This document shows positions 1 to 64,000 of a stretch of 64,000 nucleotides of DNA, in pieces (the stretch's first letter is position 1; each line of letters begins with the position of its first letter). The notes under the pieces were generated by a model, which saw only the letters and a program-made list of their open reading frames with translations, had not been told where the DNA came from and did no database searches. Where the stretch lies: positions 21,567 to 85,566 of the forward strand of contig JAFWKK010000037.1 in NCBI GenBank assembly GCA_017514235.1. The letters are read 5' to 3'. The translations under genes were made by a program, and so were the position numbers. Source of the DNA: Kiritimatiellia bacterium. Lineage in GTDB: Bacteria; Verrucomicrobiota; Kiritimatiellia; RFP12; UBA1067.

Positions 1-1668
1 AAAATCCTGTACACCGGAACCTCGGACTTGCGCACGGAGGCGGACATCCGGCAGAAGGTTGGAGACATCGCTGCCAGCCTGGAGGAGCTGAAAGCGGCCT
101 CGAACGGCAATCCGGCGGTCGTGGCGGCGGGCAAGGCGTTTCTGATGGAACATGGCGGCAATACCCTCCCCAGAGGATTGTTCACGAAGATGGCCGAGGC
201 GGCCGCCAAGATTCCCCTCGACCAGATCCGCGACCTCTCCGCTTCCTCGCCGGCCCGGAGCATCCACAAGGCCGTCGCGGATCTCAACAGGGCGCTCGAC
301 GACGCGATGGTGTCCTCCGGCGTGGCGAACCATTTGGAAGCCCCCGAGGAGAGAACCAACGCCCGCCTCTTCCTGACAAGCGTGGCGATGTCCCAGTGCA
401 ACCAGGTCGCGCTGCGGAACATCCACGACGCGCTCAACTCCAATTCGTCCAAGCAGCTGCTCGCCTTCTACCGCGAGTGTAGGACGGAGGACTTCCAGCA
501 GCTCGACGGACAGTCGGAGGACATCCGGAAGGGCGCCGAGTCCGTGGCCGACGAGTGCGAGCTCTGCCTGCGGGGGCTGGACGCCGCAGTCAATGAGAAC
601 ATCAATCGGATGAATCCCTCCCAGCCGAAGATGAAGCCCATCCCCTTCATCGACGATAATCTCAACATGAGGGCCGTCGGCGGCGATAAAATGGTTTCCG
701 ACATCGTTTCCGCGGCCGAGGCCTACAACGCCAAGAGGACGGACGACTACATCAACGCGACCGTGACGGGAAGCGGACAGGGCGCGGAAGTCATGAAGAA
801 CCTTCTCCGGGCCAAGCTCGGCAACGCCAGCAAGCCGGAGGAAAAGCTCGGCAAAAGCCTGAGCGCCAACGCGAAAGCCATGATGAACTGGAATATCTGC
901 GGCGAAATGAAGAAGATCGTCACCGGCAAGGAATGCCAGTTCAAGGCGGACATCTATCGCGGCACCAACGTCACCCTGACAAACGGCAAGAACAGCTTCA
1001 AGCTCACTATGAAGTTCGAGACGGCCCGCGACGAACTGGCGCAGTTCGTCACGGGCGACGCCAACGCGACCTACGAGGGCCTCACCAAGGCCGAGGACAA
1101 GAACAAAGTCCATCTGCTGATGGCCTTGGTCTCCCAGGAGACGGAAAAGGCCGCGCAGATGGGCTCGGAAATCGCCATTGAACCACGCGAAAGCGATCAG
1201 GCGTTCGGGGAGTGGTTCAAACACGATGGGCAAAGCAGGAGCTACACGGTCAAAATGCGCCATGACGGGGGAATCGCACTCCATTACGTCATGGACAATG
1301 AGATCACGGACATCAAGGACAATACCACGAACGACGGCTTGAATGACGAAATCAGCGTTGGCGAAGGCAGCAGGTGGAAGTGCACGCTGGACTACACCTT
1401 GAAGGGCGACGAATTCAACCGCCTCGCGAAACTGGACTTCAGTAAATTCGACGACAGCGAGGGAGTGGCATTCTTCGAAGAAAAGGAGGACATGCCCGAC
1501 GGCACCCGGCAATCCCATGCGAACAAGCTGGAGGGGACAGTGAACAAATTCGCGCAGGAGTTCAAGGTCAAGGCCGAAGAATGCATGATGGACTTCACGA
1601 TGAACCTGAAGCCGACCCTCGAGGATGAGATCGCCGCGCAGCGCGACGCCGGCCCCATCGTCGCCTAG
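1..1668 (+). CDS. Unrecognised large soluble protein, 5' truncated; candidate type III effector
   Basis: The reading frame is open from base 1, so the true start lies upstream; a TTG at 28 is the first possible in-window start, but I see no ribosome binding site that would favour it. The visible part is about 555 residues, hydrophilic, rich in Ala, Glu and Lys and largely alpha-helical in composition, with no signal peptide or membrane segment. I recognise no catalytic motif. It is followed 62 bp later by another large unrecognised protein and then by a CesT-like type III secretion chaperone. Effectors are classically encoded beside their chaperone, so a secreted substrate is the best guess. 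That is an inference from context only; a cytoplasmic structural protein is equally possible from sequence. Confidence 0.75.
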   Translation, partial: KILYTGTSDLRTEADIRQKVGDIAASLEELKAASNGNPAVVAAGKAFLMEHGGNTLPRGLFTKMAEAAAKIPLDQIRDLSASSPARSIHKAVADLNRALDDAMVSSGVANHLEAPEERTNARLFLTSVAMSQCNQVALRNIHDALNSNSSKQLLAFYRECRTEDFQQLDGQSEDIRKGAESVADECELCLRGLDAAVNENINRMNPSQPKMKPIPFIDDNLNMRAVGGDKMVSDIVSAAEAYNAKRTDDYINATVTGSGQGAEVMKNLLRAKLGNASKPEEKLGKSLSANAKAMMNWNICGEMKKIVTGKECQFKADIYRGTNVTLTNGKNSFKLTMKFETARDELAQFVTGDANATYEGLTKAEDKNKVHLLMALVSQETEKAAQMGSEIAIEPRESDQAFGEWFKHDGQSRSYTVKMRHDGGIALHYVMDNEITDIKDNTTNDGLNDEISVGEGSRWKCTLDYTLKGDEFNRLAKLDFSKFDDSEGVAFFEEKEDMPDGTRQSHANKLEGTVNKFAQEFKVKAEECMMDFTMNLKPTLEDEIAAQRDAGPIVA

Positions 1669-1689
1669 CGGCAGCGCCCCGGCCCCTTT

Positions 1690-1713
1690 CAACTTTTCAA
1701 CTTTTCAACTTCT
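1690..1713 (+). repeat. Octamer array between two effector-like genes
   Basis: Three tandem copies of CAACTTTT (the last ends CTTCT) fill most of the 62-bp gap between the first two genes. The unit resembles the CAACTTT heptamers found at 5561-5644 and 8675-8709, so it looks like part of the same low-complexity repeat class. The Shine-Dalgarno of the next gene (GGAG near 1719) lies just after it. Confidence 0.7.
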
Positions 1714-1730
1714 AAACCGGAGAACTCCCC

Positions 1731-3371
1731 ATGCCAAGCAACGTCAACATCCAGCTCGCAGAGTTCCAGCAGTTCGTGCAATTCGCCGAGACCGCGATCG
1801 CGTCAGGCAAGCGGAAGGCGATCGCCCGCGTCGAAACGTCCGAAGTCGGCGGGATCGCCAACCGCACCATCAAGTCCGGGTCCGGCGACTGGGTCGGCAT
1901 CGGGGTGGGGCGTCTCGCCAGCCTGAAAAAGGCCAACAACACCACCCGCGCTACCTTCCTGAAGGCGGTCTCCGACATGTTCGGCGGGCAAGACCACATC
2001 CCCGAAAGCGTGCAGGCCGCCATGAAGATGGAGGACTACGGGAAGGGCAAGCCCCTCACCGCGCGGCGAATCATGGCGGTCAAGGAGGCGATCGTCCAGA
2101 TGCTGGCGGAGGAAAACAAGGCGGTCAAGGAGGCCAACGAGAAGCTGCACACGGGAATGCAGAGCTGCGACCCAATCTCCCAGTCCGGAATGCCGACCGA
2201 GTTCGCCAATGAATTGCGGAACATATTGACCGAAGCCCAGAGGCGCTACATAGGAGAGCCGTCTGGCGAACCGACGCCGATCGATTTCGTCAGAGGCGGG
2301 GCACAGAAACTGATTAGCAAAATGGTCAAAACCGCCAATGCGGAAGGCCACCGCATAACCGTGAAGGAATTTTCGGACGCCATGAAGCCGTTTTACGAGC
2401 GCCACGTCGCGGCGGCGTCCATCCAGGGTCTGCTGGACAAGTTGACCACTGAGATGAGCCAGACTAAATGCAATCCTCATATAATTACAAAACGCCATCC
2501 GGAAATCCTCGACGATCTGCTCGCTTGCAAGAGCCCGGACGAAGTCAAGGTCTGCTTTGAAAAACACAAAGAGACGATCAAGGACGTCTTGAAACTTCGC
2601 GGGGAACTGCACAAATACGAAAACGAGTTCATATCTATGGTCGAGAAGGCGATCAACGATGGTACGGGGCACGACGACATCCGGTTCAATTTCTCGAACC
2701 GATCGACACAGAGGAGCGCTTTTCTGGCCAAGATGCAGAATTTCTCGAGTTCCATCCTCACGAATGAAAACGAGGACGCGAAAAAGCTCGGATGGAGTCT
2801 GGAGGCCGCCGTCAAGCATCTGGTGGACGAAGCAGCAAGCGGTTTCATAGCCCGCATCAAGGAGATTGACAAGTTCGTGTCGTCCGGCGAAATCTCCGAG
2901 AATCTTGGAAAGACGTGGAGGGACGAACTGGTTTTCTCCGCCAATGCCAAAAGCTTTTCCCCGGAGAAAATCATGGCCATGTCGAAGAAGCTCGATCCGC
3001 AGACGCTTATCGACGGCTTCAAGCCCGGGAACGACATAAAGGCCATCCTCAATTCGGTCGGCGATTTCGCGAAGCAGATCGAAACGATCGGCGAAGATGC
3101 GTACGGCTTTGACGACTGGCACAACGGAAGCGTCGACGGTAAAAACGAGGTGAGACTTCGCATCATGCAAGTCCTCTTCGAGAAGAATCCGGGGATGAAG
3201 GACGCTCTCATGGCTCGTGCCAAGGAGGTCAAGGAGAACATGGACTCGCTGCTTGTCGGGGTGCCGAGCAAAACAGGGAAAACGACGGTCAAGACAAGAA
3301 ATGAAAACTGGCAGTTGTGCTTTGTTATCTTCGGAGAACCCGTCCAGAAGAAAGAAGCCGTGCAAGCCTGA
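1731..3371 (+). CDS. Unrecognised 546-residue soluble protein; candidate type III effector
   Basis: ATG at 1731 is preceded by CCGGAGAACTC, giving a plausible GGAG site. The protein is 546 residues, has no signal peptide and no membrane segments, and is dominated by charged amphipathic helices. Its N-terminal third (about residues 45-125) has a compact conserved-looking block with MFGGQDHIPESV and GKPLTARRIMAVKEAI, which I cannot assign to a named family. It ends 49 bp before a CesT-like chaperone gene, so the simplest reading is that the chaperone serves this protein and/or its upstream neighbour. The length is close to that of the upstream protein, but I do not see convincing identity between them. 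Function unknown; the effector role is inferred from context. Confidence 0.85.
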   Translation: MPSNVNIQLAEFQQFVQFAETAIASGKRKAIARVETSEVGGIANRTIKSGSGDWVGIGVGRLASLKKANNTTRATFLKAVSDMFGGQDHIPESVQAAMKMEDYGKGKPLTARRIMAVKEAIVQMLAEENKAVKEANEKLHTGMQSCDPISQSGMPTEFANELRNILTEAQRRYIGEPSGEPTPIDFVRGGAQKLISKMVKTANAEGHRITVKEFSDAMKPFYERHVAAASIQGLLDKLTTEMSQTKCNPHIITKRHPEILDDLLACKSPDEVKVCFEKHKETIKDVLKLRGELHKYENEFISMVEKAINDGTGHDDIRFNFSNRSTQRSAFLAKMQNFSSSILTNENEDAKKLGWSLEAAVKHLVDEAASGFIARIKEIDKFVSSGEISENLGKTWRDELVFSANAKSFSPEKIMAMSKKLDPQTLIDGFKPGNDIKAILNSVGDFAKQIETIGEDAYGFDDWHNGSVDGKNEVRLRIMQVLFEKNPGMKDALMARAKEVKENMDSLLVGVPSKTGKTTVKTRNENWQLCFVIFGEPVQKKEAVQA

Positions 3372-3420
3372 CCCGGCAGACCTGAACCTTGTTCTCTAGA
3401 ACGCTTAGGGGCAAACATCC

Positions 3421-3897
3421 ATGGAACTGAATGAATTGATGTCCGCATTTGCGGAAAAACTCGGTATCGAGGGGATCGCGGTCGAGAACGGCACCTGCTC
3501 CCTAACGATCGACGACATCCCGATGGAATTTACGGAGTCGCCGGACGGTCTTGCCGTGGTGGGCGTCGCCGTCATCGGCGAACCGCCGCCGGAGAAGCGC
3601 GAGGCCTTCTACGAGATGCTTCTGGAGGCGAATACGCAGGTGTACGGGACGCTTGGCGTCGCCTTGTCGAAACTGCCGGACACCGGCGAGATCGCCCTGA
3701 TCGGCGGCCTTCCGTTCAAGGACCTGGAGGTGAAGGAGTTCTGCAAGAGCCTGGACGAGTTCGTCAGCAAGGCCGAGGAATGGCGCGAGACGGTGGAGAA
3801 CTTCCGTCCCGCCGCTGAAGAAGCCGCCGTCCGCGACGAGGAAGCGGCCCAGTTCTTAAGGTTCGGCGGCAACGGCCCCGGCTTCATGAGCGTCTAA
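3421..3897 (+). CDS. CesT/SycE-like type III secretion chaperone
   Basis: A small acidic protein of 158 residues with the layout of class I type III secretion chaperones (Tir chaperone, CesT family). It has an N-terminal helix (MELNELMSAFAEKLG), a central strand pair, the helix EMLLEANTQ, strands ending IGGLPFKDLEVKEF, and a C-terminal helix with FVSKAEEWRETVENFRP. Such proteins bind the N-terminal part of an effector as dimers and keep it secretion-competent. The start has AGGGG about 8 nt upstream. A second copy of this family lies at 21365 and shares MExNEL, IGEPPxE, LLEANxQ, a final AExWR...FRP block and an FGxxGFMxV-like tail. The two upstream proteins are its likely clients. Family assignment is by fold pattern and motif memory; client choice is inferred. 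Confidence 0.8.
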   Translation: MELNELMSAFAEKLGIEGIAVENGTCSLTIDDIPMEFTESPDGLAVVGVAVIGEPPPEKREAFYEMLLEANTQVYGTLGVALSKLPDTGEIALIGGLPFKDLEVKEFCKSLDEFVSKAEEWRETVENFRPAAEEAAVRDEEAAQFLRFGGNGPGFMSV

Positions 3898-3904
3898 GTA
3901 ATCT

Positions 3905-3985
3905 CGCTCATAAAAGTGGATTGCATGGCATAGAGTTCGCTCATAAAAGTGGCTGACAAGGCGAAAAGTTCGCTCATAAAAACAG
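3905..3985 (+). repeat. Three direct repeats at exact 33-bp spacing
   Basis: The sequence CGCTCATAAAA starts at 3905, 3938 and 3971, i.e. every 33 bp. The first two copies extend to CGCTCATAAAAGTGG and copies two and three are preceded by AGTT. The intervening bases differ. The last copy ends just upstream of the promoter of the ATPase gene at 4031. Three helical turns between copies suggests binding sites for one protein on one face of the DNA. The repeats and spacers are too short for a CRISPR array. Confidence 0.85.
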
Positions 3986-3992
3986 ACTTTAG

Positions 3993-4022
3993 TTGCTTTC
4001 CGGCATCTTTTTATGGTATAAT
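3993..4022 (+). promoter_or_regulatory. Extended -10 promoter of the AAA ATPase gene
   Basis: TTGCTT (3993-3998), 18-bp spacer, TATAAT (4017-4022) preceded by TG at 4014-4015 (TGGTATAAT). The ATG at 4031 is only 8 nt beyond the -10 element, so transcription should begin at or next to the start codon and the transcript is probably leaderless. No Shine-Dalgarno fits in the gap. Confidence 0.75.
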
Positions 4023-4030
4023 GTGCAAAC

Positions 4031-5389
4031 ATGAAGCCTAAAAAGCCGATTTTATATCTGCGCCGTAAGTTTGACGCCTTCCTTAAAGATTGGAAGGCGC
4101 GGGAGAATCGCTTGCCGCTTATGATAAAAGGTGCGCGGCAGGTTGGCAAGACGGAGACTGTGCGACACTTTGCGGAGACGGGCTACGAGTCGTACATCGA
4201 AATCAACTTTGTCGAGCGACCGGAATTCAAGGAGATTGTTCGAGACGGATTTTCCGTTGACAACGTTGTCAGGAACATTTCCGCCATAGACCCCGGTCTG
4301 CATTTCACGCCGGGGAACACTTTGCTGTTCTTCGACGAGCTCCAGGAGTTCCCCGAGATTGCGACGGCGCTCAAGTTCTTTGCGCAGGACGGACGCTTTG
4401 ACGTGATATGCAGCGGTTCGCTGCTGGGCATACAGGTCAAGCGCGTAAAGAGCTACAGCGTCGGCTATCAGGAAACGGAGACCATGCGTTCGCTGGACTT
4501 CGAGGAATTCCTGTGGGGGTGCGGCTACGGCGACGGACAGATTGCCGATCTTCTGGAGCCGGCGTTTGCATGCCGTCCGTTCGGCGCGGCAGTCAAGAAC
4601 ACGATGGACAGGTTGTTCCTTGACTATTGCGTGACCGGTGGAATGCCGGATGTCCTTGAGACATACTTCACGAAAGGCACGTTCGAGGACGTTCCGCAGA
4701 CGCAGCGACGCATACTCAACGATTACCGTGCGGACATTCGCAAGTATGCCGAGGGGTTGGATCCTGTTCGCATTCAGGCCGTGTTCGATTCCATACCGGC
4801 GAATCTTGCCAGGGAGAACCGCAAGTTCCAGTGGGTGACGATTTCGAAGGGCGCGACGCGCAAGGACTTCTGGGGCTGCGTGGAGTGGCTTGAGGATGCC
4901 GGCGTAGTCGCAAAGTGCCGGCGCATGGACGTGCCGGAACTGCCGATTGGTGCGCACCTTGACAACGACGCGTTCAAGCTCTATCTGTGCGATTCCGGGC
5001 TGCTTTTGTCCATGCTTGAGAAAGAGGTGCAGGAAGACGTGCGGATTCGCCGGAATCTCGGCACTTGGAAGGGAGGCCTTTTCGAGCACATCGTCGGCGA
5101 GGCGCTCGTCAAGGCGGGCGTGCCGCTCGCATACTACAAGCGCGAGAACTCGACGCTTGAAATGGATTTCTTCGCGCGGTCTGCAGATTGCCTTGTTCCG
5201 ATAGAGGTGAAGGCCGAGAACAACCGCGCCAAGAGCCTTCGAACGATGATCGAATCCGACAGCTACCCGGAAATCCGCTGGGGCGTCAAACTGGTGAATG
5301 GCAACGTAGGATGCGAAAACTGCGTCTTGACCCTGCCGCAGTGGTGCGCCTTCAGGTTGCCGGAGATAATCAGGGCCAAGGCGGAGTAA
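4031..5389 (+). CDS. AAA-type ATPase with C-terminal DUF4143-like nuclease-fold domain
   Basis: A 452-residue cytoplasmic protein. Walker A is GARQVGKT at residues 34-41, Walker B is LLFFDELQ with FDE at 101-103, and a sensor-like CSGS follows near 128. The C-terminal part (about 190-430) matches the DUF4143 arrangement, including FLDYCVTGGMP, KLYLCDSGLL and a PD-(D/E)xK-like pair EMDFF (377-381) and VPIEVKAE (389-396). Proteins of this type are common accessory ATPases in gut bacteria; their role is poorly known, and some are discussed as toxin- or mobile-element-linked. It is preceded by 33-bp-spaced repeats and an extended -10 promoter that puts the ATG next to the probable transcription start. 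The following gene starts 12 bp downstream and may be co-transcribed. Confidence 0.9.
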   Translation: MKPKKPILYLRRKFDAFLKDWKARENRLPLMIKGARQVGKTETVRHFAETGYESYIEINFVERPEFKEIVRDGFSVDNVVRNISAIDPGLHFTPGNTLLFFDELQEFPEIATALKFFAQDGRFDVICSGSLLGIQVKRVKSYSVGYQETETMRSLDFEEFLWGCGYGDGQIADLLEPAFACRPFGAAVKNTMDRLFLDYCVTGGMPDVLETYFTKGTFEDVPQTQRRILNDYRADIRKYAEGLDPVRIQAVFDSIPANLARENRKFQWVTISKGATRKDFWGCVEWLEDAGVVAKCRRMDVPELPIGAHLDNDAFKLYLCDSGLLLSMLEKEVQEDVRIRRNLGTWKGGLFEHIVGEALVKAGVPLAYYKRENSTLEMDFFARSADCLVPIEVKAENNRAKSLRTMIESDSYPEIRWGVKLVNGNVGCENCVLTLPQWCAFRLPEIIRAKAE

Positions 5390-5401
5390 AGGACAGTGGA
5401 G

Positions 5402-5914
5402 ATGATGGGAAGATCGATAGTTTCGACAATTATTCTTCTTTGCGCATTTTCCGCGTTTGCGGAAAACGCGTACACGAACCACGCCGGGAACATCGTCGCG
5501 GGGTGGCCCGTCAAGCTCACCCAGAAGGAGGTCACCCTTGCCGTGCGCATCCCTGACTCTCAACTTTCAACTACCAACTCCCAACTTTCAACATCAAACA
5601 TCAAACATCAAACTTCAAACTTTCAACTTTCAACTACCAACACCTACCCGCTCTCGATCTTCCCCGAATCCGAGCAGCGGCGCATCGCGGCGGACTTCGG
5701 ACAGCCGCGCGTGCCGGTTGCCGTGAAGCGCGCCGTCGTCGGTGCGGAGAAGGCGATGGCGCGTTCGCGAAAGCGCGCGGAGAAGGGCCTCTGCACGAAG
5801 GAGGAGAGCGACGACTTCTGCGCGAAGTCCGAAGCCGCGCTCAAGAACTACCTCGACAAGCAGGTCAAGGAAGGCGTGATCACGCCCGCCGAGCGAAAGG
5901 CCATCGGCCATTGA
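5402..5914 (+). CDS. Small exported protein, PLSIFPESEQRR family, with heptamer-encoded insert
   Basis: ATG 5402 is preceded by AAGGA at a usable distance; GTG 5396 and ATG 5405 are alternatives. The product is about 170 residues with a signal peptide (IVSTIILLCAFSAFA, cleavage before ENAYTNHAG). Mature motifs are YTNHAGN, AGWPVKLT, YPLSIFPESEQRRIAAD and a basic C-terminal half with KAMARSRKRAEKGLC and PAERKAIG. A paralogue at 20793 shares all these blocks, so a conserved periplasmic or surface role is likely, but I do not recognise the family. Residues about 54-81 (Gln, Ser, Thr, Asn rich) are encoded by a 12-unit heptanucleotide array at 5561-5644, much longer than in the paralogue. A change of one unit would shift the frame. 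Confidence 0.8.
   Translation: MMGRSIVSTIILLCAFSAFAENAYTNHAGNIVAGWPVKLTQKEVTLAVRIPDSQLSTTNSQLSTSNIKHQTSNFQLSTTNTYPLSIFPESEQRRIAADFGQPRVPVAVKRAVVGAEKAMARSRKRAEKGLCTKEESDDFCAKSEAALKNYLDKQVKEGVITPAERKAIGH
5561..5644 (+). repeat. Twelve-unit imperfect heptanucleotide array inside a coding frame
   Basis: Twelve consecutive 7-bp units, mostly CAACTTT, CAACTAC, AAACATC and AAACTTC, fill 5561-5644 without interruption. The total of 84 bp is a multiple of three, so the reading frame of the exported protein stays open through it. The paralogue at 20793 carries a four-unit array of different sequence at the same protein position. The units match those in the signal-peptide region at 8675-8709. Confidence 0.9.
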
Positions 5915-5952
5915 ACGAGGCGACTACCCGCGCATCAACGGTCCGCATCCGC

Positions 5953-5983
5953 TTGGCATCTGACGGCTGATTTTTGGTATAAT
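5953..5983 (+). promoter_or_regulatory. Extended -10 promoter of the exported-protein operon
   Basis: TATAAT at 5978-5983 is preceded by TG (TTGGTATAAT); a weak -35, TTGGCA at 5953-5958, lies 19 bp upstream. The chosen start of the first gene (6024) gives a leader of about 34 nt. An in-frame ATG at 5988 is only 4 nt after the -10 and is less likely, because it would put a basic extension before the signal peptide. Confidence 0.7.
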
Positions 5984-6023
5984 ATGCATGGATAATGCAC
6001 GAATCACAAGAAAGAGACCAACC

Positions 6024-6878
6024 ATGAAAAATTGCAAGGCAAAGGTCTTGACGTCCGCCGTGCTGGCGGCTGCATCCCTCGCGCACGGAGCGGTGAACTT
6101 CCCTCTTGGGACGTATGTCTACGCAGGAAGCGTCATGGACTTCCGAAACACCGTGCAGGGCGCGGAATCAGGACTCACGATATATGCGGTCTCCACAAAC
6201 GGAATGGTGCTTTCGAGCTGCGAGCTCGTCGACCCGGACGGAAGTGGATGCAACTTCCGACTTGAGGTGCCCGTCTCGACGTTCGCGACGGAGAAGTCCG
6301 CCGCAGTGGGCGACGCGCCTAACTGCGTCATAGAGTCCGCTACGGGCATGCGCTCCGCCGCGACGACGTCCTTCCCTCCGATACTCTCCGCGAGCGCGGT
6401 TACGAACTGCGTCGTGAAGTACGCCAATGCGCGTGCGTACGACCACAAGGGCGAGACGGTGCTTGTGCCAGAGGACTACATCGACGGAATCTCCTACTGG
6501 ATGGAGTCAAAGGGCCATGCCGAATACAGCGCGTCTGACGATTGGGACGGAGATGGCAGGACGAACTACGAGGAGTACGTCGCGGGCACAAATCCATTCG
6601 ATCCGACCGACTACCTACGCGTTACGGCGTTCAGCGCGACCCCGTCCGTGCACGTTTTGAAGTTCGAGTTTGTCGGCGGGCACCTTTATGCGCTTAAGTC
6701 CGCGGAGAGCCTGTCCAATCCTGAATGGGTCCAGACGAGGTTCTCGGGCGAGTCCGGCTCCATGCAGACGACGGCCGTCTACGAGGGTCCTGGCGACGAA
6801 GACGTCGGGGAGGCGACGCTGTACGTCACTCCCGTCGCCGACACACCGCAGAGGTTCTACAAGGTGGAGGCGAAGTAA
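6024..6878 (+). CDS. Exported protein with thrombospondin type 3 / EF-hand-like calcium motif
   Basis: ATG 6024 gives a typical signal peptide (MKNCKAKVLTSAVLAAASLAHGA), with AAGAAAGAG upstream. The mature protein of about 260 residues has a beta-rich N-terminal part with NPLG-like strands, then near residue 170 the acidic block DDWDGDGRTNYEEYVAGTNP, the DxDGDGxxNxxE pattern of thrombospondin type 3 and dockerin calcium sites found in many exported Verrucomicrobia-group proteins. It ends FYKVEAK, a tail often seen after such repeats. It opens a run of six closely spaced genes for exported proteins, so a part in a surface structure is plausible. No catalytic residues are recognised. Confidence 0.8.
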   Translation: MKNCKAKVLTSAVLAAASLAHGAVNFPLGTYVYAGSVMDFRNTVQGAESGLTIYAVSTNGMVLSSCELVDPDGSGCNFRLEVPVSTFATEKSAAVGDAPNCVIESATGMRSAATTSFPPILSASAVTNCVVKYANARAYDHKGETVLVPEDYIDGISYWMESKGHAEYSASDDWDGDGRTNYEEYVAGTNPFDPTDYLRVTAFSATPSVHVLKFEFVGGHLYALKSAESLSNPEWVQTRFSGESGSMQTTAVYEGPGDEDVGEATLYVTPVADTPQRFYKVEAK

Positions 6879-6913
6879 AGTTGGAGTTAAGTGTTGGAGT
6901 TGGAGGTTGAAAC
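6879..6913 (+). repeat. Five heptamers filling the intergenic gap and supplying the RBS
   Basis: The whole 35-bp gap from the stop codon to the next ATG can be divided into five 7-bp units of the AGTTGGA/GTTGGAG type, the complement of the CAACTTT class. The Shine-Dalgarno GGAGG at 6902-6906 for the gene at 6914 is part of the array. Confidence 0.65.
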
Positions 6914-8620
6914 ATGGATAAAACCAAATTCTGGGCTGTTTTGCTTCTGTTGCCGATTTCGGCTTTCGCCTCGTACATCTCCGAGACGGTGTCGGTGGAG
7001 GAGGGGTGGAACGCGGTGTACATAGAATCGACGCCTGAGAGTCCGGACGCCTCGGCGTTCTTCGCGGATCTCGCGGTGACCAAGGCGTCGTGCTACATTT
7101 CAAGCGTATACTCCGCGACGGAGCAGCTCGCAAACAACGGAAGCGAGATTTCGCAGAAGCCCGTGTCCCACCTCGTTTATGACATAAGCGACGAGGCGAA
7201 CTCAACGCTGAAGAACATCGTGGGCGGGCAGTGCTACTTCCTCTTCGCGACGAATGCCGCGTCCAAGACTTTCCTCGGCGTCCCGCAGCTTCCGCACGTA
7301 TCCTGGCAGGTGACATCGGACGGCTTTGCGACTTTCGCGCCTGTCTCCGCCCCGAAGGGCGAGAGCGTTTTGTCCGCGACGTACTTCGGCGAAGGCCCCT
7401 GCGGGGCGTCGCACTCGGCGGTTCCGTACTCGGTTTGGGGTTCCGACCCCGTGGCACCGTCCGTCGGACCGCTCAACGCCTTCAGCAGGAAGCCGAAGGT
7501 CGAGGGCGGCAAGGTGTACGCATTCGAGAGCGAGACCGCCGGCGAGTGGCCCGGCGTGATCGATGTGGCGACGGAGCTCGGCGGGCTTGACTTTTCCGAC
7601 GGTGTCGCGAAAATTGGCGTCACAGTGCGCAACGCAGGCACGCAAGAGCGCGAGGTACGCGTGTCGCTTGCAGATTCCGCCCGGGAGGGGGATGTGAGAC
7701 CGCGGCTCTATCTCTATGTTCCGCCGGGCGCGGCGAGCCGCTCGTCGTGGACGGGGTTCGCCGCGACCAACGCCATCCTTTTCGCGGGCGAGTCGCATAC
7801 GTTCATATTCCAGTGCGATAAGTCGGCGATGGCGGACGGAGTGAACTACGCGGCAGTCCTTGCGGTAGAGGACCTTAGCGGAACCAAGATGCGCGTGAGG
7901 CTGCCCGTCTCGGCTGCGAAGGACGTTGAGCGCGAAGGCGCGGGCGCGTACCCGACTGGTCTCTGGATCGGACAGGCTCGCATGACGCAGGTGTCGGACG
8001 TCGAAGGGAGCCTCAAAAAGGCAGGAGGAGAGATGAAGGGGACTTTGCTGCTGCACGTCGACGGCGAAGGGAAAACGACGCTTCTGCAGCGCATTGTGGT
8101 CGCGCAGGAGAAGGACGCCGACGGGGCATGGCGCACCACGCTGTACAAGGACCTCGACGACGTGCCGAGCGACGTTGCTGCGCGGCGCGTATCCTCCGTC
8201 TTCATCGACACGGCGAACAGGGCGATCCAGGGCGGGGCGAACACCGATACGTCCGCGAGCGAGTTCGGGCGCGAGGCGACGTTCCGCTTTACGGTGGGCG
8301 AGAGGTCGAAGGAGAATCCCTTCCGCCATCCCTGGCATCCGGACCACGACGGCAAGCAGGCCGACTATTCCGCGCCTTCGCCGAGTGGCGACGTGCCGGC
8401 GAACTTCATCGGCTCGATCAAGCCCGAGAGCTTCTCGGTCACGAACCAGGTCGTGTTCGTGTGGTCCGACGACAACGGCAGGAACACATATTCGAAAACG
8501 CCCGAGGAAACTACGTTCGGACGGCTCGACTGGAAGTTGACCGGCCTTGCGAAGCATCCGATCATGATGCGCGGAATCTTCGCGCTGAAGCGCGTCAGCG
8601 ACTCCGCCACAATCAAATAG
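6914..8620 (+). CDS. Large exported protein of unknown function
   Basis: ATG 6914 has GGAGG seven bases upstream. The product is 568 residues with a signal peptide (FWAVLLLLPISAFA before SYISETVSVEEGWN). After an opening VEEGWNAVYIES segment it is a beta-rich protein with several sandwich-like stretches, for example VTVRNAGTQEREVRVSL near 235, and ends with a GLAKHPIMMRGIFALKRV segment. VEEGWNxVxI openings occur in exported proteins of this bacterial group, but I know no function. It sits second in a six-gene operon and is followed by three small paralogues and a giant protein, so it is probably a subunit of the same cell-surface assembly. That role is inferred from gene order alone. Confidence 0.8.
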   Translation: MDKTKFWAVLLLLPISAFASYISETVSVEEGWNAVYIESTPESPDASAFFADLAVTKASCYISSVYSATEQLANNGSEISQKPVSHLVYDISDEANSTLKNIVGGQCYFLFATNAASKTFLGVPQLPHVSWQVTSDGFATFAPVSAPKGESVLSATYFGEGPCGASHSAVPYSVWGSDPVAPSVGPLNAFSRKPKVEGGKVYAFESETAGEWPGVIDVATELGGLDFSDGVAKIGVTVRNAGTQEREVRVSLADSAREGDVRPRLYLYVPPGAASRSSWTGFAATNAILFAGESHTFIFQCDKSAMADGVNYAAVLAVEDLSGTKMRVRLPVSAAKDVEREGAGAYPTGLWIGQARMTQVSDVEGSLKKAGGEMKGTLLLHVDGEGKTTLLQRIVVAQEKDADGAWRTTLYKDLDDVPSDVAARRVSSVFIDTANRAIQGGANTDTSASEFGREATFRFTVGERSKENPFRHPWHPDHDGKQADYSAPSPSGDVPANFIGSIKPESFSVTNQVVFVWSDDNGRNTYSKTPEETTFGRLDWKLTGLAKHPIMMRGIFALKRVSDSATIK

Positions 8621-8709
8621 AGTGTAAAATGGAAAATCGAGAAAGGAAAAATGTGAAATGAAGAAATTTATCCGCAACTTTGCACTTTACACTTTAAACT
8701 TTACACTCT
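8619..8709 (+). repeat. Heptamer arrays and 10-bp inverted repeat around a start codon
   Basis: Purine-rich heptamers (AGTGTAA, AATGGAA, AAAGGAA, AAATGTG) fill the gap 8621-8655, and five heptamers of opposite orientation (CAACTTT, GCACTTT, ACACTTT, AAACTTT, ACACTCT) occupy 8675-8709 inside the signal-peptide codons. AGAGTGTAAA at 8619-8628 is an exact reverse complement of TTTACACTCT at 8700-8709. A transcript pairing of these arms would enclose the ribosome binding site and start codon. Confidence 0.75.
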
Positions 8710-9455
8710 TCTTTGTGCTATCGCCATGTGCCTTTGGCGCGGAGAAGATATCGTATTCGGGGAAGCTCGCCAAGCCCGACGGGAGCGATTTCAACACCTC
8801 GCTTCCGATGACGATGACATTCCGGCTTTACACGAAGGCGCTTGGCGGCTACATGATGTGGGGGCGCACGATGCCCGTGCGAATTTCGGCGGACGGTTCG
8901 TTCTACGTCGAACTCTCCGACGATGTGGGAAGCACCGTTCCGGAGGCCATGACAGAAAAACTTGCCGAGGCGCTCGTGTTTGGCAATGAGTACTGGATTG
9001 GGCTTTCCCCCGGTGAGTTTTCTGAGATGCTCCCGCGCCAGAAGCTCTCTTCAATGCCGCGCGCCCTGACTGCCGAGACGGCTCAGTCCACCAAGGTGTT
9101 CAAAGCGCCGTCGCTTAATGTAGATACACTTAACGCCAAAGGCGCGATATTGAACTCGCTCACCGTCGGCGACTCATTTCGCCAGACAGCGGGGACCACG
9201 TCGTTGATCATTCAAAGCGACCAGACGCTAAACGCCTCAGGCACATTGAAATTGACCGAGATGATGCACGGCGTGAACATCAAAGAGCGCACGGGCGCCC
9301 TGCCGGGCACTGCGCCGACGGACATGATCGTCATGTCCCAGAACGCAGATGGCGTCAAGGGGTCGGGCTGGTCGTCGATCGTCGTCCCCAAAGGCGCGAC
9401 GCTGCGCAATCCATCCAACAACAAAGTCGTCATCACATTTGGAAAGGAGTTTTGA
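8658..9455 (+). CDS. Exported ALYD/ALWT-domain protein, first of three tandem paralogues
   Basis: A 265-residue exported protein. The signal peptide (KFIRNFALYTLNFTLFFVLSPCAFG) has its hydrophobic core encoded by heptamer repeats. The mature N-terminal domain has the order YSGKL, MTFRLYTKALGGYMMWG, a DGSFYVEL strand, YWIGLSPG and LPRQKLSSMPRALTA. This is the layout found in many exported or tail-fibre-like proteins of environmental bacteria (FQGxLTD ... ALYDAxxGGxxLW ... NGxFxVxLG ... PRQxLxSVPYAL). The remaining half is repetitive beta structure. The two following genes carry the same domain. A structural or adhesive role is the best guess; there is no enzyme signature. Confidence 0.8.
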   Translation: MKKFIRNFALYTLNFTLFFVLSPCAFGAEKISYSGKLAKPDGSDFNTSLPMTMTFRLYTKALGGYMMWGRTMPVRISADGSFYVELSDDVGSTVPEAMTEKLAEALVFGNEYWIGLSPGEFSEMLPRQKLSSMPRALTAETAQSTKVFKAPSLNVDTLNAKGAILNSLTVGDSFRQTAGTTSLIIQSDQTLNASGTLKLTEMMHGVNIKERTGALPGTAPTDMIVMSQNADGVKGSGWSSIVVPKGATLRNPSNNKVVITFGKEF

Positions 9456-9456
9456 G

Positions 9457-10452
9457 ATGCGGGAAAACGAAAATCTCAGGACTCTCAGTGTGCGTGGTCT
9501 GTTGACTGTCGCTCTGTGGGCTGCGTTTGCTCCGTGCGCGTTCGGCGTCAGCATTTGCTACGAGGGTCGGTATCTCGATGCCTATGGCAACATCAAGGCC
9601 AATGTGCAGGTTCCGGCGACGATTCGAGCGTATGCGAGCGAAGACGCTACGGCTGTGCTTGCCTCGGCGGAAACCACAATTGCGACGGATGGCGACGGAC
9701 GTTTTGCTGCACTGGCGGAGGAGTTGAATGTTACGAACACGTACACGACATTCTGGATTGGCGTTACGCCGCAGGGCGGAGCCGAAATCAAGCCCCGCAT
9801 GCGCGTTTCGCCCGCGCCGTTCGCAATCGTCGCGGCGAATGTCGAGCGGGTCGAATCGGCGAGCGCGGTGACGCTCGGCGGCGACCTTACTGCAACCAAG
9901 GTTGGAGATCAGGGAGTCGTTAACGCGGATGCGACGGCCGACAATGTCATGCTGACTGGCGATATAACGCTGCGGGGAAGTGTCAATGGCGCAAAGGACA
10001 TCTACATCCGCAATCTCTACCTCAACAACGGCAACGTCAGTTTCATGCGCGCGAACGCGCCGAATGGCGTATCGACGCAGTGGAGTCAGTTTAACGCGGA
10101 CTACAGCCTGGCGGCAACTGATACCACGGGAATCTTTGGTTCTGGCAGCCAAACGAAGACGGACAGTTTCACCGCCGAGGACGACGGAATCGTCATGGTC
10201 ATGATACGCGTCGACATATCATTGGAAAATGATCCAGACTACTGGGTCAAGGCGACGCTGTCGAACGGCGACTTTAAGATACTTGACGATACGCTGATTG
10301 GCGTAACGGGCGAGATGGGCGCGCGTCTCTTTACCTTTCCTGTGCGCAAGGGTCAAAAGGTGTCGATTAAACTGCACAACTACCGCTATTATACTTGGCG
10401 CGACGTAGAGTCGTGGGCGAAGGCCAAGGTCGTCTACTTCGGCGCGAGATGA
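9457..10452 (+). CDS. Exported paralogue of the ALWT-domain family, second copy
   Basis: ATG 9457 has AAGGAG seven bases upstream and overlaps the end of the preceding reading frame region closely (stop at 9453-9455). The protein is 331 residues with a signal peptide ending APCAFG. The N-terminal domain follows the same scheme as its neighbours (YEGRYLDAYG, a DGRFAAL strand, FWIGVTPQG, KPRMRVSPAPFAIVA) but is more diverged and lacks the ALW signature. The C-terminal half has a stretch resembling beta-jelly-roll trimeric heads (EDDGIVMVMIRVD to VSIKLHNYRYY). It ends at a TGA immediately before the next gene. Tandem duplication with divergence of the distal domain suggests subunits with different binding surfaces; that is inference. 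Confidence 0.8.
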   Translation: MRENENLRTLSVRGLLTVALWAAFAPCAFGVSICYEGRYLDAYGNIKANVQVPATIRAYASEDATAVLASAETTIATDGDGRFAALAEELNVTNTYTTFWIGVTPQGGAEIKPRMRVSPAPFAIVAANVERVESASAVTLGGDLTATKVGDQGVVNADATADNVMLTGDITLRGSVNGAKDIYIRNLYLNNGNVSFMRANAPNGVSTQWSQFNADYSLAATDTTGIFGSGSQTKTDSFTAEDDGIVMVMIRVDISLENDPDYWVKATLSNGDFKILDDTLIGVTGEMGARLFTFPVRKGQKVSIKLHNYRYYTWRDVESWAKAKVVYFGAR

Positions 10453-10469
10453 GAAAGGAGCGTGGGAAA

Positions 10470-11261
10470 ATGAGAAGTTTTGCAGCATTGGCTATCTTGG
10501 CGGCGTTCTCGCACTGTGCCTTGGGCGCGGAGGACTTCGCTTTCACTTATCGCGGCTGTATCAATGGGACGTCGATTCCAAGACATGTGGACGTGCAGTT
10601 CGCGCTTTATGACCGGGCTGCGGGCGGCACTGCGCTCTGGACCGCGACGAACTCCGTCATGCCTGCGACGAACGGCTTTTTCCAGTGCGAACTGGCGGGC
10701 GACGGGCTTGCGGCGGCGTTTACGAACGCCAACGCACGCTTCCTCGGCGTGAGCATCGGCGGCGAGGCGGAGCAATATCCGCGGCAGGAGGTGTTCGCCG
10801 CACCTCTCGTCGACCAGGCGGAGTCCGCAGCCAGCCTCGCCCCGAATGGAAGCGCGGAGAGGGTCTACGTGACGAACCTCTGTGCCCAGACGATGTCTCT
10901 CGGATGGCTTGACCTGTACGGGAATCTCGTGTTCACGAAACCCACATCCTCGCTCACGCTGACATATGCCAGAAATTGGGATGGCAGCACGCTCATCCTG
11001 AAGAAGGGCGGCGAGGTCTCGCTGCTCAGGCCGTCCGCGCCGCAGGCGTATTCCTTCGACAGCATTGCATCCAACAGGGCGATGTTCTCCACGCCGAGCG
11101 GCGGGCTCGTGACGGTGATGTCGGCGAGCAGTTCCGACTGGGACAGGGCTGATTCCGTTCCGTGCGTGACATGGGCGGTCAGTCCGGGCAACATCTATCC
11201 GCCTTTCGGCGTCGGCCATCCGGTGAAGGTCTACTTCTATCCCTTCGGAACTGCGAACTAA
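10470..11261 (+). CDS. Exported paralogue of the ALWT-domain family, third copy
   Basis: ATG 10470 is chosen because AAGGAG (10455-10460) lies nine bases upstream and it gives a clean signal peptide (RSFAALAILAAFSHCALG); an upstream ATG at 10449 overlaps the previous stop. The 263-residue product has the clearest version of the family motif: TYRGCINGT, QFALYDRAAGGTALWT, NGFFQCELAG, FLGVSIGGEAEQYPRQ. The distal part is different from those of its two neighbours. It ends 14 bp before the giant gene, so co-translation is likely. Role as in the two preceding genes: surface or fibre component, inferred. Confidence 0.8.
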   Translation: MRSFAALAILAAFSHCALGAEDFAFTYRGCINGTSIPRHVDVQFALYDRAAGGTALWTATNSVMPATNGFFQCELAGDGLAAAFTNANARFLGVSIGGEAEQYPRQEVFAAPLVDQAESAASLAPNGSAERVYVTNLCAQTMSLGWLDLYGNLVFTKPTSSLTLTYARNWDGSTLILKKGGEVSLLRPSAPQAYSFDSIASNRAMFSTPSGGLVTVMSASSSDWDRADSVPCVTWAVSPGNIYPPFGVGHPVKVYFYPFGTAN

Positions 11262-11275
11262 AAGGGGGGTGGGAA

Positions 11276-11303
11276 ATGTGGAAATGTGAAAATGTGAAAT
11301 TAC
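11276..11303 (+). repeat. Heptamer-encoded N-terminus of the giant protein
   Basis: The first 28 bases of the giant gene divide into four 7-bp units (ATGTGGA, AATGTGA, AAATGTG, AAATTAC), so the first nine residues (MWKCENVKL) are encoded by the array. It belongs to the same purine-rich class as the array upstream of 8658. Confidence 0.6.
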
Positions 11304-14300
11304 CCAGAACCAATGTGCAGTTGGTTGCCGCCTGCCTGCTTTTGGCCATTTCCGCCAGCTGCGCATTCGCCGAATACGACCTCGGCGAAATGCGGCCGCT
11401 CGACATCTACGACACCGCGACGCCGTCCGAATGGAGCCTGACGAACGCCGCGAGCCTGCTGCTTTCCGGCGGGGCGTTCGTCGCGACGAACAACGCGTCG
11501 GGTCCGCGGCAGATCGACAACAACGGCAACGCGGCGTTCAGTCTCGTGTCGGTCAGGTGCGGAACGCTCGTCTCGCAGCAGAGGCCCGACTTCTCGCTCG
11601 GCGACTGGTGCACTTACCTGCCGACGGACAATCCCGCGGACATCGACTGGGCGAAGACGGGCGAGGAGCTGCTCAAGTCCCAGGCATACAGGGAGGGCCG
11701 GTTCCTCTACAACGCATCCGCGACCAACGACCTCGAGCGCGTGATGTTCACGCGCGGCGGCACGGTCAAGATCAACTGGTACCTCAGGTCCAGGACCGGC
11801 GACGAGAGCGTAGAGCGCACGTACATCGTCGCGTCCACCACGGCGTCGCGTCCGTACCGCATCTTCTGGACTGAGGACGGATTCGACGGCCCCACGGTCT
11901 CGCTCGCCGGGCGCAACGGGCAGGGCTACCGGCACGTGCGGCTCTTCGGCGATCCGTCGATCGTGGCGACAAACGTCCCGGTGAGCGTGCAGCAGTCGAT
12001 GACCAACTTGGTCTCGGGGGTCGTTGTGGACTCCGACTCGCACACCATCCGCGCCTTCGCGAAGCACGACGTGAACCCCGACCGCGGCGAGCACCAGGGT
12101 CCGCGTGGACAGTTCGTCCTCGCGTACTACGACACGGACTCGTTCAGCCGGCTCATATACACAGTCGTAGTCGAAGTCGACGAGCCTGACGTCGCGGTGC
12201 TGGAAGTCGACGTCGGCGACCGCGTTGAGCCGACGGGCGCGGGCTATTCGACCGACAGCATCTCGGCGTTAATAGTCTCCGGCGATGCGGACGATCCCGG
12301 TGACGTCAATTCGCCCTACCTCTACAAGCACACGGGCTTCACGGACTTCAGCCCCAAGACGGGCTACGTCTTCGCGGTCGCCCCGAACGACGCCGCGAAC
12401 ATGGCCTCGGGCAAGGACTCGGCCCACAAGGCGGACATCTACTGGCAGTCGACCGACCCGATGGGCACGTTCTGGCCGTTCGAGCACGACCAGTACCTCA
12501 TCCGCTGGGGCGACGACCTGCCGAAGGTCGTGACGGGCGGATCGGTCTCGCCCGGCTGCGGCATACTGCTCCCGTCCAAGTTCGACGGCGTGACGGCGGT
12601 GGAGCACTTCTCCACGCCGGCGCGCATTGCGAGCGTTTCGTCCAACGCCGTAGTCGTTACCGGCGCGGGCAAGTTCCTGCTGAGGATACTCGCGGACGAC
12701 AACGTGTGGTTCCAGCCGTTCGAGGGCATCCTCAACACCGACACAAACTGGTACGACCGCGTTCCCGGCGAGTGGCACGTCGGAATGGAGCTGAGGCCGC
12801 GGGCCGACGCCGCTGCGGGCAGCGGCGCAAAGATCGCCGACGCGGTAGACGCCACGCTGCCGGGCTACGTCTACGAGGCGGGCTCCCGCGGGCGCAACTG
12901 GAACCCCCGCCTGTACCACGCGCCGCGCGCCAGGACGGCGGCCGAGGATGCGGTCGGCGACACGCAGTCCGCGGCGGACAACGCCGATCCGTACGCGAAA
13001 TTGACGAGCGCGATCTACGCGGTCCGCGCCTCAGAGGAGCCGATCGAGGTATGGTGGTTCCGGTCGGTCCGGCAGGACGACATGCCTGCAGAGATGACGT
13101 TCCCGACGGCTTCGCAGCTCTACCGGGCGATATGGCCGCTTCAGGAGGAGACGCACTCGATCGTCCTCGCGTCGCAGCTCGGCTCAGCCGGCGAATCCCT
13201 GGCGTCCACCGGGCAGGCCCTCTACCTCGCCGACTCGAACTCCGTGGCAGTCGCGGGCGGTCTCACCCTCGGCGGCGAGGCGACGGGCTGGGCGGTCGGA
13301 TTCTGGATCAACCCGTCCCCCCGCGCCGGCGGATGCGAGAGCGTGACGCCGGGTCGGGTGCTGACGCTCACGAACGACGCCGGCTGCGTGACCGTGGAGG
13401 CGACTGGCGCGACGGCGCTCGAAATCGCCGGCGCAACGATAGACATCCCCACGAACGCCTGGACGCACATAACCATCGCCGCGACTACGAACGGCACGCT
13501 GGATGTCTACAGGAACGGCGCGGCGGCGCTTTCGCGTTCCTTTGCCTCCCCCGGCTTCGCCACGAACAGCACGAGGATTGCCGTCGGCGCACAGGTGTTC
13601 GCCGACGCGGAAGGAACCGGGCGTCCTTCGGCCACGGCACTCGGCATTGACCACCTCGCCGTGTGGCCGTTTGCGATCGCCGCGTCCGACATCGCGTCCT
13701 TCATTGCGGGCGGGACGAGCGACGCGGCTGCGCGGCTGCGCTATTCGTGGACGTTCGACGGAGAAGACGACCTCGAGCACATCGGAGGCCTGAACTTCCG
13801 CATCGCCCTGGACGACGCCGGCGGCATGGCTCTCCTCGCCGCAAAGTGCCTCGCGCTCGGACCAGGCGGGCCCGCGAAGTCGAGCGGCGTGTTCAAGACG
13901 GTGGACGGCGTCGAACCGCGCGTCTACTACGTGAACGACTCCTCCGCCGCTGGCTGGAACCCGAACGAGGAACACGCGTTCATCCGCAACGGAATCGCAT
14001 ACGCGCTTCGGTGCGACCTCAACGGCGCCAGATCCTCGGAGCCCTTTGTGCTCGTCGAGTACAACAACGGCGGGAAGGGCGCGATGAAGGCGTTCGACGT
14101 CCAGCTAACCAACGAGGTGTACTCGTCTTTCTCGAGCGACGTCACTGTGGGGAACCTCCTGGCGGGGCCCCATCCGCTCGACTACATCGACGGCTACTAC
14201 AACACGAAGAACTACTGCCTCGAGGCGTCCATGGAATCCGACGCGTACGTCATCTACTGCGACCGCCACAACAGGATGTGGGCGCGTCGCGACGGCACGA

Positions 14301-17300
14301 CGTGGCAGTTCAACCACTATCCGGTCCTGGAGGGCTTCTGGTTCCCGTCGCTGAAGGAGCAGCCCGCGGCCGGCACGCTCGTCGGCTGGCTTTCGTGCCT
14401 TGGAATCGACTCTCCGACCGAGGACAACGTGCTGAACGGCGCCCCGGAGCCATGGAGGTGGAACGCCGTCTGGCCGTCCGACGACAAGATACCCGCTATG
14501 CGCATCGGACAGACGCTCACGACTGCGGAAGCCGGGCTTCCCGAGGTCTGGAACGCGCTCTCGATGGCGGTCGTCTACCCCGTGCCGCGCGACGACGGAA
14601 CGAACCGCGCGGACACGGTCGCGACGCTCATCGACCCGACGGTCGCGCAGACCGCGCCGCTCGCGATCGCGCGCAACTTCGCGGACGAATACGCATTCAC
14701 CGTCGGACCGGCCGGCACATGCCAGCTGAAGAGCGGCAAGTACTACTTCTCGGGACTTCCGCCGAACATCTCGAACCGATTCTACATCGACACCAACGCG
14801 GCGGAGTCCAACCGCATGACGTTCGTCGGGCAGATGGTATCCAAGAAGGCCGGCACGAGCTATCTGCAGATCAACACGCTGTCCGCCGCCGAGCGCCAGG
14901 CGCTGAAGGACATCTGCAAGGCGGTCGGAGACGCGAAGGCAAGGTGGGACGCGGGGGTAGCGGCGCTCGCGCCGCGCGAAGTGCAGCCGTCGCCGCGCCG
15001 CATCGAGAGCGTCGCGATCGTGGTGGACACGACCACGGACGGACTCGTGAACGCGACGACGCCGCGCGTCAAGGTGGACTACGCGCCGAAGAACCACTAT
15101 GCGCTCGTCGCGAACGGATGCGGCACGAACTACGTCACGCTCATCGAGAACGATTCCCCGGACGAGAAGGTCGTGCCGGCGGGCTCCACGATTTCGATGC
15201 ACGTCGTGAAGGTCGTCCCGGAGCTGTACACGGGTCCGCTCGTCGTCCTCGCCGACCCGAACAACAAGCTCTCCGAGCAGCTCAACATACTCTACGCTTC
15301 GCCGCTCGGCGACTCTTCCGACAACTACACGTTCGAGTGGCGCCGGCGCGAGCCCGCATCGGACGGCGTGGTGCCGACGGCCGGCGAGCAGGGCTGGAGC
15401 GTCAAGACGAACGGCGTGGGCGCGACGTCCATCCTCCTCGGCGGCGGAGGGGCGAACCTGACGGAACTCGTCAACACGTACTACGAGATGCGCTACAAGC
15501 CGCTTCCGGGGACAGACCCCTACAAGACGATCGGCGACACGTGGAGCGGATGGTGCGGCCCGACGCTCGCCGAGGGCTGGGTGCAGCGCGTCCTCAACGC
15601 GGTCACGCCGTTCGCGCAGCGCATGAGCGACTTCTACTCCAACGCGGCGGAGATCAACTACACGATGCCCGAGCAGATCGGCGGGCCCTACCGCGGCGAC
15701 GTGGCGCTGAACGACGCGAACCTCAACTCCGTCGGACTCGTAGAACTGTACCAGACAGTCCTTAACAAGGCCGAGTCGCTTTCGCTCGCGCTCGGGATAA
15801 ACGACCCGAACGCCAACAAGCAGCTCATGGAGGCCGCCTCGCGCCTTGCGGACCTCTACATGCTCCTCGGCGACGACGCGTATTCCGACGCTGTGAACCC
15901 GACTATCGAGACGTCCTCCACGGACACGCGCATCAGCGACTACGCGACGTTCCCCGCCTCGACATACTGCTTCGCGAACCAGGTGCCGTCGCTCCTCGAC
16001 GAGGAGCTCGCGCTCCTCAGGGGACGCACCCGGGCCGTTGCGCCGAACATGACGACGTATCCGTACTACAACCGCCTCATGTGGAACTTCACGAAGGGCA
16101 TCACGCAAGGCGAGATGGCCTACGTGCAGAACTACGCCATCGCCGGGTCCGGCGGGGAGATAACCCCCGAGCAGGCGGCCGCGCGCTATCCGATGGGGCA
16201 CGGAGACGCATACGGACACTACCTCTCCGCCGTGTGGGGCTACTACCGCCTTCTCAGGAACCCGCACTTCGAGTGGGGCGACCCGTCGATGATGGAGATG
16301 CTTGTCGCGGACTCGATAGTGAACATGGACTACGAGGACGAGCAGAAGTTCGCGATGGCGGCGGCAAAGATGGCGCAGGCCGGCGCTGACGTAGTCGACC
16401 TCACGGCGCGCAAGACTTGGCGCGACCAGGGCGGCGTAACCGGCGCGGGTTATTTCGACGCCGACGGAGAGCAGGGCTTCGGATACGGCGAGTGGGCCGT
16501 CCGCTCGGGGCTTGGTGCCTTCTATAACTGGGCTGCGGTGAACTCCCTCGTCCCGGTTGACGCTGCCTCGGCCACCAACCGCTTCGCCGACGCGTCGATA
16601 AAGGACATAACGCGCGAGACGATCCCCGCGCTCCGGCTTCTCGCGGAGAACTTCGCGGCGGTGGACGCGAAGGTGAACCGCCTCGACGCCGGCATGAACC
16701 CGATGGGGCTTTCCGACAACGCCATTCCGTTCGACATCGACCCCGCCCGCGTCGCCTCGGGAACGGCCTCGCACTTCGAGCAGATACTAGAGCGCGCGGA
16801 GCGAGCCCTCGACAACGCAAAGACTGTCCTGGACTACGCCGACAAGTTCGGCGCGCGCATCCGCCAGATCGAGGAAGCCGAGGCGGACGACGCGGATTCC
16901 CTTGAGGAATTCGAGGCCGCGTTCAAGAAGGACCTCATAGCCGTCTACGGCACGCCGTATCCCGACGACATCGGTCCCAGCGGAACATACGCGCAGGGCT
17001 ATGACGGACCTGACCTCTACCACTACAACTACATAGACGTGTCGCAGTACGGAATCGAGGAGTTGAAGACGTCGATCTCCACCAGCATCACGGTGTATGC
17101 GGAACTTGACGCGGACTGGCTGAACGTCAAGCCGGGCGCGGACTTCGACTATGCGATTCCCATCACCTACAACGTCGCGTCCGGCGGAGTCGTAGTCAAG
17201 CCTGCCGAGTGGTCGAGCGTCCGCCTAACCGAAGGGTCGATACAGTCCGCCTACCGCGACTTCATCGAGGCGTACGCGCTCGTCCAGCAGAAGATCAAGC

Positions 17301-19027
17301 TCTACCTCAACGAGCTCGACCACCAGCAACTTCTGGACCAGTACCTGCCCCAGAAGTGGACCAACTCCAACATCATGTGGCACATGCAGCAGGCGATCAA
17401 CGCCTTCAAGATCATCAACGAGGCGGTCAAGGCGACGACGGAAATCGTAATCGCCGTCGCGGAGACGGCGGCTAGCACATCCAAGATCGTCGCCGACACC
17501 GCTGACGGGTCCATACCCTGGATCGTGGCCGGCATGGCGGTGGGCGGCAACCCCGCGCAGGCGGTTGCCAATGCCGCGATGGGGTCCGTCCACCTTGGCG
17601 TCAAGACCGCGGCGGACACGACGTCGCGCGGAGCGAAGATAACCCAGCAGGTCGCCGAAAGCGTCGTGAACGTGATTTCGTCGTCGTTCGACGTCGAGGC
17701 GGCGGCGCAGGACCGATACAACACCAAGGCCGAGATCCGCGAGGCGCTCTGCGACTCGATGGGCGTGATTGAGGAGGCTGCGTTCGAGATACAGAACGCG
17801 TACGCCGCGCTTGCGGCGGCGGAGGCCTCCTACCGTGCGGAGGTCGAGAAGGGGCAACAGCTTCTCGCCGAGCGCGAGATGATGCGCCGCCACCAGTCCA
17901 ACACGGCGACTGCGCGCCGCTACCAGGACATGTACTACCGCGTCCAGAGGAACGCCGCGCTCTCCAAGTTCAACACGTCCTTCGACGTCGCGCAGCGCTA
18001 CGTGTGGCAGCTCGCGAAGGTATACGACTACGAGACAGGGCTCGTCTCGTCCGACAGGCAGGCCGGCGACGCGTTCCTGCGCGAAATCGTCGCGACGCGC
18101 GCGCTCGGCGAGAAGGGCGTGAGCGTCGTCGCGGACGGAACGGACGGGGGGCTCTGGGACATCGTGAGCCGCATGAAGGGCAACTGGGAGGTCCTCAAGG
18201 GACGGCTCGGAGTCAACAATCCGGATGTCTCGACGAAGTGGTTCTCGCTCAGGTACTCGCTCTTCCGCATCGACCCCGGCGCCAAGGGGGACGCGGCATG
18301 GCGCCAGGAGCTCGCCAAGTACGCGGTGCGCGACATATTCGCCGATCCGGAGGTCCTGCGCTACTGCCAGAGGCCGCAGGGATCGTCCATTCCGCTCGGC
18401 GAGCCCGGCTTTGTCATACCATTCTCGACGACGATCAACCTGGCGGAGAACTTCTTCGGGAGACCCCTCCTCGGAGGCGAGACGACATTCTCGTCCAGCG
18501 ACTACGCGGTCAAGATCAACTCCGTCGGCGTTTCCTTCGCGGGCTACGATCGCTTGACCGTTCAGTCCGCCGACGGACTTTCCGTAGAGCCGAACATATA
18601 CCTCGTGCCCGTCGGTTCTGACTACATGCGCGCCCCGACCGAGACGGGCCGCGAGACCATCGCCTTCAAGGTCGTCGACCAGGTGCTGCCTCTGCCGTAT
18701 GCAGTGGGGGCGGCGGAACTCGGAGACGAAGACTGGCTCGCAACGTTCTCCGGCCTCGACGGCACGGTGGATTCGACGGCGACGATCCGCCGCCACTCCA
18801 CCCTGCGCATGGGCGCGGAGACGACGTCGAGCCGCCTTGTCGGGCGGTCGGTGTGGAACGACCGGTGGCTGCTGGTCATTCCGGCGAGTTCGCTTTCGAG
18901 CGAACGCACGAACGCCCTCAAGACGTTCGTCAGCGGACTCGACTCCGACAAGGACGGGCAGATCGACATCCCCGGCGTCTCCGACATCAAGATCGGCTTC
19001 CGCGCCTACTCCCGCAGCGGGAACTAG
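11276..19027 (+). CDS. Giant exported protein (2583 residues) with LamG-like domain
   Basis: The start at 11276 follows a long G-rich Shine-Dalgarno (GGGGGGTGGGAA) and gives a signal peptide ending SASCAFA. Residues about 650-815 form a concanavalin/LamG-like domain (WAVGFWINP, AWTHITIAATTNGTLDVYRNG, IDHLAVWPFA). The middle (about 1400-1900) is mixed, with tetratricopeptide-like helices around LMEAASRLADLYMLLGD. Residues about 1975-2275 are strongly helical, with Ala-rich hydrophobic stretches followed by YVWQLAKVYDYETGL, faintly reminiscent of the helical pore-forming part of Tc-type toxins; I would not assign that family on this evidence. The C-terminus is a beta domain. It closes a six-gene operon of exported proteins and is probably the main surface component. 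Function unknown. Confidence 0.85.
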   Translation: MWKCENVKLPRTNVQLVAACLLLAISASCAFAEYDLGEMRPLDIYDTATPSEWSLTNAASLLLSGGAFVATNNASGPRQIDNNGNAAFSLVSVRCGTLVSQQRPDFSLGDWCTYLPTDNPADIDWAKTGEELLKSQAYREGRFLYNASATNDLERVMFTRGGTVKINWYLRSRTGDESVERTYIVASTTASRPYRIFWTEDGFDGPTVSLAGRNGQGYRHVRLFGDPSIVATNVPVSVQQSMTNLVSGVVVDSDSHTIRAFAKHDVNPDRGEHQGPRGQFVLAYYDTDSFSRLIYTVVVEVDEPDVAVLEVDVGDRVEPTGAGYSTDSISALIVSGDADDPGDVNSPYLYKHTGFTDFSPKTGYVFAVAPNDAANMASGKDSAHKADIYWQSTDPMGTFWPFEHDQYLIRWGDDLPKVVTGGSVSPGCGILLPSKFDGVTAVEHFSTPARIASVSSNAVVVTGAGKFLLRILADDNVWFQPFEGILNTDTNWYDRVPGEWHVGMELRPRADAAAGSGAKIADAVDATLPGYVYEAGSRGRNWNPRLYHAPRARTAAEDAVGDTQSAADNADPYAKLTSAIYAVRASEEPIEVWWFRSVRQDDMPAEMTFPTASQLYRAIWPLQEETHSIVLASQLGSAGESLASTGQALYLADSNSVAVAGGLTLGGEATGWAVGFWINPSPRAGGCESVTPGRVLTLTNDAGCVTVEATGATALEIAGATIDIPTNAWTHITIAATTNGTLDVYRNGAAALSRSFASPGFATNSTRIAVGAQVFADAEGTGRPSATALGIDHLAVWPFAIAASDIASFIAGGTSDAAARLRYSWTFDGEDDLEHIGGLNFRIALDDAGGMALLAAKCLALGPGGPAKSSGVFKTVDGVEPRVYYVNDSSAAGWNPNEEHAFIRNGIAYALRCDLNGARSSEPFVLVEYNNGGKGAMKAFDVQLTNEVYSSFSSDVTVGNLLAGPHPLDYIDGYYNTKNYCLEASMESDAYVIYCDRHNRMWARRDGTTWQFNHYPVLEGFWFPSLKEQPAAGTLVGWLSCLGIDSPTEDNVLNGAPEPWRWNAVWPSDDKIPAMRIGQTLTTAEAGLPEVWNALSMAVVYPVPRDDGTNRADTVATLIDPTVAQTAPLAIARNFADEYAFTVGPAGTCQLKSGKYYFSGLPPNISNRFYIDTNAAESNRMTFVGQMVSKKAGTSYLQINTLSAAERQALKDICKAVGDAKARWDAGVAALAPREVQPSPRRIESVAIVVDTTTDGLVNATTPRVKVDYAPKNHYALVANGCGTNYVTLIENDSPDEKVVPAGSTISMHVVKVVPELYTGPLVVLADPNNKLSEQLNILYASPLGDSSDNYTFEWRRREPASDGVVPTAGEQGWSVKTNGVGATSILLGGGGANLTELVNTYYEMRYKPLPGTDPYKTIGDTWSGWCGPTLAEGWVQRVLNAVTPFAQRMSDFYSNAAEINYTMPEQIGGPYRGDVALNDANLNSVGLVELYQTVLNKAESLSLALGINDPNANKQLMEAASRLADLYMLLGDDAYSDAVNPTIETSSTDTRISDYATFPASTYCFANQVPSLLDEELALLRGRTRAVAPNMTTYPYYNRLMWNFTKGITQGEMAYVQNYAIAGSGGEITPEQAAARYPMGHGDAYGHYLSAVWGYYRLLRNPHFEWGDPSMMEMLVADSIVNMDYEDEQKFAMAAAKMAQAGADVVDLTARKTWRDQGGVTGAGYFDADGEQGFGYGEWAVRSGLGAFYNWAAVNSLVPVDAASATNRFADASIKDITRETIPALRLLAENFAAVDAKVNRLDAGMNPMGLSDNAIPFDIDPARVASGTASHFEQILERAERALDNAKTVLDYADKFGARIRQIEEAEADDADSLEEFEAAFKKDLIAVYGTPYPDDIGPSGTYAQGYDGPDLYHYNYIDVSQYGIEELKTSISTSITVYAELDADWLNVKPGADFDYAIPITYNVASGGVVVKPAEWSSVRLTEGSIQSAYRDFIEAYALVQQKIKLYLNELDHQQLLDQYLPQKWTNSNIMWHMQQAINAFKIINEAVKATTEIVIAVAETAASTSKIVADTADGSIPWIVAGMAVGGNPAQAVANAAMGSVHLGVKTAADTTSRGAKITQQVAESVVNVISSSFDVEAAAQDRYNTKAEIREALCDSMGVIEEAAFEIQNAYAALAAAEASYRAEVEKGQQLLAEREMMRRHQSNTATARRYQDMYYRVQRNAALSKFNTSFDVAQRYVWQLAKVYDYETGLVSSDRQAGDAFLREIVATRALGEKGVSVVADGTDGGLWDIVSRMKGNWEVLKGRLGVNNPDVSTKWFSLRYSLFRIDPGAKGDAAWRQELAKYAVRDIFADPEVLRYCQRPQGSSIPLGEPGFVIPFSTTINLAENFFGRPLLGGETTFSSSDYAVKINSVGVSFAGYDRLTVQSADGLSVEPNIYLVPVGSDYMRAPTETGRETIAFKVVDQVLPLPYAVGAAELGDEDWLATFSGLDGTVDSTATIRRHSTLRMGAETTSSRLVGRSVWNDRWLLVIPASSLSSERTNALKTFVSGLDSDKDGQIDIPGVSDIKIGFRAYSRSGN

Positions 19028-19099
19028 GCGACGACTGCTGTCGGCGGCGCGCAAAAACGCATTGGCGTCAGAAAGTGGCTGGCAGTGGCAGAGTTATGG

Positions 19100-19105
19100 T
19101 ATAAT
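19100..19105 (+). promoter_or_regulatory. Extended -10 promoter of the partner-switching cassette
   Basis: TATAAT preceded by TG (ATGGTATAAT). No good -35 hexamer is visible at the expected distance. The start codon at 19141 leaves a leader of about 30 nt. Confidence 0.65.
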
Positions 19106-19140
19106 ATCCGTACATTCATTGTGACATCCAGGCGTAAATC

Positions 19141-20793
19141 ATGTCTACGAGAGCAAATTCTGCGCGATTGAAGACGCGTTCGGTCGAGCGAATCAACTTT
19201 GCGGTTGTCGCCGTCACGGCGACGCTCTTCCTGGCCATCGCGGCATTCGTCGCGTTCAGCACGTCGAAGATGATGGAGGACGAGGCGCGCAGCACGGTCG
19301 AGAACGTCGTGAAGGCGACGGTCGGCCGCATCGACCGCCAGATGGCGTCGGTCGAGAGCGCGGTCGAGAATTCGGCCTGGATCGTCGCGGAGCATCTCTC
19401 CGATCCAGACTACATGTTCAGGATCACTGGCGAGCTCGTGCAGAACAACCCGTTCATCGTCGGCAGCACGGTCGCATTCGAGCCGAACTTCTTCCCGTCA
19501 AAGGGATACTACTACTCCGCCTTTTCCTGCAAGGACGCAAAGGGCGGAATCAAGCGCATCCAGCAGGGCGGCGAGGCGTTTAAGTACCATGACATGGAGT
19601 GGTACCGCATCCCGAAGGAATCGAGGAAGCCTTCGTGGTGCGAGCCATATTTTGACGAGGGCGGCGCGGAGGTGATGATGTGCACATATTCCGTCCCGCT
19701 GATAAATCGCGCCGGGAATGTCTACGCCGTGCTCACTGCAGACATCTCGCTCGAAGACCTGACGCACCACGTGGCGGCGATCAAGCCGTACCCGGACTCC
19801 CATGCCGTTCTTTTCTCGCAGAGCGGCAAGCAGCTCGTCGGCGCCCCCGTAGATGCAGCGCCGGCGAGCGACACGGTGACGATAGCCGGAAAGACCAGCA
19901 ACGGCTGGACGGTGGAGCTCGTCTGCCCCCTGGCCAACATACTGCAGGGCGCGCGCAGGCTCGTCCGACGGATCGCGTTGTTTTCGGTTGTCGGCCTGGG
20001 GCTCATCTTCTTCGTCTCGTGGTCCTTCTCGACGAGGCTGCAGCGCGCGACGGCGGCAAACGAGCGGCTCAGCAGCGAGCTGGGCATCGCACGGAATATC
20101 CAGTCGAGCGTGCTGAAACGCAAGGCGCCGCCGTACCTCGGAACCATGCTTTGTCCCGCTCGGGAGGTAGGAGGGGACTTCTACGACTTTCAGGAGAAGG
20201 ACGGCCTGCTCTATTTTGCGGTGGGTGACGCATCGGGCAAGGGCATCCCCGCGGCTCTGTTCACTTTTCTGGCGTGCGCGGGTTTCCGCATGGCGGCGGA
20301 CATGGGGCTCCCGCCTGACGAGATCGTCGCCCGCATCAACGCGCTTCTCTGCAGGGACAACGACGCGTGCATGTTCGTGACGCTTTTCGTGGGTCGCCTT
20401 GACCTGTCATCCGGGCGGCTGGAGTATTGCAACGCGGGGCATACGCCGCTCGTCGTCGTGGAGCCTGGAGGCGGCGCGGAGTTCTTCGCTGCGAAGAGCA
20501 ACGTCGTCGCCGGGGTCATGGACGGATATGCGTATGCGATGCAGGAGACGACGTTCGAGCCTGGCACGATGCTGCTGGCCTATACGGACGGCGTCACCGA
20601 GGCCGAACGGACCGACCACGAGCAGTACGGGAACAAGAGGCTGCTGGCGTTCGCGTCCGTGCATGCAAAGGATGCGCCGGCCAGCTTCGTCGAGAACTTG
20701 GAGCGGGATCTTGACGCCTTCACGGCGGGTGCGGAACAGTCCGACGACATCACGGCCCTTGCCGTCCTCGTCGACGGCGGGCAAAAGGCTTAA
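19141..20793 (+). CDS. Membrane RsbU-like PP2C (SpoIIE) phosphatase with extracytoplasmic sensor
   Basis: A 550-residue two-pass membrane protein. TM1 is about residues 19-41, the extracytoplasmic region 42-275 has a Cache-like sensor pattern (WIVAEHLSD, VAFEPNFFP, EPYFDEGG, YSVPLINRAGNVYAVLTADISLEDL), and TM2 is about 276-296. The cytoplasmic part is a SpoIIE-type phosphatase: AREVGGDFYDF (near 343), VGDASGKGIPAALF (near 362), YCNAGHTPL, YTDGVTEAE (near 481) and SDDITALAV (near 534). The metal-binding aspartates are present. RsbU-type enzymes dephosphorylate a STAS antagonist and so release a sigma factor or other target; the STAS gene lies at 21966. Its stop overlaps the start of the next gene (TAATG), implying translational coupling. 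The sensed ligand is unknown. Confidence 0.9.
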   Translation: MSTRANSARLKTRSVERINFAVVAVTATLFLAIAAFVAFSTSKMMEDEARSTVENVVKATVGRIDRQMASVESAVENSAWIVAEHLSDPDYMFRITGELVQNNPFIVGSTVAFEPNFFPSKGYYYSAFSCKDAKGGIKRIQQGGEAFKYHDMEWYRIPKESRKPSWCEPYFDEGGAEVMMCTYSVPLINRAGNVYAVLTADISLEDLTHHVAAIKPYPDSHAVLFSQSGKQLVGAPVDAAPASDTVTIAGKTSNGWTVELVCPLANILQGARRLVRRIALFSVVGLGLIFFVSWSFSTRLQRATAANERLSSELGIARNIQSSVLKRKAPPYLGTMLCPAREVGGDFYDFQEKDGLLYFAVGDASGKGIPAALFTFLACAGFRMAADMGLPPDEIVARINALLCRDNDACMFVTLFVGRLDLSSGRLEYCNAGHTPLVVVEPGGGAEFFAAKSNVVAGVMDGYAYAMQETTFEPGTMLLAYTDGVTEAERTDHEQYGNKRLLAFASVHAKDAPASFVENLERDLDAFTAGAEQSDDITALAVLVDGGQKA

Positions 20794-21245
20794 TGGAAGT
20801 GCTAATCATTGCAGCATTGATCATTGGGGGGTACACGAACCACGCAGGGAATGTGATTGCGGGGTGGCCGGTCAAGCTTACGGCGACGCAGGTCGTGTTG
20901 GCGGAGCGCGCCACACCAGCCACTAACGACTATCGACTATCGACGGCCTACCCGCTCTCTATTTTCCCCGAATCGGAGCAGCGTCGCATCGCGGCGGACT
21001 ATCTCCTTCGCCAAGGCGGCGGACAGGTTGACTTGCTGCGCGTGCCGGTTGCCGTGAAGCGTGCGATCGCCGGGGCGGAAAAGGCGATGGCGCGTTCGCG
21101 CAAGCGTGCGGAGAAGGGGCTTTGCACGAAGGAGGAGAGCGAGGCCTTCTGCAAGAAGTCGGAGTCCGCACTAAAGATCTACCTCGACAAGCAAGTCGAG
21201 TCGGGAGCGATCACCCCCGCCGAACGAAAGGCCCTTGGACGCTGA
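20793..21245 (+). CDS. PLSIFPESEQRR-family protein, paralogue of the gene at 5402
   Basis: The ATG overlaps the phosphatase stop by one base. The 150-residue product starts with a short hydrophobic segment (MEVLIIAALIIGG) instead of the full signal peptide of the paralogue at 5402, so export is less certain. It shares YTNHAGN, AGWPVKLT, YPLSIFPESEQRRIAAD, KAMARSRKRAEKGLCTKEES and TPAERKAL with that protein. At the point where the paralogue has 12 heptamers, this gene has four units (20921-20948). The coupling to an RsbU-like gene here, and the position near a CesT-like chaperone in both loci, suggest a link to secretion or its regulation. The family is unknown to me. Confidence 0.8.
   Translation: MEVLIIAALIIGGYTNHAGNVIAGWPVKLTATQVVLAERATPATNDYRLSTAYPLSIFPESEQRRIAADYLLRQGGGQVDLLRVPVAVKRAIAGAEKAMARSRKRAEKGLCTKEESEAFCKKSESALKIYLDKQVESGAITPAERKALGR
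20921..20948 (+). repeat. Four-unit heptamer array inside the paralogue
   Basis: CACTAAC, GACTATC, GACTATC, GACGGCC run without interruption just before the codons for YPLSIF. The position corresponds to the 12-unit array of the paralogue at 5561-5644, although the unit sequence differs. Confidence 0.75.
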
Positions 21246-21318
21246 ATTCCCGTCGCCAAGTTTGATCCCCCTAATCCCGAACCATCCGGGCAAGCCGCTG
21301 GAACGGAAATTTTTTTGG

Positions 21319-21324
21319 TATAAT
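21319..21324 (+). promoter_or_regulatory. Extended -10 promoter of the second chaperone gene
   Basis: TATAAT preceded by a T-run and TGG (TTTGGTATAAT). No clear -35. The start at 21365 leaves a leader of about 35 nt containing AAGGAG (21356-21361). Confidence 0.65.
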
Positions 21325-21364
21325 ATCAGCAACTGATGCGAATTGCATAGTGTCAAGGAGCAAT

Positions 21365-21811
21365 ATGGAATTCAACGAACTAATCGCCGACTTCGCAACT
21401 CGCCACAAGGTTGAGAACCTCGTGGCCGTTGATGCCGCCGCCGCGCTCGACATCGACGGAATCGTCGTCACAATAGTCGCCAAGGAGGATGTGCTTAACA
21501 TTTCAGCTGACATCGGGGAACCGCCTGCCGAAGGAGCTTCCTCGTTCGCCGAGCTGCTGCTTGAGGCGAACATGCAGTCTGGCGCGTTTTTTGCCAAGGC
21601 ACCAGACCCCGGGCCATATATCGTCGTGCGGCGGCTTTCGCTGCAGCAGATCGACTCGGCCGCCTTCGACGCTGCCCTCGAAGACTTAGTCAACCTGGCT
21701 GAGACATGGCGCCGTCTTCTTGCCGACTTCCGTCCGATCGCCAAGGCCGCCGCAGAACGTGTCGAAGCGGATAGCCCGTCATTCGGATCCTCCGGCTTCA
21801 TGCAGGTGTAG
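21365..21811 (+). CDS. Second CesT-like type III secretion chaperone
   Basis: ATG 21365 has AAGGAG just upstream; an earlier in-frame ATG at 21350 lacks one. The 148-residue protein follows the same class I chaperone plan as the gene at 3421: MEFNELIADFA helix, two strands, IGEPPAE, FAELLLEANMQSG helix, RRLSLQQIDSAAFDAAL, and the C-terminal LVNLAETWRRLLADFRP helix, ending FGSSGFMQV. It is embedded in a partner-switching cassette, between an RsbU-like phosphatase and a STAS antagonist. No effector-like gene is adjacent, so its client is elsewhere, or it acts as a regulatory chaperone that reports secretion status. Assignment is by motif pattern; a general YbjN-like chaperone fold is the alternative. 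Confidence 0.75.
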   Translation: MEFNELIADFATRHKVENLVAVDAAAALDIDGIVVTIVAKEDVLNISADIGEPPAEGASSFAELLLEANMQSGAFFAKAPDPGPYIVVRRLSLQQIDSAAFDAALEDLVNLAETWRRLLADFRPIAKAAAERVEADSPSFGSSGFMQV

Positions 21812-21946
21812 CGTTCCGTCGCGTGGTGTCTAGACGTGACGGAAACACGAATAAAAGCCATGTCTTTGCCGAATGACATCGCAAACATAGACTTCGGTCT
21901 TCTGTATGCACGCATGCTCACCACGACGTAACGTGTCTGAAGATGA

Positions 21947-21952
21947 TATAAT
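21947..21952 (+). promoter_or_regulatory. -10 element upstream of the STAS gene
   Basis: TATAAT preceded by TG at 21944-21945 (ATGATATAAT). The start at 21966 is 13 nt beyond it, leaving a very short leader with GGAG at 21955-21958 as the possible ribosome binding site. Confidence 0.6.
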
Positions 21953-21965
21953 ATGGAGCAGTAAA

Positions 21966-22265
21966 ATGAACATAGACAAAAAGCTTGACAACGGATGCCT
22001 CACGCTCAAAGTTGAAGGTCGCCTTGACACAAACACCTCGCCAGAACTGGAGGCGGAGCTGAATTTCGACGGCGTGACGGAGACTGTGTTCGACTTCTCC
22101 GGGCTCGAGTACATCTCGTCTGCTGGGCTCCGCGTCCTGATGGCGGCGCACAAGGCGATGGCTGCGTGCGGTGGCAAGATGTCCGTGGCAAGCCCCAACG
22201 CCATAGTGAAGGGCGTGTTCGACATAACCGGCATGAACAACGTGTTCAACATCGTCGAAGGCTGA
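21966..22265 (+). CDS. STAS-domain anti-sigma factor antagonist (RsbV/SpoIIAA-like)
   Basis: A 99-residue single-domain protein: MNIDKKLDNGCLTLKVEGRLD, then ELNFDGVTETVFDFSGLEYISSAGLRVLMAAHKAM. The phosphorylatable serine is within YISSAGLR, the usual site in SpoIIAA/RsbV proteins. In the known mechanism, the antagonist in its unphosphorylated form binds the RsbW-type kinase and frees the kinase's target; RsbU-type phosphatases regenerate it. Candidate phosphatases are on both sides (19141 and 22288), and the kinase domain is fused to the second. The start at 21966 is preferred over the upstream in-frame ATG at 21906 because the promoter at 21947 lies between them. No sigma factor gene is visible in the window. 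Confidence 0.92.
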   Translation: MNIDKKLDNGCLTLKVEGRLDTNTSPELEAELNFDGVTETVFDFSGLEYISSAGLRVLMAAHKAMAACGGKMSVASPNAIVKGVFDITGMNNVFNIVEG

Positions 22266-22287
22266 GGGGCTGGAGTCGAAGGTTGTG

Positions 22288-24393
22288 ATGAATAGGCGCA
22301 TCGTCATATTCGGCGGCACTGTTGCGCTTTACGTTGCCGTCATGGCCGTCACCTGGATTGTCGGGACGGATCAGGCGGAACGGAAAACCGAGGCCATGCT
22401 GGACTATGCCGTTAGCGACATGCGCATTACGCTGGACGGCGTGATCGACACGATGCTGGAGCATCTGGCGTCCATGGCCGTGCGCCATTTCAAGAAGCCT
22501 GACGCGTATTCGGTTGAGGATGTCTCCGCCCTTGCCGCGGCCTACGACATCGACGAGATCAATGTCGTCGACCGCGCGGGGCGCATCATCGCCACGAACG
22601 ATCCCGACTGCCTCGGCGTCGACATGAACGTGAAGAGCGCGACTCGTTCTTTTGCAGAATTGACAAACGGCGTGACGAGAGTCGTCTCGCAGCCGTTCCG
22701 CCGCCATGCGTACGGAACTTCGCGCCGCAAGTACCTTGGCGTGCCGTTCCCGAACGGGGACGGGTATGTCCAGATAGGGCTTGACGAGTCGCGCATTGAC
22801 AAAATGATCTCCTTGCAGCTCGCCTTTCTCTTCGACGCGGAGGTTAAGGATACGACGTGCTACCTCTGCGCGAACGAGAAAACGGGCGCGCTCGTTTCGT
22901 CGCAGCTTGAGCGCGACATGCCGCAGACGCTCAAAGAAATCGGTTTTGACGCAAACATGGTTCCGAAGTCCGACAAGCCGCTGTCGGACGGGGGCGGGGT
23001 AGAGACCGACAAGACGTTCGCGCTGACGTTGTCCGGACGGCGTGCCTTCTGCCGCAGTTTTGTCGTCGGCGGGCATCGTTTCATCATGGTCGAACCCGAA
23101 GACGAGTTCTATGGCACCCGCAACATGATTGCGGCTACGATGGCCTTGCTCCTGTTCCTGGTCCTCGGCGGTTTTGCGCTTTTCCTTGACCGGATCTTCC
23201 GCGACGCAGACAGGCTGAGGGCCTTCTATCGTGCCGAGGACGAGGCAAGGGCGAAGGACATGGAGATAGCGAAGACAATCCAGACGTCGGCATTGCCGGT
23301 TCCGCTTGGCTACAACCCATGTTTCCGTATGTCGGCGTCCATGGCCCCGGCGAGGGACGTCGGAGGAGACTTCTACGACTTCTTCATGCTCGACCAGACG
23401 CATCTCGCATTCATGGTCGCCGACGTGAGCGGCAAGGGTGTCACAGCCGCACTCTACATGATGACGGCGAAGACGCTGCTTAAGGACGCCATTCTTGCGG
23501 TCCGCGACCCGGCCGCTGCCTTTGCACGAGTGAACGCGGAGCTTTGCAGGAACAATACTGCCAACATGTTCCTCACGGCGTGGGGAGGAGTGCTCAATCT
23601 GGAAACGGGACAGGTGACTTTTGCCAATGCAGGGCACAATCCGCCCCTAAAGGTCGAAGGTCGAGCGGCAGAAGGGCGAAAATCTGGGTTCGTTACAGAC
23701 AAGTCTGGACCGGTCCTGGCTTTTGCGGACGGCATCGAGTACAAGTCGCATACGCTTTCGCTGAACCCTGGCGACACGCTGTTCCTCTACACGGATGGCG
23801 TGACGGAGGCGCTTGACGGCAAGAACGAGCTTTTCGGCGAGGAACGGCTGCTGAACGCAATAGATGCCGTAGTGGAGCCGAATCCCAAGGCGTTCTGCAA
23901 TGTCGTGCGCATGGCCGTCGCCGCGTTTGCCGAGGGCGTTCCACAGGCGGACGATCTGACGGTTCTTGCGGTAGAGTACGTTTCGCGCCCGCAGCGGTTC
24001 GTGAACTCGTTCATTCCCACGCAGGGTGGCATAGCGGCGGCTTCGGCATTCCTGGATGAATGTTTTGGGAGGCTTGAAGGAGTGAAAACTTCCTGCCTTC
24101 CCGTTCTTCACGTCATTCTGGACGAGATATGCTCGAATATCGTCAAGCACTCCGGGGCGTCTTTTTTTGAGATGGGCGTTGAGTTGCTCGCGGAATCTGG
24201 CGGCGTCAAGTTGACATTTGCTGATGACGGCGTGCCGTACGACCCATTGTCGCACGAAGATCCCGACACGTCTCTTCCTGCGGACAAGCGCCCGATCGGG
24301 GGCCTTGGCATCATGATGGTCAGGAAGATGGCCGATTCGATGAGCTACGCACGGACGCGCGACCGCAACTTCCTTACAGTCGTCAAGCAATAA
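22288..24393 (+). CDS. RsbU-type phosphatase fused to RsbW-like HATPase kinase domain
   Basis: A 701-residue protein starting 22 bp after the STAS gene. TM1 is about 5-25, an extracytoplasmic sensor region about 26-275 contains INVVDRAGRIIATN and QIGLDESRID (Cache-like), and TM2 is about 280-302. The SpoIIE phosphatase follows with VGGDFYDF (near 357), VADVSGKGV (near 377), FANAGHNPPL, LYTDGVTEALD and ADDLTVLAV. The C-terminal 95 residues are an RsbW/SpoIIAB-type HATPase: LDEICSNIVKHSG (near 611), FADDGVPYDP and GGLGIMMVRKM. Kinase and phosphatase for one antagonist are thus on one polypeptide. An AAGGTCG heptamer pair lies in the phosphatase codons at 23650-23663. Output target unknown. Confidence 0.9.
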   Translation: MNRRIVIFGGTVALYVAVMAVTWIVGTDQAERKTEAMLDYAVSDMRITLDGVIDTMLEHLASMAVRHFKKPDAYSVEDVSALAAAYDIDEINVVDRAGRIIATNDPDCLGVDMNVKSATRSFAELTNGVTRVVSQPFRRHAYGTSRRKYLGVPFPNGDGYVQIGLDESRIDKMISLQLAFLFDAEVKDTTCYLCANEKTGALVSSQLERDMPQTLKEIGFDANMVPKSDKPLSDGGGVETDKTFALTLSGRRAFCRSFVVGGHRFIMVEPEDEFYGTRNMIAATMALLLFLVLGGFALFLDRIFRDADRLRAFYRAEDEARAKDMEIAKTIQTSALPVPLGYNPCFRMSASMAPARDVGGDFYDFFMLDQTHLAFMVADVSGKGVTAALYMMTAKTLLKDAILAVRDPAAAFARVNAELCRNNTANMFLTAWGGVLNLETGQVTFANAGHNPPLKVEGRAAEGRKSGFVTDKSGPVLAFADGIEYKSHTLSLNPGDTLFLYTDGVTEALDGKNELFGEERLLNAIDAVVEPNPKAFCNVVRMAVAAFAEGVPQADDLTVLAVEYVSRPQRFVNSFIPTQGGIAAASAFLDECFGRLEGVKTSCLPVLHVILDEICSNIVKHSGASFFEMGVELLAESGGVKLTFADDGVPYDPLSHEDPDTSLPADKRPIGGLGIMMVRKMADSMSYARTRDRNFLTVVKQ

Positions 24394-24703
24394 GGGCGAT
24401 TTCAATTATGTCCGTCGTGTCCAGAACTAAGCGCAAGTTCTGTGAGTGAACGGAGCTTCGATAATTTTCGGCAAAATCCAACATGTAACGTGGCAAAAAT
24501 GGTATAATGTGCGACGTGAGAACTCGCGCTAGCTCCGTTCTAGAGCTGATTTTTGCTGTCGCCGTCGACGGCGGCGCAATTACCATTTTTGATGCGATGA
24601 ATGCGCAGCGCAAGATACGCAAATGGCTGCAATTGGGGCGGTGCCATTTGCTAAACTGTCCTGCTGATTCTCTGGAAAATCAATTGCCAATGACCATGTT
24701 GCC
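24394..24703 (+). other. Intergenic region with a promoter; no supported gene
   Basis: After the fusion gene there is a 7-bp inverted repeat (CAGAACT at 24422, AGTTCTG at 24436) without a T-run, so it is at best a weak terminator. The promoter at 24503-24508 follows. A 66-codon frame from 24507 overlaps the -10 element and has no recognisable product; I treat it as leader sequence of the gene at 24704. Confidence 0.5.
24503..24508 (+). promoter_or_regulatory. Extended -10 promoter of the Tat-exported enzyme cluster
   Basis: TATAAT preceded by TGG (AATGGTATAAT). No clear -35. The leader to the start codon at 24704 is about 190 nt, unusually long compared with the other promoters in the window. 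Confidence 0.65.
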
Positions 24704-26113
24704 ATGAAGACTACACGTAAACAGTTTGTGGAGGGGCTTGCAGCCATTGCAACAGCAGGATCTCACGCCGCCTGTGCGCACGTTGCGGCAGAGCCTCTGC
24801 TTCGGCTTGGCATCGTTTCGGACCTTCACCACACGACGAGGGATGATGGAACGAGAGGCCAGAACTGCCTATGCATAGAACCTGCACTTCGATATTTCGA
24901 CGTGCGCCGCGCAGACGGCATTATCGTCTGCGGCGATTTGTCCGACTTCGGCACGGTCGCATCCCTGCATGAACTTGGTGCGATGTGGGACCGCGTCTTC
25001 CCGTGCGGACGGCGTTCGGATGGAGAGCCGATAGCCAAGCTGATGCACTATGGTGATCATGAGATGAGCACACTCATGCAAAATCCGAAATACCGAAAAT
25101 GGGCTTTGGAAGTAAGCAGTGATCCAGACGAACTCAACCACTTCATCCTAGACTACGGTCCCGGAAAGGCGTGGGAGGAGAGCTTCCACGAGAAGTGGGC
25201 TCCGATACAGGTCAAGACGGTTAAGGGGTACACGTTCGTCTTGGCCCATCATCCAGTCCACACGACCGAATCGAACAATGGGAACCGCATACCTGGGCTT
25301 GCCGAGTTTATGAAAGCGTTGAAACTCGATCCGAACAAGCCGTTCTTTTACTCGCAGCATCGCCATTTCGAGGTCGGAGACACGGCAGAAGTGCTGGCAT
25401 CCTATCCAAACGTCATCGCGCTTCACGGGCATCTCCACATGAACTGCGTCGATGAACTCAGCCTTACGCAGGAGCGCTTCGTTAAGATCAGTGTGCCGTC
25501 GCTCAACTACTGCGGCACACGCTACTGGCGCGAGAACTCGCGGCAGCTTTTCCCCGAGGCGCTTCTCAAGGCGGTGGACTGCTCGAAGTCTTGGCAAGGG
25601 CTCTTTGCCTCGGTTTATGCCGATCGGATCGTGGTAGAGCGCCGGGACTTCCTTAACGGGCTTCCGCTGGGCTACGACTGGGTGATTCCTCTGCCGACGC
25701 CGAACGACGATTTGATCAGGGAAGTGCGTGCGAAGCGGTCGGTTCCGCCGCAGTTTGCCCCGGATGCCAGAGTGACCGTGTCGGAACGCATCGGGAACAA
25801 CCGCAAACACGTTCCTGTCGAGCAAGTGTTTCTCCGCTTCCCTGTCGCGCATGCCACGGGCTCTGCTCTTCGCGCCTACGACTACGAAGTGACCGCATCG
25901 GCAGGCGGAAAGGCGTTGAAGACGCGCGCTGTGTTCTCTCAAGGCTGCTACTGGGCGGATGAAAAGGACGTCTTGCCTGTTGAATGCCCGTTTGCGAAAA
26001 GCGAGCTGCCCAGGGACTGGCGTACGACGGTTTCGTTCACGGTGAAGCCGCGAGATGCCTTTGGCAACTGCGGGAAACCTATCATATTTTCTGCACGAAA
26101 TATGCAAGGCTGA
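24704..26113 (+). CDS. Exported calcineurin-like metallophosphoesterase
   Basis: A 469-residue protein with a Tat-like N-terminus (TTRKQFVEG, a K in place of the second R, followed by an Ala-rich stretch). The metallophosphoesterase motifs appear in order: VSDLHH (residues near 38), VCGDLSD (near 85), GDHE in place of the usual GNHE/D (near 124), LAHHPVH (near 183) and ALHGHLHM (near 242). These supply the two-metal site of calcineurin-like phosphatases. The remaining C-terminal 170 residues are beta-rich. It begins a cluster of four exported proteins with short gaps (18-35 bp between consecutive genes), so a shared substrate is likely, perhaps a phosphorylated or sulfated host or algal polymer. 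The substrate is not predictable from sequence. Confidence 0.85.
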   Translation: MKTTRKQFVEGLAAIATAGSHAACAHVAAEPLLRLGIVSDLHHTTRDDGTRGQNCLCIEPALRYFDVRRADGIIVCGDLSDFGTVASLHELGAMWDRVFPCGRRSDGEPIAKLMHYGDHEMSTLMQNPKYRKWALEVSSDPDELNHFILDYGPGKAWEESFHEKWAPIQVKTVKGYTFVLAHHPVHTTESNNGNRIPGLAEFMKALKLDPNKPFFYSQHRHFEVGDTAEVLASYPNVIALHGHLHMNCVDELSLTQERFVKISVPSLNYCGTRYWRENSRQLFPEALLKAVDCSKSWQGLFASVYADRIVVERRDFLNGLPLGYDWVIPLPTPNDDLIREVRAKRSVPPQFAPDARVTVSERIGNNRKHVPVEQVFLRFPVAHATGSALRAYDYEVTASAGGKALKTRAVFSQGCYWADEKDVLPVECPFAKSELPRDWRTTVSFTVKPRDAFGNCGKPIIFSARNMQG

Positions 26114-26131
26114 GGAATGGAGGGCTGGCTA

Positions 26132-27163
26132 ATGAACGTAAGACGAAGAGAGTTTCTGGCAAACGGAATGGCTGCTGCGCTAATGCCGGCAACGGCGGCA
26201 GGAAGCGGGCGATTGACATGGTGCGGACTGCTGCACATCGGGCAGAACATGTGGAGCGACATTCCTGTAAGGGAATGGCTGAGCTATCCGACAAAGGAAG
26301 AACTTGCGAACGTCTGCGGCGCAGACCACGTTCGCTGCGACGAATCGGTCTGGAGTGCCGTTACCGAGCACATGGCTGCCACGGGCATGAACATTATCAT
26401 AATCGACTTGGCCGAGGCGATGTACTACCCGAGTCATCCCGAGCTTGCAGTCAAGGGCACATGGTCAGTCGAGAAGATGCGAGGCGAGCTGTCACGGCTG
26501 CGCGGGCTTGGACTCGAGCCGATTCCGAAGCTCAACTTCTCTACGGCGCACGATCTATGGCTTGGCGAATATGAGCGAATGGTGTCGACGGAAACCTATT
26601 ACAAGGTCTGCGGCGACCTCATCCGCGACGTGTACGAGATATTCGATCATCCAAGATTCTTCCATTTCGGTTGGGACGAGGAGTCGGCAGGCGCCCAGTC
26701 GCAGTATTCGTATTCGGTGGTGCGCCAGGATGAACTCTGGTGGCACGATCTTCTGTTCTTCATCAGGACGATTCAGGGCCTTGGCATGCGCCCGTGGATG
26801 TGGGGCGACTGCTACAAGAGCGAGGAAAAGTGTCAGGAGTTCATTCGTCGTGTGCCAAAGGACGTCGTAATCTCGCACTGGTACTACGACGACATGTTTG
26901 AGAACTTGAAGCCCAAGACCGAACGCCATCTGGACTGGTTCCGTCGCCTTGGTGAGGCCGGATACGACCAGTTGCCGACCGCCACCAATTTTGTGAACGA
27001 CGGCAACATCTCCGGCATCGTGAAGTTCTGCAAGCGGACGATTCCCGCCTCGAGCCTGAAAGGATTCATCATGGCGCCATGGTGGCCGACGCACGAGCGC
27101 TACCGCAAGCGCCTTCTAAAGGCCTTCGACCTGACGGCCGACGCACGAAGCCGGTACGCCTGA
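26132..27163 (+). CDS. Tat-exported TIM-barrel glycosidase-like protein (GH20-like)
   Basis: ATG 26132 gives a clear Tat signal (NVRRREFLANGMAAAL); ATG 26117 is upstream but would precede it with five residues. The 343-residue product has barrel-like segments MNIIIIDLAEAMYYPSHPEL, LGLEPIPKLNFSTAHD, FFHFGWDEESAGAQ, MRPWMWGDCY and VVISHWYYDD. The WDEES segment near 190 parallels the Asp-Glu pair of GH20 hexosaminidases (GGDE) and their relatives, so a catalytic acid there is plausible. It is shorter than canonical GH20 and lacks the GH20b domain. I would call it a TIM-barrel hydrolase of uncertain family. It lies between a phosphoesterase and a beta-helix gene. Confidence 0.75.
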   Translation: MNVRRREFLANGMAAALMPATAAGSGRLTWCGLLHIGQNMWSDIPVREWLSYPTKEELANVCGADHVRCDESVWSAVTEHMAATGMNIIIIDLAEAMYYPSHPELAVKGTWSVEKMRGELSRLRGLGLEPIPKLNFSTAHDLWLGEYERMVSTETYYKVCGDLIRDVYEIFDHPRFFHFGWDEESAGAQSQYSYSVVRQDELWWHDLLFFIRTIQGLGMRPWMWGDCYKSEEKCQEFIRRVPKDVVISHWYYDDMFENLKPKTERHLDWFRRLGEAGYDQLPTATNFVNDGNISGIVKFCKRTIPASSLKGFIMAPWWPTHERYRKRLLKAFDLTADARSRYA

Positions 27164-27198
27164 CATCTAAACGACAATCAAAGAAAGGAACGCCTAAG

Positions 27199-29475
27199 AT
27201 GAAGTCCTCGACGATAACGACCCTAATGCTTGCGATTGGAACTTCGGCTCAGGCAATGACCCAGGCCGAGCTTCAGTCGGCGATAGACCAGGCCGCGCCC
27301 GGCGACACTGTCTATGTGACGAGCGATCTTGAATACTCGTCGCCGCTTGTAGTCAACAAGCTGCTTACATTGGCGAGCGAAGTTGGCAAATCCTATGTGA
27401 TCAGGCGGGCAACCTCTTATGCAAACGGCAATTTTCTGACTTTCCCCGCCGATTCAGCAGCCGACTTGACCTTGGAAAACATTACGGTCGACGGAAACAA
27501 GGCCGGCGGCCATGCGCAGGCGCAGTTCGTATACATGAACGGCGGCAGACTGACCCTGTCGTCAGGGGCCGTCCTAAAAGACTACTACAGCAATGTCAAT
27601 GGCACGATCTCCCTGCTCGGGACCAGCACTTTGGTTATGCGCGACGGCGCGGTCATAAGCGGCTTCGAGAACCCGAGTTACGGCGTTGCGGTAAGAGTGT
27701 CGTCTTCCGCCGGAGGGTTCATCATGGACGGAGGTCTGATAACTGGCTGCAGCGGGCACTTCAGCAGTGAACGCCAGGATTACGATGGCGTGATCTACAT
27801 CTATAACGGAAAGTTCACAGCCACCGGCGGAACTGTCGCAGGAAACACATCAGACAAGGCAGTAGCCGGCATCTTGTGTTACCTGGGCACGTTTGAGTTT
27901 GGAGGCAGCTTCACCGCAACCAACAACGTCGGCAAGACGGCTAATGATGTTTTCATCCGCTATGCAGCCAATCTGGAGGTTAAGATACTCAGCGACTACA
28001 CGGGCTGGATGACGGTGAAATTCGACAGCCACTGGACGCCTACGGAAGGCTGGCAGGTTCCAGTGATCACCACTGATGCAGACGTTCCCCGGGAGGGTTG
28101 TCTCAACATCGTCGCGGAGGACGACCCGACGATCGGCTGCGGCTTCGAGTCACTCTATCAGAGTGTCTACGGCATCTGGCGGAAGATTGAGGCGCGCATT
28201 GAGGGGCGGAGGAACGAAGAGTATTTCCAGGCCGCGCTCGACCACGCCGTCGCCGGGGATACGATTGCCGTTTGCCAAAACGTGAAGCTTGCAGAGACCA
28301 AGAACATTACGAAGGACCTGACGATCAAGGGGGGGGCCGAGGACGTGTCCATCCTGCGCAATGCCAACTATCTCTGCCTCTTTGCGGTCTCGAACGCCAA
28401 GTTGCGACTTGAAGACATTGTTCTTGACGGGCAGCGCTCGCTTTATCCCGCGACATCGAGCACGTCCGGGTGGCTGGTTTCGGCTCTGAACGGCGGGGTG
28501 ATCGAGCTTGGGGCGGGCTGCGTCCTTAAGAGTTCGGTAGCCTGGACACGCGCAAGCGCCGTCTACGCGGAAGGTGCCGGATCGAAGCTGGTCATGGAGG
28601 ATGGCGCCCTCATTACCGACTGTCTTACCGACGTGGCCAACACATCTTCATATGGAAGCGTCCTCGTGATGCGCTCTGGCGCGGCGTTCGAGATGAAAGG
28701 CGGGCTGATCACGGGCAATGACTGCTCAGCCACGGCTCTGCCCACCAGCGGATATAACGGCATAGTCTACAACTACGGCGGTGCGATCGAACTTTCAGGC
28801 GGTGCGATTACGGGGAACACAAGCGCTGTCGGATGCTCCGGCGTGGTAAACTATAGCGGCACAATCCGCGTGACCGGCAATGCGCATGTCGACGACGACA
28901 ACTGCCCATATCCAGGCATATTTGGCGCAATTACCTATTATGGCGATTTCCGCGGGCGAGTCGGAGTGTCAAAGGGGAATCAAGGGCTCAACGAAGCCTC
29001 TGTCGTCACGGCCGAATCGTCGGACGCGACAGGCGCTTGGTGCTTCTATCCGTCATTCGTCGCTTCGTCGCGGGCGTATGTCGGCAGAGCCGAGGGCGTG
29101 CAAGTAAAGTGGGCGAATCCAATCGGCTCCGTAGGTGGCGTGAATGCCGCCACTTCGGGAGACCTTGCGCTTCTGTTGCCGACGTCGCTCAACCTCTCTG
29201 ACGCTTCTGCGGACTGGGGTCGCATGCCGATTGTCCTGACTGGCGCGGCGACGGCGCTTGGCGGGCAGCTTGCGATTTCCTACGATCCCGCGGCATTGTC
29301 AGAATCCGGCAGGTTGCCAATCGAGCTTATTTCGGCAGGTGACGGCGAGACATTGACTGGCGCATGGGGTTTCGATTTGCCTGAGTACAAAAAAGGCAAC
29401 TGGGCCGTAGCATCGACGGGGGGGAGCCTTGTGCTCGGCTACATGCCTCCTGGACTGGCAATCACTTTTCAATAA
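27199..29475 (+). CDS. Exported right-handed beta-helix protein with internal duplication
   Basis: ATG 27199 has AAAGGAA upstream and yields a short signal peptide (TTLMLAIGTSAQA). The 758-residue product has two related halves, each opening with an AELQSAIDQAAPGDTVYV or FQAALDHAVAGDTIAV block followed by short strand turns (LENITVDGN, MDGGLITG, LSGGAITGNTS), the pattern of parallel beta-helix proteins of the pectin-lyase superfamily. The conserved lyase or hydrolase residues are not evident, so it may be an adhesin or carbohydrate-binding scaffold. It ends PPGLAITFQ, similar to the tails of the exported proteins at 37425 and 52186. Third of four genes in the exported cluster. Confidence 0.8.
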   Translation: MKSSTITTLMLAIGTSAQAMTQAELQSAIDQAAPGDTVYVTSDLEYSSPLVVNKLLTLASEVGKSYVIRRATSYANGNFLTFPADSAADLTLENITVDGNKAGGHAQAQFVYMNGGRLTLSSGAVLKDYYSNVNGTISLLGTSTLVMRDGAVISGFENPSYGVAVRVSSSAGGFIMDGGLITGCSGHFSSERQDYDGVIYIYNGKFTATGGTVAGNTSDKAVAGILCYLGTFEFGGSFTATNNVGKTANDVFIRYAANLEVKILSDYTGWMTVKFDSHWTPTEGWQVPVITTDADVPREGCLNIVAEDDPTIGCGFESLYQSVYGIWRKIEARIEGRRNEEYFQAALDHAVAGDTIAVCQNVKLAETKNITKDLTIKGGAEDVSILRNANYLCLFAVSNAKLRLEDIVLDGQRSLYPATSSTSGWLVSALNGGVIELGAGCVLKSSVAWTRASAVYAEGAGSKLVMEDGALITDCLTDVANTSSYGSVLVMRSGAAFEMKGGLITGNDCSATALPTSGYNGIVYNYGGAIELSGGAITGNTSAVGCSGVVNYSGTIRVTGNAHVDDDNCPYPGIFGAITYYGDFRGRVGVSKGNQGLNEASVVTAESSDATGAWCFYPSFVASSRAYVGRAEGVQVKWANPIGSVGGVNAATSGDLALLLPTSLNLSDASADWGRMPIVLTGAATALGGQLAISYDPAALSESGRLPIELISAGDGETLTGAWGFDLPEYKKGNWAVASTGGSLVLGYMPPGLAITFQ

Positions 29476-29484
29476 GGCTCGCCC

Positions 29485-30777
29485 ATGACAATCAATAGAA
29501 GAGATTTTCTGGGCGCAGGACTTGCGGCAGGTGCTTCGGTGCTGTCTGGACGTTGTGACGATTTAGAGATGCGACCAGACTTTCGTCTTGTCGGCAAGAA
29601 GTGGGCAGGGTGGTCGAAAGGCCATTTCCAGATTCATTCGATCTACACCGGCGTTGGCGAATCGCTATACCTGATATTCCCCGACGGCACCTCGGCACTC
29701 GTCGACTGCGGCGATTGGCCTGCCGTAAAGCGCGGCAAGCTGGCCGTGCCGGTGCTTCCGAACTCCGACACCCATGCCGGAGAATGGATAGCACGCTATA
29801 TCGAACGCGTCAACCCGATACAGCCTGAAGTTGGCTACATGATCGTATCCCACTTCCACTCCGATCACACTGGAATAGAGAGCTGGGCAAAGCCTAAGCC
29901 GCCGGACTTTCCAGACAATGGAGGATGTGCTCGCAGCGGCTTCGCGCTGGTTGCGGAAAAAGTGAAATTCCGCCGAGCCATCGATCGCGGCTGGCCCGAT
30001 TACAACCAGCCGCTCGTCATCGATAAGGATGGTGCGGAAGAGCTGGCGCACATGAAGAAGGTGTATGCATGGCTGCAGAAAAGAGATGGGCTGCACATCG
30101 AGCGAATCAGGCTCGGAGCGACGGACCAGATCGTTCCTCTGCATGATCGAAAGTCGTACCCGGATTTCGAGGTGAAGAACATATGCGGGAACGGACTCGT
30201 CTTCCGAACGGACGGCACAGTTGACGACTCTCTTTACCTGCGCTACAAGAACACCGGCCGCAAGAGCGAAAACGCAATGTCAATGGGGCACATCTTTCGC
30301 TATGGGGCTTTCAGTTTCTTTACGGCAGGTGATTTTTCCGACTACCTCAAGAATGATGACGGAACGGTTTGCGCCATAGAAGACGTGCTGAGCGAAGCAG
30401 TTGGAAAGGTTCAGGTGGCGAAAGTCAACCATCACGGCCATTGGTCGATGCCCAAGAAGCTGGTCGGCACTCTTCAGGCTCGTGTATGGCTTGTGTGCGT
30501 ATGGGATCAGCTGCATATTCTCTCTCCGGTCGCAGAAGTCCTCGCTGATCGCGACATTTATTCCGGAAAACGGATGATCTGCCCGAGCGTGTTCACTGCA
30601 GAGCGTCGTGCCGAAGACAAAGGCAAGCCATGGACGAAAGACGTGCCGAAGGCCCTTTATGAGGGTAGCCACATGATTTTTGATGTGCCACCTGGAGGAT
30701 CGACGTATACCATGTCCGTCATTCCGGCAAAAGATGAATCCATGACGGTCAGCGCTGTATTTGGATTCAGGAGCTGA
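29485..30777 (+). CDS. Tat-exported metallo-beta-lactamase-fold hydrolase
   Basis: A 430-residue protein with a Tat signal (TINRRDFLGAGLAAGASVLSG). The metallo-beta-lactamase core is clear: the metal motif SHFHSDHTG (HxHxDH, near residue 123), FFTAGDFSD (near 276) for the bridging Asp, and KVNHHGHW (near 313) for a further His. The gap between these motifs resembles the ComEC/Rec2-type branch of the superfamily. Its start is 9 bp after the beta-helix gene, so it is the last gene of the exported cluster. Substrate unknown; with a phosphoesterase and a glycosidase-like protein in the same unit, hydrolysis of a modified glycan or a phosphodiester is possible but speculative. Confidence 0.85.
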   Translation: MTINRRDFLGAGLAAGASVLSGRCDDLEMRPDFRLVGKKWAGWSKGHFQIHSIYTGVGESLYLIFPDGTSALVDCGDWPAVKRGKLAVPVLPNSDTHAGEWIARYIERVNPIQPEVGYMIVSHFHSDHTGIESWAKPKPPDFPDNGGCARSGFALVAEKVKFRRAIDRGWPDYNQPLVIDKDGAEELAHMKKVYAWLQKRDGLHIERIRLGATDQIVPLHDRKSYPDFEVKNICGNGLVFRTDGTVDDSLYLRYKNTGRKSENAMSMGHIFRYGAFSFFTAGDFSDYLKNDDGTVCAIEDVLSEAVGKVQVAKVNHHGHWSMPKKLVGTLQARVWLVCVWDQLHILSPVAEVLADRDIYSGKRMICPSVFTAERRAEDKGKPWTKDVPKALYEGSHMIFDVPPGGSTYTMSVIPAKDESMTVSAVFGFRS

Positions 30778-30886
30778 TGTCGCATAGTCAATGAAATCTT
30801 GATTAAGAAAGCTTTGCGAACTCGATGCATGTTTTGGCAAGCAAATGAGGGAAGTCGGGTGCCGCCCGCTATGGTGCCGTGCAGCA

Positions 30887-30916
30887 TTGACTTTCGGGTG
30901 CGCATTTTGATATACT
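30887..30916 (+). promoter_or_regulatory. Sigma-70-type promoter of the ribosomal operon
   Basis: TTGACT (30887-30892), 18-bp spacer, TATACT (30911-30916) with TGA before it (extended -10). A 73-nt leader follows with a repeated CGCGAGAGT/CGCGAGTG pattern at about 30931-30965, possibly a leader structure for autoregulation of the L25 gene. Confidence 0.75.
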
Positions 30917-30989
30917 AACAAAGTTTTATCCGCGAGAGTGTAGCGCGAGTGCGCGAGAGTATTGCGGGAAATTACCAGAAAAGGCAAGA

Positions 30990-31673
30990 ATGGATCAGAT
31001 TAGGATCAAGGCGGAGGCGCGTGCGGAGCAAGGCACGGCTGCTGTCCGTCGGTTGCGCCGTGCGGGAATGATTCCCGGCTCGGTGATGAAGATGAAGAAG
31101 GGGGGCACGGAACTCATAAAGTGCCCTGCCCATGACTTCATGATGGCTATGCGCGGCAGGACTGGCAAGCAGCTCCTCGTCACGCTGGACATGGGTGGCA
31201 GGGAGGTTTCGGCCCTGTTGCGCGAGCTCCAGAACGACGTTCTGGCCGGTACGCCGATACATGTCGACTTCAGCGAGGTCTCGCTGTCGGAGAAGGTGCG
31301 CGTTACGGTTCCGCTGAATCTCGTCGGCGAGCCTACGGGCGTGAAGCTCGGAGGCGGCGTCCTCGAGCAGGTTCTGCGCACGGTCGACGTCGAGTGCCTG
31401 CCCATGGACATAGTCGAGAAGTTCGACGTTGATGTTACGGCGCTTGGCCTGGACCAGACGATGTTCGTCCGTGACCTGAAGCTCGGCGACAAGTTCACGG
31501 TCGTCACCCGCGGCGAGTTCGCCGTGGCGGTGGTCAAGGCGCCTGACGACGCGCCTGCTGCCGCGGGCGGTGCGGCGGAGCCTGCTGCCGCGGCGGCCCC
31601 CGAGGTGATCAAGAAGGGGAAGGAAGAGGAGCCGGCGTCGGGTGACGCCAAGAAGAAGGAGGAGAAGAAGTGA
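30990..31673 (+). CDS. rplY: 50S ribosomal protein L25 (CTC-type)
   Basis: A 227-residue protein of the long bacterial L25/general-stress CTC type, which binds 5S rRNA. The N-terminal RNA-binding domain (IKAEARAEQGTAAVRRLRRAG ends near 25, with the PGSV segment) is followed by the C-terminal TL5 domain (VPLNLVGEPTGVKLGGGVLEQ) and a charged Ala/Lys/Glu-rich tail from about 185 on. The long tail is typical of this form. AAAAGG upstream of ATG 30990 serves as ribosome binding site. First gene of a five-gene operon; its stop overlaps the rpsF start (TGATG). Confidence 0.95.
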   Translation: MDQIRIKAEARAEQGTAAVRRLRRAGMIPGSVMKMKKGGTELIKCPAHDFMMAMRGRTGKQLLVTLDMGGREVSALLRELQNDVLAGTPIHVDFSEVSLSEKVRVTVPLNLVGEPTGVKLGGGVLEQVLRTVDVECLPMDIVEKFDVDVTALGLDQTMFVRDLKLGDKFTVVTRGEFAVAVVKAPDDAPAAAGGAAEPAAAAAPEVIKKGKEEEPASGDAKKKEEKK

Positions 31674-32080
31674 TGAAGAAATACGACGCCCTCTACATCT
31701 TCGTCGGAATCAACAAGGACGATGCGCTCGAGGCGAGCCTCGAGAAGGCGCTGGCGGAAGTGACGCGTCTCGGCGGCAACATCCTGGAGAAGGTCTCTCT
31801 CGGAAAGCGCGGGTTTTCCCGTCCGATGCGCAAGCGCGAGAACGGGGTCTACGTGAAGGTCCGCTTCGAGTTCGATCCTCTTCTCGTGGGAGACCTCGTG
31901 AAGCGCTACCGGCTCGTCGAAGACGTGTTCCGCGTGCAGATACTCGCCGTCGACGAGCGCCGCGAGTCGAAGATTGCCCAAGAGCGCGCAGAGCGCGCCG
32001 AAGAGCAGTCCAGGCGCGATGCCGCCGCAGCGGCAGCCCTTGCCGCGAAGACGGTGGAGGCTGACGAGGTCGAGGCATAG
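31673..32080 (+). CDS. rpsF: 30S ribosomal protein S6
   Basis: The ATG at 31673 overlaps the rplY stop by one base (TGATG), with GGAGAAGAAG upstream; GTG 31670 is a less likely start. The 135-residue product has the S6 fold sequence (KKYDALYIFVG, EVTRLGGNILEKVSLGKRGFSRPM, YVKVRFEFDP, DVFRVQILAVDE) and an Ala/Glu-rich C-terminal extension of about 35 residues. S6 binds S18 in the small-subunit platform, and rpsR lies two genes downstream. Conserved gene order supports the assignment. Confidence 0.97.
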   Translation: MKKYDALYIFVGINKDDALEASLEKALAEVTRLGGNILEKVSLGKRGFSRPMRKRENGVYVKVRFEFDPLLVGDLVKRYRLVEDVFRVQILAVDERRESKIAQERAERAEEQSRRDAAAAAALAAKTVEADEVEA

Positions 32081-32097
32081 GAAGGCGAGGTGCCGAC

Positions 32098-32511
32098 ATG
32101 GCGTCTTTCAACAAGGTGATCCTGATGGGCAACCTGACGCGCGACCCCGACGTCCGCGCGACAGGGCCGAGCGGCATGCGCGTCGCCCGGCTTGGCCTGG
32201 CGATCAACGAGCGCCGCCGCGATCGCAGCGGTCAGATGCAGGACTTTCCGGTGTTCATCGACGTGGACGCGTGGGATCGGCTGGCTGAGCTTTGCGGCCA
32301 GTATCTCACGAAGGGCAGTTCAGTGCTCGTCGAAGGGCGGCTTCAGATGGACACGTGGGAAAAGGACGGCGTCCGGCACCAGAAGCTCAAGGTCCGCGCT
32401 TCGACCGTCAAGTTCCTGCCGAAGGGAGAGCGCGCAGCTGGCGCGCCCATCCGCCCGGCGGGTCCGGTCGCGGCCGTGCCTGAAGGCGAGTCCGACGACA
32501 TACCGTTCTAA
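32098..32511 (+). CDS. ssb: Single-stranded DNA-binding protein
   Basis: A 137-residue OB-fold protein with the standard SSB sequence: FNKVILMGNLTRDPDVR, GMRVARLGLAINE, FPVFIDVDAWDRLAELC, KGSSVLVEGRLQMDTWEKDG and the acidic C-terminal tip ESDDIPF, which recruits replication and repair partners. Length is slightly below the E. coli form because the Gly-rich linker is short. The rpsF-ssb-rpsR order is a widely conserved operon arrangement in bacteria. Confidence 0.97.
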   Translation: MASFNKVILMGNLTRDPDVRATGPSGMRVARLGLAINERRRDRSGQMQDFPVFIDVDAWDRLAELCGQYLTKGSSVLVEGRLQMDTWEKDGVRHQKLKVRASTVKFLPKGERAAGAPIRPAGPVAAVPEGESDDIPF

Positions 32512-32542
32512 ATCAACTTAAACACACTCAAGGAATCGAACA

Positions 32543-32773
32543 ATGGTCTTCAAGAAATCAAACAGCTCGGCCGGCGAGGAGTTCGCCGCGAGGAAGCGTC
32601 CGCCGCTCCGGCCCACCGACCAGATCGACGTCAACGACATCGAGACGCTCAAGTATTATGTCACGGATTACGGGAAGATCCTGCCCGCGCGCATCACCGG
32701 CGTCACCAGCGCCCAGCAGCGCCAGATCCGTCAGGGCGTCAAGCGCGCCCGCAACATGGGCCTCATGGCCTGA
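32543..32773 (+). CDS. rpsR: 30S ribosomal protein S18
   Basis: A 76-residue basic protein with the S18 core: KRPPLRPTDQIDVNDIETLKYYV, TDYGKILPARITGVTSAQQRQIRQGVKRARNMGLM is recognisable in its usual order (positions 18-75). Partner of S6 in the 30S platform. It lies 31 bp after ssb and 15 bp before rplI, with CAAGGAAT upstream of its ATG. Confidence 0.96.
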   Translation: MVFKKSNSSAGEEFAARKRPPLRPTDQIDVNDIETLKYYVTDYGKILPARITGVTSAQQRQIRQGVKRARNMGLMA

Positions 32774-32788
32774 GGAAGGAGCGTTGCA

Positions 32789-33256
32789 ATGCATATCGAA
32801 GTGATGCTCATGGATGACGTGAAGAAGCTCGGCAAGTCCGGACAGATCGTCAAGGTCGCGCCCGGCTATGCCCGCAACTTCCTCTTCCCGAAGGGCCTTG
32901 CCTCTCTCGCTACGGAAGCCGCCAAGCGCAAGCTGAAGAAGCTTGAGGCTGAGCGCGCCGCGCGTGCCGCAGAGGAGAAGAAGGCTGCGCTGGAGATCGC
33001 CAGGAAGCTTGAGAAGCTCGAGATCACCGTATCCGCCCCGACGACGGACGGCAAGAAGCTCTACGGCGCGGTCAGCGTCAGCGACATCCTCGCCGCCATC
33101 GAGGCGAACCGCGGCATCAAGGTCGAGCGCCGTCAGCTGGAGCTTGACGACGCCCTTAGGGAGGTCGGCGTCTATGAGCCGGCCATCGACTTCGGCCACG
33201 GCGTCAAGGTCAAGTTCAAGATCACGATCCTCGACGAGTCCGCTCCGCAGGAGTAA
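32789..33256 (+). CDS. rplI: 50S ribosomal protein L9
   Basis: A 155-residue protein of normal L9 length. The N-terminal domain has MLMDDVKKLGKSGQIVKV and GYARNFLFPKGLA, followed by the long connecting helix (AAKRKLKKLEAERAAR) and a C-terminal domain with YGAVSVSDILAAIE and ILDESAPQE at the end. L9 binds 23S rRNA near the L1 stalk. GGAAGGAG lies upstream of the ATG. Last gene of the operon; a strong terminator follows 30 bp later. Confidence 0.97.
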   Translation: MHIEVMLMDDVKKLGKSGQIVKVAPGYARNFLFPKGLASLATEAAKRKLKKLEAERAARAAEEKKAALEIARKLEKLEITVSAPTTDGKKLYGAVSVSDILAAIEANRGIKVERRQLELDDALREVGVYEPAIDFGHGVKVKFKITILDESAPQE

Positions 33257-33285
33257 GGAGCCGTCTCGCGGATTCGGTCCGACAA

Positions 33286-33322
33286 GCAGGGCGCCGCATT
33301 CTTGCGGCGCCCTGCCTGTTTC
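33286..33322 (+). terminator. Rho-independent terminator of the ribosomal operon
   Basis: A perfect 13-bp stem (GCAGGGCGCCGCA, 33286-33298, with its complement at 33303-33315), a TTCT loop, and then CTGTTTCTTT. It starts 30 bp after the rplI stop. Confidence 0.9.
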
Positions 33323-33404
33323 TTTACGGTGGCGAAGCAGGGCCTGGCACCAGACGACTTGCGGCGCATAGCGCCGACGGAGGGAGGGGCCGCAGCCTGA
33401 TGAT

Positions 33405-33650
33405 GTGTTTGACGCGGAGCTGGCGCGCTTGGCGGCGCTAAGTAAGGGGAACCGCGACTGGGAGAACGAGTGCGTCACGGAGATCAACCGTGTGCCCGCG
33501 CGCGCGGACGGCTTTCCGCTCGCTCGCGCCGAGAACGCGCTTACGATGGATGAACCCCAGACGCCATATGTGAAGTCGCTTGAAGATTCGCTCATGATCG
33601 GCATCTCGGATTTCCGTGATAAGGGTGTTCCGTGCGCCTGCTTGACATAA
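33405..33650 (+). pseudogene. N-terminal remnant of a GH2 beta-galactosidase-like gene
   Basis: A 81-codon frame encodes GNRDWENECVTEINRVPARA, then FPLARAENAL and PYVKSLED. This matches the start of LacZ-type GH2 beta-galactosidases (DWENPxVTxxNRxPAH ... PFP ... SLNGxW), which are about 1000 residues. The match stops at the SLED position, where the family has SLNGxWxF, and the remaining ~900 codons are absent. The consensus promoter of the next gene starts in the 3' end of the frame. I interpret it as the leftover of a deletion, not a working gene; the initiation codon (GTG 33405) is arbitrary. Confidence 0.65.
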
Positions 33651-33670
33651 TTCTGCTTATTCTGTATAAT
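33642..33670 (+). promoter_or_regulatory. Consensus sigma-70 promoter
   Basis: TTGACA (33642-33647), exactly 17 bp, TATAAT (33665-33670). This is the only full-consensus promoter in the window; it drives the gene at 33728 with a leader of about 50 nt. Confidence 0.85.
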
Positions 33671-33727
33671 GCGCGGCGTCTTGAAAGCCAAATCAGGTTC
33701 TCGGAATAAAAGATAAGAACAGATATC

Positions 33728-36097
33728 ATGAAAAACTTGTATCGTTCAGCGTTTTGTTTTGCGGGTACGTTTGCGGCTTCCATGCTTTGCGGGGGTGTTG
33801 CGGTGGCTGCGTCACAAGAGCGGGCGGCGGTGGTGTACAGTGGCTACAGCGGCGGTTCGGCGGCCACCGAGTTTGACGCACATCTGAAAAAGGTCGGGTT
33901 GGCGTTCGACAAATACGAGAACGTCCGTCTGCCGGAACTGACGGAGAAGCTTGGCGCATATCGCCTCGTCATTGCGGCATTGCTGGCAAACTACACGAAG
34001 ACAGTGAAGATGGAATCATTTGCGGCGGTGTGGCGCGAATGGCTTGCGAGCGGCGGAATACTTGTCGTGACGGATGCGAACTACGCAAGTGTCTTGGATG
34101 ACTGGGTGGCGGCGTTCGGTCCGGGGTTTGAATGTGGATGCGCGCTCTGCTCGGCTCACACGAAGCCGTCGGACGCTACACGGACAATGACCATACATCC
34201 TGACCCGCTTCTTTTCTGCCCGAGGCCCCTTGGGCGGCTGTTTCAGAAAAACTACGGGCAGTGGGCGCATCTGACGAAGCTCGGCGCGGACTGGCGCACT
34301 CCAATCGTCTGCGTGGACGGTGCGGCGCTTTTCGCCTATCGTCGCGTGGGGAATGGCATGGTTGTCCTTACGTCCGCAGCATCCCTGCGAAAGGGTCCAA
34401 TCGCGTCCGCGCTCCTTGAGAACATCGTGACTGACAGCCGTTTGCGTGAAAGGGGGATTGCGATTGAATCCTTCGAGCCACACCTGTCGGGCGGCAATTC
34501 GGCAGAGCGCATCAGCAGGCTTCGATTGAAAGTTTCGCCGGAGTGTGGGCAGAAGGTGGCGGCGACGCTCGTAGCGAGGAACGACCGAGCGAAGGGAACG
34601 GTTGAGGCGTTGGGAATGGACGAGGCGGTTGTGCCGGCGAACGGCGAGGTGGTGCTGTCGCCATCATGCGCACTCGTGCGGAGCGGCACGGTGGCGTCGC
34701 AGTTGAAGGTGACAGTTGACGGGCGCACAATTCTCTCTTGCGAGTGGGATGAGACTTCGCCGGAGACGATTGCGCTTTGCCTGAAGCGGAAACACTTCTA
34801 CCCTGGCGACAACGTTTCGCCACATGTTGCGATAGCTCCTACTGCGGAAGGACGCGACAAACTGACGGGGATAGCGTGGCGTATTGACAGTGGCGAATGG
34901 AACGAGCGCGAGGCGAAGGACGGCGCATGGACGATTCCGGCGACGTCGCTTCCAGTTGGCAAGCATGTGCTTCAAGCGAGGCTGGTCTATCGTCCGGGAT
35001 TTTTGTCGGCAATGGATGCAAAGAAACGCAGCCTATTCGATTGGGGCGAGTCCGTCGAGGCGGAGTTCTTCACTCACCCGGAGCCGAAGTACAGGATGCG
35101 CGGCGACCATGTGCTGCTTGAGAACGGAAAGCCGTTCTTCCCGCTTGGATTCTATCAGGTCGCTTGGAATATCCCGGCAGAAGATTGCCTCCGCATGGTG
35201 CGGAACATTGCTGCATGGGGCTACAATACGGTCCATGTGTCGTGCAAGGGCAGCAGTCACGGCGCAGTCCTTGACGAGTGCGCACGGCTTGGCGTGAGGG
35301 TGATCACGGAGTTTGCAGGCGATCCTGGGCCGGTGATCGAGAAGTACAAGGACAAGCCGGCGGTGATGGGGTGGAATCCAGGCGACGAGCCCGCGCACAA
35401 TGGCATCACGCCTGAACAGATGTTTGCGCGGTACGACCGCTTCAAGCAGCTCGACCCAGACCATCTTGCGTACACGGTGATCTGCAAGCCGAGCCAATAC
35501 AAGCGCTACGCCGCAGGCACTGACGTGCTCGCGCCGGACCTGTATCCCGTGCCGCGCCACTTCATCGGCGACGTGTATCGCTGCTCCAGGCAGGCGAAGG
35601 TGGAGGCGACCTGCGTTGACACCGCTTTGTGGGCGGTTTGTCAGTCGTTCGGCGGACAGAAATACGACAAGAGCGGGGATTGGCCGCGTTGTCCCGATGC
35701 ACGTGAGTTTCGTGCGATGAGTTACCTCGCCTTGATGGGCGGCGTGAAAGGAATCATCTACTACACGTATTTCGATCTCAGTTTCGACATCCTCAAGGAA
35801 CCCGACCTGCTGGAGGCGGTGAAGACGTTTCCGACCGAACTGCAAGGGCTGATGCCGTTTCTGCTGGACGGCAAGGGTGAGCATCTGGCGGAGAACGCCG
35901 ACGGCGTCTATGCGACGGCGTGGACGCTCGGCGCGGAACGTCGGCTTGTGGCGGTGAATGTGCGCGACAAGGAGGCGAAGGTTTCGCTTCCGTTTGCGGG
36001 CGGGCAGGTCCTTCACGGAACGCCGCGAGATCTGCGGACGGAGGATGGCCGCGTCTGTTTCACGATTCTGCCGCTTGAGCGGGTCGTGTTGAAATAA
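33728..36097 (+). CDS. Exported TIM-barrel glycoside hydrolase-like protein (clan GH-A type)
   Basis: A 789-residue protein with signal peptide (SAFCFAGTFAASMLCGGVAVAA). Residues about 30-260 resemble a flavodoxin/class I glutamine-amidotransferase-like beta domain (VVYSGYSGGSAATEF, RLVIAALLANYTK, GGILVVTDANY). A jelly-roll segment follows, and from about 450 there is a TIM barrel (FFPLGFYQVAWN, WGYNTVHVSC, VRVITEFAGDPG, AVMGWNPGDEPAHNG near 548, LDPDHLAYTVI, KGIIYYTYFDLS). The DEP of GWNPGDEP aligns with the WxxxDEP acid/base segment of GH-A-like enzymes. The C-terminus is a beta-sandwich. Substrate unknown. First gene of a three-gene operon with a GH28-like enzyme. Confidence 0.8.
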   Translation: MKNLYRSAFCFAGTFAASMLCGGVAVAASQERAAVVYSGYSGGSAATEFDAHLKKVGLAFDKYENVRLPELTEKLGAYRLVIAALLANYTKTVKMESFAAVWREWLASGGILVVTDANYASVLDDWVAAFGPGFECGCALCSAHTKPSDATRTMTIHPDPLLFCPRPLGRLFQKNYGQWAHLTKLGADWRTPIVCVDGAALFAYRRVGNGMVVLTSAASLRKGPIASALLENIVTDSRLRERGIAIESFEPHLSGGNSAERISRLRLKVSPECGQKVAATLVARNDRAKGTVEALGMDEAVVPANGEVVLSPSCALVRSGTVASQLKVTVDGRTILSCEWDETSPETIALCLKRKHFYPGDNVSPHVAIAPTAEGRDKLTGIAWRIDSGEWNEREAKDGAWTIPATSLPVGKHVLQARLVYRPGFLSAMDAKKRSLFDWGESVEAEFFTHPEPKYRMRGDHVLLENGKPFFPLGFYQVAWNIPAEDCLRMVRNIAAWGYNTVHVSCKGSSHGAVLDECARLGVRVITEFAGDPGPVIEKYKDKPAVMGWNPGDEPAHNGITPEQMFARYDRFKQLDPDHLAYTVICKPSQYKRYAAGTDVLAPDLYPVPRHFIGDVYRCSRQAKVEATCVDTALWAVCQSFGGQKYDKSGDWPRCPDAREFRAMSYLALMGGVKGIIYYTYFDLSFDILKEPDLLEAVKTFPTELQGLMPFLLDGKGEHLAENADGVYATAWTLGAERRLVAVNVRDKEAKVSLPFAGGQVLHGTPRDLRTEDGRVCFTILPLERVVLK

Positions 36098-36143
36098 AAT
36101 GCTTTTCTGTAAAGGAATGAATTGTACTAAGGAGTAAAAGAAA

Positions 36144-37343
36144 ATGAAAAAACTACTGATAGTGCTGTGCGTAGTCGCGCTGGCTGGCATGGCCGTTGCG
36201 GAGCCGCCGCAGGAAATGGCATGGGAAACGGCGGCTATCCAGGCGCAGATCGATGCCGCTGCGGCGAAAGGCGGCGGACGCGTTACGGTAAAGAAAGGCA
36301 TACATCCCTGCCGGACGCTGCGGTTGAAAAGCGGCGTGGAACTGCATCTTGAAGAAGGGGCGGTGCTGAAAGGCGGATCTGCGAGCGACGACTATGACGA
36401 CGTGATTCCGCTTGAGATGGTTTACCGCTACGGCGATACGAATTCCACGCCGACCGTTACCAGGAAGGCGTTTATTGTTGCCGAAGATGCTTCGGACATT
36501 GCCATCACAGGGAAGGGGATGATTGAAATCAACGGCCCTTCGTTCTTCGACAAGAATACTAGGCTTTGGAAGTTTTTCTGGGACAAGCCGCCATGTCCGC
36601 GTCCTCGAATGGTTGTCATGTACCGATGCCGAGGCGTGAGAATTGAATGTGTTACATTCAAGGACTGTCCGCTCTGGGCGATGTGGCTCAGACTCTGCGA
36701 GGATGTCGCCGTGTCGCACGTCCGTATCGAGGCTGAACAGAAGATGATCAACTCGGACGGCATAGACTTCGATGGTTGCCGCCATGTGCGGGTGGGGGAT
36801 TCGTTCTTCAAGACGGGCGACGACTGCGTGGTGCTGCGCGCGATCCGTGACGAGCGGCGGAAAGACGTGCCGGTCGTGACGGAGGATGTGATTGTGTCCA
36901 ATTGCGTGTTCGATACGTTCTGCCAGGGCGTGCGCATCGGGTGTCCGTCGGATGACACGGTGCGCAATGCCGTGTTCAGGAACATCGAGTTCTCCGGCGC
37001 AAACGCCATTGGCTCGCAGCAGCCGCGCCATTACCTGGCGAGCGGCGACAACGGCTACCTCAAGACAGAGAACATCCTCTTTGAGAACTGGAATATCGAA
37101 AGTTATGGACGTCCGCTGGCGATTTTCGTGGATGACGGCATCAAGTTGAGGGACTTTGGCCACATGACGTTCAGGAACTTCACCGTCAAGAGCGACTTTC
37201 CGTTCCTCGTGCGAGGCAACGCGCAGTCGTCCGTCTGTGGCATGACGTTCGAGAACATCAAGGGCGTAATCCGTGGCAGACCGTTCGACATGGCGTACGC
37301 GACCGACGTATCCTTTGGGCAGATCGAAATAGGCGTCAAGTAA
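36144..37343 (+). CDS. Exported GH28-like polygalacturonase-family protein
   Basis: A 399-residue protein with a signal peptide (KKLLIVLCVVALAGMAVA). It shows the GH28 beta-helix order: IQAQIDAAAAKGGGRVTV at the front, ELHLEEGAVLKG, NSDGIDFDGCRHV (near 203), KTGDDCVVLRA (near 224) and CQGVRIGC (near 260). NSDGID and GDDC contain the catalytic aspartates of polygalacturonases; the usual GHGxSIGS is replaced by QGVRIGC, so the active His is not conserved and the substrate may differ from pectin (rhamnogalacturonan or another uronide). Its ribosome binding site and first codons are nearly identical to those of the next gene. Confidence 0.85.
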   Translation: MKKLLIVLCVVALAGMAVAEPPQEMAWETAAIQAQIDAAAAKGGGRVTVKKGIHPCRTLRLKSGVELHLEEGAVLKGGSASDDYDDVIPLEMVYRYGDTNSTPTVTRKAFIVAEDASDIAITGKGMIEINGPSFFDKNTRLWKFFWDKPPCPRPRMVVMYRCRGVRIECVTFKDCPLWAMWLRLCEDVAVSHVRIEAEQKMINSDGIDFDGCRHVRVGDSFFKTGDDCVVLRAIRDERRKDVPVVTEDVIVSNCVFDTFCQGVRIGCPSDDTVRNAVFRNIEFSGANAIGSQQPRHYLASGDNGYLKTENILFENWNIESYGRPLAIFVDDGIKLRDFGHMTFRNFTVKSDFPFLVRGNAQSSVCGMTFENIKGVIRGRPFDMAYATDVSFGQIEIGVK

Positions 37344-37424
37344 GTCCCTTGTTGAGAAGAACTTACATTGCTCAACCACTTGATGATAAAGACACTCAAC
37401 CTCTGAATAAGGAGAACAAAGAAA

Positions 37425-40400
37425 ATGAAAAAACTACTGATAGTGATATGCGCGGCGGTGGCGTCCATGGCGTTACGCGCCGATGTGTCGTGTTCGTTCA
37501 ACGGCACCGGCATGACGGTGACTGCACCGTCCACTTACGCCGGTTTGCGGCTCACGCTTCTGTGGGACACGACCGACAAGGGTAATGATCCGACGGCTTG
37601 GGCAAATTCGCACGAGATTGCCGCCGTGATTCCTGCGGGCGGCGAACGCTACACCGTGAAACTCGCCGCTCTCGGCATTGCGAACGGAACGCCCTGCCGC
37701 ATCGTCGTAAGCGAACGGTACAAGATGCTGGACATGCTGAAGATGGACTCGACGTCGTGCTACATCGACACCGGCTTCAAGGACACGGCTGTCTATGGCG
37801 TCCGCTTCGGCTTCTACGGCAACAGCGGCAATAATAACGACGGATGGAACTTCATCTTGGGGTCTGGCGAAGGTTCCAGCGACTCGGCGCGTGGCTTGGT
37901 CGTCGGGCAGTCCAGTTCCTCTTTTGGCACCTGGTATTGGACATATTCCGGCCATCGTGCGACCTCTGACCGTCCGCCGGCAAATACCGATTCCATCAAT
38001 GAGGCGGTTTTCGAAAACCGCACGTTCACGCTCAACGGGGACACTATCGCGTCCAACCTTGCGTCGGGTTCCGTTGGCGTACTTGGACTCAACATCTTTC
38101 TCGGACGTGCCCAGAACAACGGCAGCCGCTACTATTACGGCTGGTGGTCGCACGTGAGTTTCGACGATGCTTCCGGCAACAGGATTCTCGACTACATTCC
38201 CATGCAGAGATGCAGCGACGACAAGGTGGGCTTCTATGACCGCGCCACGGGCAAGTTCGTGACGAGCACGGGCGGCGGTGACTTCGGCGCGGGAACCGTG
38301 ACCAACGCGAATTTCGATGTCGTGCACCTGACACAGCGCGTGACGCCGAACCGGGCAATCAGCCTTGAGGCGAGTGGGACGAGACTGTACGCCAATGTCC
38401 CGTCCGGTCTCGCGGGCGAGCAGCTCATGCTTGTGTGGGATGACGCGGACAAGGGGAACGACATCGGCGCGTGGGCGAACAGCCACGAACTCGCCGCCTT
38501 TGTGGGCGCGAACGGCGGAACGTATTGCGCCGACCTTGCTCGCCTTGGCGTCCGCAACGGGCAGACGTGCCGCGTGTTCGCCGTGCATAGCCTTCGTCTT
38601 CTCGACATGCTTGAACTGTCAAGCACAACGGCTTATATCGACACTGGTTTCAAGGACACGGCTGTCTATGGCGTCCGTTTCGGCTTCTACGGAAACAGCG
38701 GCAATTCTGGCGCGTTTGATTGCATCATGGGCACAAAAGAGGGAAGCAGCGATGCGGCGCGTGGTTTCATGGTGGCGCAGAACAGCGGCAACTACGGAAG
38801 CTGGTTCTGGGTTTACAATGGACATCGGTCGGGAAACGACCGCCCCTCGGTATCCAATTCTTCCATCAACGAGGCGGTTTTCGCAGATCGCACATTCACG
38901 CTGAACGGAAACGTCGTCGCTTCCAACCTCGCGGCAGGTTCCGTCGGCGTGCAGGGTCTCAACATCTTGCTTGGCCTTTCCCATGACAGCGGCAGTCGTT
39001 GCCACTACGGCTGGTGGTCGCATGTGCGGTTCGACGATGTGGACGGCAACGCCATCCTTGACTACATTCCCGCACAGCGGACAACGGACGGCAAGGTGGG
39101 CTTCTATGACCGCGCCACTGGCAAGTTCGTGACAAGTACGGGCGGCGGCTCGTTCAATGCGGGCACTGTGACGAACGCATCGTGGACAGTGGCCAATTCA
39201 AGTGCCTCCATCGTGGCGCGTGGCGTTCCGTTCCTTGACGTCGCGCTCAACGGCATGGTGCTGAACGTGACGGCTCCGTCCGGTCTTGCGGGCGAACAGC
39301 TGTTGCTCATGTGGGACGATTCGGACAAGGGCAGCGATCCTTCCGCGTGGGCGCACAGCGAGGTGCTGTCCGCCACACTTCCCGAGCAGGGTGGCACATA
39401 CTCGGCCAATCTTGCAACGCTTGGCATCGGCAGAGGGTGCGTCTGCCGCATCGCGACCGTCAATCAGTTGCAGATGCTGGACATGCTTGAAATGTCCAGT
39501 ACTGCGGCGTATGTTGATACGGGTGTCAAGGACATTTTCTGCTACGGCGTCCGCTTCGGATTCTACGGCAACAGCGGCAATTCTGGTTCGTTTGACTACA
39601 TCATGGGCACCAAAGAGGGAAGCAGCAATGCGGAGCGTGGTTTCCTGGTCGGGCAGAACGGCACCAGCTACGAAAGCTGGTTCTGGGTGTACAATGGTTA
39701 TCGGTCGGGTTCTGACCGTCCGTCGGTTTCAATGACCTCCATCAACGAGGCGGCGTTTTCGGATCGCACGTTCACGCTCAACGGAAACACTGTTGCGTCC
39801 AACCTCGCGGTAGGTCCTATCGGTGTGCAGGGGCTTAGAATCCTGCTCGGTCGTTCACAGGACAGCACCAGCCGTTGTCACTACGGATGGTGGTCTTACG
39901 TGCGTTTCGATGACGCGGCAGGTTCTGCCATAATCGACTACATGCCGGCGAAACGGGCGGTTGATGGCAAAGTCGGTTTCATCGACCGTGCGACGGGCGT
40001 CTTTGTCGTCAGCACGGGCGGCGGCGACTTCACGGCCGGAACGGTGACGAACGCATCCTATGCGGCGGAGCATCTGTGGCGGGCGGTGTCGTTTGAGGAT
40101 ATTGTCGCTACGGCCACATGGACAGGCGGTGGCGCATCAGGACGGTTGGACGATCCCAACAACTGGGCCTGCACAAACCTGTATGGGGATGCGGTTTCGG
40201 GCCTGCCAGGAGAATACACGGCGGTCACTATCCCGTCCGCCGATGCGTTCAACTGTCCGGCTGGTTCGCAGTTTGCATGTCAGACGCTTTTTGTGAACGG
40301 TACGCTGACAGGCGATCATGACTGGCGCGGACTCGACTTCGCGGTCGTCTCCGGAACGATTGACCTTGCCGGGCATTCGTTGCATGCATTGGCTGGCGTT

Positions 40401-41456
40401 GATATGCTGCGGGTTGCCACAGTCACCGACACCGTAGGTGGCGGTACGCTGCGCATCGAGGTGCCGAACGGGCTGGTTGTCTCCAACACGGCGGTCGCCT
40501 TCGCCGGCACGTTCACGCTTGTCAAGGAAGGTGCCGGAACGTTTGTGGCAGCGAAGACGGGTCAGACGTATTCCGGCGGCACGGATGTTGTGGGCGGCAC
40601 GTTCGCATGTGGCGGTAAAGGCGCTGCAGGCGTTTACGGCACGGTGGGAACCACCAACACCATTTTTGCCGGAGCGGTCTTTGATTGCTGCGGCAACGGC
40701 GAGAACTGGCAGAACCCGTTCGTTCTTGCGGGCGGTACGTTGCGCAATCCGTCTTATGTGGCCGACATCACGCTTGCGGCGGATTCATTCATTGAAGCCC
40801 CGGTTTCCAGTGTGGCTCTAGCCAACCGCAATTTTGCCGAGACGACTCTGGAGATGAACGGCCATACGCTCACGTTCGACATTGGAGACGGTCAGTCTTG
40901 CGCCTTGGTGAACTTGACGGTGACGGGCGGCGGCACGATTCTTGAACGCACTGGCGGATTCCTTCAGCTGGGCTATCCGGGGGCTGAAGGTGTTCGAGCG
41001 TCCGGCACGGTGCTGGATATCCAGCGTTCCATCAGAGCGAACTCCGTCAGTACGTTCCTGGACTATATCGCGCGATACGACGGCAACTATGATTTCGGTC
41101 CGGCAGTGCCGATCAAGGTTGTGCACAGGTTCCGTCCAGACGGCGATGGCGTAAGATGGCATTCGGTGGAGCTGCAGGACGGCGCAATTCTCGACCTTTC
41201 AAGAGTGACTGGCGTCTGGACCGCGACGAGCCAAGGCACACACTTTGAGGGTGTGTCCACGCTCTCCTTTGCGCCGAACGCAACAATTACTGTAGATGTC
41301 GGCGAACGGACGTTCGCACTTGACGACCAGCTGACGTCGTGGTCGGCGAAACCGACAGATGTTACGTTCGTCTGGAATCTCCAACTGCCGCTCCGCGCCT
41401 CGCGTTCTGGACTGTTTGTCAGACCAGTCCCCGGTATGGTTATCTCCATCCACTAG
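37425..41456 (+). CDS. Exported protein with three 291-residue repeats and autotransporter-like beta-helix
   Basis: A 1343-residue protein with signal peptide (KKLLIVICAAVASMALRA). Residues about 20-890 comprise three tandem domains of 291-292 residues, each with LWDxxDKG, a MLDMLxMxST segment, DTGxKD, YGVRFGFYGNSGN, RTFTLNGxxxASNLA, YGWWSxVxFDD, DYxPxxR and VGFxDRATGxFVxSTGGG. The DNA period is 873 then 876 bp. The last 400 residues form a beta-helix with the autotransporter-type pattern FTLVKEGAGTFVAAKTG and YSGGTDVVGGTF, ending VPGMVISIH. The repeats look like lectin or laminin-G-type sandwich folds, so ligand binding at the cell surface is likely. No outer-membrane barrel is seen. Confidence 0.85.
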   Translation: MKKLLIVICAAVASMALRADVSCSFNGTGMTVTAPSTYAGLRLTLLWDTTDKGNDPTAWANSHEIAAVIPAGGERYTVKLAALGIANGTPCRIVVSERYKMLDMLKMDSTSCYIDTGFKDTAVYGVRFGFYGNSGNNNDGWNFILGSGEGSSDSARGLVVGQSSSSFGTWYWTYSGHRATSDRPPANTDSINEAVFENRTFTLNGDTIASNLASGSVGVLGLNIFLGRAQNNGSRYYYGWWSHVSFDDASGNRILDYIPMQRCSDDKVGFYDRATGKFVTSTGGGDFGAGTVTNANFDVVHLTQRVTPNRAISLEASGTRLYANVPSGLAGEQLMLVWDDADKGNDIGAWANSHELAAFVGANGGTYCADLARLGVRNGQTCRVFAVHSLRLLDMLELSSTTAYIDTGFKDTAVYGVRFGFYGNSGNSGAFDCIMGTKEGSSDAARGFMVAQNSGNYGSWFWVYNGHRSGNDRPSVSNSSINEAVFADRTFTLNGNVVASNLAAGSVGVQGLNILLGLSHDSGSRCHYGWWSHVRFDDVDGNAILDYIPAQRTTDGKVGFYDRATGKFVTSTGGGSFNAGTVTNASWTVANSSASIVARGVPFLDVALNGMVLNVTAPSGLAGEQLLLMWDDSDKGSDPSAWAHSEVLSATLPEQGGTYSANLATLGIGRGCVCRIATVNQLQMLDMLEMSSTAAYVDTGVKDIFCYGVRFGFYGNSGNSGSFDYIMGTKEGSSNAERGFLVGQNGTSYESWFWVYNGYRSGSDRPSVSMTSINEAAFSDRTFTLNGNTVASNLAVGPIGVQGLRILLGRSQDSTSRCHYGWWSYVRFDDAAGSAIIDYMPAKRAVDGKVGFIDRATGVFVVSTGGGDFTAGTVTNASYAAEHLWRAVSFEDIVATATWTGGGASGRLDDPNNWACTNLYGDAVSGLPGEYTAVTIPSADAFNCPAGSQFACQTLFVNGTLTGDHDWRGLDFAVVSGTIDLAGHSLHALAGVDMLRVATVTDTVGGGTLRIEVPNGLVVSNTAVAFAGTFTLVKEGAGTFVAAKTGQTYSGGTDVVGGTFACGGKGAAGVYGTVGTTNTIFAGAVFDCCGNGENWQNPFVLAGGTLRNPSYVADITLAADSFIEAPVSSVALANRNFAETTLEMNGHTLTFDIGDGQSCALVNLTVTGGGTILERTGGFLQLGYPGAEGVRASGTVLDIQRSIRANSVSTFLDYIARYDGNYDFGPAVPIKVVHRFRPDGDGVRWHSVELQDGAILDLSRVTGVWTATSQGTHFEGVSTLSFAPNATITVDVGERTFALDDQLTSWSAKPTDVTFVWNLQLPLRASRSGLFVRPVPGMVISIH
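37773..40070 (+). repeat. Triplicated domain-encoding DNA (period 873-876 bp)
   Basis: The segment starting GGCTTCAAGGACACGG recurs at 37773, 38646 and (diverged) 39522. The first two copies are nearly identical over 40 bp, suggesting recent duplication or gene conversion between the first two domains. Confidence 0.75.
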
Positions 41457-41524
41457 GAGCGATGGGGCGAGGGGCGAGGAAATCAGGTGGTCACCGACGC
41501 AGGCTCAATATGCGTGATCGCGGA

Positions 41525-41848
41525 TTACGACCAGTTCGTGTCGTTTTCCGCGATGAGCATACGTGCGTGGCGGATGGAAAGGATATGGATTTCGCCTTCG
41601 GCAGGCTCGTACACGATGCGGTAGGGACGGCAGATTATCTGGCGAAGCCGGTCGGCGTTTGCGGGAACGGTATGGAAGCAGACAAGAGGAATCATTGCGC
41701 CGATGTTGGGAAAGTCGGCGAGCTGGTTAGTTTCGGACTGGATGCGGTGACTCCAGCGTGCGGCATCCTCTTTGGAACGTTCAACGGTGATTGTGTGGAG
41801 AATGTCTGCAAGAAGACTTTTGGCGTGTGGCGACCATTTGGGCGTCAT
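41525..41848 (-). CDS. RelE/ParE-family toxin
   Basis: The start is ATG at 41848, with AAGGAGA eight bases upstream; an ATG at 41875 lies in the antitoxin gene. The 107-residue product is close to the usual ParE/RelE length and has the family's strand order, with SPHAKSLLADI, SETNQLADFPNIGAM, RQIICRPYRIVYEPAEGEIHILSIRHARML. The final IRHAR is the typical active-site strand. Such proteins either cleave mRNA at the ribosome (RelE) or inhibit gyrase (ParE); sequence alone does not tell which. It lies 14 bp downstream of the antitoxin gene, the normal order for this type II family. Confidence 0.85.
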   Translation of the reverse strand: MTPKWSPHAKSLLADILHTITVERSKEDAARWSHRIQSETNQLADFPNIGAMIPLVCFHTVPANADRLRQIICRPYRIVYEPAEGEIHILSIRHARMLIAENDTNWS

Positions 41849-41862
41849 GAAACAGGTCTCCT

Positions 41863-42177
41863 TTATTGTGCCCAACCCTTGATCAACTCATCCATCTCTC
41901 GAAATACTTCGTCGCTTGGTATCCCCTTGCCTTCGGCGAACTCGCGGCGGGAGATGTCGATGTCACGCGAAAGCTCGATCTGGTCGAGGAGCGTATCCAG
42001 CGACTCGCAGTCCACGAGATACGAGGCGGCGCGTCCGTTCTGCGTGATGAGGACTGGACGGTGCGTCTTGCGGACGCGGCCTATATACGTCGATAGGTTG
42101 TTGCGGCATTCCGAGAACGGAACGACGTCCTCGGAAGGGCGGCAATGGCGAATGGGCGCGTCAATGACTTTAGGCAT
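41863..42177 (-). CDS. Phd/YefM-like antitoxin
   Basis: A 104-residue protein starting at 42177 with AGGAG eight bases upstream. Its N-terminal half, VPFSECRNNLSTYIGRVRKTHRPVLITQNGRAASYLVD, is the DNA-binding Phd/YefM fold, and the C-terminal half (RREFAEGKGIPSDEVFREMDELIKG) is the toxin-neutralising tail. Phd-type antitoxins repress their own promoter by binding a palindrome; the promoter is visible at 42218-42246. The long opposing frame through this region (to 44202) is the shadow of the gene at 42280; only its last 104 codons are real. Confidence 0.88.
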   Translation of the reverse strand: MPKVIDAPIRHCRPSEDVVPFSECRNNLSTYIGRVRKTHRPVLITQNGRAASYLVDCESLDTLLDQIELSRDIDISRREFAEGKGIPSDEVFREMDELIKGWAQ

Positions 42178-42217
42178 TTCTCTGTCTCCTGCTGTATGCT
42201 TTGTTGAAAACGGGAGC

Positions 42218-42246
42218 ATTGTACAAAATTCTGCCTCAGGATGCAA
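42218..42246 (-). promoter_or_regulatory. Promoter of the toxin-antitoxin operon
   Basis: On the minus strand TTGCAT (complement of 42241-42246), 17-bp spacer, TACAAT (complement of 42218-42223). The 40-nt leader contains TGTA...TGC / GCATACA half-sites that could be an operator. Confidence 0.65.
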
Positions 42247-42279
42247 GGGGCGGCGTGAAGCGAGGAGCAAACTTCGGTG

Positions 42280-44250
42280 ATGAAGTGTAGAAGAATATGG
42301 ACGACGATCTTTTGGCTGCTGCCGCTGTCGGTGGCGGCGGAATTGCTTCAGCCTGAAATCGGCCTTGGCTGGACGAACGGCTGGGTGCGCGAATGGCGAA
42401 GAGATGTGCCGGGGCTTAAGGTGTCCGATTGCAGCGAGAGGGTTTCCGAAAGCTTGATAAAGGTCGTGCGCCGTTGGACGTGGACGGGGACCACGCCGCT
42501 GGAGCGCGTGACGCTTTCCGTGCGCTATCGCGTGGACGGCGACGCGAAGACGTTGAAGCCGTTCATTCCTGGCGTTCTGCTCTACGGCAATCCGTCCAAC
42601 AAAGGGCGCACGGACGGCAGGGTTCCCGTGTTCGCGGGGGAGCCCGGCGAGTTCGCCATTTTCGAGGAGCATCGCGTTCCGATGCCGTTTGCGCTCCTCG
42701 AAGACGCAAGGACTGGCGCATTCGCGGCATTGCACGTGCTGCCATCTCCTGTTCGCGGGGCGAAGCGCGAAGACCTCTGGTGGAGCATCGGCGTGGAAAC
42801 CGCAAGCGGCGGCGCGGATATTGTGATGCTTTCGGGGCCTGTCGGCTACAATCGCCGGTGGTCTGTTGTGAAGGCGTTGCAGAATGCGGCCATGCCGTAC
42901 GACGAAACCTACATCACGCTTCTGCCGGGGCAGATCGTGGAAAAAACGTTCTGGATCGAAACAGGAACGGCGACGGCAGAGGAGTTCGGGTTCGAGCAGG
43001 CGCTTGACGTGTCTCTCGCCCTGTTCAGGCCGTATGACGCCGAGAGGTTCGAGAAGTTCGGCGACATCGTGAAGACCAAGCGGAAGTTCGCGTTGTCGCG
43101 CTGGGTCGAAGGGCCTGTCCCCAACGCCTGCGGCTTCGACATGTACGACCAGCACTATCAATGGCGGCATTTGACGATCGGCTGGTGCGGATGCGCGGCC
43201 ACGTGCGGGTATGCGCTGCCGGTGCTGAACCTTGATCCGTCCGACTGGGACAAGGCGCAGCGTTCCCTCGACTTCCTCTGCGACGCCTTTGCGGACACGG
43301 TGCAGACCGATGGACTGTTCCGCGTGACGTTCGACATGAAGACGGGCCAGAAGACGGGCGCGGATTTCGCTCTTGGCGAAGCGGTTGGCGGCGACGCGGT
43401 TTCGTGCGGGCAGGGGCTGTATTCCGTGCTGAAGGCCATACGGTTTGCTGAGCGGGGCGGCAAAGGGCGGCTCGATACGTCGAAGTGGCGGCGGTTCGCG
43501 ATGAAGGTTGCGGACGCAGTGGCGGCGGACATCCTGCGCAATGACTGGCGTGAACCTGATTCGACAGGCCCCGGCTTTCTTGTGGCGCCGCTCGTCGTGG
43601 CGTCGGAGATGTTTGGCAGGCCGGATTGCCTCGCGGCGGCGCAAAAACTCGCGGGAACGTTTGAGCGGAAATACTTCGGCTACGACGCCGTCTATTGGGG
43701 CGGTACGCTGGATGCTTCGTGCGAGGACAAGGAGGGCGCATACGCGGCGTTTCAGGGCTATCTGGAGCTGTTGCGCAACGCGGTTGCGTCCGGGAACGCG
43801 GCGGCAGAGCGTCGCTATGCGCGGCTGGCGCGTCATGCGATGAACATGATGCTCACCTACACGATGGTTTGGGACGCCACCTATCCGCCGGGACGGCTCA
43901 GCGACCATGCGTTCAAATCGACGGGATGGACGGTGGTCTCGGCGCAAAACCAGCATCTCGATGCGTTCGGGGTGCTGACCACGCCGGAGATATGGCGCAT
44001 GGGCGAATACCTTGGCGACGAAAGGTTGAAGCGTCTTGCCGCCGTGATGTACCGAAGCTGCTTTCAATTGACGGACGACTCCGGTTCGCTCGGCGAGCAG
44101 ATTCAGCAGACCAATTTCGCCCAGCAGGGCGAAATGAACGACGTGCGGAAGCTGCGCGGCGGATATTCCGAGAAGTGGACGGTATTTTGGCTGACGGCGC
44201 ACTTTCTCAATGCGGCGGCGCAGTTCACGGAGATGGGGATTTTGTTATAA
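42280..44250 (+). CDS. Exported (alpha/alpha)6-barrel enzyme, family uncertain
   Basis: ATG 42280 (GTG 42277 also possible) gives a signal peptide (RRIWTTIFWLLPLSVAA). The 656-residue product has an N-terminal beta-sandwich (residues about 20-280) and from about 300 an alpha/alpha barrel: YDQHYQWRHLTIGWCGCAA, WDKAQRSLDFLCDAFADTV, GLYSVLKAIRFAER, EPDSTGPGFLVAPLVVASEMFG, YWGGTLDASCEDKEGAYAAF. This layout occurs in polysaccharide lyases and GH families acting on uronic acids and mannosides; I cannot choose a family. Its stop codon TAA lies within the TATAAT of the next gene's promoter. A GntR/LacI-type regulator follows directly, which may control it. Confidence 0.75.
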   Translation: MKCRRIWTTIFWLLPLSVAAELLQPEIGLGWTNGWVREWRRDVPGLKVSDCSERVSESLIKVVRRWTWTGTTPLERVTLSVRYRVDGDAKTLKPFIPGVLLYGNPSNKGRTDGRVPVFAGEPGEFAIFEEHRVPMPFALLEDARTGAFAALHVLPSPVRGAKREDLWWSIGVETASGGADIVMLSGPVGYNRRWSVVKALQNAAMPYDETYITLLPGQIVEKTFWIETGTATAEEFGFEQALDVSLALFRPYDAERFEKFGDIVKTKRKFALSRWVEGPVPNACGFDMYDQHYQWRHLTIGWCGCAATCGYALPVLNLDPSDWDKAQRSLDFLCDAFADTVQTDGLFRVTFDMKTGQKTGADFALGEAVGGDAVSCGQGLYSVLKAIRFAERGGKGRLDTSKWRRFAMKVADAVAADILRNDWREPDSTGPGFLVAPLVVASEMFGRPDCLAAAQKLAGTFERKYFGYDAVYWGGTLDASCEDKEGAYAAFQGYLELLRNAVASGNAAAERRYARLARHAMNMMLTYTMVWDATYPPGRLSDHAFKSTGWTVVSAQNQHLDAFGVLTTPEIWRMGEYLGDERLKRLAAVMYRSCFQLTDDSGSLGEQIQQTNFAQQGEMNDVRKLRGGYSEKWTVFWLTAHFLNAAAQFTEMGILL

Positions 44251-44251
44251 T
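44224..44251 (+). promoter_or_regulatory. Extended -10 promoter overlapping the upstream stop codon
   Basis: TATAAT (44246-44251) with TGT before it. The TAA of the preceding gene (44248-44250) is part of the hexamer. A weak TTCACG (44224-44229) lies 16 bp upstream. ATG 44261 is 9 nt away, and ATG 44252 is directly adjacent, so a leaderless transcript is likely. Confidence 0.7.
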
Positions 44252-44260
44252 ATGGTGCAC

Positions 44261-45352
44261 ATGAAACTACCTTTTGAGATCGATCGAAACGGCGCAGAGC
44301 CGCTGACCTCGCAGATAGAGCACGGCGTGGAGCGCGGCATCGAGACGGGCTTCTGGAAGCCCGGCGACATTCTGCCGACGCTGGACGAGTTTGCGGCGGC
44401 GACTGGCGTGAGCCTGATCGTCGTGCGCAACGCGATACGCCGCCTGGTGGACGCGGGGCGTATCAATCCGCGTCCGGGCGTGGGGACGGTTGTGCTGGAC
44501 AGCACGACGCGGCTCTGGCGCGGCCATGTGGTGATTGTGGACTTCGAGACGCGCAGCAACTTCTTCTATTCCCGCGTGAACGGCATCTTGCGCGAGCGGC
44601 TCATCCGGGCGAATTATCTGCCGTCTGTCGTTTCCGTTGCGGCGGAAGAGTACGACATGGAGCCTCTTAACGCCATCCTGCGCCAGCCCGTGAGCCTTGT
44701 CGTGGTTCTGGGGACGGGACATGGGCACGATGCATCGACGGTGAAGCGGATTGTTGCCGCCGATGTGCCTGTGATCACGTTTTCCGAGCGGAAGCGTCCG
44801 TTGCCGAAAGTCGTTGGGCACATGCGCCTTGACGACTCGGGCGCAATGGAGGACTTTGCCCGGCATTGTGTGGAATCTGGCGTACGGAAGATTGCGCATG
44901 TGCGGCTGAGGCCCCAGAATGAATATGCGGATGCGATGCCGTGGGAACGGTTTGGCATTACAACTGAAACATGGCAGATTGCGCCATTCGACGGCGTGGA
45001 TCCCATCGAGAACATCCAGCGAGGGACAACGGATTTCTTCGAGACGCGGTTGGCGGGCGGAAAGTTCAGTCTTCCCGGCCTCATCTACTTCGACGACGAT
45101 TACGCGGCGACGGCGGCAATCGTGTCATTGCTGCGGCACGGCGCGAGGATACCCGAAGATGTGCGGATTGTAGCATCCGCGCGGCGCGGAAGCCCACCTC
45201 CGTTTCCGGGGTCGCTTGCCTGCATAGAGGATGATCCGTTCCTGTGCGGAGAGAGGGTGGCCGAGCTGGCAATAATGTTCCTTGCCGGCAAGCCAGTCCC
45301 CCGCATCACACAACTTCCACTAACATACCATCCCGGCGCGACATTTCCGTGA
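44261..45352 (+). CDS. GntR winged-helix / LacI-type ligand-binding transcriptional regulator
   Basis: A 363-residue hybrid regulator. The N-terminal 70 residues are a GntR winged helix (PLTSQIEHGVERGIETGFWKPGDILPTLDEFAAATGVS, then VVRNAIRRLVDAGRI and a GVGTVV wing). The remainder is a periplasmic-binding-protein-like domain (YSRVNGILRERLIRANYL, VSLVVVLGTGHGHD, VPVITFSERKRPLPKVVGHM, GLIYFDDDYAATAAIVSLLR, GSLACIEDDPFLCGERVAELA), as in LacI regulators. Such hybrids are common near glycan loci in this bacterial group and usually respond to a sugar. ATG 44261 is chosen over 44252 because it fits the probable transcription start; either gives nearly the same protein. Confidence 0.9.
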   Translation: MKLPFEIDRNGAEPLTSQIEHGVERGIETGFWKPGDILPTLDEFAAATGVSLIVVRNAIRRLVDAGRINPRPGVGTVVLDSTTRLWRGHVVIVDFETRSNFFYSRVNGILRERLIRANYLPSVVSVAAEEYDMEPLNAILRQPVSLVVVLGTGHGHDASTVKRIVAADVPVITFSERKRPLPKVVGHMRLDDSGAMEDFARHCVESGVRKIAHVRLRPQNEYADAMPWERFGITTETWQIAPFDGVDPIENIQRGTTDFFETRLAGGKFSLPGLIYFDDDYAATAAIVSLLRHGARIPEDVRIVASARRGSPPPFPGSLACIEDDPFLCGERVAELAIMFLAGKPVPRITQLPLTYHPGATFP

Positions 45353-45458
45353 GCAGCGCGGGCGGTGGAGAAACTCTTCCGCTACCCATGTTGCACTCAA
45401 TGGCCTTGTCCTCTCTCCAACGCGAGCGAACTTGTCCTTGAGCACCCCGATTTTATGC

Positions 45459-45464
45459 TATACT
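45459..45464 (+). promoter_or_regulatory. Extended -10 promoter with start codon 6 nt downstream
   Basis: TATACT with TGC before it (ATGCTATACT). ATG 45471 lies only 6 nt beyond, so the transcript should be leaderless. TTGTCC at 45432 and TTGAGC at 45438 are possible but badly spaced -35 elements. Confidence 0.65.
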
Positions 45465-45470
45465 ACGCCC

Positions 45471-47327
45471 ATGTCGACGAACAAGGCCAAACACCTATCC
45501 CCGCCGTCGCGACCGTTCGACGTGACGGTAGCTTTTGGAATTCTTGCGGCGGCGGCGTTCTTGGCGGCGATGTGGACGTTTCCTGGAGGCGGATACAATC
45601 CGCTGATGAGGATGCTGAGCGCCCTTGGGAGGACTAACGTTAATGGCGTCAGATTGCCGTGGTGCCATCATCTTTTCGTCGCGGGAATGCTGTCGGCCGC
45701 CGCCGCCGTAGCCACCGCCCTTCTTTCGTGCCGGCGGTTTGTGGACGATGCGCGGCTCCGGATCCTTAAATGGGGCACGGCCCTGAACGTCGCAGGGCTG
45801 CTTACGATCGCAGCCGTGTCGGAGAATGTCAACATGCCGTTGCACAATGCGGGATGCTGGCTCGCGGCCATCGGCGGAGGCATGGCGCTCCTCGCGCTCG
45901 ACCGGCGTGCGGCGCCGCGCGTCTGGACTGTCGCGCTGCTCTCGGTCGTCGCCGTGTTCTTCGTTGCCATCGTGCTGCATGCCTTGCATGTCATCCCGTT
46001 CGCGCCCGCCGTGCCAACGGCACAGAAGGCCCTGATCGTTTCCTTTGCGGCGTGGATAGTCCGCCTCGTATGGCCGATCGGCCCTGCGGCATCCCGACGT
46101 GCGGCCGTCGGAATCTGCGCCGTGCTCATTCTTATCGCATCGTATTCCGCCGTGCACGGCGGCTCCGATGCCGCAATCGGCGTCGCCGGGAACGCGCCGA
46201 ACGCAGCGGCGAAGCCTCTCTGCGCCGACGAATGCGCCGCGCTCCGCTGGCTGGAGCGCATCACGGGCGCGTTGCCGCCGGACGAGGAACGCGACTGGTG
46301 GGAAATAGGCGGCAGCCAGCACGGCCTTTTCGCGAAGCGCTACAGCATCGCGTTCGCAGGCTACGCGGCGGCGGCGCTCGGAATGCGCGGCGATACGGCA
46401 CAGAGGGCGGCTGCAGGACGCGTCCTCGGCAACTGCATCGAGCGCTACCTGAAACGTGACGCATGGGCGTATTCGATGAGCAAGTCGTACTGGGGGCTTA
46501 AGCCGTGGGCGCCAGACCCTTGCTACCGCGAGAACGTGATGTACACAGGACATCTCCTTCAGCTGCTCGCCCTCTACGAGACGTTCACGGGCGACAAGCG
46601 CTACTGGACGGACGGTTTCGACTTCGTTTGGACGGACGGTCGCACCATCCACTATACCGCGCAGAAGCTCATTGACGTGACGGTATATCAGATGCGGCAC
46701 GGCCCGAATGGCGGGATTGCCTGCGAACCCGGTCTCATGTTCTTCCCTTGCAACAACCATCCGCACGTCGCGTTCGCCCTCTTCGCGAAGCTCGGCCACG
46801 GCGACTGGAGCGCGGACGCCCGCCGTTGGGAACGGTGGGCGCTTGATCATTATGCGAAACCGCTCTTCGGAGGCGGTGCGCTGAACTTCGTCTATCACGT
46901 GAAATCAGGCCTCTTCTATCCACGCGGCAATTCAGGGCTTGACGCCTGGTCGCTCCTCTGGTACGAACCATGGGCGGCGGATCGCGGCAGGGCGCTCGCG
47001 CTCTGGCGGTCGGCGGCGGAGAAAATCGACTGGACGGCGCTTTCTGCCCCGGCAGATGCGATCGAGGGCCACGGGCGAACATGCTGCGACCCTGCGAAGG
47101 TGCCGCCGACGGTCGCGGCGCCGTTTCTTGCCGCAGCAGCCCGCGCTTGCGGCGATTCCGCCGCAGCGGAGCGCCTGGAGAGGCCGCTCGATGCGAAATA
47201 TCTCCGCCGGGACGGCGGGATGTACCGGCTCGACCTCGCCCGCGAATGGCGGATCGGCGCAACGGCGAACCGCATCATCGCCCTCGCAATCGCCAATGGC
47301 TCGTCGTTCCGGACGTTATGCCTTTAA
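45471..47327 (+). CDS. Membrane protein fused to linalool dehydratase/isomerase-like domain
   Basis: A 618-residue protein. Residues about 18-235 contain six hydrophobic segments (for example VTVAFGILAAAAFLAAMW and VWTVALLSVVAVFFVAIVL), similar in layout to DUF998 membrane domains. Residues about 255-610 form an alpha/alpha barrel resembling linalool dehydratase/isomerase, with GGSQHGLFAKRYSIAFAGYA (near 280), ENVMYTGHLLQLLALYE (His361), CEPGLMFFPCNNHPHVAF (Cys418 and Cys427) and a GLFYPRGNSGLDAWSLL segment. The two cysteines are nine residues apart, as for Cys171/Cys180 in the Castellaniella enzyme as I remember it. A terpene substrate is not implied; related domains in other bacteria are uncharacterised. 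A REP-like 22-mer is inside the gene at 46000. Confidence 0.75.
   Translation: MSTNKAKHLSPPSRPFDVTVAFGILAAAAFLAAMWTFPGGGYNPLMRMLSALGRTNVNGVRLPWCHHLFVAGMLSAAAAVATALLSCRRFVDDARLRILKWGTALNVAGLLTIAAVSENVNMPLHNAGCWLAAIGGGMALLALDRRAAPRVWTVALLSVVAVFFVAIVLHALHVIPFAPAVPTAQKALIVSFAAWIVRLVWPIGPAASRRAAVGICAVLILIASYSAVHGGSDAAIGVAGNAPNAAAKPLCADECAALRWLERITGALPPDEERDWWEIGGSQHGLFAKRYSIAFAGYAAAALGMRGDTAQRAAAGRVLGNCIERYLKRDAWAYSMSKSYWGLKPWAPDPCYRENVMYTGHLLQLLALYETFTGDKRYWTDGFDFVWTDGRTIHYTAQKLIDVTVYQMRHGPNGGIACEPGLMFFPCNNHPHVAFALFAKLGHGDWSADARRWERWALDHYAKPLFGGGALNFVYHVKSGLFYPRGNSGLDAWSLLWYEPWAADRGRALALWRSAAEKIDWTALSAPADAIEGHGRTCCDPAKVPPTVAAPFLAAAARACGDSAAAERLERPLDAKYLRRDGGMYRLDLAREWRIGATANRIIALAIANGSSFRTLCL
46000..46021 (+). 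repeat. REP-like 22-mer shared with the transposase gene
   Basis: The 22 bases at 46000-46021 (core CCGCCGTGCCAACGG) are identical to the reverse complement of 49115-49136 inside the RAYT-like gene. Here they encode FAPAVPT in the loop between membrane segments. Confidence 0.7.
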
Positions 47328-47361
47328 AACAACCCCCGGTGCCGCCGAGGCCGAGGCGCTC

Positions 47362-48570
47362 CTACGCGGTTGAAGCCGACGGGGCGCGGTTTTGCTTTCG
47401 CCAGTCGCGCATCGTGCAACCGAAGCGCCGCTTGAAGAGAACCTTCAGGTAGCTAGGGTCGATGTAGCCGCATTCCTCCGATATGGTCTTTATAGGACGG
47501 TTCGTCGTCGCGAGAAACTTCTTCACGGCATCCAGTCTGTGGCGCGTGATCGTTTCGTTTATCGTCTCGCCGCTGAACTGCTGGAACCGGAGGTCCGCAA
47601 GCCGCCGCGAGACTCCGAGAAACGCGGCGACGTCCTTCACCTTTATGCCCTTCGCGGCATTCTTGCGTATGTACGCCGTGGCGCGGGAGAGAAGATGAGC
47701 CGCCGGGGCCGAGGCGATGGCCGACTCGCGCTCGGCGACCTTGACGGGCTTTACGAGAAAGGGAACGGAAGACCTGACGGAACGCCCCACCATGAGATTA
47801 TTCAGCGTACGCGCCGCCGCGTAGCCGAGCTGCTCGTGGTTCGGAAGGATGCTTGTAAGCGGCGGGTCGCTCGATTCGTCGAGAAGCTCGTCGTTGTCGA
47901 CGCCTATCACCGCGACCTGACTCGGTATCTTGATGTGCGCGTCCTTGCACATGGCGAGAACCTGCGTCGCGCGCGTGTCCCACGACGCCATGACTGCGGC
48001 AGGCTTCGGCAGCGCGGCGAGCCAGTCCTTGAGCGCGGCGAGGTCTTCGCGCGACCCCGGGGCGGTTCCCGGCGAATCGAAGACCTCTACGCCAGTCCCT
48101 CTTGCGGCAAGCGCCGCTTTGAAACCCTTTAGTCGCGACGTGTTCCAGTACTGGTTCGAGACGGTGGGGACGAAGCCGTAGGATTGGCGCTGGCCCAGCG
48201 AAGCGAGATAGTGGGCGCCCATGCGCCCGACGACCTCGTCGTCGTTGCGGGTGAAGGCTATGTGCGACTTGCGCCTGGAGAGAATCGGTCCCGGATCGCC
48301 GATGAACGAGACGGGGACGCCGGAGGCGCAGACGAGACGCGCCGTTTCGTCCGGACCCGGTTCGCTCGCGATTATGCCGTCGAGACCTACGGTCATTTCC
48401 GTCCGAAACGCGTCTGGAGTGAATTCGTCGGGCATTTGGAAGAGCCGCGTGCGCCAGTTTGCATTCGAGCGCGTGAAATGGAAAATGCCGGTCAGGATGT
48501 CGCGCCCTGCCGTGCCGGACAGCCTGAGCACAACCGCGACGCGCCTTATGCGCTTGGAATGCTGTTTCAT
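47362..48570 (-). CDS. AraC-family transcriptional regulator with LacI-type sensor (XylR-like)
   Basis: A 402-residue regulator on the minus strand, convergent with the gene at 45471 (34 bp gap). Residues about 1-280 are a periplasmic-binding-like ligand domain (VAVVLRLSGTAGRDILTGI, GLDGIIASEPGP, MASWDTRATQVLAMCKDAHIKIPSQVAVIGVDNDELL, LTSILPNHEQLGYAAARTL). Residues about 295-395 are the AraC double helix-turn-helix (IRKNAAKGIKVKDVAAFLGVSRRLADLRFQ, ETINETITRHRLDAVKKFL, TISEECGYIDPSYLKVLFKRRFG). This XylR-type arrangement usually activates sugar utilisation genes. ATG 48570 begins 6 bp beyond the stop of the transposase gene, so both may share a transcript. Confidence 0.92.
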   Translation of the reverse strand: MKQHSKRIRRVAVVLRLSGTAGRDILTGIFHFTRSNANWRTRLFQMPDEFTPDAFRTEMTVGLDGIIASEPGPDETARLVCASGVPVSFIGDPGPILSRRKSHIAFTRNDDEVVGRMGAHYLASLGQRQSYGFVPTVSNQYWNTSRLKGFKAALAARGTGVEVFDSPGTAPGSREDLAALKDWLAALPKPAAVMASWDTRATQVLAMCKDAHIKIPSQVAVIGVDNDELLDESSDPPLTSILPNHEQLGYAAARTLNNLMVGRSVRSSVPFLVKPVKVAERESAIASAPAAHLLSRATAYIRKNAAKGIKVKDVAAFLGVSRRLADLRFQQFSGETINETITRHRLDAVKKFLATTNRPIKTISEECGYIDPSYLKVLFKRRFGCTMRDWRKQNRAPSASTA

Positions 48571-48576
48571 GGTGCG

Positions 48577-49815
48577 TTACTCCGCTTTCAGTGCTGCGCG
48601 TGCGAGGCTATTGACTTGGCTCGGCTCTGCGCCGCGGTATTTTATCTCTACTGCGCCTGCCCCCGAGAGCCATTGGCCGATGCGGTTCAGGACGCAGGCG
48701 TCGACGCGCGTCATTTTCTTCTCTCCTGGAACATAGGGCCAAGCGACGGGCGCGAGCATCAGGAGGTTGCCGCCGGCGCACTGGTCGAAGAGCCGCCCGC
48801 CCGGTTTGTAGAGCGGGTTGAAGCCCTTGTTGGCGAGGGTTATCACCTTTAGGCCCTTTTCGAACGCGAGACGGGCGATTTCACGCTCGCCGTGGCTGAT
48901 GCATGGCGAAAGAAGAACTGCGCCATGTTCGGCGGCTTCGAGAAAGCCGTCGCGCTTTTCGATGAATTCACGCGTTTCGACGGCTGGCGGCGCGTCTTTG
49001 AGAAGTGAGCCGTCCGGGGCGCGTCGATACTCGAAGAAAGAGCGTGAGCATTGAACCTGAAAGACGTTGGGCGCGTCGAGAAGTGCAAGATTGCCGATAG
49101 CGGAGAATGAACCCGCCGTTGGCACGGCGGGCGCGATTGCGTCTGGTGAAAAATCGCCAGATGGTTCGCTCGGCGTGCCAACGCCGAGTCTAACCCTCAC
49201 CTCACGCAAAACTTTGAAAAGCTCTGGGTGGGCGCGCTTCTCCCAAAGGCGGCGAGGGTTGTCGGCCAAGTAGCGAATGGCACCTTCGATCGCCTGTTCA
49301 TCGCCCAATATGTTGTCGACGTAGCCCTCGGCGAACAGCGGCCTACGCTCGGCGTCTGTACGCTCGCCGTGCCGACGACGAGTCTCTTCTGGCGGTGTCA
49401 ACCGCCAGAAGAGTTGCGACGCCCCGCCCTTGAATCCTCGAAGGGCGAAGCCGAGTGGCTTGGCCATTCGCCGCTTTACCCGCAGCACCGCGTGAAGATG
49501 CTCGGGCATGAGCTGCGCCCCAAGAAGTTCTATCTCGGGCGTAAATTCGCTGATTCGCCGAAGATGCGCGTCGACAGCCCGGCCGAGCTCGCTCAATTCA
49601 ATGGCTGCGGTCTCTGCGCTTACGCCGACTAGCCGCCCGAAGAGAGACTTCGACCTGTCGGTAAGCGTCATCGTTATCATGTAGGTTCCCTTGCCGCAGT
49701 AATCCCATCTGAAGCAACGCCGGCCCATGCGATGTATCACATCGCGCATTATCGCGCCTGTGTCTTCGTCATAGTGCCAGCCCGGCTGCAAGTCGTGTCT
49801 CGTCGTTTCCATCAT
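48577..49815 (-). CDS. REP-associated tyrosine transposase (Y1 HUH) fused to a C-terminal DprA-like domain
   Basis: The start is set at 49815 (or the adjacent ATG 49812), with AAGAGG six bases upstream and a promoter at 49834-49839. The 412-residue protein has an N-terminal Y1 transposase domain: YMITMTLTDR, LGAQLMPEHLHAVLRV with His106-x-His108, and AIRYLADNPRRLW with the candidate nucleophile Tyr182. RAYT proteins process REP palindromes. A Pro/Ala/Ser linker at 211-238 is encoded by two REP-like palindromes. The C-terminal 170 residues (ALLDAPNVFQVQ, VLLSPCISHGEREIARLAFEKG, KVITLANKGF, LLMLAPVAWPY) have a Rossmann-like pattern similar to DprA/SMF. The function of that domain here is unknown. 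Domestication is likely, since no terminal repeats flank the gene. Confidence 0.82.
   Translation of the reverse strand: MMETTRHDLQPGWHYDEDTGAIMRDVIHRMGRRCFRWDYCGKGTYMITMTLTDRSKSLFGRLVGVSAETAAIELSELGRAVDAHLRRISEFTPEIELLGAQLMPEHLHAVLRVKRRMAKPLGFALRGFKGGASQLFWRLTPPEETRRRHGERTDAERRPLFAEGYVDNILGDEQAIEGAIRYLADNPRRLWEKRAHPELFKVLREVRVRLGVGTPSEPSGDFSPDAIAPAVPTAGSFSAIGNLALLDAPNVFQVQCSRSFFEYRRAPDGSLLKDAPPAVETREFIEKRDGFLEAAEHGAVLLSPCISHGEREIARLAFEKGLKVITLANKGFNPLYKPGGRLFDQCAGGNLLMLAPVAWPYVPGEKKMTRVDACVLNRIGQWLSGAGAVEIKYRGAEPSQVNSLARAALKAE
49112..49131 (+). repeat. REP-like palindrome A inside the RAYT gene
   Basis: CCCGCCGT (49112-49119) and ACGGCGGG (49124-49131) form a perfect 8-bp stem with a TGGC loop. 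It encodes part of the linker between the two domains of the transposase. The flank extends to the 22-mer repeated at 46000. Confidence 0.8.
49169..49188 (+). repeat. REP-like palindrome B inside the RAYT gene
   Basis: CTCGGCG (49169-49175), TGCCAA loop, CGCCGAG (49182-49188). Its core CGTGCCAACG is the reverse complement of the core of palindrome A (CGTTGGCACG), so A and B are an inverted pair 57 bp apart, as in a BIME. Confidence 0.8.
49384..49413 (+). repeat. 13-bp perfect palindrome C inside the RAYT gene
   Basis: CTCTTCTGGCGGT (49384-49396), GTCA loop, ACCGCCAGAAGAG (49401-49413). It is a second REP-like hairpin within the transposase coding region, in the part between the HUH motif and Tyr182. 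Confidence 0.85.
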
Positions 49816-49833
49816 CGAGCCTCTTGGCCTCGT

Positions 49834-49839
49834 ATTATA
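49834..49839 (-). promoter_or_regulatory. Extended -10 promoter of the RAYT gene
   Basis: On the minus strand TGGTATAAT, TATAAT being the complement of 49834-49839. The start at 49815 leaves an 18-nt leader with AAGAGG. The gene at 49955 is divergently transcribed. Confidence 0.7.
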
Positions 49840-49917
49840 CCACAACAGTATCAGGCCCACAAATGTGTATTGCTCAATAAACAATTTTATTCTTGCTTTA
49901 TAAACCGCGTTCTTCCA

Positions 49918-49947
49918 TTGACCGCCGACGGAAGCCTGTGGTAAGAT
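49918..49947 (+). promoter_or_regulatory. Promoter of the glycan operon
   Basis: TTGACC (49918-49923), 18-bp spacer, TAAGAT (49942-49947) with TGG before it. ATG 49955 is only 7 nt downstream, so the first transcript is probably leaderless. Confidence 0.7.
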
Positions 49948-49954
49948 TTGCGGC

Positions 49955-52189
49955 ATGACGGGGACGATTGGCCATAAATCGGTTGTATTTGCCTTGGCGG
50001 CGGCGTTCGCTTTCGCCGCACCTGCGTCTATAGAGTTCAAGTCCGGCGGGACGACGCTCCGGCTCGCCGATGCGAACGGCGCGGTCGAGTCGCTCGTCGC
50101 CTCTGACGGCGTTGAACGCGTCGTCGCGGCAACCGAAGCGTTCACCCTTCAGCTTCTCGACGGCAAGGGCGAACCGACGCGCCTCAAGTCGACCGACTTT
50201 GTGTTTGAGGGATATAGCCGTGAAGAACGTGCAGATCGTGTAGAGAAAGTTGACCGTACCTCGTGCATCGGCGAGAAGGTAAATGAGGATAAGTTTTCAA
50301 GGAACTTCTCAACTTGCACATGGAGACATCAAAGTGGTTTGCTTGTTCGCATGAATGTGACAGCGGTGGACGGCGATTTCCGCTTCAGGCCCTCGGTCGA
50401 GGGCATCCCCTCAGGAATGCTCCTCGAATGGTTCGATGGCCCGCAGGTCTGCATTTCGCCGGACAGGAAACTCTTCTGGCCCGAATGGGACGGAATCGAG
50501 GTGACGAACTACAACACCCGCCCATATCGGGTCGTCGGATACAGGGAACGCTTCTCGCCGAGTTTCTCCAGCCCTCTTTATCCTGGTCTTGCCCAGATGC
50601 AGTTCATGGCGGCGTACAAGGAAGGGAAGGGCGTCTACTTCTCCGCTGCCGATAACCGCCATACGCCCAAAGCCGTGAATTGGGAGCAAATCGACGACAA
50701 GACCGTGCGGTTGACACTCCAGACTTTCTGCGGCGACCTCGACAAGGACGGCGCATGGCGGCCGAAATTTTACTACTCCCTTCGTTCTTACGAAGGTGGC
50801 TGGATGGAAGCCTGCGAAATCTACCGCGACTGGGTGTACACCCTGCCCGATTTCCAGAAGAAGCCGAAACGCCCGAAGTGGATGTATGACTCGCCCGTGA
50901 ACCTTATCTATCCAATACGCGGATACGGTCGCGACACCGGACGTGACATGAAGCCGAACCACATGTTCCCATACGTCAACGCGATGCCTATAGTGGAGAG
51001 ATACGGTAAGCTTCTTGACTCGCGCATTATGGCGCTTCTGATGCACTGGGAGGGGACAGCCCCCTGGGCGCCGCCCTACGTGTGGCCGCCGTACGGTGGC
51101 GAAAAGGCGCTTGCCGAATTTCGCGACGCTCTCCACAAGCGCGGCGATTTACTTAGCGTCTACTGTTCAGGCACGGCGTGGACGCAGATCAGCGCCATCG
51201 TGCCTTCGTATTCGCTTGAGCAGCGATTCGAGGACGAGCACCTCGGCCGCCACATGATGCGCGGGCCGAAAGGCGAGATTACCGCTTGTATTCTCAACGG
51301 GTTCGACTCAACGAAGCTCGGCTACGACATGTGCCTTGCGGACGACTGGTGCGTCGGCGAGGTTGTCGCGGAGGCGGCGAAGCTTTCGCGCTTTGGCATG
51401 GACTACAGCCAGTTCTTCGACCAGAACATGGGCGGCGGGTGGCTTCTCTGCTATGCGAAGCACCATGGCCACCCGCCGATTCCCGGCGCGTGGGCGACGG
51501 ACGCTATGGTCGCCCTCCAGAAGCGGCTCGTCGCGGCGGGTAATGGCATGGTGTTCGGCTGCGAGCAGACGGCGGCTACTCCATACGTGCCGACTCTGCC
51601 ATACAGCGACGCAAGGCCGATGCCGGGGCTTGTGTACTTCGGACGTCCTGTTCCGGGATCGGCGTTCGTGTTCCACGAATGGATGTGCAACTTCACAGGG
51701 AACCAATGCGGTATGAATCGACGCATGAATGCTTTCTGGCGCTGGATGAGCGGCTTTCACAACGGCGACATGTTTTCTCTCGTTCTCGACGACAAGGGAG
51801 AAGTCGTCAGCGGCTGGACGTTTCACAAGAACGAGCAGTTCCCCGAAAAGGAAGGGCTGATTCCGGTATTGAAGGAACTAAACGCCATTAGAAAGAAATA
51901 TCCATCTTTCTTGCTTGAAGGCAAGATGATCAGTCCGTTTCTCAAGTGTGAATCGCGTCCGGCGACGATAGAGTATCGGGGATGGACAAGCGGAACGGTC
52001 GAGACCACGGAAATTCTCACGTCGTTCTGGGAGAATGCCAATGGCGAATGCATGGGCTTTGCGTCTAACTGGCGAACAGAACCCTCGGAACTCAGGATTG
52101 CCTACGCCGATGGCAGCACGGAGACGCGCACCCTCGCACCGCTTGAGACGATTGAAATCAATCCGAAAGGAGAAAGGACAACAAAATGA
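49955..52189 (+). CDS. Exported DUF6259-like glycoside hydrolase
   Basis: A 744-residue protein with a signal peptide (SVVFALAAAFAFAAPA). An N-terminal beta-sandwich (about 25-280; EFKSGGTTLRLADANGA, GPQVCISPDRKLFWPEWDG) is followed by a TIM-barrel (WMEACEIYRDWV, LMHWEGTAPWAPPYVWPP, LHKRGDLLSVYCSGTAW, LSRFGMDYSQFFDQNMGG, NGMVFGCEQTAATPY) and a small C-terminal sandwich. This order matches, to my memory, DUF6259 and GH-A/GH-D-like enzymes in gut and Verrucomicrobia genomes; DxxxxD/E acids in YSQFFDQNMGG and GCEQ are plausible catalytic residues. First gene of a seven-gene operon; its stop overlaps the next start (ATGA). Confidence 0.75.
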   Translation: MTGTIGHKSVVFALAAAFAFAAPASIEFKSGGTTLRLADANGAVESLVASDGVERVVAATEAFTLQLLDGKGEPTRLKSTDFVFEGYSREERADRVEKVDRTSCIGEKVNEDKFSRNFSTCTWRHQSGLLVRMNVTAVDGDFRFRPSVEGIPSGMLLEWFDGPQVCISPDRKLFWPEWDGIEVTNYNTRPYRVVGYRERFSPSFSSPLYPGLAQMQFMAAYKEGKGVYFSAADNRHTPKAVNWEQIDDKTVRLTLQTFCGDLDKDGAWRPKFYYSLRSYEGGWMEACEIYRDWVYTLPDFQKKPKRPKWMYDSPVNLIYPIRGYGRDTGRDMKPNHMFPYVNAMPIVERYGKLLDSRIMALLMHWEGTAPWAPPYVWPPYGGEKALAEFRDALHKRGDLLSVYCSGTAWTQISAIVPSYSLEQRFEDEHLGRHMMRGPKGEITACILNGFDSTKLGYDMCLADDWCVGEVVAEAAKLSRFGMDYSQFFDQNMGGGWLLCYAKHHGHPPIPGAWATDAMVALQKRLVAAGNGMVFGCEQTAATPYVPTLPYSDARPMPGLVYFGRPVPGSAFVFHEWMCNFTGNQCGMNRRMNAFWRWMSGFHNGDMFSLVLDDKGEVVSGWTFHKNEQFPEKEGLIPVLKELNAIRKKYPSFLLEGKMISPFLKCESRPATIEYRGWTSGTVETTEILTSFWENANGECMGFASNWRTEPSELRIAYADGSTETRTLAPLETIEINPKGERTTK

Positions 52190-52470
52190 GAACACTATGC
52201 GGAACAATTCTCGCTGCCGCAGTGGCGCTTGCGGCAGCAGCCGTATTCGCCGATACGGACGTCTACGGCAACGAGATACAATATGAAAGCGACGGCGTTA
52301 CCGTCAAATACCGCTTCTGGTACAACAACCAGACCGCCGAGGCGATGTCCGGCGCCGACGCCGTGTCCGCCGACGCATCGCCGTCCGCCGACTTCGAGCC
52401 GCGCTATCTCACGTGGGCGGTGTCCGACGGCGAATGTCCCGTACGTGGAATGCGCATCATCATTCCCTGA
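52186..52470 (+). CDS. Small exported protein with C-terminal GMRIIIP tail
   Basis: The ATG overlaps the stop of the hydrolase gene (ATGA), indicating translational coupling. The 94-residue product has a signal peptide (RTLCGTILAAAVALAAAAVFA) almost identical in sequence style to those of the genes at 56624 and 58564. The mature part of about 70 residues is acidic and includes YRFWYNNQT and ends RGMRIIIP. That tail resembles the ends of the exported proteins at 27199 and 37425. Too small to be an enzyme; possibly a remnant of a larger surface protein that kept signal peptide and tail, or a small partner of the following SUMF1-like protein. Confidence 0.7.
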   Translation: MRTLCGTILAAAVALAAAAVFADTDVYGNEIQYESDGVTVKYRFWYNNQTAEAMSGADAVSADASPSADFEPRYLTWAVSDGECPVRGMRIIIP

Positions 52471-52502
52471 ACCTTCAACACAACACCAAAAGGAACAAAA
52501 CA

Positions 52503-53789
52503 ATGAACAGCAAGGCCATTCCTACGATTGTGACGGCCGGGGCCGTCTTTTCTCTCTGCGCCGCAGTGCCCGCACCGCAGGTGTCTGACGTGAGCATGTC
52601 GCAGAACGCCAACGGCGACGCCATAATCGAATACAGTCTTTCCTCGGCCAGTGCCGTCATTACGCTCGACATCCAGACGAACGCGACAGGCGGGGCATGG
52701 GCGTCCATCGGCGGCCGGGCCGTCTCGGGAGCGAGAGGCGACGTATGGAAGGTGGTCGCGACCGGCTCGCACAGGATCAGGTGGAGCGCGACGACATGCT
52801 GGGCCGACCACCAGATTCCGGCGAGCGGCATCCGCGCCGTCGTGACGGCGTGGGCGCTCGACAACACGCCCGACTACATGGCCGTGGACGTCTCCGATGG
52901 AGCCCGACAGAACACGCAGAAATACTACCCTTCGGCTGATTTTGTGCCAGGCGGCGTAACGAGCGATCTCTACAAGATGACGATGCTCCTTATGCGCAAG
53001 ATCATGGCTAAGGACGTGATGTGGACAATGGGTTCGACTGCGCAGGAGACGTCACGTGGGGCAACCGAATTGACACATCAGGTTACGCTCACTAACAACT
53101 ACTATATCGGTGTGTATCCGGTGACACAGGCTCAATGGGATTTGATTCAGCCAAGCTACGTCTCGCCATCTCGTTTTAAGCACGCGATGCGCCCTGTGGA
53201 AAAAGTGTGCTACAACGAGATCCGCAACTCCGACAGCTCCGTAGTGGCCGATACTTCACATAACTGGCCAGCCGACCCAAACCCCAATTCTTTCCTTGGC
53301 AAGTTGCACACGAAGACGGGAATCGTTTTCGATCTACCTTCTGAGGCGCAGTGGGAGTTCGCCTGTCGTGCTGGCAACGGTAGCACAAAGTGGGGTGACG
53401 GATCCGCCATCTTGAATGTAAATACTGACGAGAATCTGAATTTGCTGGGACGGTACATTAACAATGGCGGGGCGGAGGCCGGCACTGAGGTAGTCGGCTC
53501 GTACGCTCCGAATGACTGGGGTATCTATGACATGCATGGCAACGTGTTTGAATGGTGTCTCGACTGGAGTGAAGCCGACATCACAGCGTACGACGGCAAG
53601 GTGAATATCAATCCCTCGACTCCTTCTGCGGCGCTGTCTGGGCAGCCAGGCGGGAACCGCGTGGTTCGAGGTGGGTGCTGGAAACGCAACGCAGGAGACT
53701 GTCGGTCGGCGTTTCGTGCCGAGATTCCTGCAGATAACCGCCTCGACATCGCCGGCTTCCGCGTCGTCTGCACCGCCGGACTGCGATAG
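52503..53789 (+). CDS. Exported SUMF1/formylglycine-generating-enzyme-like protein
   Basis: The start is set at 52503 (AAGGAA upstream), giving a signal peptide (IPTIVTAGAVFSLCAAVPA). The 428-residue product has a beta-sandwich to about 160, then an FGE-sulfatase/SUMF1 domain: TNNYYIGVYPVTQAQWDL, RPVEKVCYNEIRN, DLPSEAQWEFACRAGN, PNDWGIYDMHGNVFEWC, NRVVRGGCWKRNAGDCRSAFR and GFRVVC. Genuine FGEs convert a cysteine of sulfatases; the active-site cysteine pair is not where I would expect it, so this is more likely one of the many exported non-catalytic relatives that bind ligands. No sulfatase gene is visible in the window. Second of the exported proteins in the glycan operon after the hydrolase. 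Confidence 0.8.
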   Translation: MNSKAIPTIVTAGAVFSLCAAVPAPQVSDVSMSQNANGDAIIEYSLSSASAVITLDIQTNATGGAWASIGGRAVSGARGDVWKVVATGSHRIRWSATTCWADHQIPASGIRAVVTAWALDNTPDYMAVDVSDGARQNTQKYYPSADFVPGGVTSDLYKMTMLLMRKIMAKDVMWTMGSTAQETSRGATELTHQVTLTNNYYIGVYPVTQAQWDLIQPSYVSPSRFKHAMRPVEKVCYNEIRNSDSSVVADTSHNWPADPNPNSFLGKLHTKTGIVFDLPSEAQWEFACRAGNGSTKWGDGSAILNVNTDENLNLLGRYINNGGAEAGTEVVGSYAPNDWGIYDMHGNVFEWCLDWSEADITAYDGKVNINPSTPSAALSGQPGGNRVVRGGCWKRNAGDCRSAFRAEIPADNRLDIAGFRVVCTAGLR

Positions 53790-53791
53790 AT

Positions 53792-55768
53792 ATGAATTGG
53801 ATGGTTGCTGTCGCTGCGGCGCTTGCCGGATTGTTGGCGCTGGCGGAAGACGCGCCCGTGCCGCAATGCTACGACGAGGCGTCCGTACCCGTGGAAAGTC
53901 GGCAGGACGTCGCTGCCGCGCTCGAGGCCCGGGCGCGGCAGTGCCGCGACAGCTCCGACCGGTTGGACGCGGCGATCGCTTCTGCGTTCTCCGGAGCGAA
54001 TGCCGGAAAGCTTGTCCGCTTCTGCATGGACAGGCGGCGCTTCCTCCGCAGCAGGGCGATCGACTTTGCCGATGCAGAGCTCCGTCGCGGCGGCGTTGAC
54101 GGGCTCTGCTTCGCCGCGCAGTCGCTCGCCGACGCGGAGGAGGTCAACCTCCTGATGGAGGAATCTCTGGCGTGCTGGCGCGACGCACCCCGTCCCGAAA
54201 ACAGCCCGACCGTGCTGAACGTGCGCGACTTTGGCGCGCGCGGCGACGGAAAGGCGGACGACTCGGCTGCGTTCGCACGGGCATGCGAGGCAATTCGGGC
54301 GCTTGGCGGAAAGCCGTCCGTGCTGCGGATTCCGTCCGGCACGTACCGCCTGGCCACGCCTCGCCCGCTCAAGCCGATGAAGCTCTGGAACGGCGCCAGC
54401 TGCGGCGATCCGTGGGTTTTGCACGGCTACTGCGTGTTCGACCAGCTTGCAAACTGCCGGATCGAGGGCGACGGGCCCGACAGCACCTCCCTCGTCACGG
54501 GGCTTCGCGACAGGCCGTTCATGCTGCTCAACTGCCGCAATTGCAGCGTAAGCGGGTTTCAGCTGTCGCTGGAGCGGCTTCCGTACATAGAAGGCACTTT
54601 AGAGGAATACGACCCGCAGGCGTTTACTGGCGTTGTTCGGCTCTTGCCCGGCTCGCTGACGCCGGACGACGAAAGCTGGACGCCGAACAGCTTCGAGAAG
54701 TCGAGCAGCCGCGAGTGCTTTGGAGCCCTCTTCGACGAGAAGGGGCAGTTCGTCCGTGAAGCCGCATTCATGAACTGGGGGCCGGACCGCCGCTACGAGA
54801 AGCTTGCCGACGGACGCTGGAAGCTCTCGTTCAACGGCAAAACCTACCGCAGCTGCCTTGAGTCCGCGCGGGCCGGACATAGAATCGTCATACCCAACCG
54901 CGCCAACTCGCATGGGGCGTTGCATGTGGCCTTCAGCTTTCACTGCACGGTCGAGGATGTCTGGGTGAGGACGAGCCGGTCGAGCGCCTTCAACGGGCTG
55001 CGTTCTCGCGGCACAGTCTATCACCGTTGCCGGGTCTTCCCGCCGGACGGACACCTTCTCGCCAGCAATGCAGACGCCTGTTTTACCACCCCCGGCTCCA
55101 TCCTCGTCGGCTGCCGCTTCGAGTCGATGTGCGACGACGCCTTCAACGTGCGGACGTATGCGATACCGGTCCAGCGCACGGACCGCCCAGACGAGATACT
55201 GCGGCGCGACGCAGGCCCCATCCGGGCGGGCTCGGTTGCCTCGTTCGCCGACTCGTGGACCGCCATGTACCTCGGCCTCGGCACTGTTGCCTCGGAGAGC
55301 GAGCCGTTCTACCGTCCAGACGGCTGGTATCGCACCGTTCGCTTCACGTCGCCTATCCCCGAGAAGGCGAAGGACGGGCAGTTCCTCTATTTCCCACGGC
55401 AGCGAGGCGTGGGGACGATTGTCTCCGGCTGCACGATCAGGAACGGACGCCTTGCGGGGCTTGTACTCCAGTCGCCTTGCCTGCTTGTCGAGAACTGTTC
55501 GTTCGGGCACATTCACGATTCGGGTGTGCGGCTTGGGGCTCTTGGGGACTACATGGAAGGTCCGCCGCCCTATAACGCGCTGATTCGGAACTGCCGGTTT
55601 TCGGATTGCGGGACGGGCGTCTCTTCATGGATACGGATGTGCGACAAGGAGAAGTCGAAATGGTCGAAGGACCTCGCTTCGCCGATGCGCGGCATCGAAA
55701 TCGAAGGATGCAGTTTCGAAGACTGCGTTGCCGCGCAGGTTTCCCTTAGAAACGCGACGCAGAAATAA
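53792..55768 (+). CDS. Exported pectate-lyase-superfamily beta-helix protein
   Basis: ATG 53792 starts 3 bp after the previous stop. The 658-residue protein has a signal peptide (AVAAALAGLLALAEDAP). An N-terminal helical segment (about 30-130) precedes a Pectate_lyase_3-type beta-helix beginning with NVRDFGARGDGKADDSAAFARACEA (positions near 147-170, key residues FGARGDGKxDD). Later strands include NCSVSGFQLSLE, CTVEDVWVRTSRSSAFNGL, CRVFPPDGHLLASNADACF, ESMCDDAFNVRTYA and LVENCSFGHIHDSGVRLG. The CDDAFN acids may contribute to catalysis, as in GH28/PL relatives. Substrate unknown; a glycan of mixed uronide and amino sugar would fit the operon. Confidence 0.8.
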   Translation: MNWMVAVAAALAGLLALAEDAPVPQCYDEASVPVESRQDVAAALEARARQCRDSSDRLDAAIASAFSGANAGKLVRFCMDRRRFLRSRAIDFADAELRRGGVDGLCFAAQSLADAEEVNLLMEESLACWRDAPRPENSPTVLNVRDFGARGDGKADDSAAFARACEAIRALGGKPSVLRIPSGTYRLATPRPLKPMKLWNGASCGDPWVLHGYCVFDQLANCRIEGDGPDSTSLVTGLRDRPFMLLNCRNCSVSGFQLSLERLPYIEGTLEEYDPQAFTGVVRLLPGSLTPDDESWTPNSFEKSSSRECFGALFDEKGQFVREAAFMNWGPDRRYEKLADGRWKLSFNGKTYRSCLESARAGHRIVIPNRANSHGALHVAFSFHCTVEDVWVRTSRSSAFNGLRSRGTVYHRCRVFPPDGHLLASNADACFTTPGSILVGCRFESMCDDAFNVRTYAIPVQRTDRPDEILRRDAGPIRAGSVASFADSWTAMYLGLGTVASESEPFYRPDGWYRTVRFTSPIPEKAKDGQFLYFPRQRGVGTIVSGCTIRNGRLAGLVLQSPCLLVENCSFGHIHDSGVRLGALGDYMEGPPPYNALIRNCRFSDCGTGVSSWIRMCDKEKSKWSKDLASPMRGIEIEGCSFEDCVAAQVSLRNATQK

Positions 55769-55799
55769 AAAGGCAATGTATGTTGTTGTGAGGGCAAAA

Positions 55800-56597
55800 A
55801 TGAAACTAGAACCGGCAAAAGACTACGGCGCGATGAGCGCCATTGGCGCTTCGATAATCTTTGACGACGCGATGGCGCATCTTTCCCGCGGCGAGCGGTA
55901 CAATCTCGGGCTGGCCACGGGAAACACGATGATCGAACTCTATGCGCAGCTTGCGGAGAAGTTCAATACGGCACGATGCGACCTCTCGCTTCTGTCGACA
56001 TGGAATCTCGATGAATATTCGCTTGACGGAAAGAGTCCTGTCGCGCACGACCATCCGCTTTCCTACTGGAAGTACATGCACGAGAACCTGTTTGCAAGGT
56101 TCGATCCATCGCTCGGCTTCCGTGAGGAGAACGCGCACTTCCCAGACCCCGCCGCGCCAGATGCATACGACCCGGCTATTTTGGCTGTAGGCGGGCTTCA
56201 TCTACAGCTCCTCGGAATTGGCTTCAACGGACATATCGCGTTTAACGAGCCGATGCGAGAGGACGATATCTCCGCAGATGCGTTCGCCGCCCTCCCTACC
56301 CGTGTGCTCCCTCTCTCAAAGGAGACGATAGAGCAGAACACGGCGCTCACGGCTGGTGGCGACAGCTCGCTCGTGCCTCGCTATGCGGCAACAATGGGAA
56401 TGGCGCCGATTCTCGCCGCGAAGAAGTGCCTGCTGCTCGCCTGTTTCGGTGAGCAGCAGGCGCCGCTCAATGCCATCGTCGAGAAGGGTCGCCCCACCCC
56501 GTTTTTGCCCGCGTCATATCTCTGGCGGCATCCCGACTTCCGCCTCGTGTACACGACGGACAAGATAGCACTTCGCATTTGTGCGCCGCTCAAGTAG
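55800..56597 (+). CDS. nagB: Glucosamine-6-phosphate deaminase
   Basis: A 265-residue cytoplasmic enzyme. The start at 55800 (GAGGG seven bases upstream) aligns with E. coli NagB; an in-frame ATG at 55776 has a poor ribosome binding site. The family motifs are present: NLGLATGNTMIELY, TWNLDEYSLDG and LLGIGFNGHIAFNEP, then LTRR-like PRYAATMGMAPILAAKKCLLLA. It converts glucosamine-6-phosphate to fructose-6-phosphate and ammonia. As the only cytoplasmic enzyme among exported glycosidases, upstream of a GH20 hexosaminidase, it strongly suggests that the operon's sugar is N-acetylglucosamine or a similar amino sugar. Typical bacterial operons would also have NagA, which is not in the window. Confidence 0.93.
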   Translation: MKLEPAKDYGAMSAIGASIIFDDAMAHLSRGERYNLGLATGNTMIELYAQLAEKFNTARCDLSLLSTWNLDEYSLDGKSPVAHDHPLSYWKYMHENLFARFDPSLGFREENAHFPDPAAPDAYDPAILAVGGLHLQLLGIGFNGHIAFNEPMREDDISADAFAALPTRVLPLSKETIEQNTALTAGGDSSLVPRYAATMGMAPILAAKKCLLLACFGEQQAPLNAIVEKGRPTPFLPASYLWRHPDFRLVYTTDKIALRICAPLK

Positions 56598-56623
56598 CGC
56601 AAGCGCAAGTAAGGAGAATGCAT

Positions 56624-58567
56624 ATGATACCTTCCATGAAAACAAGGACTCTGTGTGGAGCGATTCTCGCGGCGGCGGCGATGGCCGCAGGTGCTTCTGA
56701 AGTGGACATAGACGCCCTCTGCCCGCCGAGGCCGGAGACGGCTGCGAAATTCGAGGATGGCGCGTATCCGTCGCCGGCGAAGCCCTGGCGCGAAGCGGCT
56801 ATAGCCGCATACCGCTATATGGCGGCACTTCCCGCGATGACCGCTCTTGTGGAAACAGGCAGGCCCTATCGCCTGTACCAGCACAACGCATACGTGTCAA
56901 AGACGCATGCCGCGCACATAGACGCGATGCTGCTCTGGGCCAGGGAAGAGCCGGAGTGCCGCGAAAGGGCAATGCGCCTTGCGAAGGCTTCGGCCGAGTT
57001 CCTTCTCGGAGAGCTGGAGCCGGCGGATGCAGCGCTTGCGTTCTGGCCTCCGACATATGGCCGCAGGCCGCTGGAGTTCAATCCCGAGACGGACGGTCCG
57101 CCCAAGCGTCAGGGAATGGTCGGCAACGAGCCAGATGGCGCCGTCAAGTATAGGGGAGAGGTGATGCTGGTCTATCCTGCCGACGTGGGATGCGCGTTCC
57201 TCGCATACCATGCGGCGACGAGGGATGCGCGCTTCCTCGCCGCGGCCGTCGGCATTGGCGATACGTATGTCAAGACGCGCAGGACTGACGGCTCGTGGCC
57301 GCTCAAGATGAAACTTGCGACAGGCGAACCCGTCGGAGACGCTGTGCTCGTCCCGACACGCCCGCTTCTTCTCTTCAAGGCTCTCTTCAAGGCGACTGGC
57401 GACGGCAGGTGGCGCGAGGCTGCCGACAGGACGTTCGCATGGCTGGAGGACCATCCGCTCCGCGACTGGAACTGGGACGGGCAGTTCGAGGACGTCCAGC
57501 CCGCCGAGCCCTACAAAAACCCCACCGAGCACAACGTGATGGACGTGATGACGTACATCCTCGAACGTTTCCCGGGAGACAAGGCGCGGCTGGCGCAATG
57601 CAGACGGCTGCTGGAATTCTGCGAAAAGCGCTTTGTCGTGTGGAGCGCGCCGCAGAACCATGCAAAGTGGCCGACGCCATCCGTACTCGAACAGTATGTA
57701 TGCTTCACGCCGATTGATGCATCTGCTGCGAAGATGATTTGCGCCTACCTTGCAATATACAAGGCGGAGGGCCGTGCAGAGGACATTGCAAAGGCCAGGG
57801 CCCTCGGGGGCACGGTGACGCGAGTCCAGAAGCCGTCGGGCCGCATTCCGACGTTTTGGGCTGACGATTCGGGCCAGGCCAACGAAAGATACGACTGGCT
57901 CAACTGCATGGAATCCGCCGCCGCCGCGCTTCTGGAACTCTCGAATGTTACGGACAAGACATGCTGGAACGACTTGATTCCTGGTGACCTTGAGGAGTCC
58001 GCCGACTTTGAGAAAGGCGTATGGACTTTCTCAGATGGGGTTCTGACTGCGTCGAAAGACAGTGCGCTGTGGTTCAAGGGGGATTACTCGGATTTTGCGC
58101 TCGATCTCGAATACAAGCTCGACCCCGCCGCGAATTCCGGTGTCATCATCTACACGAGCGATGTCAAGAACTGGGTGCCCAATTCGGTGGAAGTGCAGCT
58201 TTTGGACGACTATGCTGACAAATGGAAGAACGATCCACCTCGGCTGAAGAACGGGGGTATTTATGGACATGTCGGCCCTTAGAAGAGCTGCGGTAAGCCG
58301 GCTGGAGAGTGGAACAGCCTAAACATCTGGGCTCGCGGCGACCGTGTAAAGGTCATGGTGAACGGAGTTGTCACCGTTGACGACGACCTTTCGCGCTACA
58401 CGAGCGCAAAGACGAACCCCGACGGCTCGCCTATACCGCCTTGGCTGTCGAAGCCGCTTGCAGACCTTCCAAAGCACGGCGCAATCGGCCTTCAAGGCAT
58501 GCATGGCGGCGCACGCCCCTACTTCCGCAACCTCCGCATCCGCCGGCTTGGCAAGCAAGACAAATGA
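56624..58567 (+). pseudogene. Exported alpha/alpha-barrel protein with C-terminal DUF1080 domain, broken by one in-frame TAG
   Basis: AAGGAG at 56611-56616 supports ATG 56624; the signal peptide is RTLCGAILAAAAMAAGA. Residues about 30-430 form an alpha/alpha barrel (AHIDAMLLWAREEPECRERAMRLAKAS, TRRTDGSWPLKMKLATGEPV, VMDVMTYILERFPGDKA), lyase- or hydrolase-like. Residues 440-648 are a DUF1080 (3-keto-glycoside hydrolase/LamG-like) domain. The frame reads LKNGGIYGHVGP, then TAG at 58280-58282 (codon 553), then KSCGKPAGEWNSLNIWARGD without frame change to a stop at 58565-58567 that overlaps the next ATG. The domain is otherwise complete. Either a point mutation, a sequencing error or readthrough; the truncated product is 552 residues. 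Confidence 0.8.
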
Positions 58568-60075
58568 AAACTACGTGCGTAATAATTCTCGCGGCGGCGG
58601 CGATGGCCGCCGGGGCCGCAACGCCCGCTTCAATCGCCCTCGTGCCAGCGCCCAAGGAGCAGACGTGGCGCGATGGCACGTGTGCTTTCGTGGAGAAGGA
58701 CATTCGCTACGTGCGCGACGCCGCACTGCCGCCTGAGGGCTACCGCTTCGACATCACGCCGGACGGCGTGACGGTTGCCAGTGCAGATGACGCGGGCGCG
58801 TTCTACGCGCGGAAGACGTTGAAGCAACTGGCGGCGGGCGAAGACAGACGCGTGTGGATGCGTGACCATACCATTCCTTGCGGGACGGTGACGGATTGGC
58901 CGACGTTCAAGTGGCGCGGGTTCATGCTGGACGAAGGACGCCACTTCTTCGGTAAGGAGGTCGTGAAGCACGAGCTGGAGCTGATGGCGGACCACAAACT
59001 CAACGTGTTCCACTGGCATCTCACCGAATGCCAGGGGTGGCGGCTCGACATACAGTGCTTTCCGGAACTTGTGAAGTACGGAGCCGTGCGGCCTTGCTCC
59101 GTGGCGTACGGACACACCGGCCTTGCGGAGCGCGGCGACTGCGTGTTCAACGCCGAAAGGTACGGTCCCTTCTTCTACACGGTCGATGACGTGCGCGAGA
59201 TACTGGCGTTCGCCAAAGAGCGCTACATCACTGTGGTGCCGGAGATAGAGATGCCGGGGCACATACGGGCGCTTCTCGCGGCGCATCCTGAGTTCTCGTG
59301 CAAGGGCGACCTTTTGCGAGTTCCGAATGCGATCCACTCCATCGAGGAAGATGTCCTTTGCGCAGGAAACGACGATGCCATCCGCTTCATGGAGCGGGTG
59401 TACGACGAAGTGTGCGAACTCTTCCCTGGTGCGTATATCCACATCGGCGGCGACGAATGCCCGAAAACGCGGTGGAAGGAGTGCCCGAAGTGCCAGGCCC
59501 GCATCAAGGCCCTCGGGCTCAGGGACGAGGACGCGCTTCAGGCATGGGTGACGCGCCACTTCACCGACTACCTTGCAAAGAAAGGTCGGCGGGCCATCGG
59601 CTGGGACGAGGTCTTCGCCGGCAATCCGGGCAAGGAGACGATCATACACGGCTGGCACATCCGGCACGGCAACAAGTTCGGGCTCCTGGCCGCCGAGGCG
59701 GGGCATCCGACGATTGTTTCCGACCTGAAGAGCACGTATTTCTCCCTGCCGCAGAAGACGCCGGACGATCCATTCACATATCTGAGTCCGGGAACGTGGC
59801 TGACGCTGAAGACGGCGTATTCGTTCGATCCGTTCTCCGGCATGACCGAAAAGGCCAGGCCGAACGTGCTGGGGGCGGAATGCTGCATGTGGAGCGAATG
59901 CACCTGGAACATCTACGACCTCGACTTCAAGCTCTGGCCGCGTGCGTGTGCGTTCGCGGAGGCACTGTGGACCGCGCCCGCCAAGCCGCGCCACTTCGCG
60001 GACTTCTCGCGGCGCATGGCCGTTCACCGCAAACGGCTTATCGCCGCCCACGTCAACTGCGCACCGCTGGAGTGA
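58564..60075 (+). CDS. Exported GH20 beta-N-acetylhexosaminidase
   Basis: ATG 58564 overlaps the stop of the preceding frame (ATGA). The 503-residue protein has a signal peptide (TTCVIILAAAAMAAGAATPA). The GH20b domain is followed by the catalytic barrel: FKWRGFMLDEGRHFFG, NVFHWHLTECQGWRLDI, YITVVPEIEMPGHIRALLAAHPEF, and AYIHIGGDECPKTRW with the catalytic Asp297-Glu298 pair. Later elements are AIGWDEVFAG, HGWHIRHGNK and NVLGAECCMWSECTW. It should release terminal N-acetylglucosamine or N-acetylgalactosamine from host or microbial glycans outside the cell. It ends the operon; NagB two genes upstream can process the amino sugar after uptake. Confidence 0.95.
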   Translation: MKTTCVIILAAAAMAAGAATPASIALVPAPKEQTWRDGTCAFVEKDIRYVRDAALPPEGYRFDITPDGVTVASADDAGAFYARKTLKQLAAGEDRRVWMRDHTIPCGTVTDWPTFKWRGFMLDEGRHFFGKEVVKHELELMADHKLNVFHWHLTECQGWRLDIQCFPELVKYGAVRPCSVAYGHTGLAERGDCVFNAERYGPFFYTVDDVREILAFAKERYITVVPEIEMPGHIRALLAAHPEFSCKGDLLRVPNAIHSIEEDVLCAGNDDAIRFMERVYDEVCELFPGAYIHIGGDECPKTRWKECPKCQARIKALGLRDEDALQAWVTRHFTDYLAKKGRRAIGWDEVFAGNPGKETIIHGWHIRHGNKFGLLAAEAGHPTIVSDLKSTYFSLPQKTPDDPFTYLSPGTWLTLKTAYSFDPFSGMTEKARPNVLGAECCMWSECTWNIYDLDFKLWPRACAFAEALWTAPAKPRHFADFSRRMAVHRKRLIAAHVNCAPLE

Positions 60076-60124
60076 CAGGCAGGAAAAACAATGTAAAGAG
60101 AAGGACAAACCCATGATTACGGAA

Positions 60125-60290
60125 AATGCATGGAGCTTTCGAACTTTCCGGACAAGACATGCTGGAGCGACTTGATTCTGGGAGCCATCGAATAGTCCGC
60201 CGACTTTGAGAAAGACGCATGGACTTTCTCGAACGGGGTTCTGTCCGCATCGAAGGACAGTGCGCTTTGGTTCAAGGGCGATTTTGAAGG
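60125..60290 (+). pseudogene. Degenerate duplicate of a DUF1080 segment
   Basis: The bases resemble 57937-58085 of the broken gene: CCGGACAAGACATGCTGG, GCGACTTGATTC, GACTTTGAGAAAG, ATGGACTTTCTC, GGACAGTGCGCTTTGG and TTCAAGGGCGATT recur with scattered changes. The frame would read ELSNFPDKTCWSDLI and DAWTFSNGVLSASKDSALWF, with a stop (TAG) in the same region where the parent has GAG. No start or rest of a gene accompanies it. It is therefore a leftover of a partial duplication, not a working gene. Confidence 0.8.
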
Positions 60291-60320
60291 TCAGGCGTGT
60301 TCCGGGCACGTGCTGTGTGG

Positions 60321-60326
60321 TATAAT
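60321..60326 (+). promoter_or_regulatory. Extended -10 promoter of the ABC exporter operon
   Basis: TATAAT preceded by TGG (GTGTGGTATAAT). The start at 60358 leaves a leader of about 25 nt with GGAG (60349-60352). Confidence 0.7.
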
Positions 60327-60357
60327 GTCTCGCAGCGTCCTTATGAACGGAGCAAAG

Positions 60358-61110
60358 ATGAAGAACATGATCGTATGGCTGCCGCTGGCGGCAGTGATTG
60401 GCGGAATCGTTGGCGCTTGGGGGCCGATGGAGGAACTGCGCGCGCTCAAGGAACGGGAGGACGAGGCGAAGGCCGCGGCGCGTCCAGCGAAGCGCGGCGG
60501 ATTCGACCCGCTGTCCCAGTTCATAAACGTCCCAGACGCCGCGAAGCGTCCGCGACGAGCGAAGAAGCCTGCGGCGGCGCCGGTCGCGAATAGGAAGGGG
60601 GATGCGTCGGCCACGAACGCCGTGCCGTCCGCCGCGTCGCCGTCCGCCGTGGCGGACACGAAGGCGGATTCGCGCGCCGTGCTGTCTCCGGAGGACCTCC
60701 AGGCGCGCATAGACGAGGCTGCGGAGCTGTGGCGCACGCGCATCCAGCTCGCCCGCGCGACGGCGCTCGAGAAGCTCGGAATCGCGGCGGATTCCGCCGA
60801 TGCCTTCGACACTGCGCTCTCGGACATGAACGGCAGGCTGCGCGAGTCGATGCAAGCCATAGCCGACGCGCTCGTGAACGAGGAGGAGATGACGCCGGAG
60901 ATAGGCGTGAGGCTGATGAACGACATCTCAGCCACCATGGTCGAAACATACGACCAGATCGGCGGCTGCGTAGACGTGGCGAAGCGCGGCGACGTGGCGC
61001 AGCTTAATCTCGCCGAATTCATCGATCCTTTGGTCGCGGAGCCGCTTGTCGCCGTGCAGGACAAGCTCGACGGCCGCATGATGTTCGGCGGGAAGGGGCG
61101 CAGGGAATGA
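60358..61110 (+). CDS. Membrane-anchored protein of unknown function in ABC exporter operon
   Basis: ATG 60358 is preferred over ATG 60343, because GGAG lies at a proper distance. The 250-residue protein has one N-terminal membrane segment (MIVWLPLAAVIGGIVGAWG), a Pro/Ala/Lys-rich low-complexity linker (about 35-110) and a helical C-terminal half (LQARIDEAAELWRTRIQLARATALEKLG, FDTALSDMNGRLRESMQAIADALVN). It is probably a periplasm-facing coiled protein. Its last bases overlap the permease start (ATGA), so it is co-translated with the exporter and may be an adaptor, membrane-fusion-like partner or substrate. I do not recognise the family. Confidence 0.75.
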   Translation: MKNMIVWLPLAAVIGGIVGAWGPMEELRALKEREDEAKAAARPAKRGGFDPLSQFINVPDAAKRPRRAKKPAAAPVANRKGDASATNAVPSAASPSAVADTKADSRAVLSPEDLQARIDEAAELWRTRIQLARATALEKLGIAADSADAFDTALSDMNGRLRESMQAIADALVNEEEMTPEIGVRLMNDISATMVETYDQIGGCVDVAKRGDVAQLNLAEFIDPLVAEPLVAVQDKLDGRMMFGGKGRRE

Positions 61111-62000
61111 GCTTTCGCCGCGTGTGGCAGGCCGGGCTCTTCGAGCTCTTCGGCGCAATCCGCACCCGTCGTGCAGTCGTCGTGCTGGTGCTCTATCTCG
61201 CGTCGTCGCTCCTCTGCATGAACGGCGCGGTGACCGTGCTCGGCAAGATGGAGAGCCAGCTGGCGGAAGTCCTCCACCTCCAGACGGCGGAAGACGGCAG
61301 GAGCGGCGTGATCTCCAAGACGCTCTGGCGGTCGGACCAGTTCCAGCGGATGGTGCGCCATGTCGTCGGCGACTCGCTCGTCTACGAGGACATACGCGGC
61401 AAGCATCCCGCCGAGCTGCTGTATGCGTGGTTCACGTTCCTGTTCGTGCCTCTTCTGACGGTGCTCATTGCGGCGAACAGGGTGGCGGACGACATACACT
61501 CCGGAGCCGTGCGCTACATGCTCACGCGTGTCGCACGCTTCGAGTGGTCGCTTGGCAAGTACATCGGCACGGCGTTTCTGCTGGCGGCTGGGCTGGCGGT
61601 CGGCGCATTGGCGGCGTGGTGCGTCGCGGCGTTCCGGCTCTCCGGGGCCGACATCCCGGAACTTCTCCCTTCGATGCTTGGCTGGAGCGCGAAGGCGTGG
61701 GTGCTTTCGCTTGCCTGGCTCGGGCTCGCCCTCGGCATCTCCCATGTGGCCAAGACCGGAGCGAAGGCGACGGCGCTCGGAGTGTCCGCGCTTGTCGCCT
61801 TGTCGGCGGCATCCACGTCGCTGACGCTTTTCGGCGACCGGTTTGCCGTCCTGGCGCGGCTCTTCCCGTCCGCCGTCAACGACGCGCTCTGGCGCGCGTC
61901 CTTCGCGCCCGTCGTCAGCGCCTCGCTCTGGCTTCTCTTCCTTGGGCTTCTCTATCTTACGGCAGGCTACGCCGTCTTTGCGCGGAGGGACGCAAGATGA
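61107..62000 (+). CDS. ABC-2 type transporter permease
   Basis: A 297-residue membrane protein with six likely transmembrane segments, of which VVVLVLYLASSLLCMNGAV, WFTFLFVPLLTVLIAANRVADD, FLLAAGLAVGALAAWCVAAF and ATALGVSALVALSAASTSL are clear. The region RVADDIHSGAVRYMLTRVARFEWSLGKYIG is a characteristic ABC-2 permease segment. It shares overlapping ATGA junctions with both neighbours, forming a compact exporter operon with the ATPase downstream. The substrate is unknown; ABC-2 permeases export polysaccharides, lipids or drugs, or take part in envelope functions. Confidence 0.9.
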   Translation: MSFRRVWQAGLFELFGAIRTRRAVVVLVLYLASSLLCMNGAVTVLGKMESQLAEVLHLQTAEDGRSGVISKTLWRSDQFQRMVRHVVGDSLVYEDIRGKHPAELLYAWFTFLFVPLLTVLIAANRVADDIHSGAVRYMLTRVARFEWSLGKYIGTAFLLAAGLAVGALAAWCVAAFRLSGADIPELLPSMLGWSAKAWVLSLAWLGLALGISHVAKTGAKATALGVSALVALSAASTSLTLFGDRFAVLARLFPSAVNDALWRASFAPVVSASLWLLFLGLLYLTAGYAVFARRDAR

Positions 62001-62902
62001 ACGACGCGATAGTGACGCGCAGCCTCGTCAAGCTCTATCGCGGCGGACGCGCCCTTGACAGCTTTTCGCTCTCCGTGCCGACAGGCTCGACGATGGGCCT
62101 TGTCGGGCGGAACGGCGCGGGAAAGACCACCTGGATGATGGCGGTGGCGGGCTTCGTGCTTCCGGACTCCGGGGAGATCAGCATTCTCGGCCTCGGGCCG
62201 TTCGACGCCGACAAGCATGCGGGCCGCTTTGCGATTCTGCCGCAGGACTCGGAGCTTCCGCTCGAAGCCAGGCCCGGCGAACTGCTTGCGCGCTACGGCC
62301 GCCTGCAGGGACTGACCTCTGCGGTTGCGGACAGGGAGGCGGATTCGCTTCTCGCGGCCTTCAACCTTTCCGCCCATGCGAACAAGCCGATGCGTGCGCT
62401 TTCCCACGGCATGCGCAAGAAGGTCATGGTGGCGCAGGCGTTCATCGGCAGCCCCGACGTCGTGCTCCTGGACGAACCGCTGAGTGGACTCGACCCGGAG
62501 GAGGCCAACCGCATGCGGGCGTTCATCCGCGCCCGTCGCCGCAAGGAGACGATCGTCATTTCGTCGCACAACCTGGACGACATCGAGAAGCTTTGCACGC
62601 ATGTCGCGTTCATCGGCTCGGGGCGGCTGGAGCGAGTCGACACGCTTGCTGCGCTGACCTCCGGCGCGGGACGGCTCGTTGTTACGCTCCGCCGCCGTCC
62701 GGACGACCTCGCGGCGCTTGAGACGCTGGTCGCGGGCGTCCGCGTCTCGTGGAGGGAGGACACGTGCGAGTTGACGGTCGAATTCGATCCTGCGACGGCA
62801 CCGGAGGAGGTGAACGCGCGGCTTTTGCCGATGCTCTTCTCCTGCGGCGTGGTCTCTGTCTCATCCGGAATGACTTTGGAGCAGGCCTATCTCGCCAGAT
62901 AA
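61997..62902 (+). CDS. ABC transporter ATP-binding protein
   Basis: The ATG overlaps the permease stop (ATGA). The 301-residue protein has a complete ABC ATPase domain: Walker A LVGRNGAGKTTWM, Q-loop region AILPQDSELPLEARPGELL, signature LSHGMRKKVMVAQAF, Walker B DVVLLDEPLSGLDP and H-loop ISSHNLDDIEKLC. A C-terminal extension of about 80 residues (RLVVTLRRRPDDLAAL to the end) is typical of DrrA/CcmA-like exporters. It energises the ABC-2 permease encoded just upstream. Confidence 0.96.
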   Translation: MNDAIVTRSLVKLYRGGRALDSFSLSVPTGSTMGLVGRNGAGKTTWMMAVAGFVLPDSGEISILGLGPFDADKHAGRFAILPQDSELPLEARPGELLARYGRLQGLTSAVADREADSLLAAFNLSAHANKPMRALSHGMRKKVMVAQAFIGSPDVVLLDEPLSGLDPEEANRMRAFIRARRRKETIVISSHNLDDIEKLCTHVAFIGSGRLERVDTLAALTSGAGRLVVTLRRRPDDLAALETLVAGVRVSWREDTCELTVEFDPATAPEEVNARLLPMLFSCGVVSVSSGMTLEQAYLAR

Positions 62903-63011
62903 CCCCCAGTTCAGGGTAATGGATTAGCGGACGATGCCGCGCACTAACCGTTGCGACACTGGAAGTTACGGTGACTTGTAAAGGGGGGTGAGCAAGCAAA
63001 AACTCTACAAC

Positions 63012-63034
63012 TTTCCTGTGTCGTTGACAGGAAA
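63012..63034 (+). promoter_or_regulatory. Inverted repeat overlapping a -35 box
   Basis: TTTCCTGT (63012-63019) and ACAGGAAA (63027-63034) are perfect 8-bp arms around GTCGTTG. The right arm overlaps the TTGACA at 63024-63029, which fits a repressor operator. Confidence 0.5.
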
Positions 63035-63052
63035 AGACGCGTATGATAAACT
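63024..63052 (+). promoter_or_regulatory. Promoter with consensus -35
   Basis: TTGACA (63024-63029), 17-bp spacer, TAAACT (63047-63052) with TGA before it (extended -10). Confidence 0.65.
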
Positions 63053-63085
63053 ACAAGCGTCTTCTAAATTCCCTAAGAAAAGGCA

Positions 63086-64000
63086 ATGGCAATGAATATT
63101 ATCCATGATTTCCAGACGTTTTTGCTTTACGCATGCTTGGGTGTGCTGGGAGCCATCTTGCTGTCTTCGCTTATAGCTCTTTTAAGCCGACCTCTGGTGC
63201 GCATTGCCATGCGCGTGAGGGAGACAGGGTGGTTTAATACGCTTCTCGTGCTGATTGCCGTTGCCGTGATGGTGGCATATGGCGGCACGAAGCCGCCGCC
63301 AGTGCCTACTGGCGCCGACGCAACCTTTCGCGTGACCCCCTACGTGCAGCATCCCGCCACGAACGCCATGTCGCTCCTTTGGGTCTCGGATACGAATGCA
63401 ACCGCCGTCGTCGAATGGTGGCCGGAGAGCGATGCGGCGGACAGGCGAACGGCGTCGGTCACGCCGCGCCTTGCGACGGAGCTCGGCTACTTCGGCTACT
63501 CCCACGCCAAGCAATACCTGCCCGAGCTCGTGCCGTGGCAGTACCGTGTTCGCATCGAGGACCTTGAGCCAGATACGAAGTACGCCTATCGCGTCACTCT
63601 CCCGGGCGGAGAGACGTACTCGAACTCGTTCCGTACCTCTCCGGCGGAGTTCCGTCCCGTCCGATTCGTCGCATATTCCGACAGCGAGACGCAGCCGTCC
63701 TCCACCGGCGACCACGTTGCGTGGGAGGACTACAGGGTTGACGGGGACGCGAACCCGAGCGCAAACACGCGCAAGTACTTCATCGACCAGACGGACGGCT
63801 ACGCCAGCAACATCTGCACGATGGTCTCGCGCGAGCCGGACTTCTATGTCATTGCCGGCGACCTTGCCGAGAAAGGCTCGGACCAGACGCACTGGGACGA
63901 GTTCTGGCGGCACAACGCGGGCGGGCTGAACGACCCCGCCGGCTCAACGCCGATTCTCGCCGCGCCCGGCAACCACGAGTACCACGGCTACTACGCCGCC
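63086..64000 (+). CDS. Membrane-anchored purple-acid-phosphatase-like metallophosphoesterase, 3' incomplete
   Basis: The frame starting at ATG 63086 (AAAAGG upstream; a second ATG at 63092) runs open to the end of the window, 305 codons. Two membrane segments are predicted (LLYACLGVLGAILLSSLIALL and TGWFNTLLVLIAVAVMVAYGG). Next is a fibronectin-like domain of about 110 residues (ATFRVTPYVQHPATNAMSLLWVS, VRIEDLEPDTKYAYRVTLPGG), as in purple acid phosphatases. The metallophosphoesterase core starts with RFVAYSDSE, then FYVIAGDLAEKG, and ILAAPGNHEYHGYY; these contain the first three metal-ligand motifs. The rest lies beyond the window. Likely substrate: an extracellular phosphate ester or pyrophosphate. 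Confidence 0.85.
   Translation, partial: MAMNIIHDFQTFLLYACLGVLGAILLSSLIALLSRPLVRIAMRVRETGWFNTLLVLIAVAVMVAYGGTKPPPVPTGADATFRVTPYVQHPATNAMSLLWVSDTNATAVVEWWPESDAADRRTASVTPRLATELGYFGYSHAKQYLPELVPWQYRVRIEDLEPDTKYAYRVTLPGGETYSNSFRTSPAEFRPVRFVAYSDSETQPSSTGDHVAWEDYRVDGDANPSANTRKYFIDQTDGYASNICTMVSREPDFYVIAGDLAEKGSDQTHWDEFWRHNAGGLNDPAGSTPILAAPGNHEYHGYYAA

Follow-up and report, generated by a model that had tools for sequence, protein, structure and literature searches.

A candidate partner switch linked to type III secretion genes in a Kiritimatiellia bacterium, and the CesT-type chaperone beside it

The proximity of partner-switching genes to a CesT-like chaperone gene in a 64,000-nucleotide stretch of a Kiritimatiellia bacterium contig (hereafter the window) raises the question of whether the switch belongs to type III secretion and whether the chaperone reports secretion activity to it. 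The preliminary description had placed an RsbU-like phosphatase, a CesT-like chaperone, a STAS antagonist and an RsbU-RsbW fusion side by side, and open frames and Pfam profiles confirm all four; each of the genes that we name P1 to P5 is an open reading frame at the position given in Table 1. P2, which did not appear in the earlier gene list, gave no hit in Pfam or NCBIfam at E ≤ 1 and has a stretch (YTNHAGN..AGWPVK) in common with the open reading frame at 5396-5914.

Table 1. Genes and candidate transcription signals discussed in the text (window positions).
Feature	Position	Strand	Description
Second CesT chaperone	3421..3897	+	Follows effector-like genes 1-1668 and 1731-3371
TATAAT with preceding TG	19100-19105		Sigma-70-like, upstream of P1
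P1	19141..20793	+	Membrane sensor (PDC/dCache) and SpoIIE-type PP2C phosphatase; Pfam SpoIIE E 6e-48
P2	20793..21245	+	150-residue protein; start overlaps P1 stop
TATAAT with preceding TG	21319..21324	+	Sigma-70-like, upstream of P3
P3	21365..21811	+	CesT-type chaperone; Pfam CesT 43.7 bits (cut-off 22), E 3e-11
Weak copy of candidate ECF-sigma promoter	21808..21838	+	At P3 stop
TATAAT with preceding TG	21947-21952		Sigma-70-like, upstream of P4
P4	21966..22265	+	STAS anti-sigma-factor antagonist, RsbV/SpoIIAA type; Pfam STAS E 2e-14, TIGR00377 over cut-off
P5	22285/22288..24393	+	Sensor with SpoIIE phosphatase (E 7e-48) and HATPase_c_2 (E 7e-16)

P4 and P5 together supply the proteins of an Rsb-type system, namely a STAS protein with a serine motif, a SpoIIE/PP2C phosphatase and an RsbW/SpoIIAB-type HATPase. 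P4 matched SpoIIAA structures and has an SSAGL phosphoserine-type motif at residues 51-55, which presumably contains the serine that is phosphorylated. In P5, two membrane segments flank a sensor region of ~250 residues, the SpoIIE domain spans residues 371-564 and the RsbW/SpoIIAB-type kinase domain residues 583-701. Across 19 aligned fusions, the phosphatase residues D362, D380, D504, D556, and D557, aspartates which we take to be metal-binding, and the kinase residues E614, N618, D647, G649, G672, G673, and G675 are invariant. The best match of the P5 model (E 5e-20) is the RsbU-RsbW part of Rv1364c of Mycobacterium tuberculosis (3ke6), also a sequence match, in which a phosphatase is likewise joined to an RsbW-type kinase domain; P5 differs from it in its membrane sensor and in having STAS as a separate protein, and we know of no link of Rv1364c to secretion. 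The genome has 13 HATPase_c_2 matches, nine of them over the cut-off, and therefore encodes other kinases as well.

A non-flagellar secretion system is encoded in the same genome, as judged by a secretin with a SPI-1 N0 domain, SctU, one SctV-type FHIPEP protein and an SctI-type HrpB2 match over its cut-off, with SctD- and needle-type matches below theirs (the labels SctQ, SctL, SBP, and RND in these clusters were given from sequence and gene order). Adjoining SctU is the gene of L025_04, an ECF sigma factor in which Pfam detects regions 2 and 4, and this is our candidate for the cognate sigma factor that the preliminary description had proposed to locate. Of the 59 genomes, 23 encode the sigma factor, and exactly these encode SctU (E < 1e-100); in 20 of them no more than 540 bp separate the two genes. 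CesT, SctU, the sigma factor, matches to its candidate promoter and a kinase-domain fusion are also found in the same nine of 22 near-complete genomes (five with full-length P5 orthologs, four with a sister-type fusion only), although this co-occurrence is confounded by kinship, for which the Fisher value of 2e-6 is uncorrected. By similarity, 19 of 22 loci have, next to the sigma factor gene, a conserved gene for a protein of ~90 residues without a Pfam match, usually under the sigma factor's own candidate promoter. SctI was considered as the identity of this small gene and rejected; another gene, next to an SctJ-type gene, matches the SctI profiles.

The expectation that the order of the genes would be conserved did not hold for all five, as P1 and P3 adjoin STAS-P5 in the window only. 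A single conserved P1-P5 cassette was rejected on the distribution of P1, orthologs of which occur in five of the 59 genomes and lie apart from STAS-P5 in the other four; P1 is outside the conserved core. The STAS-P5 pair itself, on the evidence of gene neighborhoods, is conserved and belongs with type III secretion. We collected 16 loci with full-length P5 matches (E < 1e-170) and screened them with CesT, effector, Sct, sigma factor and small-gene queries. STAS is directly upstream of P5 in 13, and a secretion-type gene flanks the pair in six, with one further locus cut by the end of its contig. The flanking gene is CesT in the window, G012, and G035, SctU in G007, a small secretion-cluster gene in G022 and an effector-like gene in G040, where effector-like denotes similarity to, or a place beside, large CesT-adjacent proteins and not the outcome of a secretion test. 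At a background of 5% the binomial p for six of 16 is 8e-5 (6e-4 without the window), the background rates of 2-5% being assumed and not measured. In the window's own genome the link between switch and secretion genes runs through the chaperone only.

A second sampling was made from the side of the sigma factor and comprised 22 loci whose sigma factor has 50% identity or more. Twelve of these were fetched for the sigma factor alone, from one wider search for sigma matches, and nine loci of relatives were hand-picked from the 23 genomes, that of G030 being already known to carry STAS on its contig; sigma matches in G047, G051, G195, and G308 were not among the loci read around the sigma gene, and G082, G275, and G293 (below 50% identity) and a second, divergent copy in G244 were not counted. 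Five of the 22 stretches also contain STAS (G248, G274, G215, G142, and G009), among them four of the 12 fetched for the sigma factor alone; the other 17 do not, and some of these are at contig ends. Both counts support the earlier proposal of a tie between partner switching and type III secretion. A P5-type gene directly follows STAS in G248, G274, and G215. The genes of G248 form a single run from SctN through SctR-S-T-U to the ECF sigma factor, its candidate promoter, the small gene, STAS and P5, and in G215, a genome of the same phylum and another class, the STAS-P5 pair separates SctT from SctU. The association has exceptions on both sides: P5 matches occur without CesT in five genomes (G013, G018, G021, G024, and G043), of which G018 and G043 match the phosphatase part only, the G043 match being accompanied by STAS and by a kinase-like gene that is not fused to it, and CesT occurs without P5 in four (G009, G015, G027, and G029), the contig of G009 ending after STAS. 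Gene calls outside the window come from a short custom script in place of a standard gene finder; this script missed the sigma gene of G015, which a separate search had reported.

Could STAS-P5 instead be a general switch that serves some other sigma factor or pathway, brought close to secretion genes by mobile effector islands? Nine of the 16 P5 loci have no secretion neighbor, other fusion subfamilies occur in the same genomes and homologous fusions are widespread, with just one of 80 loci from named genomes (L098) matching the CesT, Sct, sigma or effector-like proteins of this genome; these 80 were mostly from other phyla and were compared by BLAST at 1e-4, L096, L097, L098, and L159 being read gene by gene. 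However, the linkage was seen in both samplings, in other families and another class and with differing secretion genes, whereas it is absent from eight loci of a sister subfamily in these genomes (L080-L085, L087, and L088). Other sister-type loci have CesT or effector-like neighbors in three of seven (L073, L075, and L077; not L074, L076, L078, and L079). We consider it quite unlikely that proximity is all that connects the switch to secretion.

For the candidate promoter of the ECF sigma factor, GTAACCTT-N10-GCGTGTA, a strict pattern was derived from ~15 sites and then counted genome-wide together with a reversed control. The 23 SctU genomes contain 148 strict sites (two of the 23 have none) and the other 36 genomes 12, compared to eight sites of the reversed pattern in all 59. 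In this genome each of the 13 strict sites precedes a secretion-type gene by 19-217 bp, the target of the site on contig C44 being judged from its relatives, which adjoin the sigma factor in G305 and G015. We infer from these sites that the ECF sigma factor reads this promoter. The matrix used for scanning was built from sites in the analyzed loci and is not independent of them.

Within the window, the best-scoring ECF promoter site on either strand is that at 21808. Its score of 9.9 is reachable by chance, as the ten strand maxima of five shuffled windows ranged from 1.6 to 10.2, and it is lifted above chance only by its register at the stop codon, which is as after some other CesT stop codons; the site is probably a decayed copy of the promoter. 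No good copy for P4-P5 was found in the window by the matrix scan. The TG-preceded TATAAT sites were read from the sequence and were not reported by a generic sigma-70 scan, which was uninformative (four found vs. 1.8 in shuffles). Because P1, P3, and P4 each have such a site of their own, the genes of the window probably form three transcription units and not a single cassette.

By family profile and modeled fold, P3 is a CesT, or class I, secretion chaperone. Its AlphaFold model (pLDDT 80.8, built from four sequences) matches solved class I secretion chaperones, with 48 PDB chains at E ≤ 0.001, a few of them of YbjN type, and ExsC (3kxy) as the best match at E 6.7e-7. That P3 might be an unrelated YbjN-like protein was rejected, because ExsC and other secretion chaperones match better than the YbjN structures and the genome encodes a secretion system, and the view of the 21365 protein as a secretion chaperone is therefore borne out. 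No cognate effector gene adjoins P3 at the window locus. Its relatives (at least 50% identity) are directly beside STAS in the window only, at least two genes away in G030 and RUG12612, and apart from STAS in seven genomes (G002, G008, G012, G019, G038, G049, and G051); effector-like genes neighbor the relatives in four of these seven (G008, G019, G038, and G049) and a paralog on contig C29. P3 appears to be an effector chaperone of the usual kind, orphaned from its effector.

The suggestion that the embedded chaperone is a reporter would have P3, freed when an effector is secreted, bind P4 or P5 and so feed secretion activity into the switch in the manner of ExsC, which is a chaperone that is itself a regulator. 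Along with the fold match to ExsC, this would fit the presence of CesT directly upstream of STAS in six genomes, at a spacing of 30-44 bp in five, and the binding of the Bordetella CesT chaperone BP2265 to the anti-sigma factor BtrA that is described in PMC10732220. However, P3 and P4 are ~155 bp apart, apparently with separate promoters, and the relatives of P3 are found elsewhere in the seven genomes listed above. Moreover, the STAS-adjacent chaperones of the six genomes occupy six separate places in the CesT tree, with six label changes for six rows against a shuffled mean of 5.8 when all 45 rows are used (an earlier comparison against the P3 clade only, which left out 29 of the 45 rows, gave one change, and we prefer the 45-row result). 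No single chaperone family stays with the regulator across genomes, as would be expected of an ExsC-type reporter, and a role of P3 as a dedicated regulator chaperone is disfavored. A dedicated reporter chaperone is therefore unlikely, the earlier suggestion is not supported, and we regard the feeding of secretion activity through P3 as very unlikely.

In Pseudomonas aeruginosa, the ExsC-ExsE-ExsD-ExsA cascade achieves secretion-coupled control by a chaperone and controls an AraC-type activator. To our knowledge it has no STAS, PP2C or RsbW proteins, and in this it differs from the system here, despite the likeness of P3 to ExsC. The RsbU, RsbV, and RsbW of Chlamydia, in turn, are separate proteins with other sigma factors. 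They form a partner switch of a related superphylum in which a secretion system is present, according to PMC11619594.

The closest studied parallel is with the Btr proteins of Bordetella, which according to PMC7498569 and PMC10732220 comprise the ECF sigma factor BtrS, encoded in the btr locus (PMC7498569), the phosphatase BtrU, the STAS protein BtrV, the kinase BtrW, the secreted anti-sigma factor BtrA and the CesT chaperone BP2265. Common to both are a secretion-regulon ECF sigma factor, secretion-tied partner-switch proteins, CesT chaperones and a chaperone-effector pair far from the apparatus and under the same sigma factor. The systems differ in that the functions of BtrU and BtrW are fused in a single membrane sensor protein, in the distant host phylum and in the place of STAS-P5 inside the apparatus gene run of some relatives. 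The partner-switch mechanism in Bordetella was called unknown in a 2020 review (PMC7498569), and according to PMC7498569 and PMC8256260 BtrU, BtrV, and BtrW are all needed for secretion and none is a negative regulator. It is accordingly feasible, if doubtful, that the switch here controls the secretion process or protein stability and not the ECF sigma factor. This would fit the linkage, which involves the apparatus genes no less than the sigma factor. On the other hand, no anti-sigma gene was recognized next to the ECF sigma factor in an unsystematic look at the loci read, and in G248 STAS-P5 comes directly after the sigma factor and the small gene.

With moderate confidence, we favor P4 and P5 as a partner switch of the type III secretion regulon that gates L025_04, with P3 as a client-specific chaperone whose neighboring effector has probably been lost. 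In the absence of a signal, the P5 kinase domain would phosphorylate P4, remain free and hold the sigma factor inactive. A periplasmic signal, acting by way of P5 or of another phosphatase, for example P1, would lead the phosphatase domain to dephosphorylate P4, which would then occupy the kinase domain and release the sigma factor to transcribe effector-chaperone genes from the candidate promoter. P3 would stand beside the switch because the switch lives among effector-chaperone genes. Sequence evidence directly shows the protein domains, the proximity of STAS-P5 to secretion genes, the joint occurrence of the sigma factor and SctU, and the promoter sites with their target genes. The anti-sigma role of P5, the direction of signaling and the loss of the P3 effector are what we infer here. 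Since in some relatives it lies inside the apparatus cluster beside a dedicated sigma factor, the switch probably decides when injectisome proteins are made. An extension that we consider unlikely is that the ~90-residue protein is a secreted anti-sigma factor similar to FlgM or BtrA, with P5 and P4 gating that sigma factor a second time; if true, the circuit would be closed, and transcription would depend on an outside signal as well as on an open injectisome.

Literature searches, judged by titles and the beginnings of abstracts, gave no publication on such a system in Kiritimatiellota or PVC bacteria. With these candidates, an injectisome that has received little study, in uncultured bacteria that probably live in the gut, gains a sigma factor, a promoter that may mark its regulon across genomes and a possible sensor. 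The promoter offers a way of listing effector candidates in genomes with none known, and a second, distant system with STAS and kinase genes after an ECF sigma factor would make the question of the Bordetella mechanism testable.

Of the five genes P1 to P5, which follow one another on the plus strand, those named in the preliminary description (all but P2) are as it had read them, a set of partner-switching genes with an embedded chaperone gene, judging from Pfam profiles and from structure models of P3 and P5 that agree with these. The call of P3 as a secretion chaperone holds, as the protein exceeds the Pfam cut-off for CesT and its predicted structure is similar to those of class I secretion chaperones, ExsC among them; the P5 model is similar to Rv1364c in the RsbU-RsbW part of the latter. 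No match to P2 was found in the Pfam and NCBIfam profiles searched. Gene spacing and TATAAT elements suggest three transcription units, P1-P2, P3, and P4-P5. P2 and a second small protein of the window (5396-5914) have a YTNHAGN..AGWPVK stretch in common, and each is encoded no more than two genes away from a CesT gene.

Coordinates of features in the window or, where a locus number (L) is given, in that locus
Feature	Position	Strand	Remarks
P1	19141-20793	+	Membrane sensor with SpoIIE-type phosphatase
P2	20793-21245	+	Small protein; start overlaps P1 stop
P3	21365-21811	+	CesT-family chaperone
P4	21966-22265	+	STAS antagonist
P5	22285/22288-24393	+	Two-membrane-segment sensor, SpoIIE phosphatase and RsbW-type kinase domain, fused
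Effector-chaperone run, end	1-3897		Run starts outside window (L021)
Effector-like gene, end	1-1668
Second large protein	1731-3371
CesT gene	to 3897
Small protein	5396-5914
Open frame	11162-19027		2621 aa; directly upstream of P1
Ribosomal-type cluster	31673-33256		By eye (translation starts), looks like S6, single-strand-binding protein, S18, L9
Two small genes	41525-42177	-	Toxin-antitoxin pair by look (eye only)
~90-aa protein gene	L025 7716-7976		Homologs in L061, L216-L219, L221-L223, L225, L240-L242, L244, L248-L253
Second ECF sigma factor gene, G244	L254 8565-9101		Divergent; between SctN and SctR; separate from copy on G244 contig C60
Stretch with transporter-like gene, G033	L058 5703-11238		Large; STAS-P5 downstream
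Stretch with its relative, window's genome	L026 7359-10925		Upstream of CesT-effector pair
Operon-like run, contig C44	L215 1-6000		ECF promoter inside; relatives in L208, L224, L245; possibly translocator or tip genes

The 64-kb window comes from an 85.6-kb contig of a 3.96-Mb assembly that is 92% complete, and some matches were named Kiritimatiellae and Victivallales from rumen samples, to which the host would be a gut relative. This genome has 11 CesT matches, all above the cut-off, and a non-flagellar secretion system represented by a secretin with an SPI-1 N0 domain, SctU, one FHIPEP/SctV and a SctI-type gene; its SctD-type and needle-type matches are below their cut-offs. Large proteins adjoin many of the CesT genes read, several with alike N-termini (MAINL..LNISLDxF), and we call these putatively effector-like.

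Searching 59 genomes, the window's own included, with P5 gave 16 full-length loci (E<1e-170) from 15 genomes. STAS lies directly upstream of P5 in 13 of these; in the other three, two genes intervene (G047), a small secretion-cluster gene replaces STAS (G022), or the contig is cut. P1 has orthologs (83-85% identity) in 5 of the 59 genomes; in the four other than the window's they are away from STAS-P5. The conserved unit is thus STAS-P5, and the order of the five genes as a whole did not survive the comparison.

A candidate for the cognate sigma factor, which the preliminary description had left to be located, is an ECF sigma factor encoded on contig C66 of the window's genome between SctU and a CesT-effector pair, with Pfam regions 2 and 4 and matches to ECF structures. 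The 23 of 59 genomes with SctU (E<1e-100) are also those with this sigma factor, and in 20 of them the two genes are within 540 bp of each other; G027 has a sigma-factor fragment with a stop. CesT, SctU, the sigma factor and a kinase-domain fusion are present in the same 9 of 22 near-complete genomes and in none of the 13 others (Fisher 2e-6, a value that is too small because the genomes are related), with positives and negatives both present within families f1, f4 and f6. Five of the nine (G000, G012, G033, G047, G051) have full-length P5 orthologs and four (G008, G017, G038, G049) only a sister-type fusion. Over all 59 genomes, CesT and P5 matches occur together in 21, CesT alone in 4 and P5 alone in 5; G043, which lacks CesT and SctU, has STAS and, as separate genes, a kinase-like one and one for a phosphatase. 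Across the phylum, 22 of the 288 genomes drawn have the sigma factor.

Support for a secretion-linked switch reaches well past the window. Of the 16 P5 loci, 6 have STAS-P5 next to a secretion-type gene (p 8e-5, or p 6e-4 for 5 of 15 without the window, on an assumed background of 5%). This is CesT in the window and in G012 and G035, SctU in G007, an effector-like gene in G040 and, in G022, the small secretion-cluster gene, which has an ECF-type promoter and ends 11 bases before P5. Nine of the 16 have no secretion-type flank, a count unchanged after re-screening with all apparatus queries. In a second sampling, of 22 loci with the sigma factor at 50% identity or more, STAS was within the fetched stretch in five, four of them among the 12 loci fetched for the sigma factor alone; the stretches of the other 17 of the 22, some at contig ends, contained no STAS. 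G248 has in one run SctN, SctQ, R, S, T, U, the sigma factor, promoter, a small gene, STAS and P5. The run in G274 goes from SctQ, R, S, T, U, sigma factor, promoter and small gene through two successive effector-like gene-CesT pairs to STAS and P5. In G215, a genome of the same phylum but a different class, SctT and SctU are separated by STAS and a fusion similar to P5 (34% identity); G142 has an effector-like gene, one more gene, STAS and then chaperone-type genes, G009 has two CesT genes, STAS and the contig end, and in G030 STAS with a sister-type fusion shares a contig with the sigma factor, ~16 kb away. A sister subfamily of sensor-phosphatase-kinase fusions (L080-L085, L087, L088) usually has a solute-binding-like protein and a ~565-aa protein as neighbors, and at none of its eight loci a secretion neighbor. 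The G033 transporter-like gene and its relative may mean that the switch and an effector pair have used the same site.

An element, GTAACM-N15-TGTA, recurs upstream of effector-like genes and is the putative promoter read by the sigma factor. Its strict version, counted in all 59 genomes, occurs 148 times in the genomes with SctU (23, of which G015 and G023 lack it) and 12 times in the other 36; nine of the 12 sites are in three genomes that have CesT, G006, G027 and G040. The reversed control pattern occurs 8 times in all 59. Each of the 13 strict sites in the window's genome precedes an effector-like, chaperone or secretion-cluster gene by 19-217 bp, the C44 gene being classed via its relatives, which in G305 and G015 belong to runs that share a contig with the sigma factor. 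The promoter heads a same-strand run with the switch at its far part in G012, G040, G274, G248, G022 and G030. The window's STAS has TATAAT close upstream and no good ECF site; among 18 other STAS genes, TATAAT is within 100 bp in three (G007, G033, G017), a one-letter variant in six and neither in nine.

That the embedded chaperone is a reporter was not borne out, since the chaperone genes directly upstream of STAS in six genomes come from six separate places of a 45-row CesT tree and relatives of P3 are found elsewhere. P3 belongs to a CesT clade of 11 rows. Its relatives are away from STAS in G008, G019, G038 and G049, where effector-like genes adjoin them as in the paralog pair on contig C29, and also in G002, G012 and G051; in G030 and RUG12612 they are two or more genes from STAS. 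Four of 30 CesT genes examined (L023_00, L023_05, L026_03, L077_08) end at the next effector-like gene's ECF promoter, which starts 4 bases before the end of the stop codon. In the same register after P3 is the window's best match, weak at 9.9 bits (strict-site median 34; shuffled-window strand maxima 1.6-10.2). From this one weak site, the simplest reading is that an effector gene was lost between P3 and P4.

By similarity, a gene for a ~90-aa protein adjoins the sigma factor in 19 of the 22 loci, downstream in 18 and upstream in one, and is often preceded by an ECF promoter at the sigma gene's end. The protein has a variable N-terminus and a strongly conserved C-terminus (21 rows, one included by position). 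It is not SctI, as SctI profiles match another gene, one next to the SctJ-type gene. Place, size and promoter would fit a candidate secreted anti-sigma factor.

In Rsb-type switches (PMC8256260), the kinase binds either the sigma factor or STAS protein that is unphosphorylated; the phosphatase releases the STAS protein to draw the kinase off the sigma factor. P5 has its sensor between two membrane segments and catalytic motifs for both the kinase and phosphatase reactions, which do not vary among the 19 fusions aligned. We infer, from gene order and co-occurrence alone, that the target is the ECF sigma factor. The Bordetella findings caution against certainty on this point: BtrU, BtrV and BtrW are all required for secretion, none being a negative regulator, and the secreted anti-sigma factor BtrA belongs to BtrS (PMC7498569); the chaperone of BtrA is a CesT protein (PMC10732220). 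Control here would be Btr-like, but with a single membrane sensor that combines phosphatase and kinase and, in some of the relatives, with the switch adjoining an ECF sigma factor dedicated to it.
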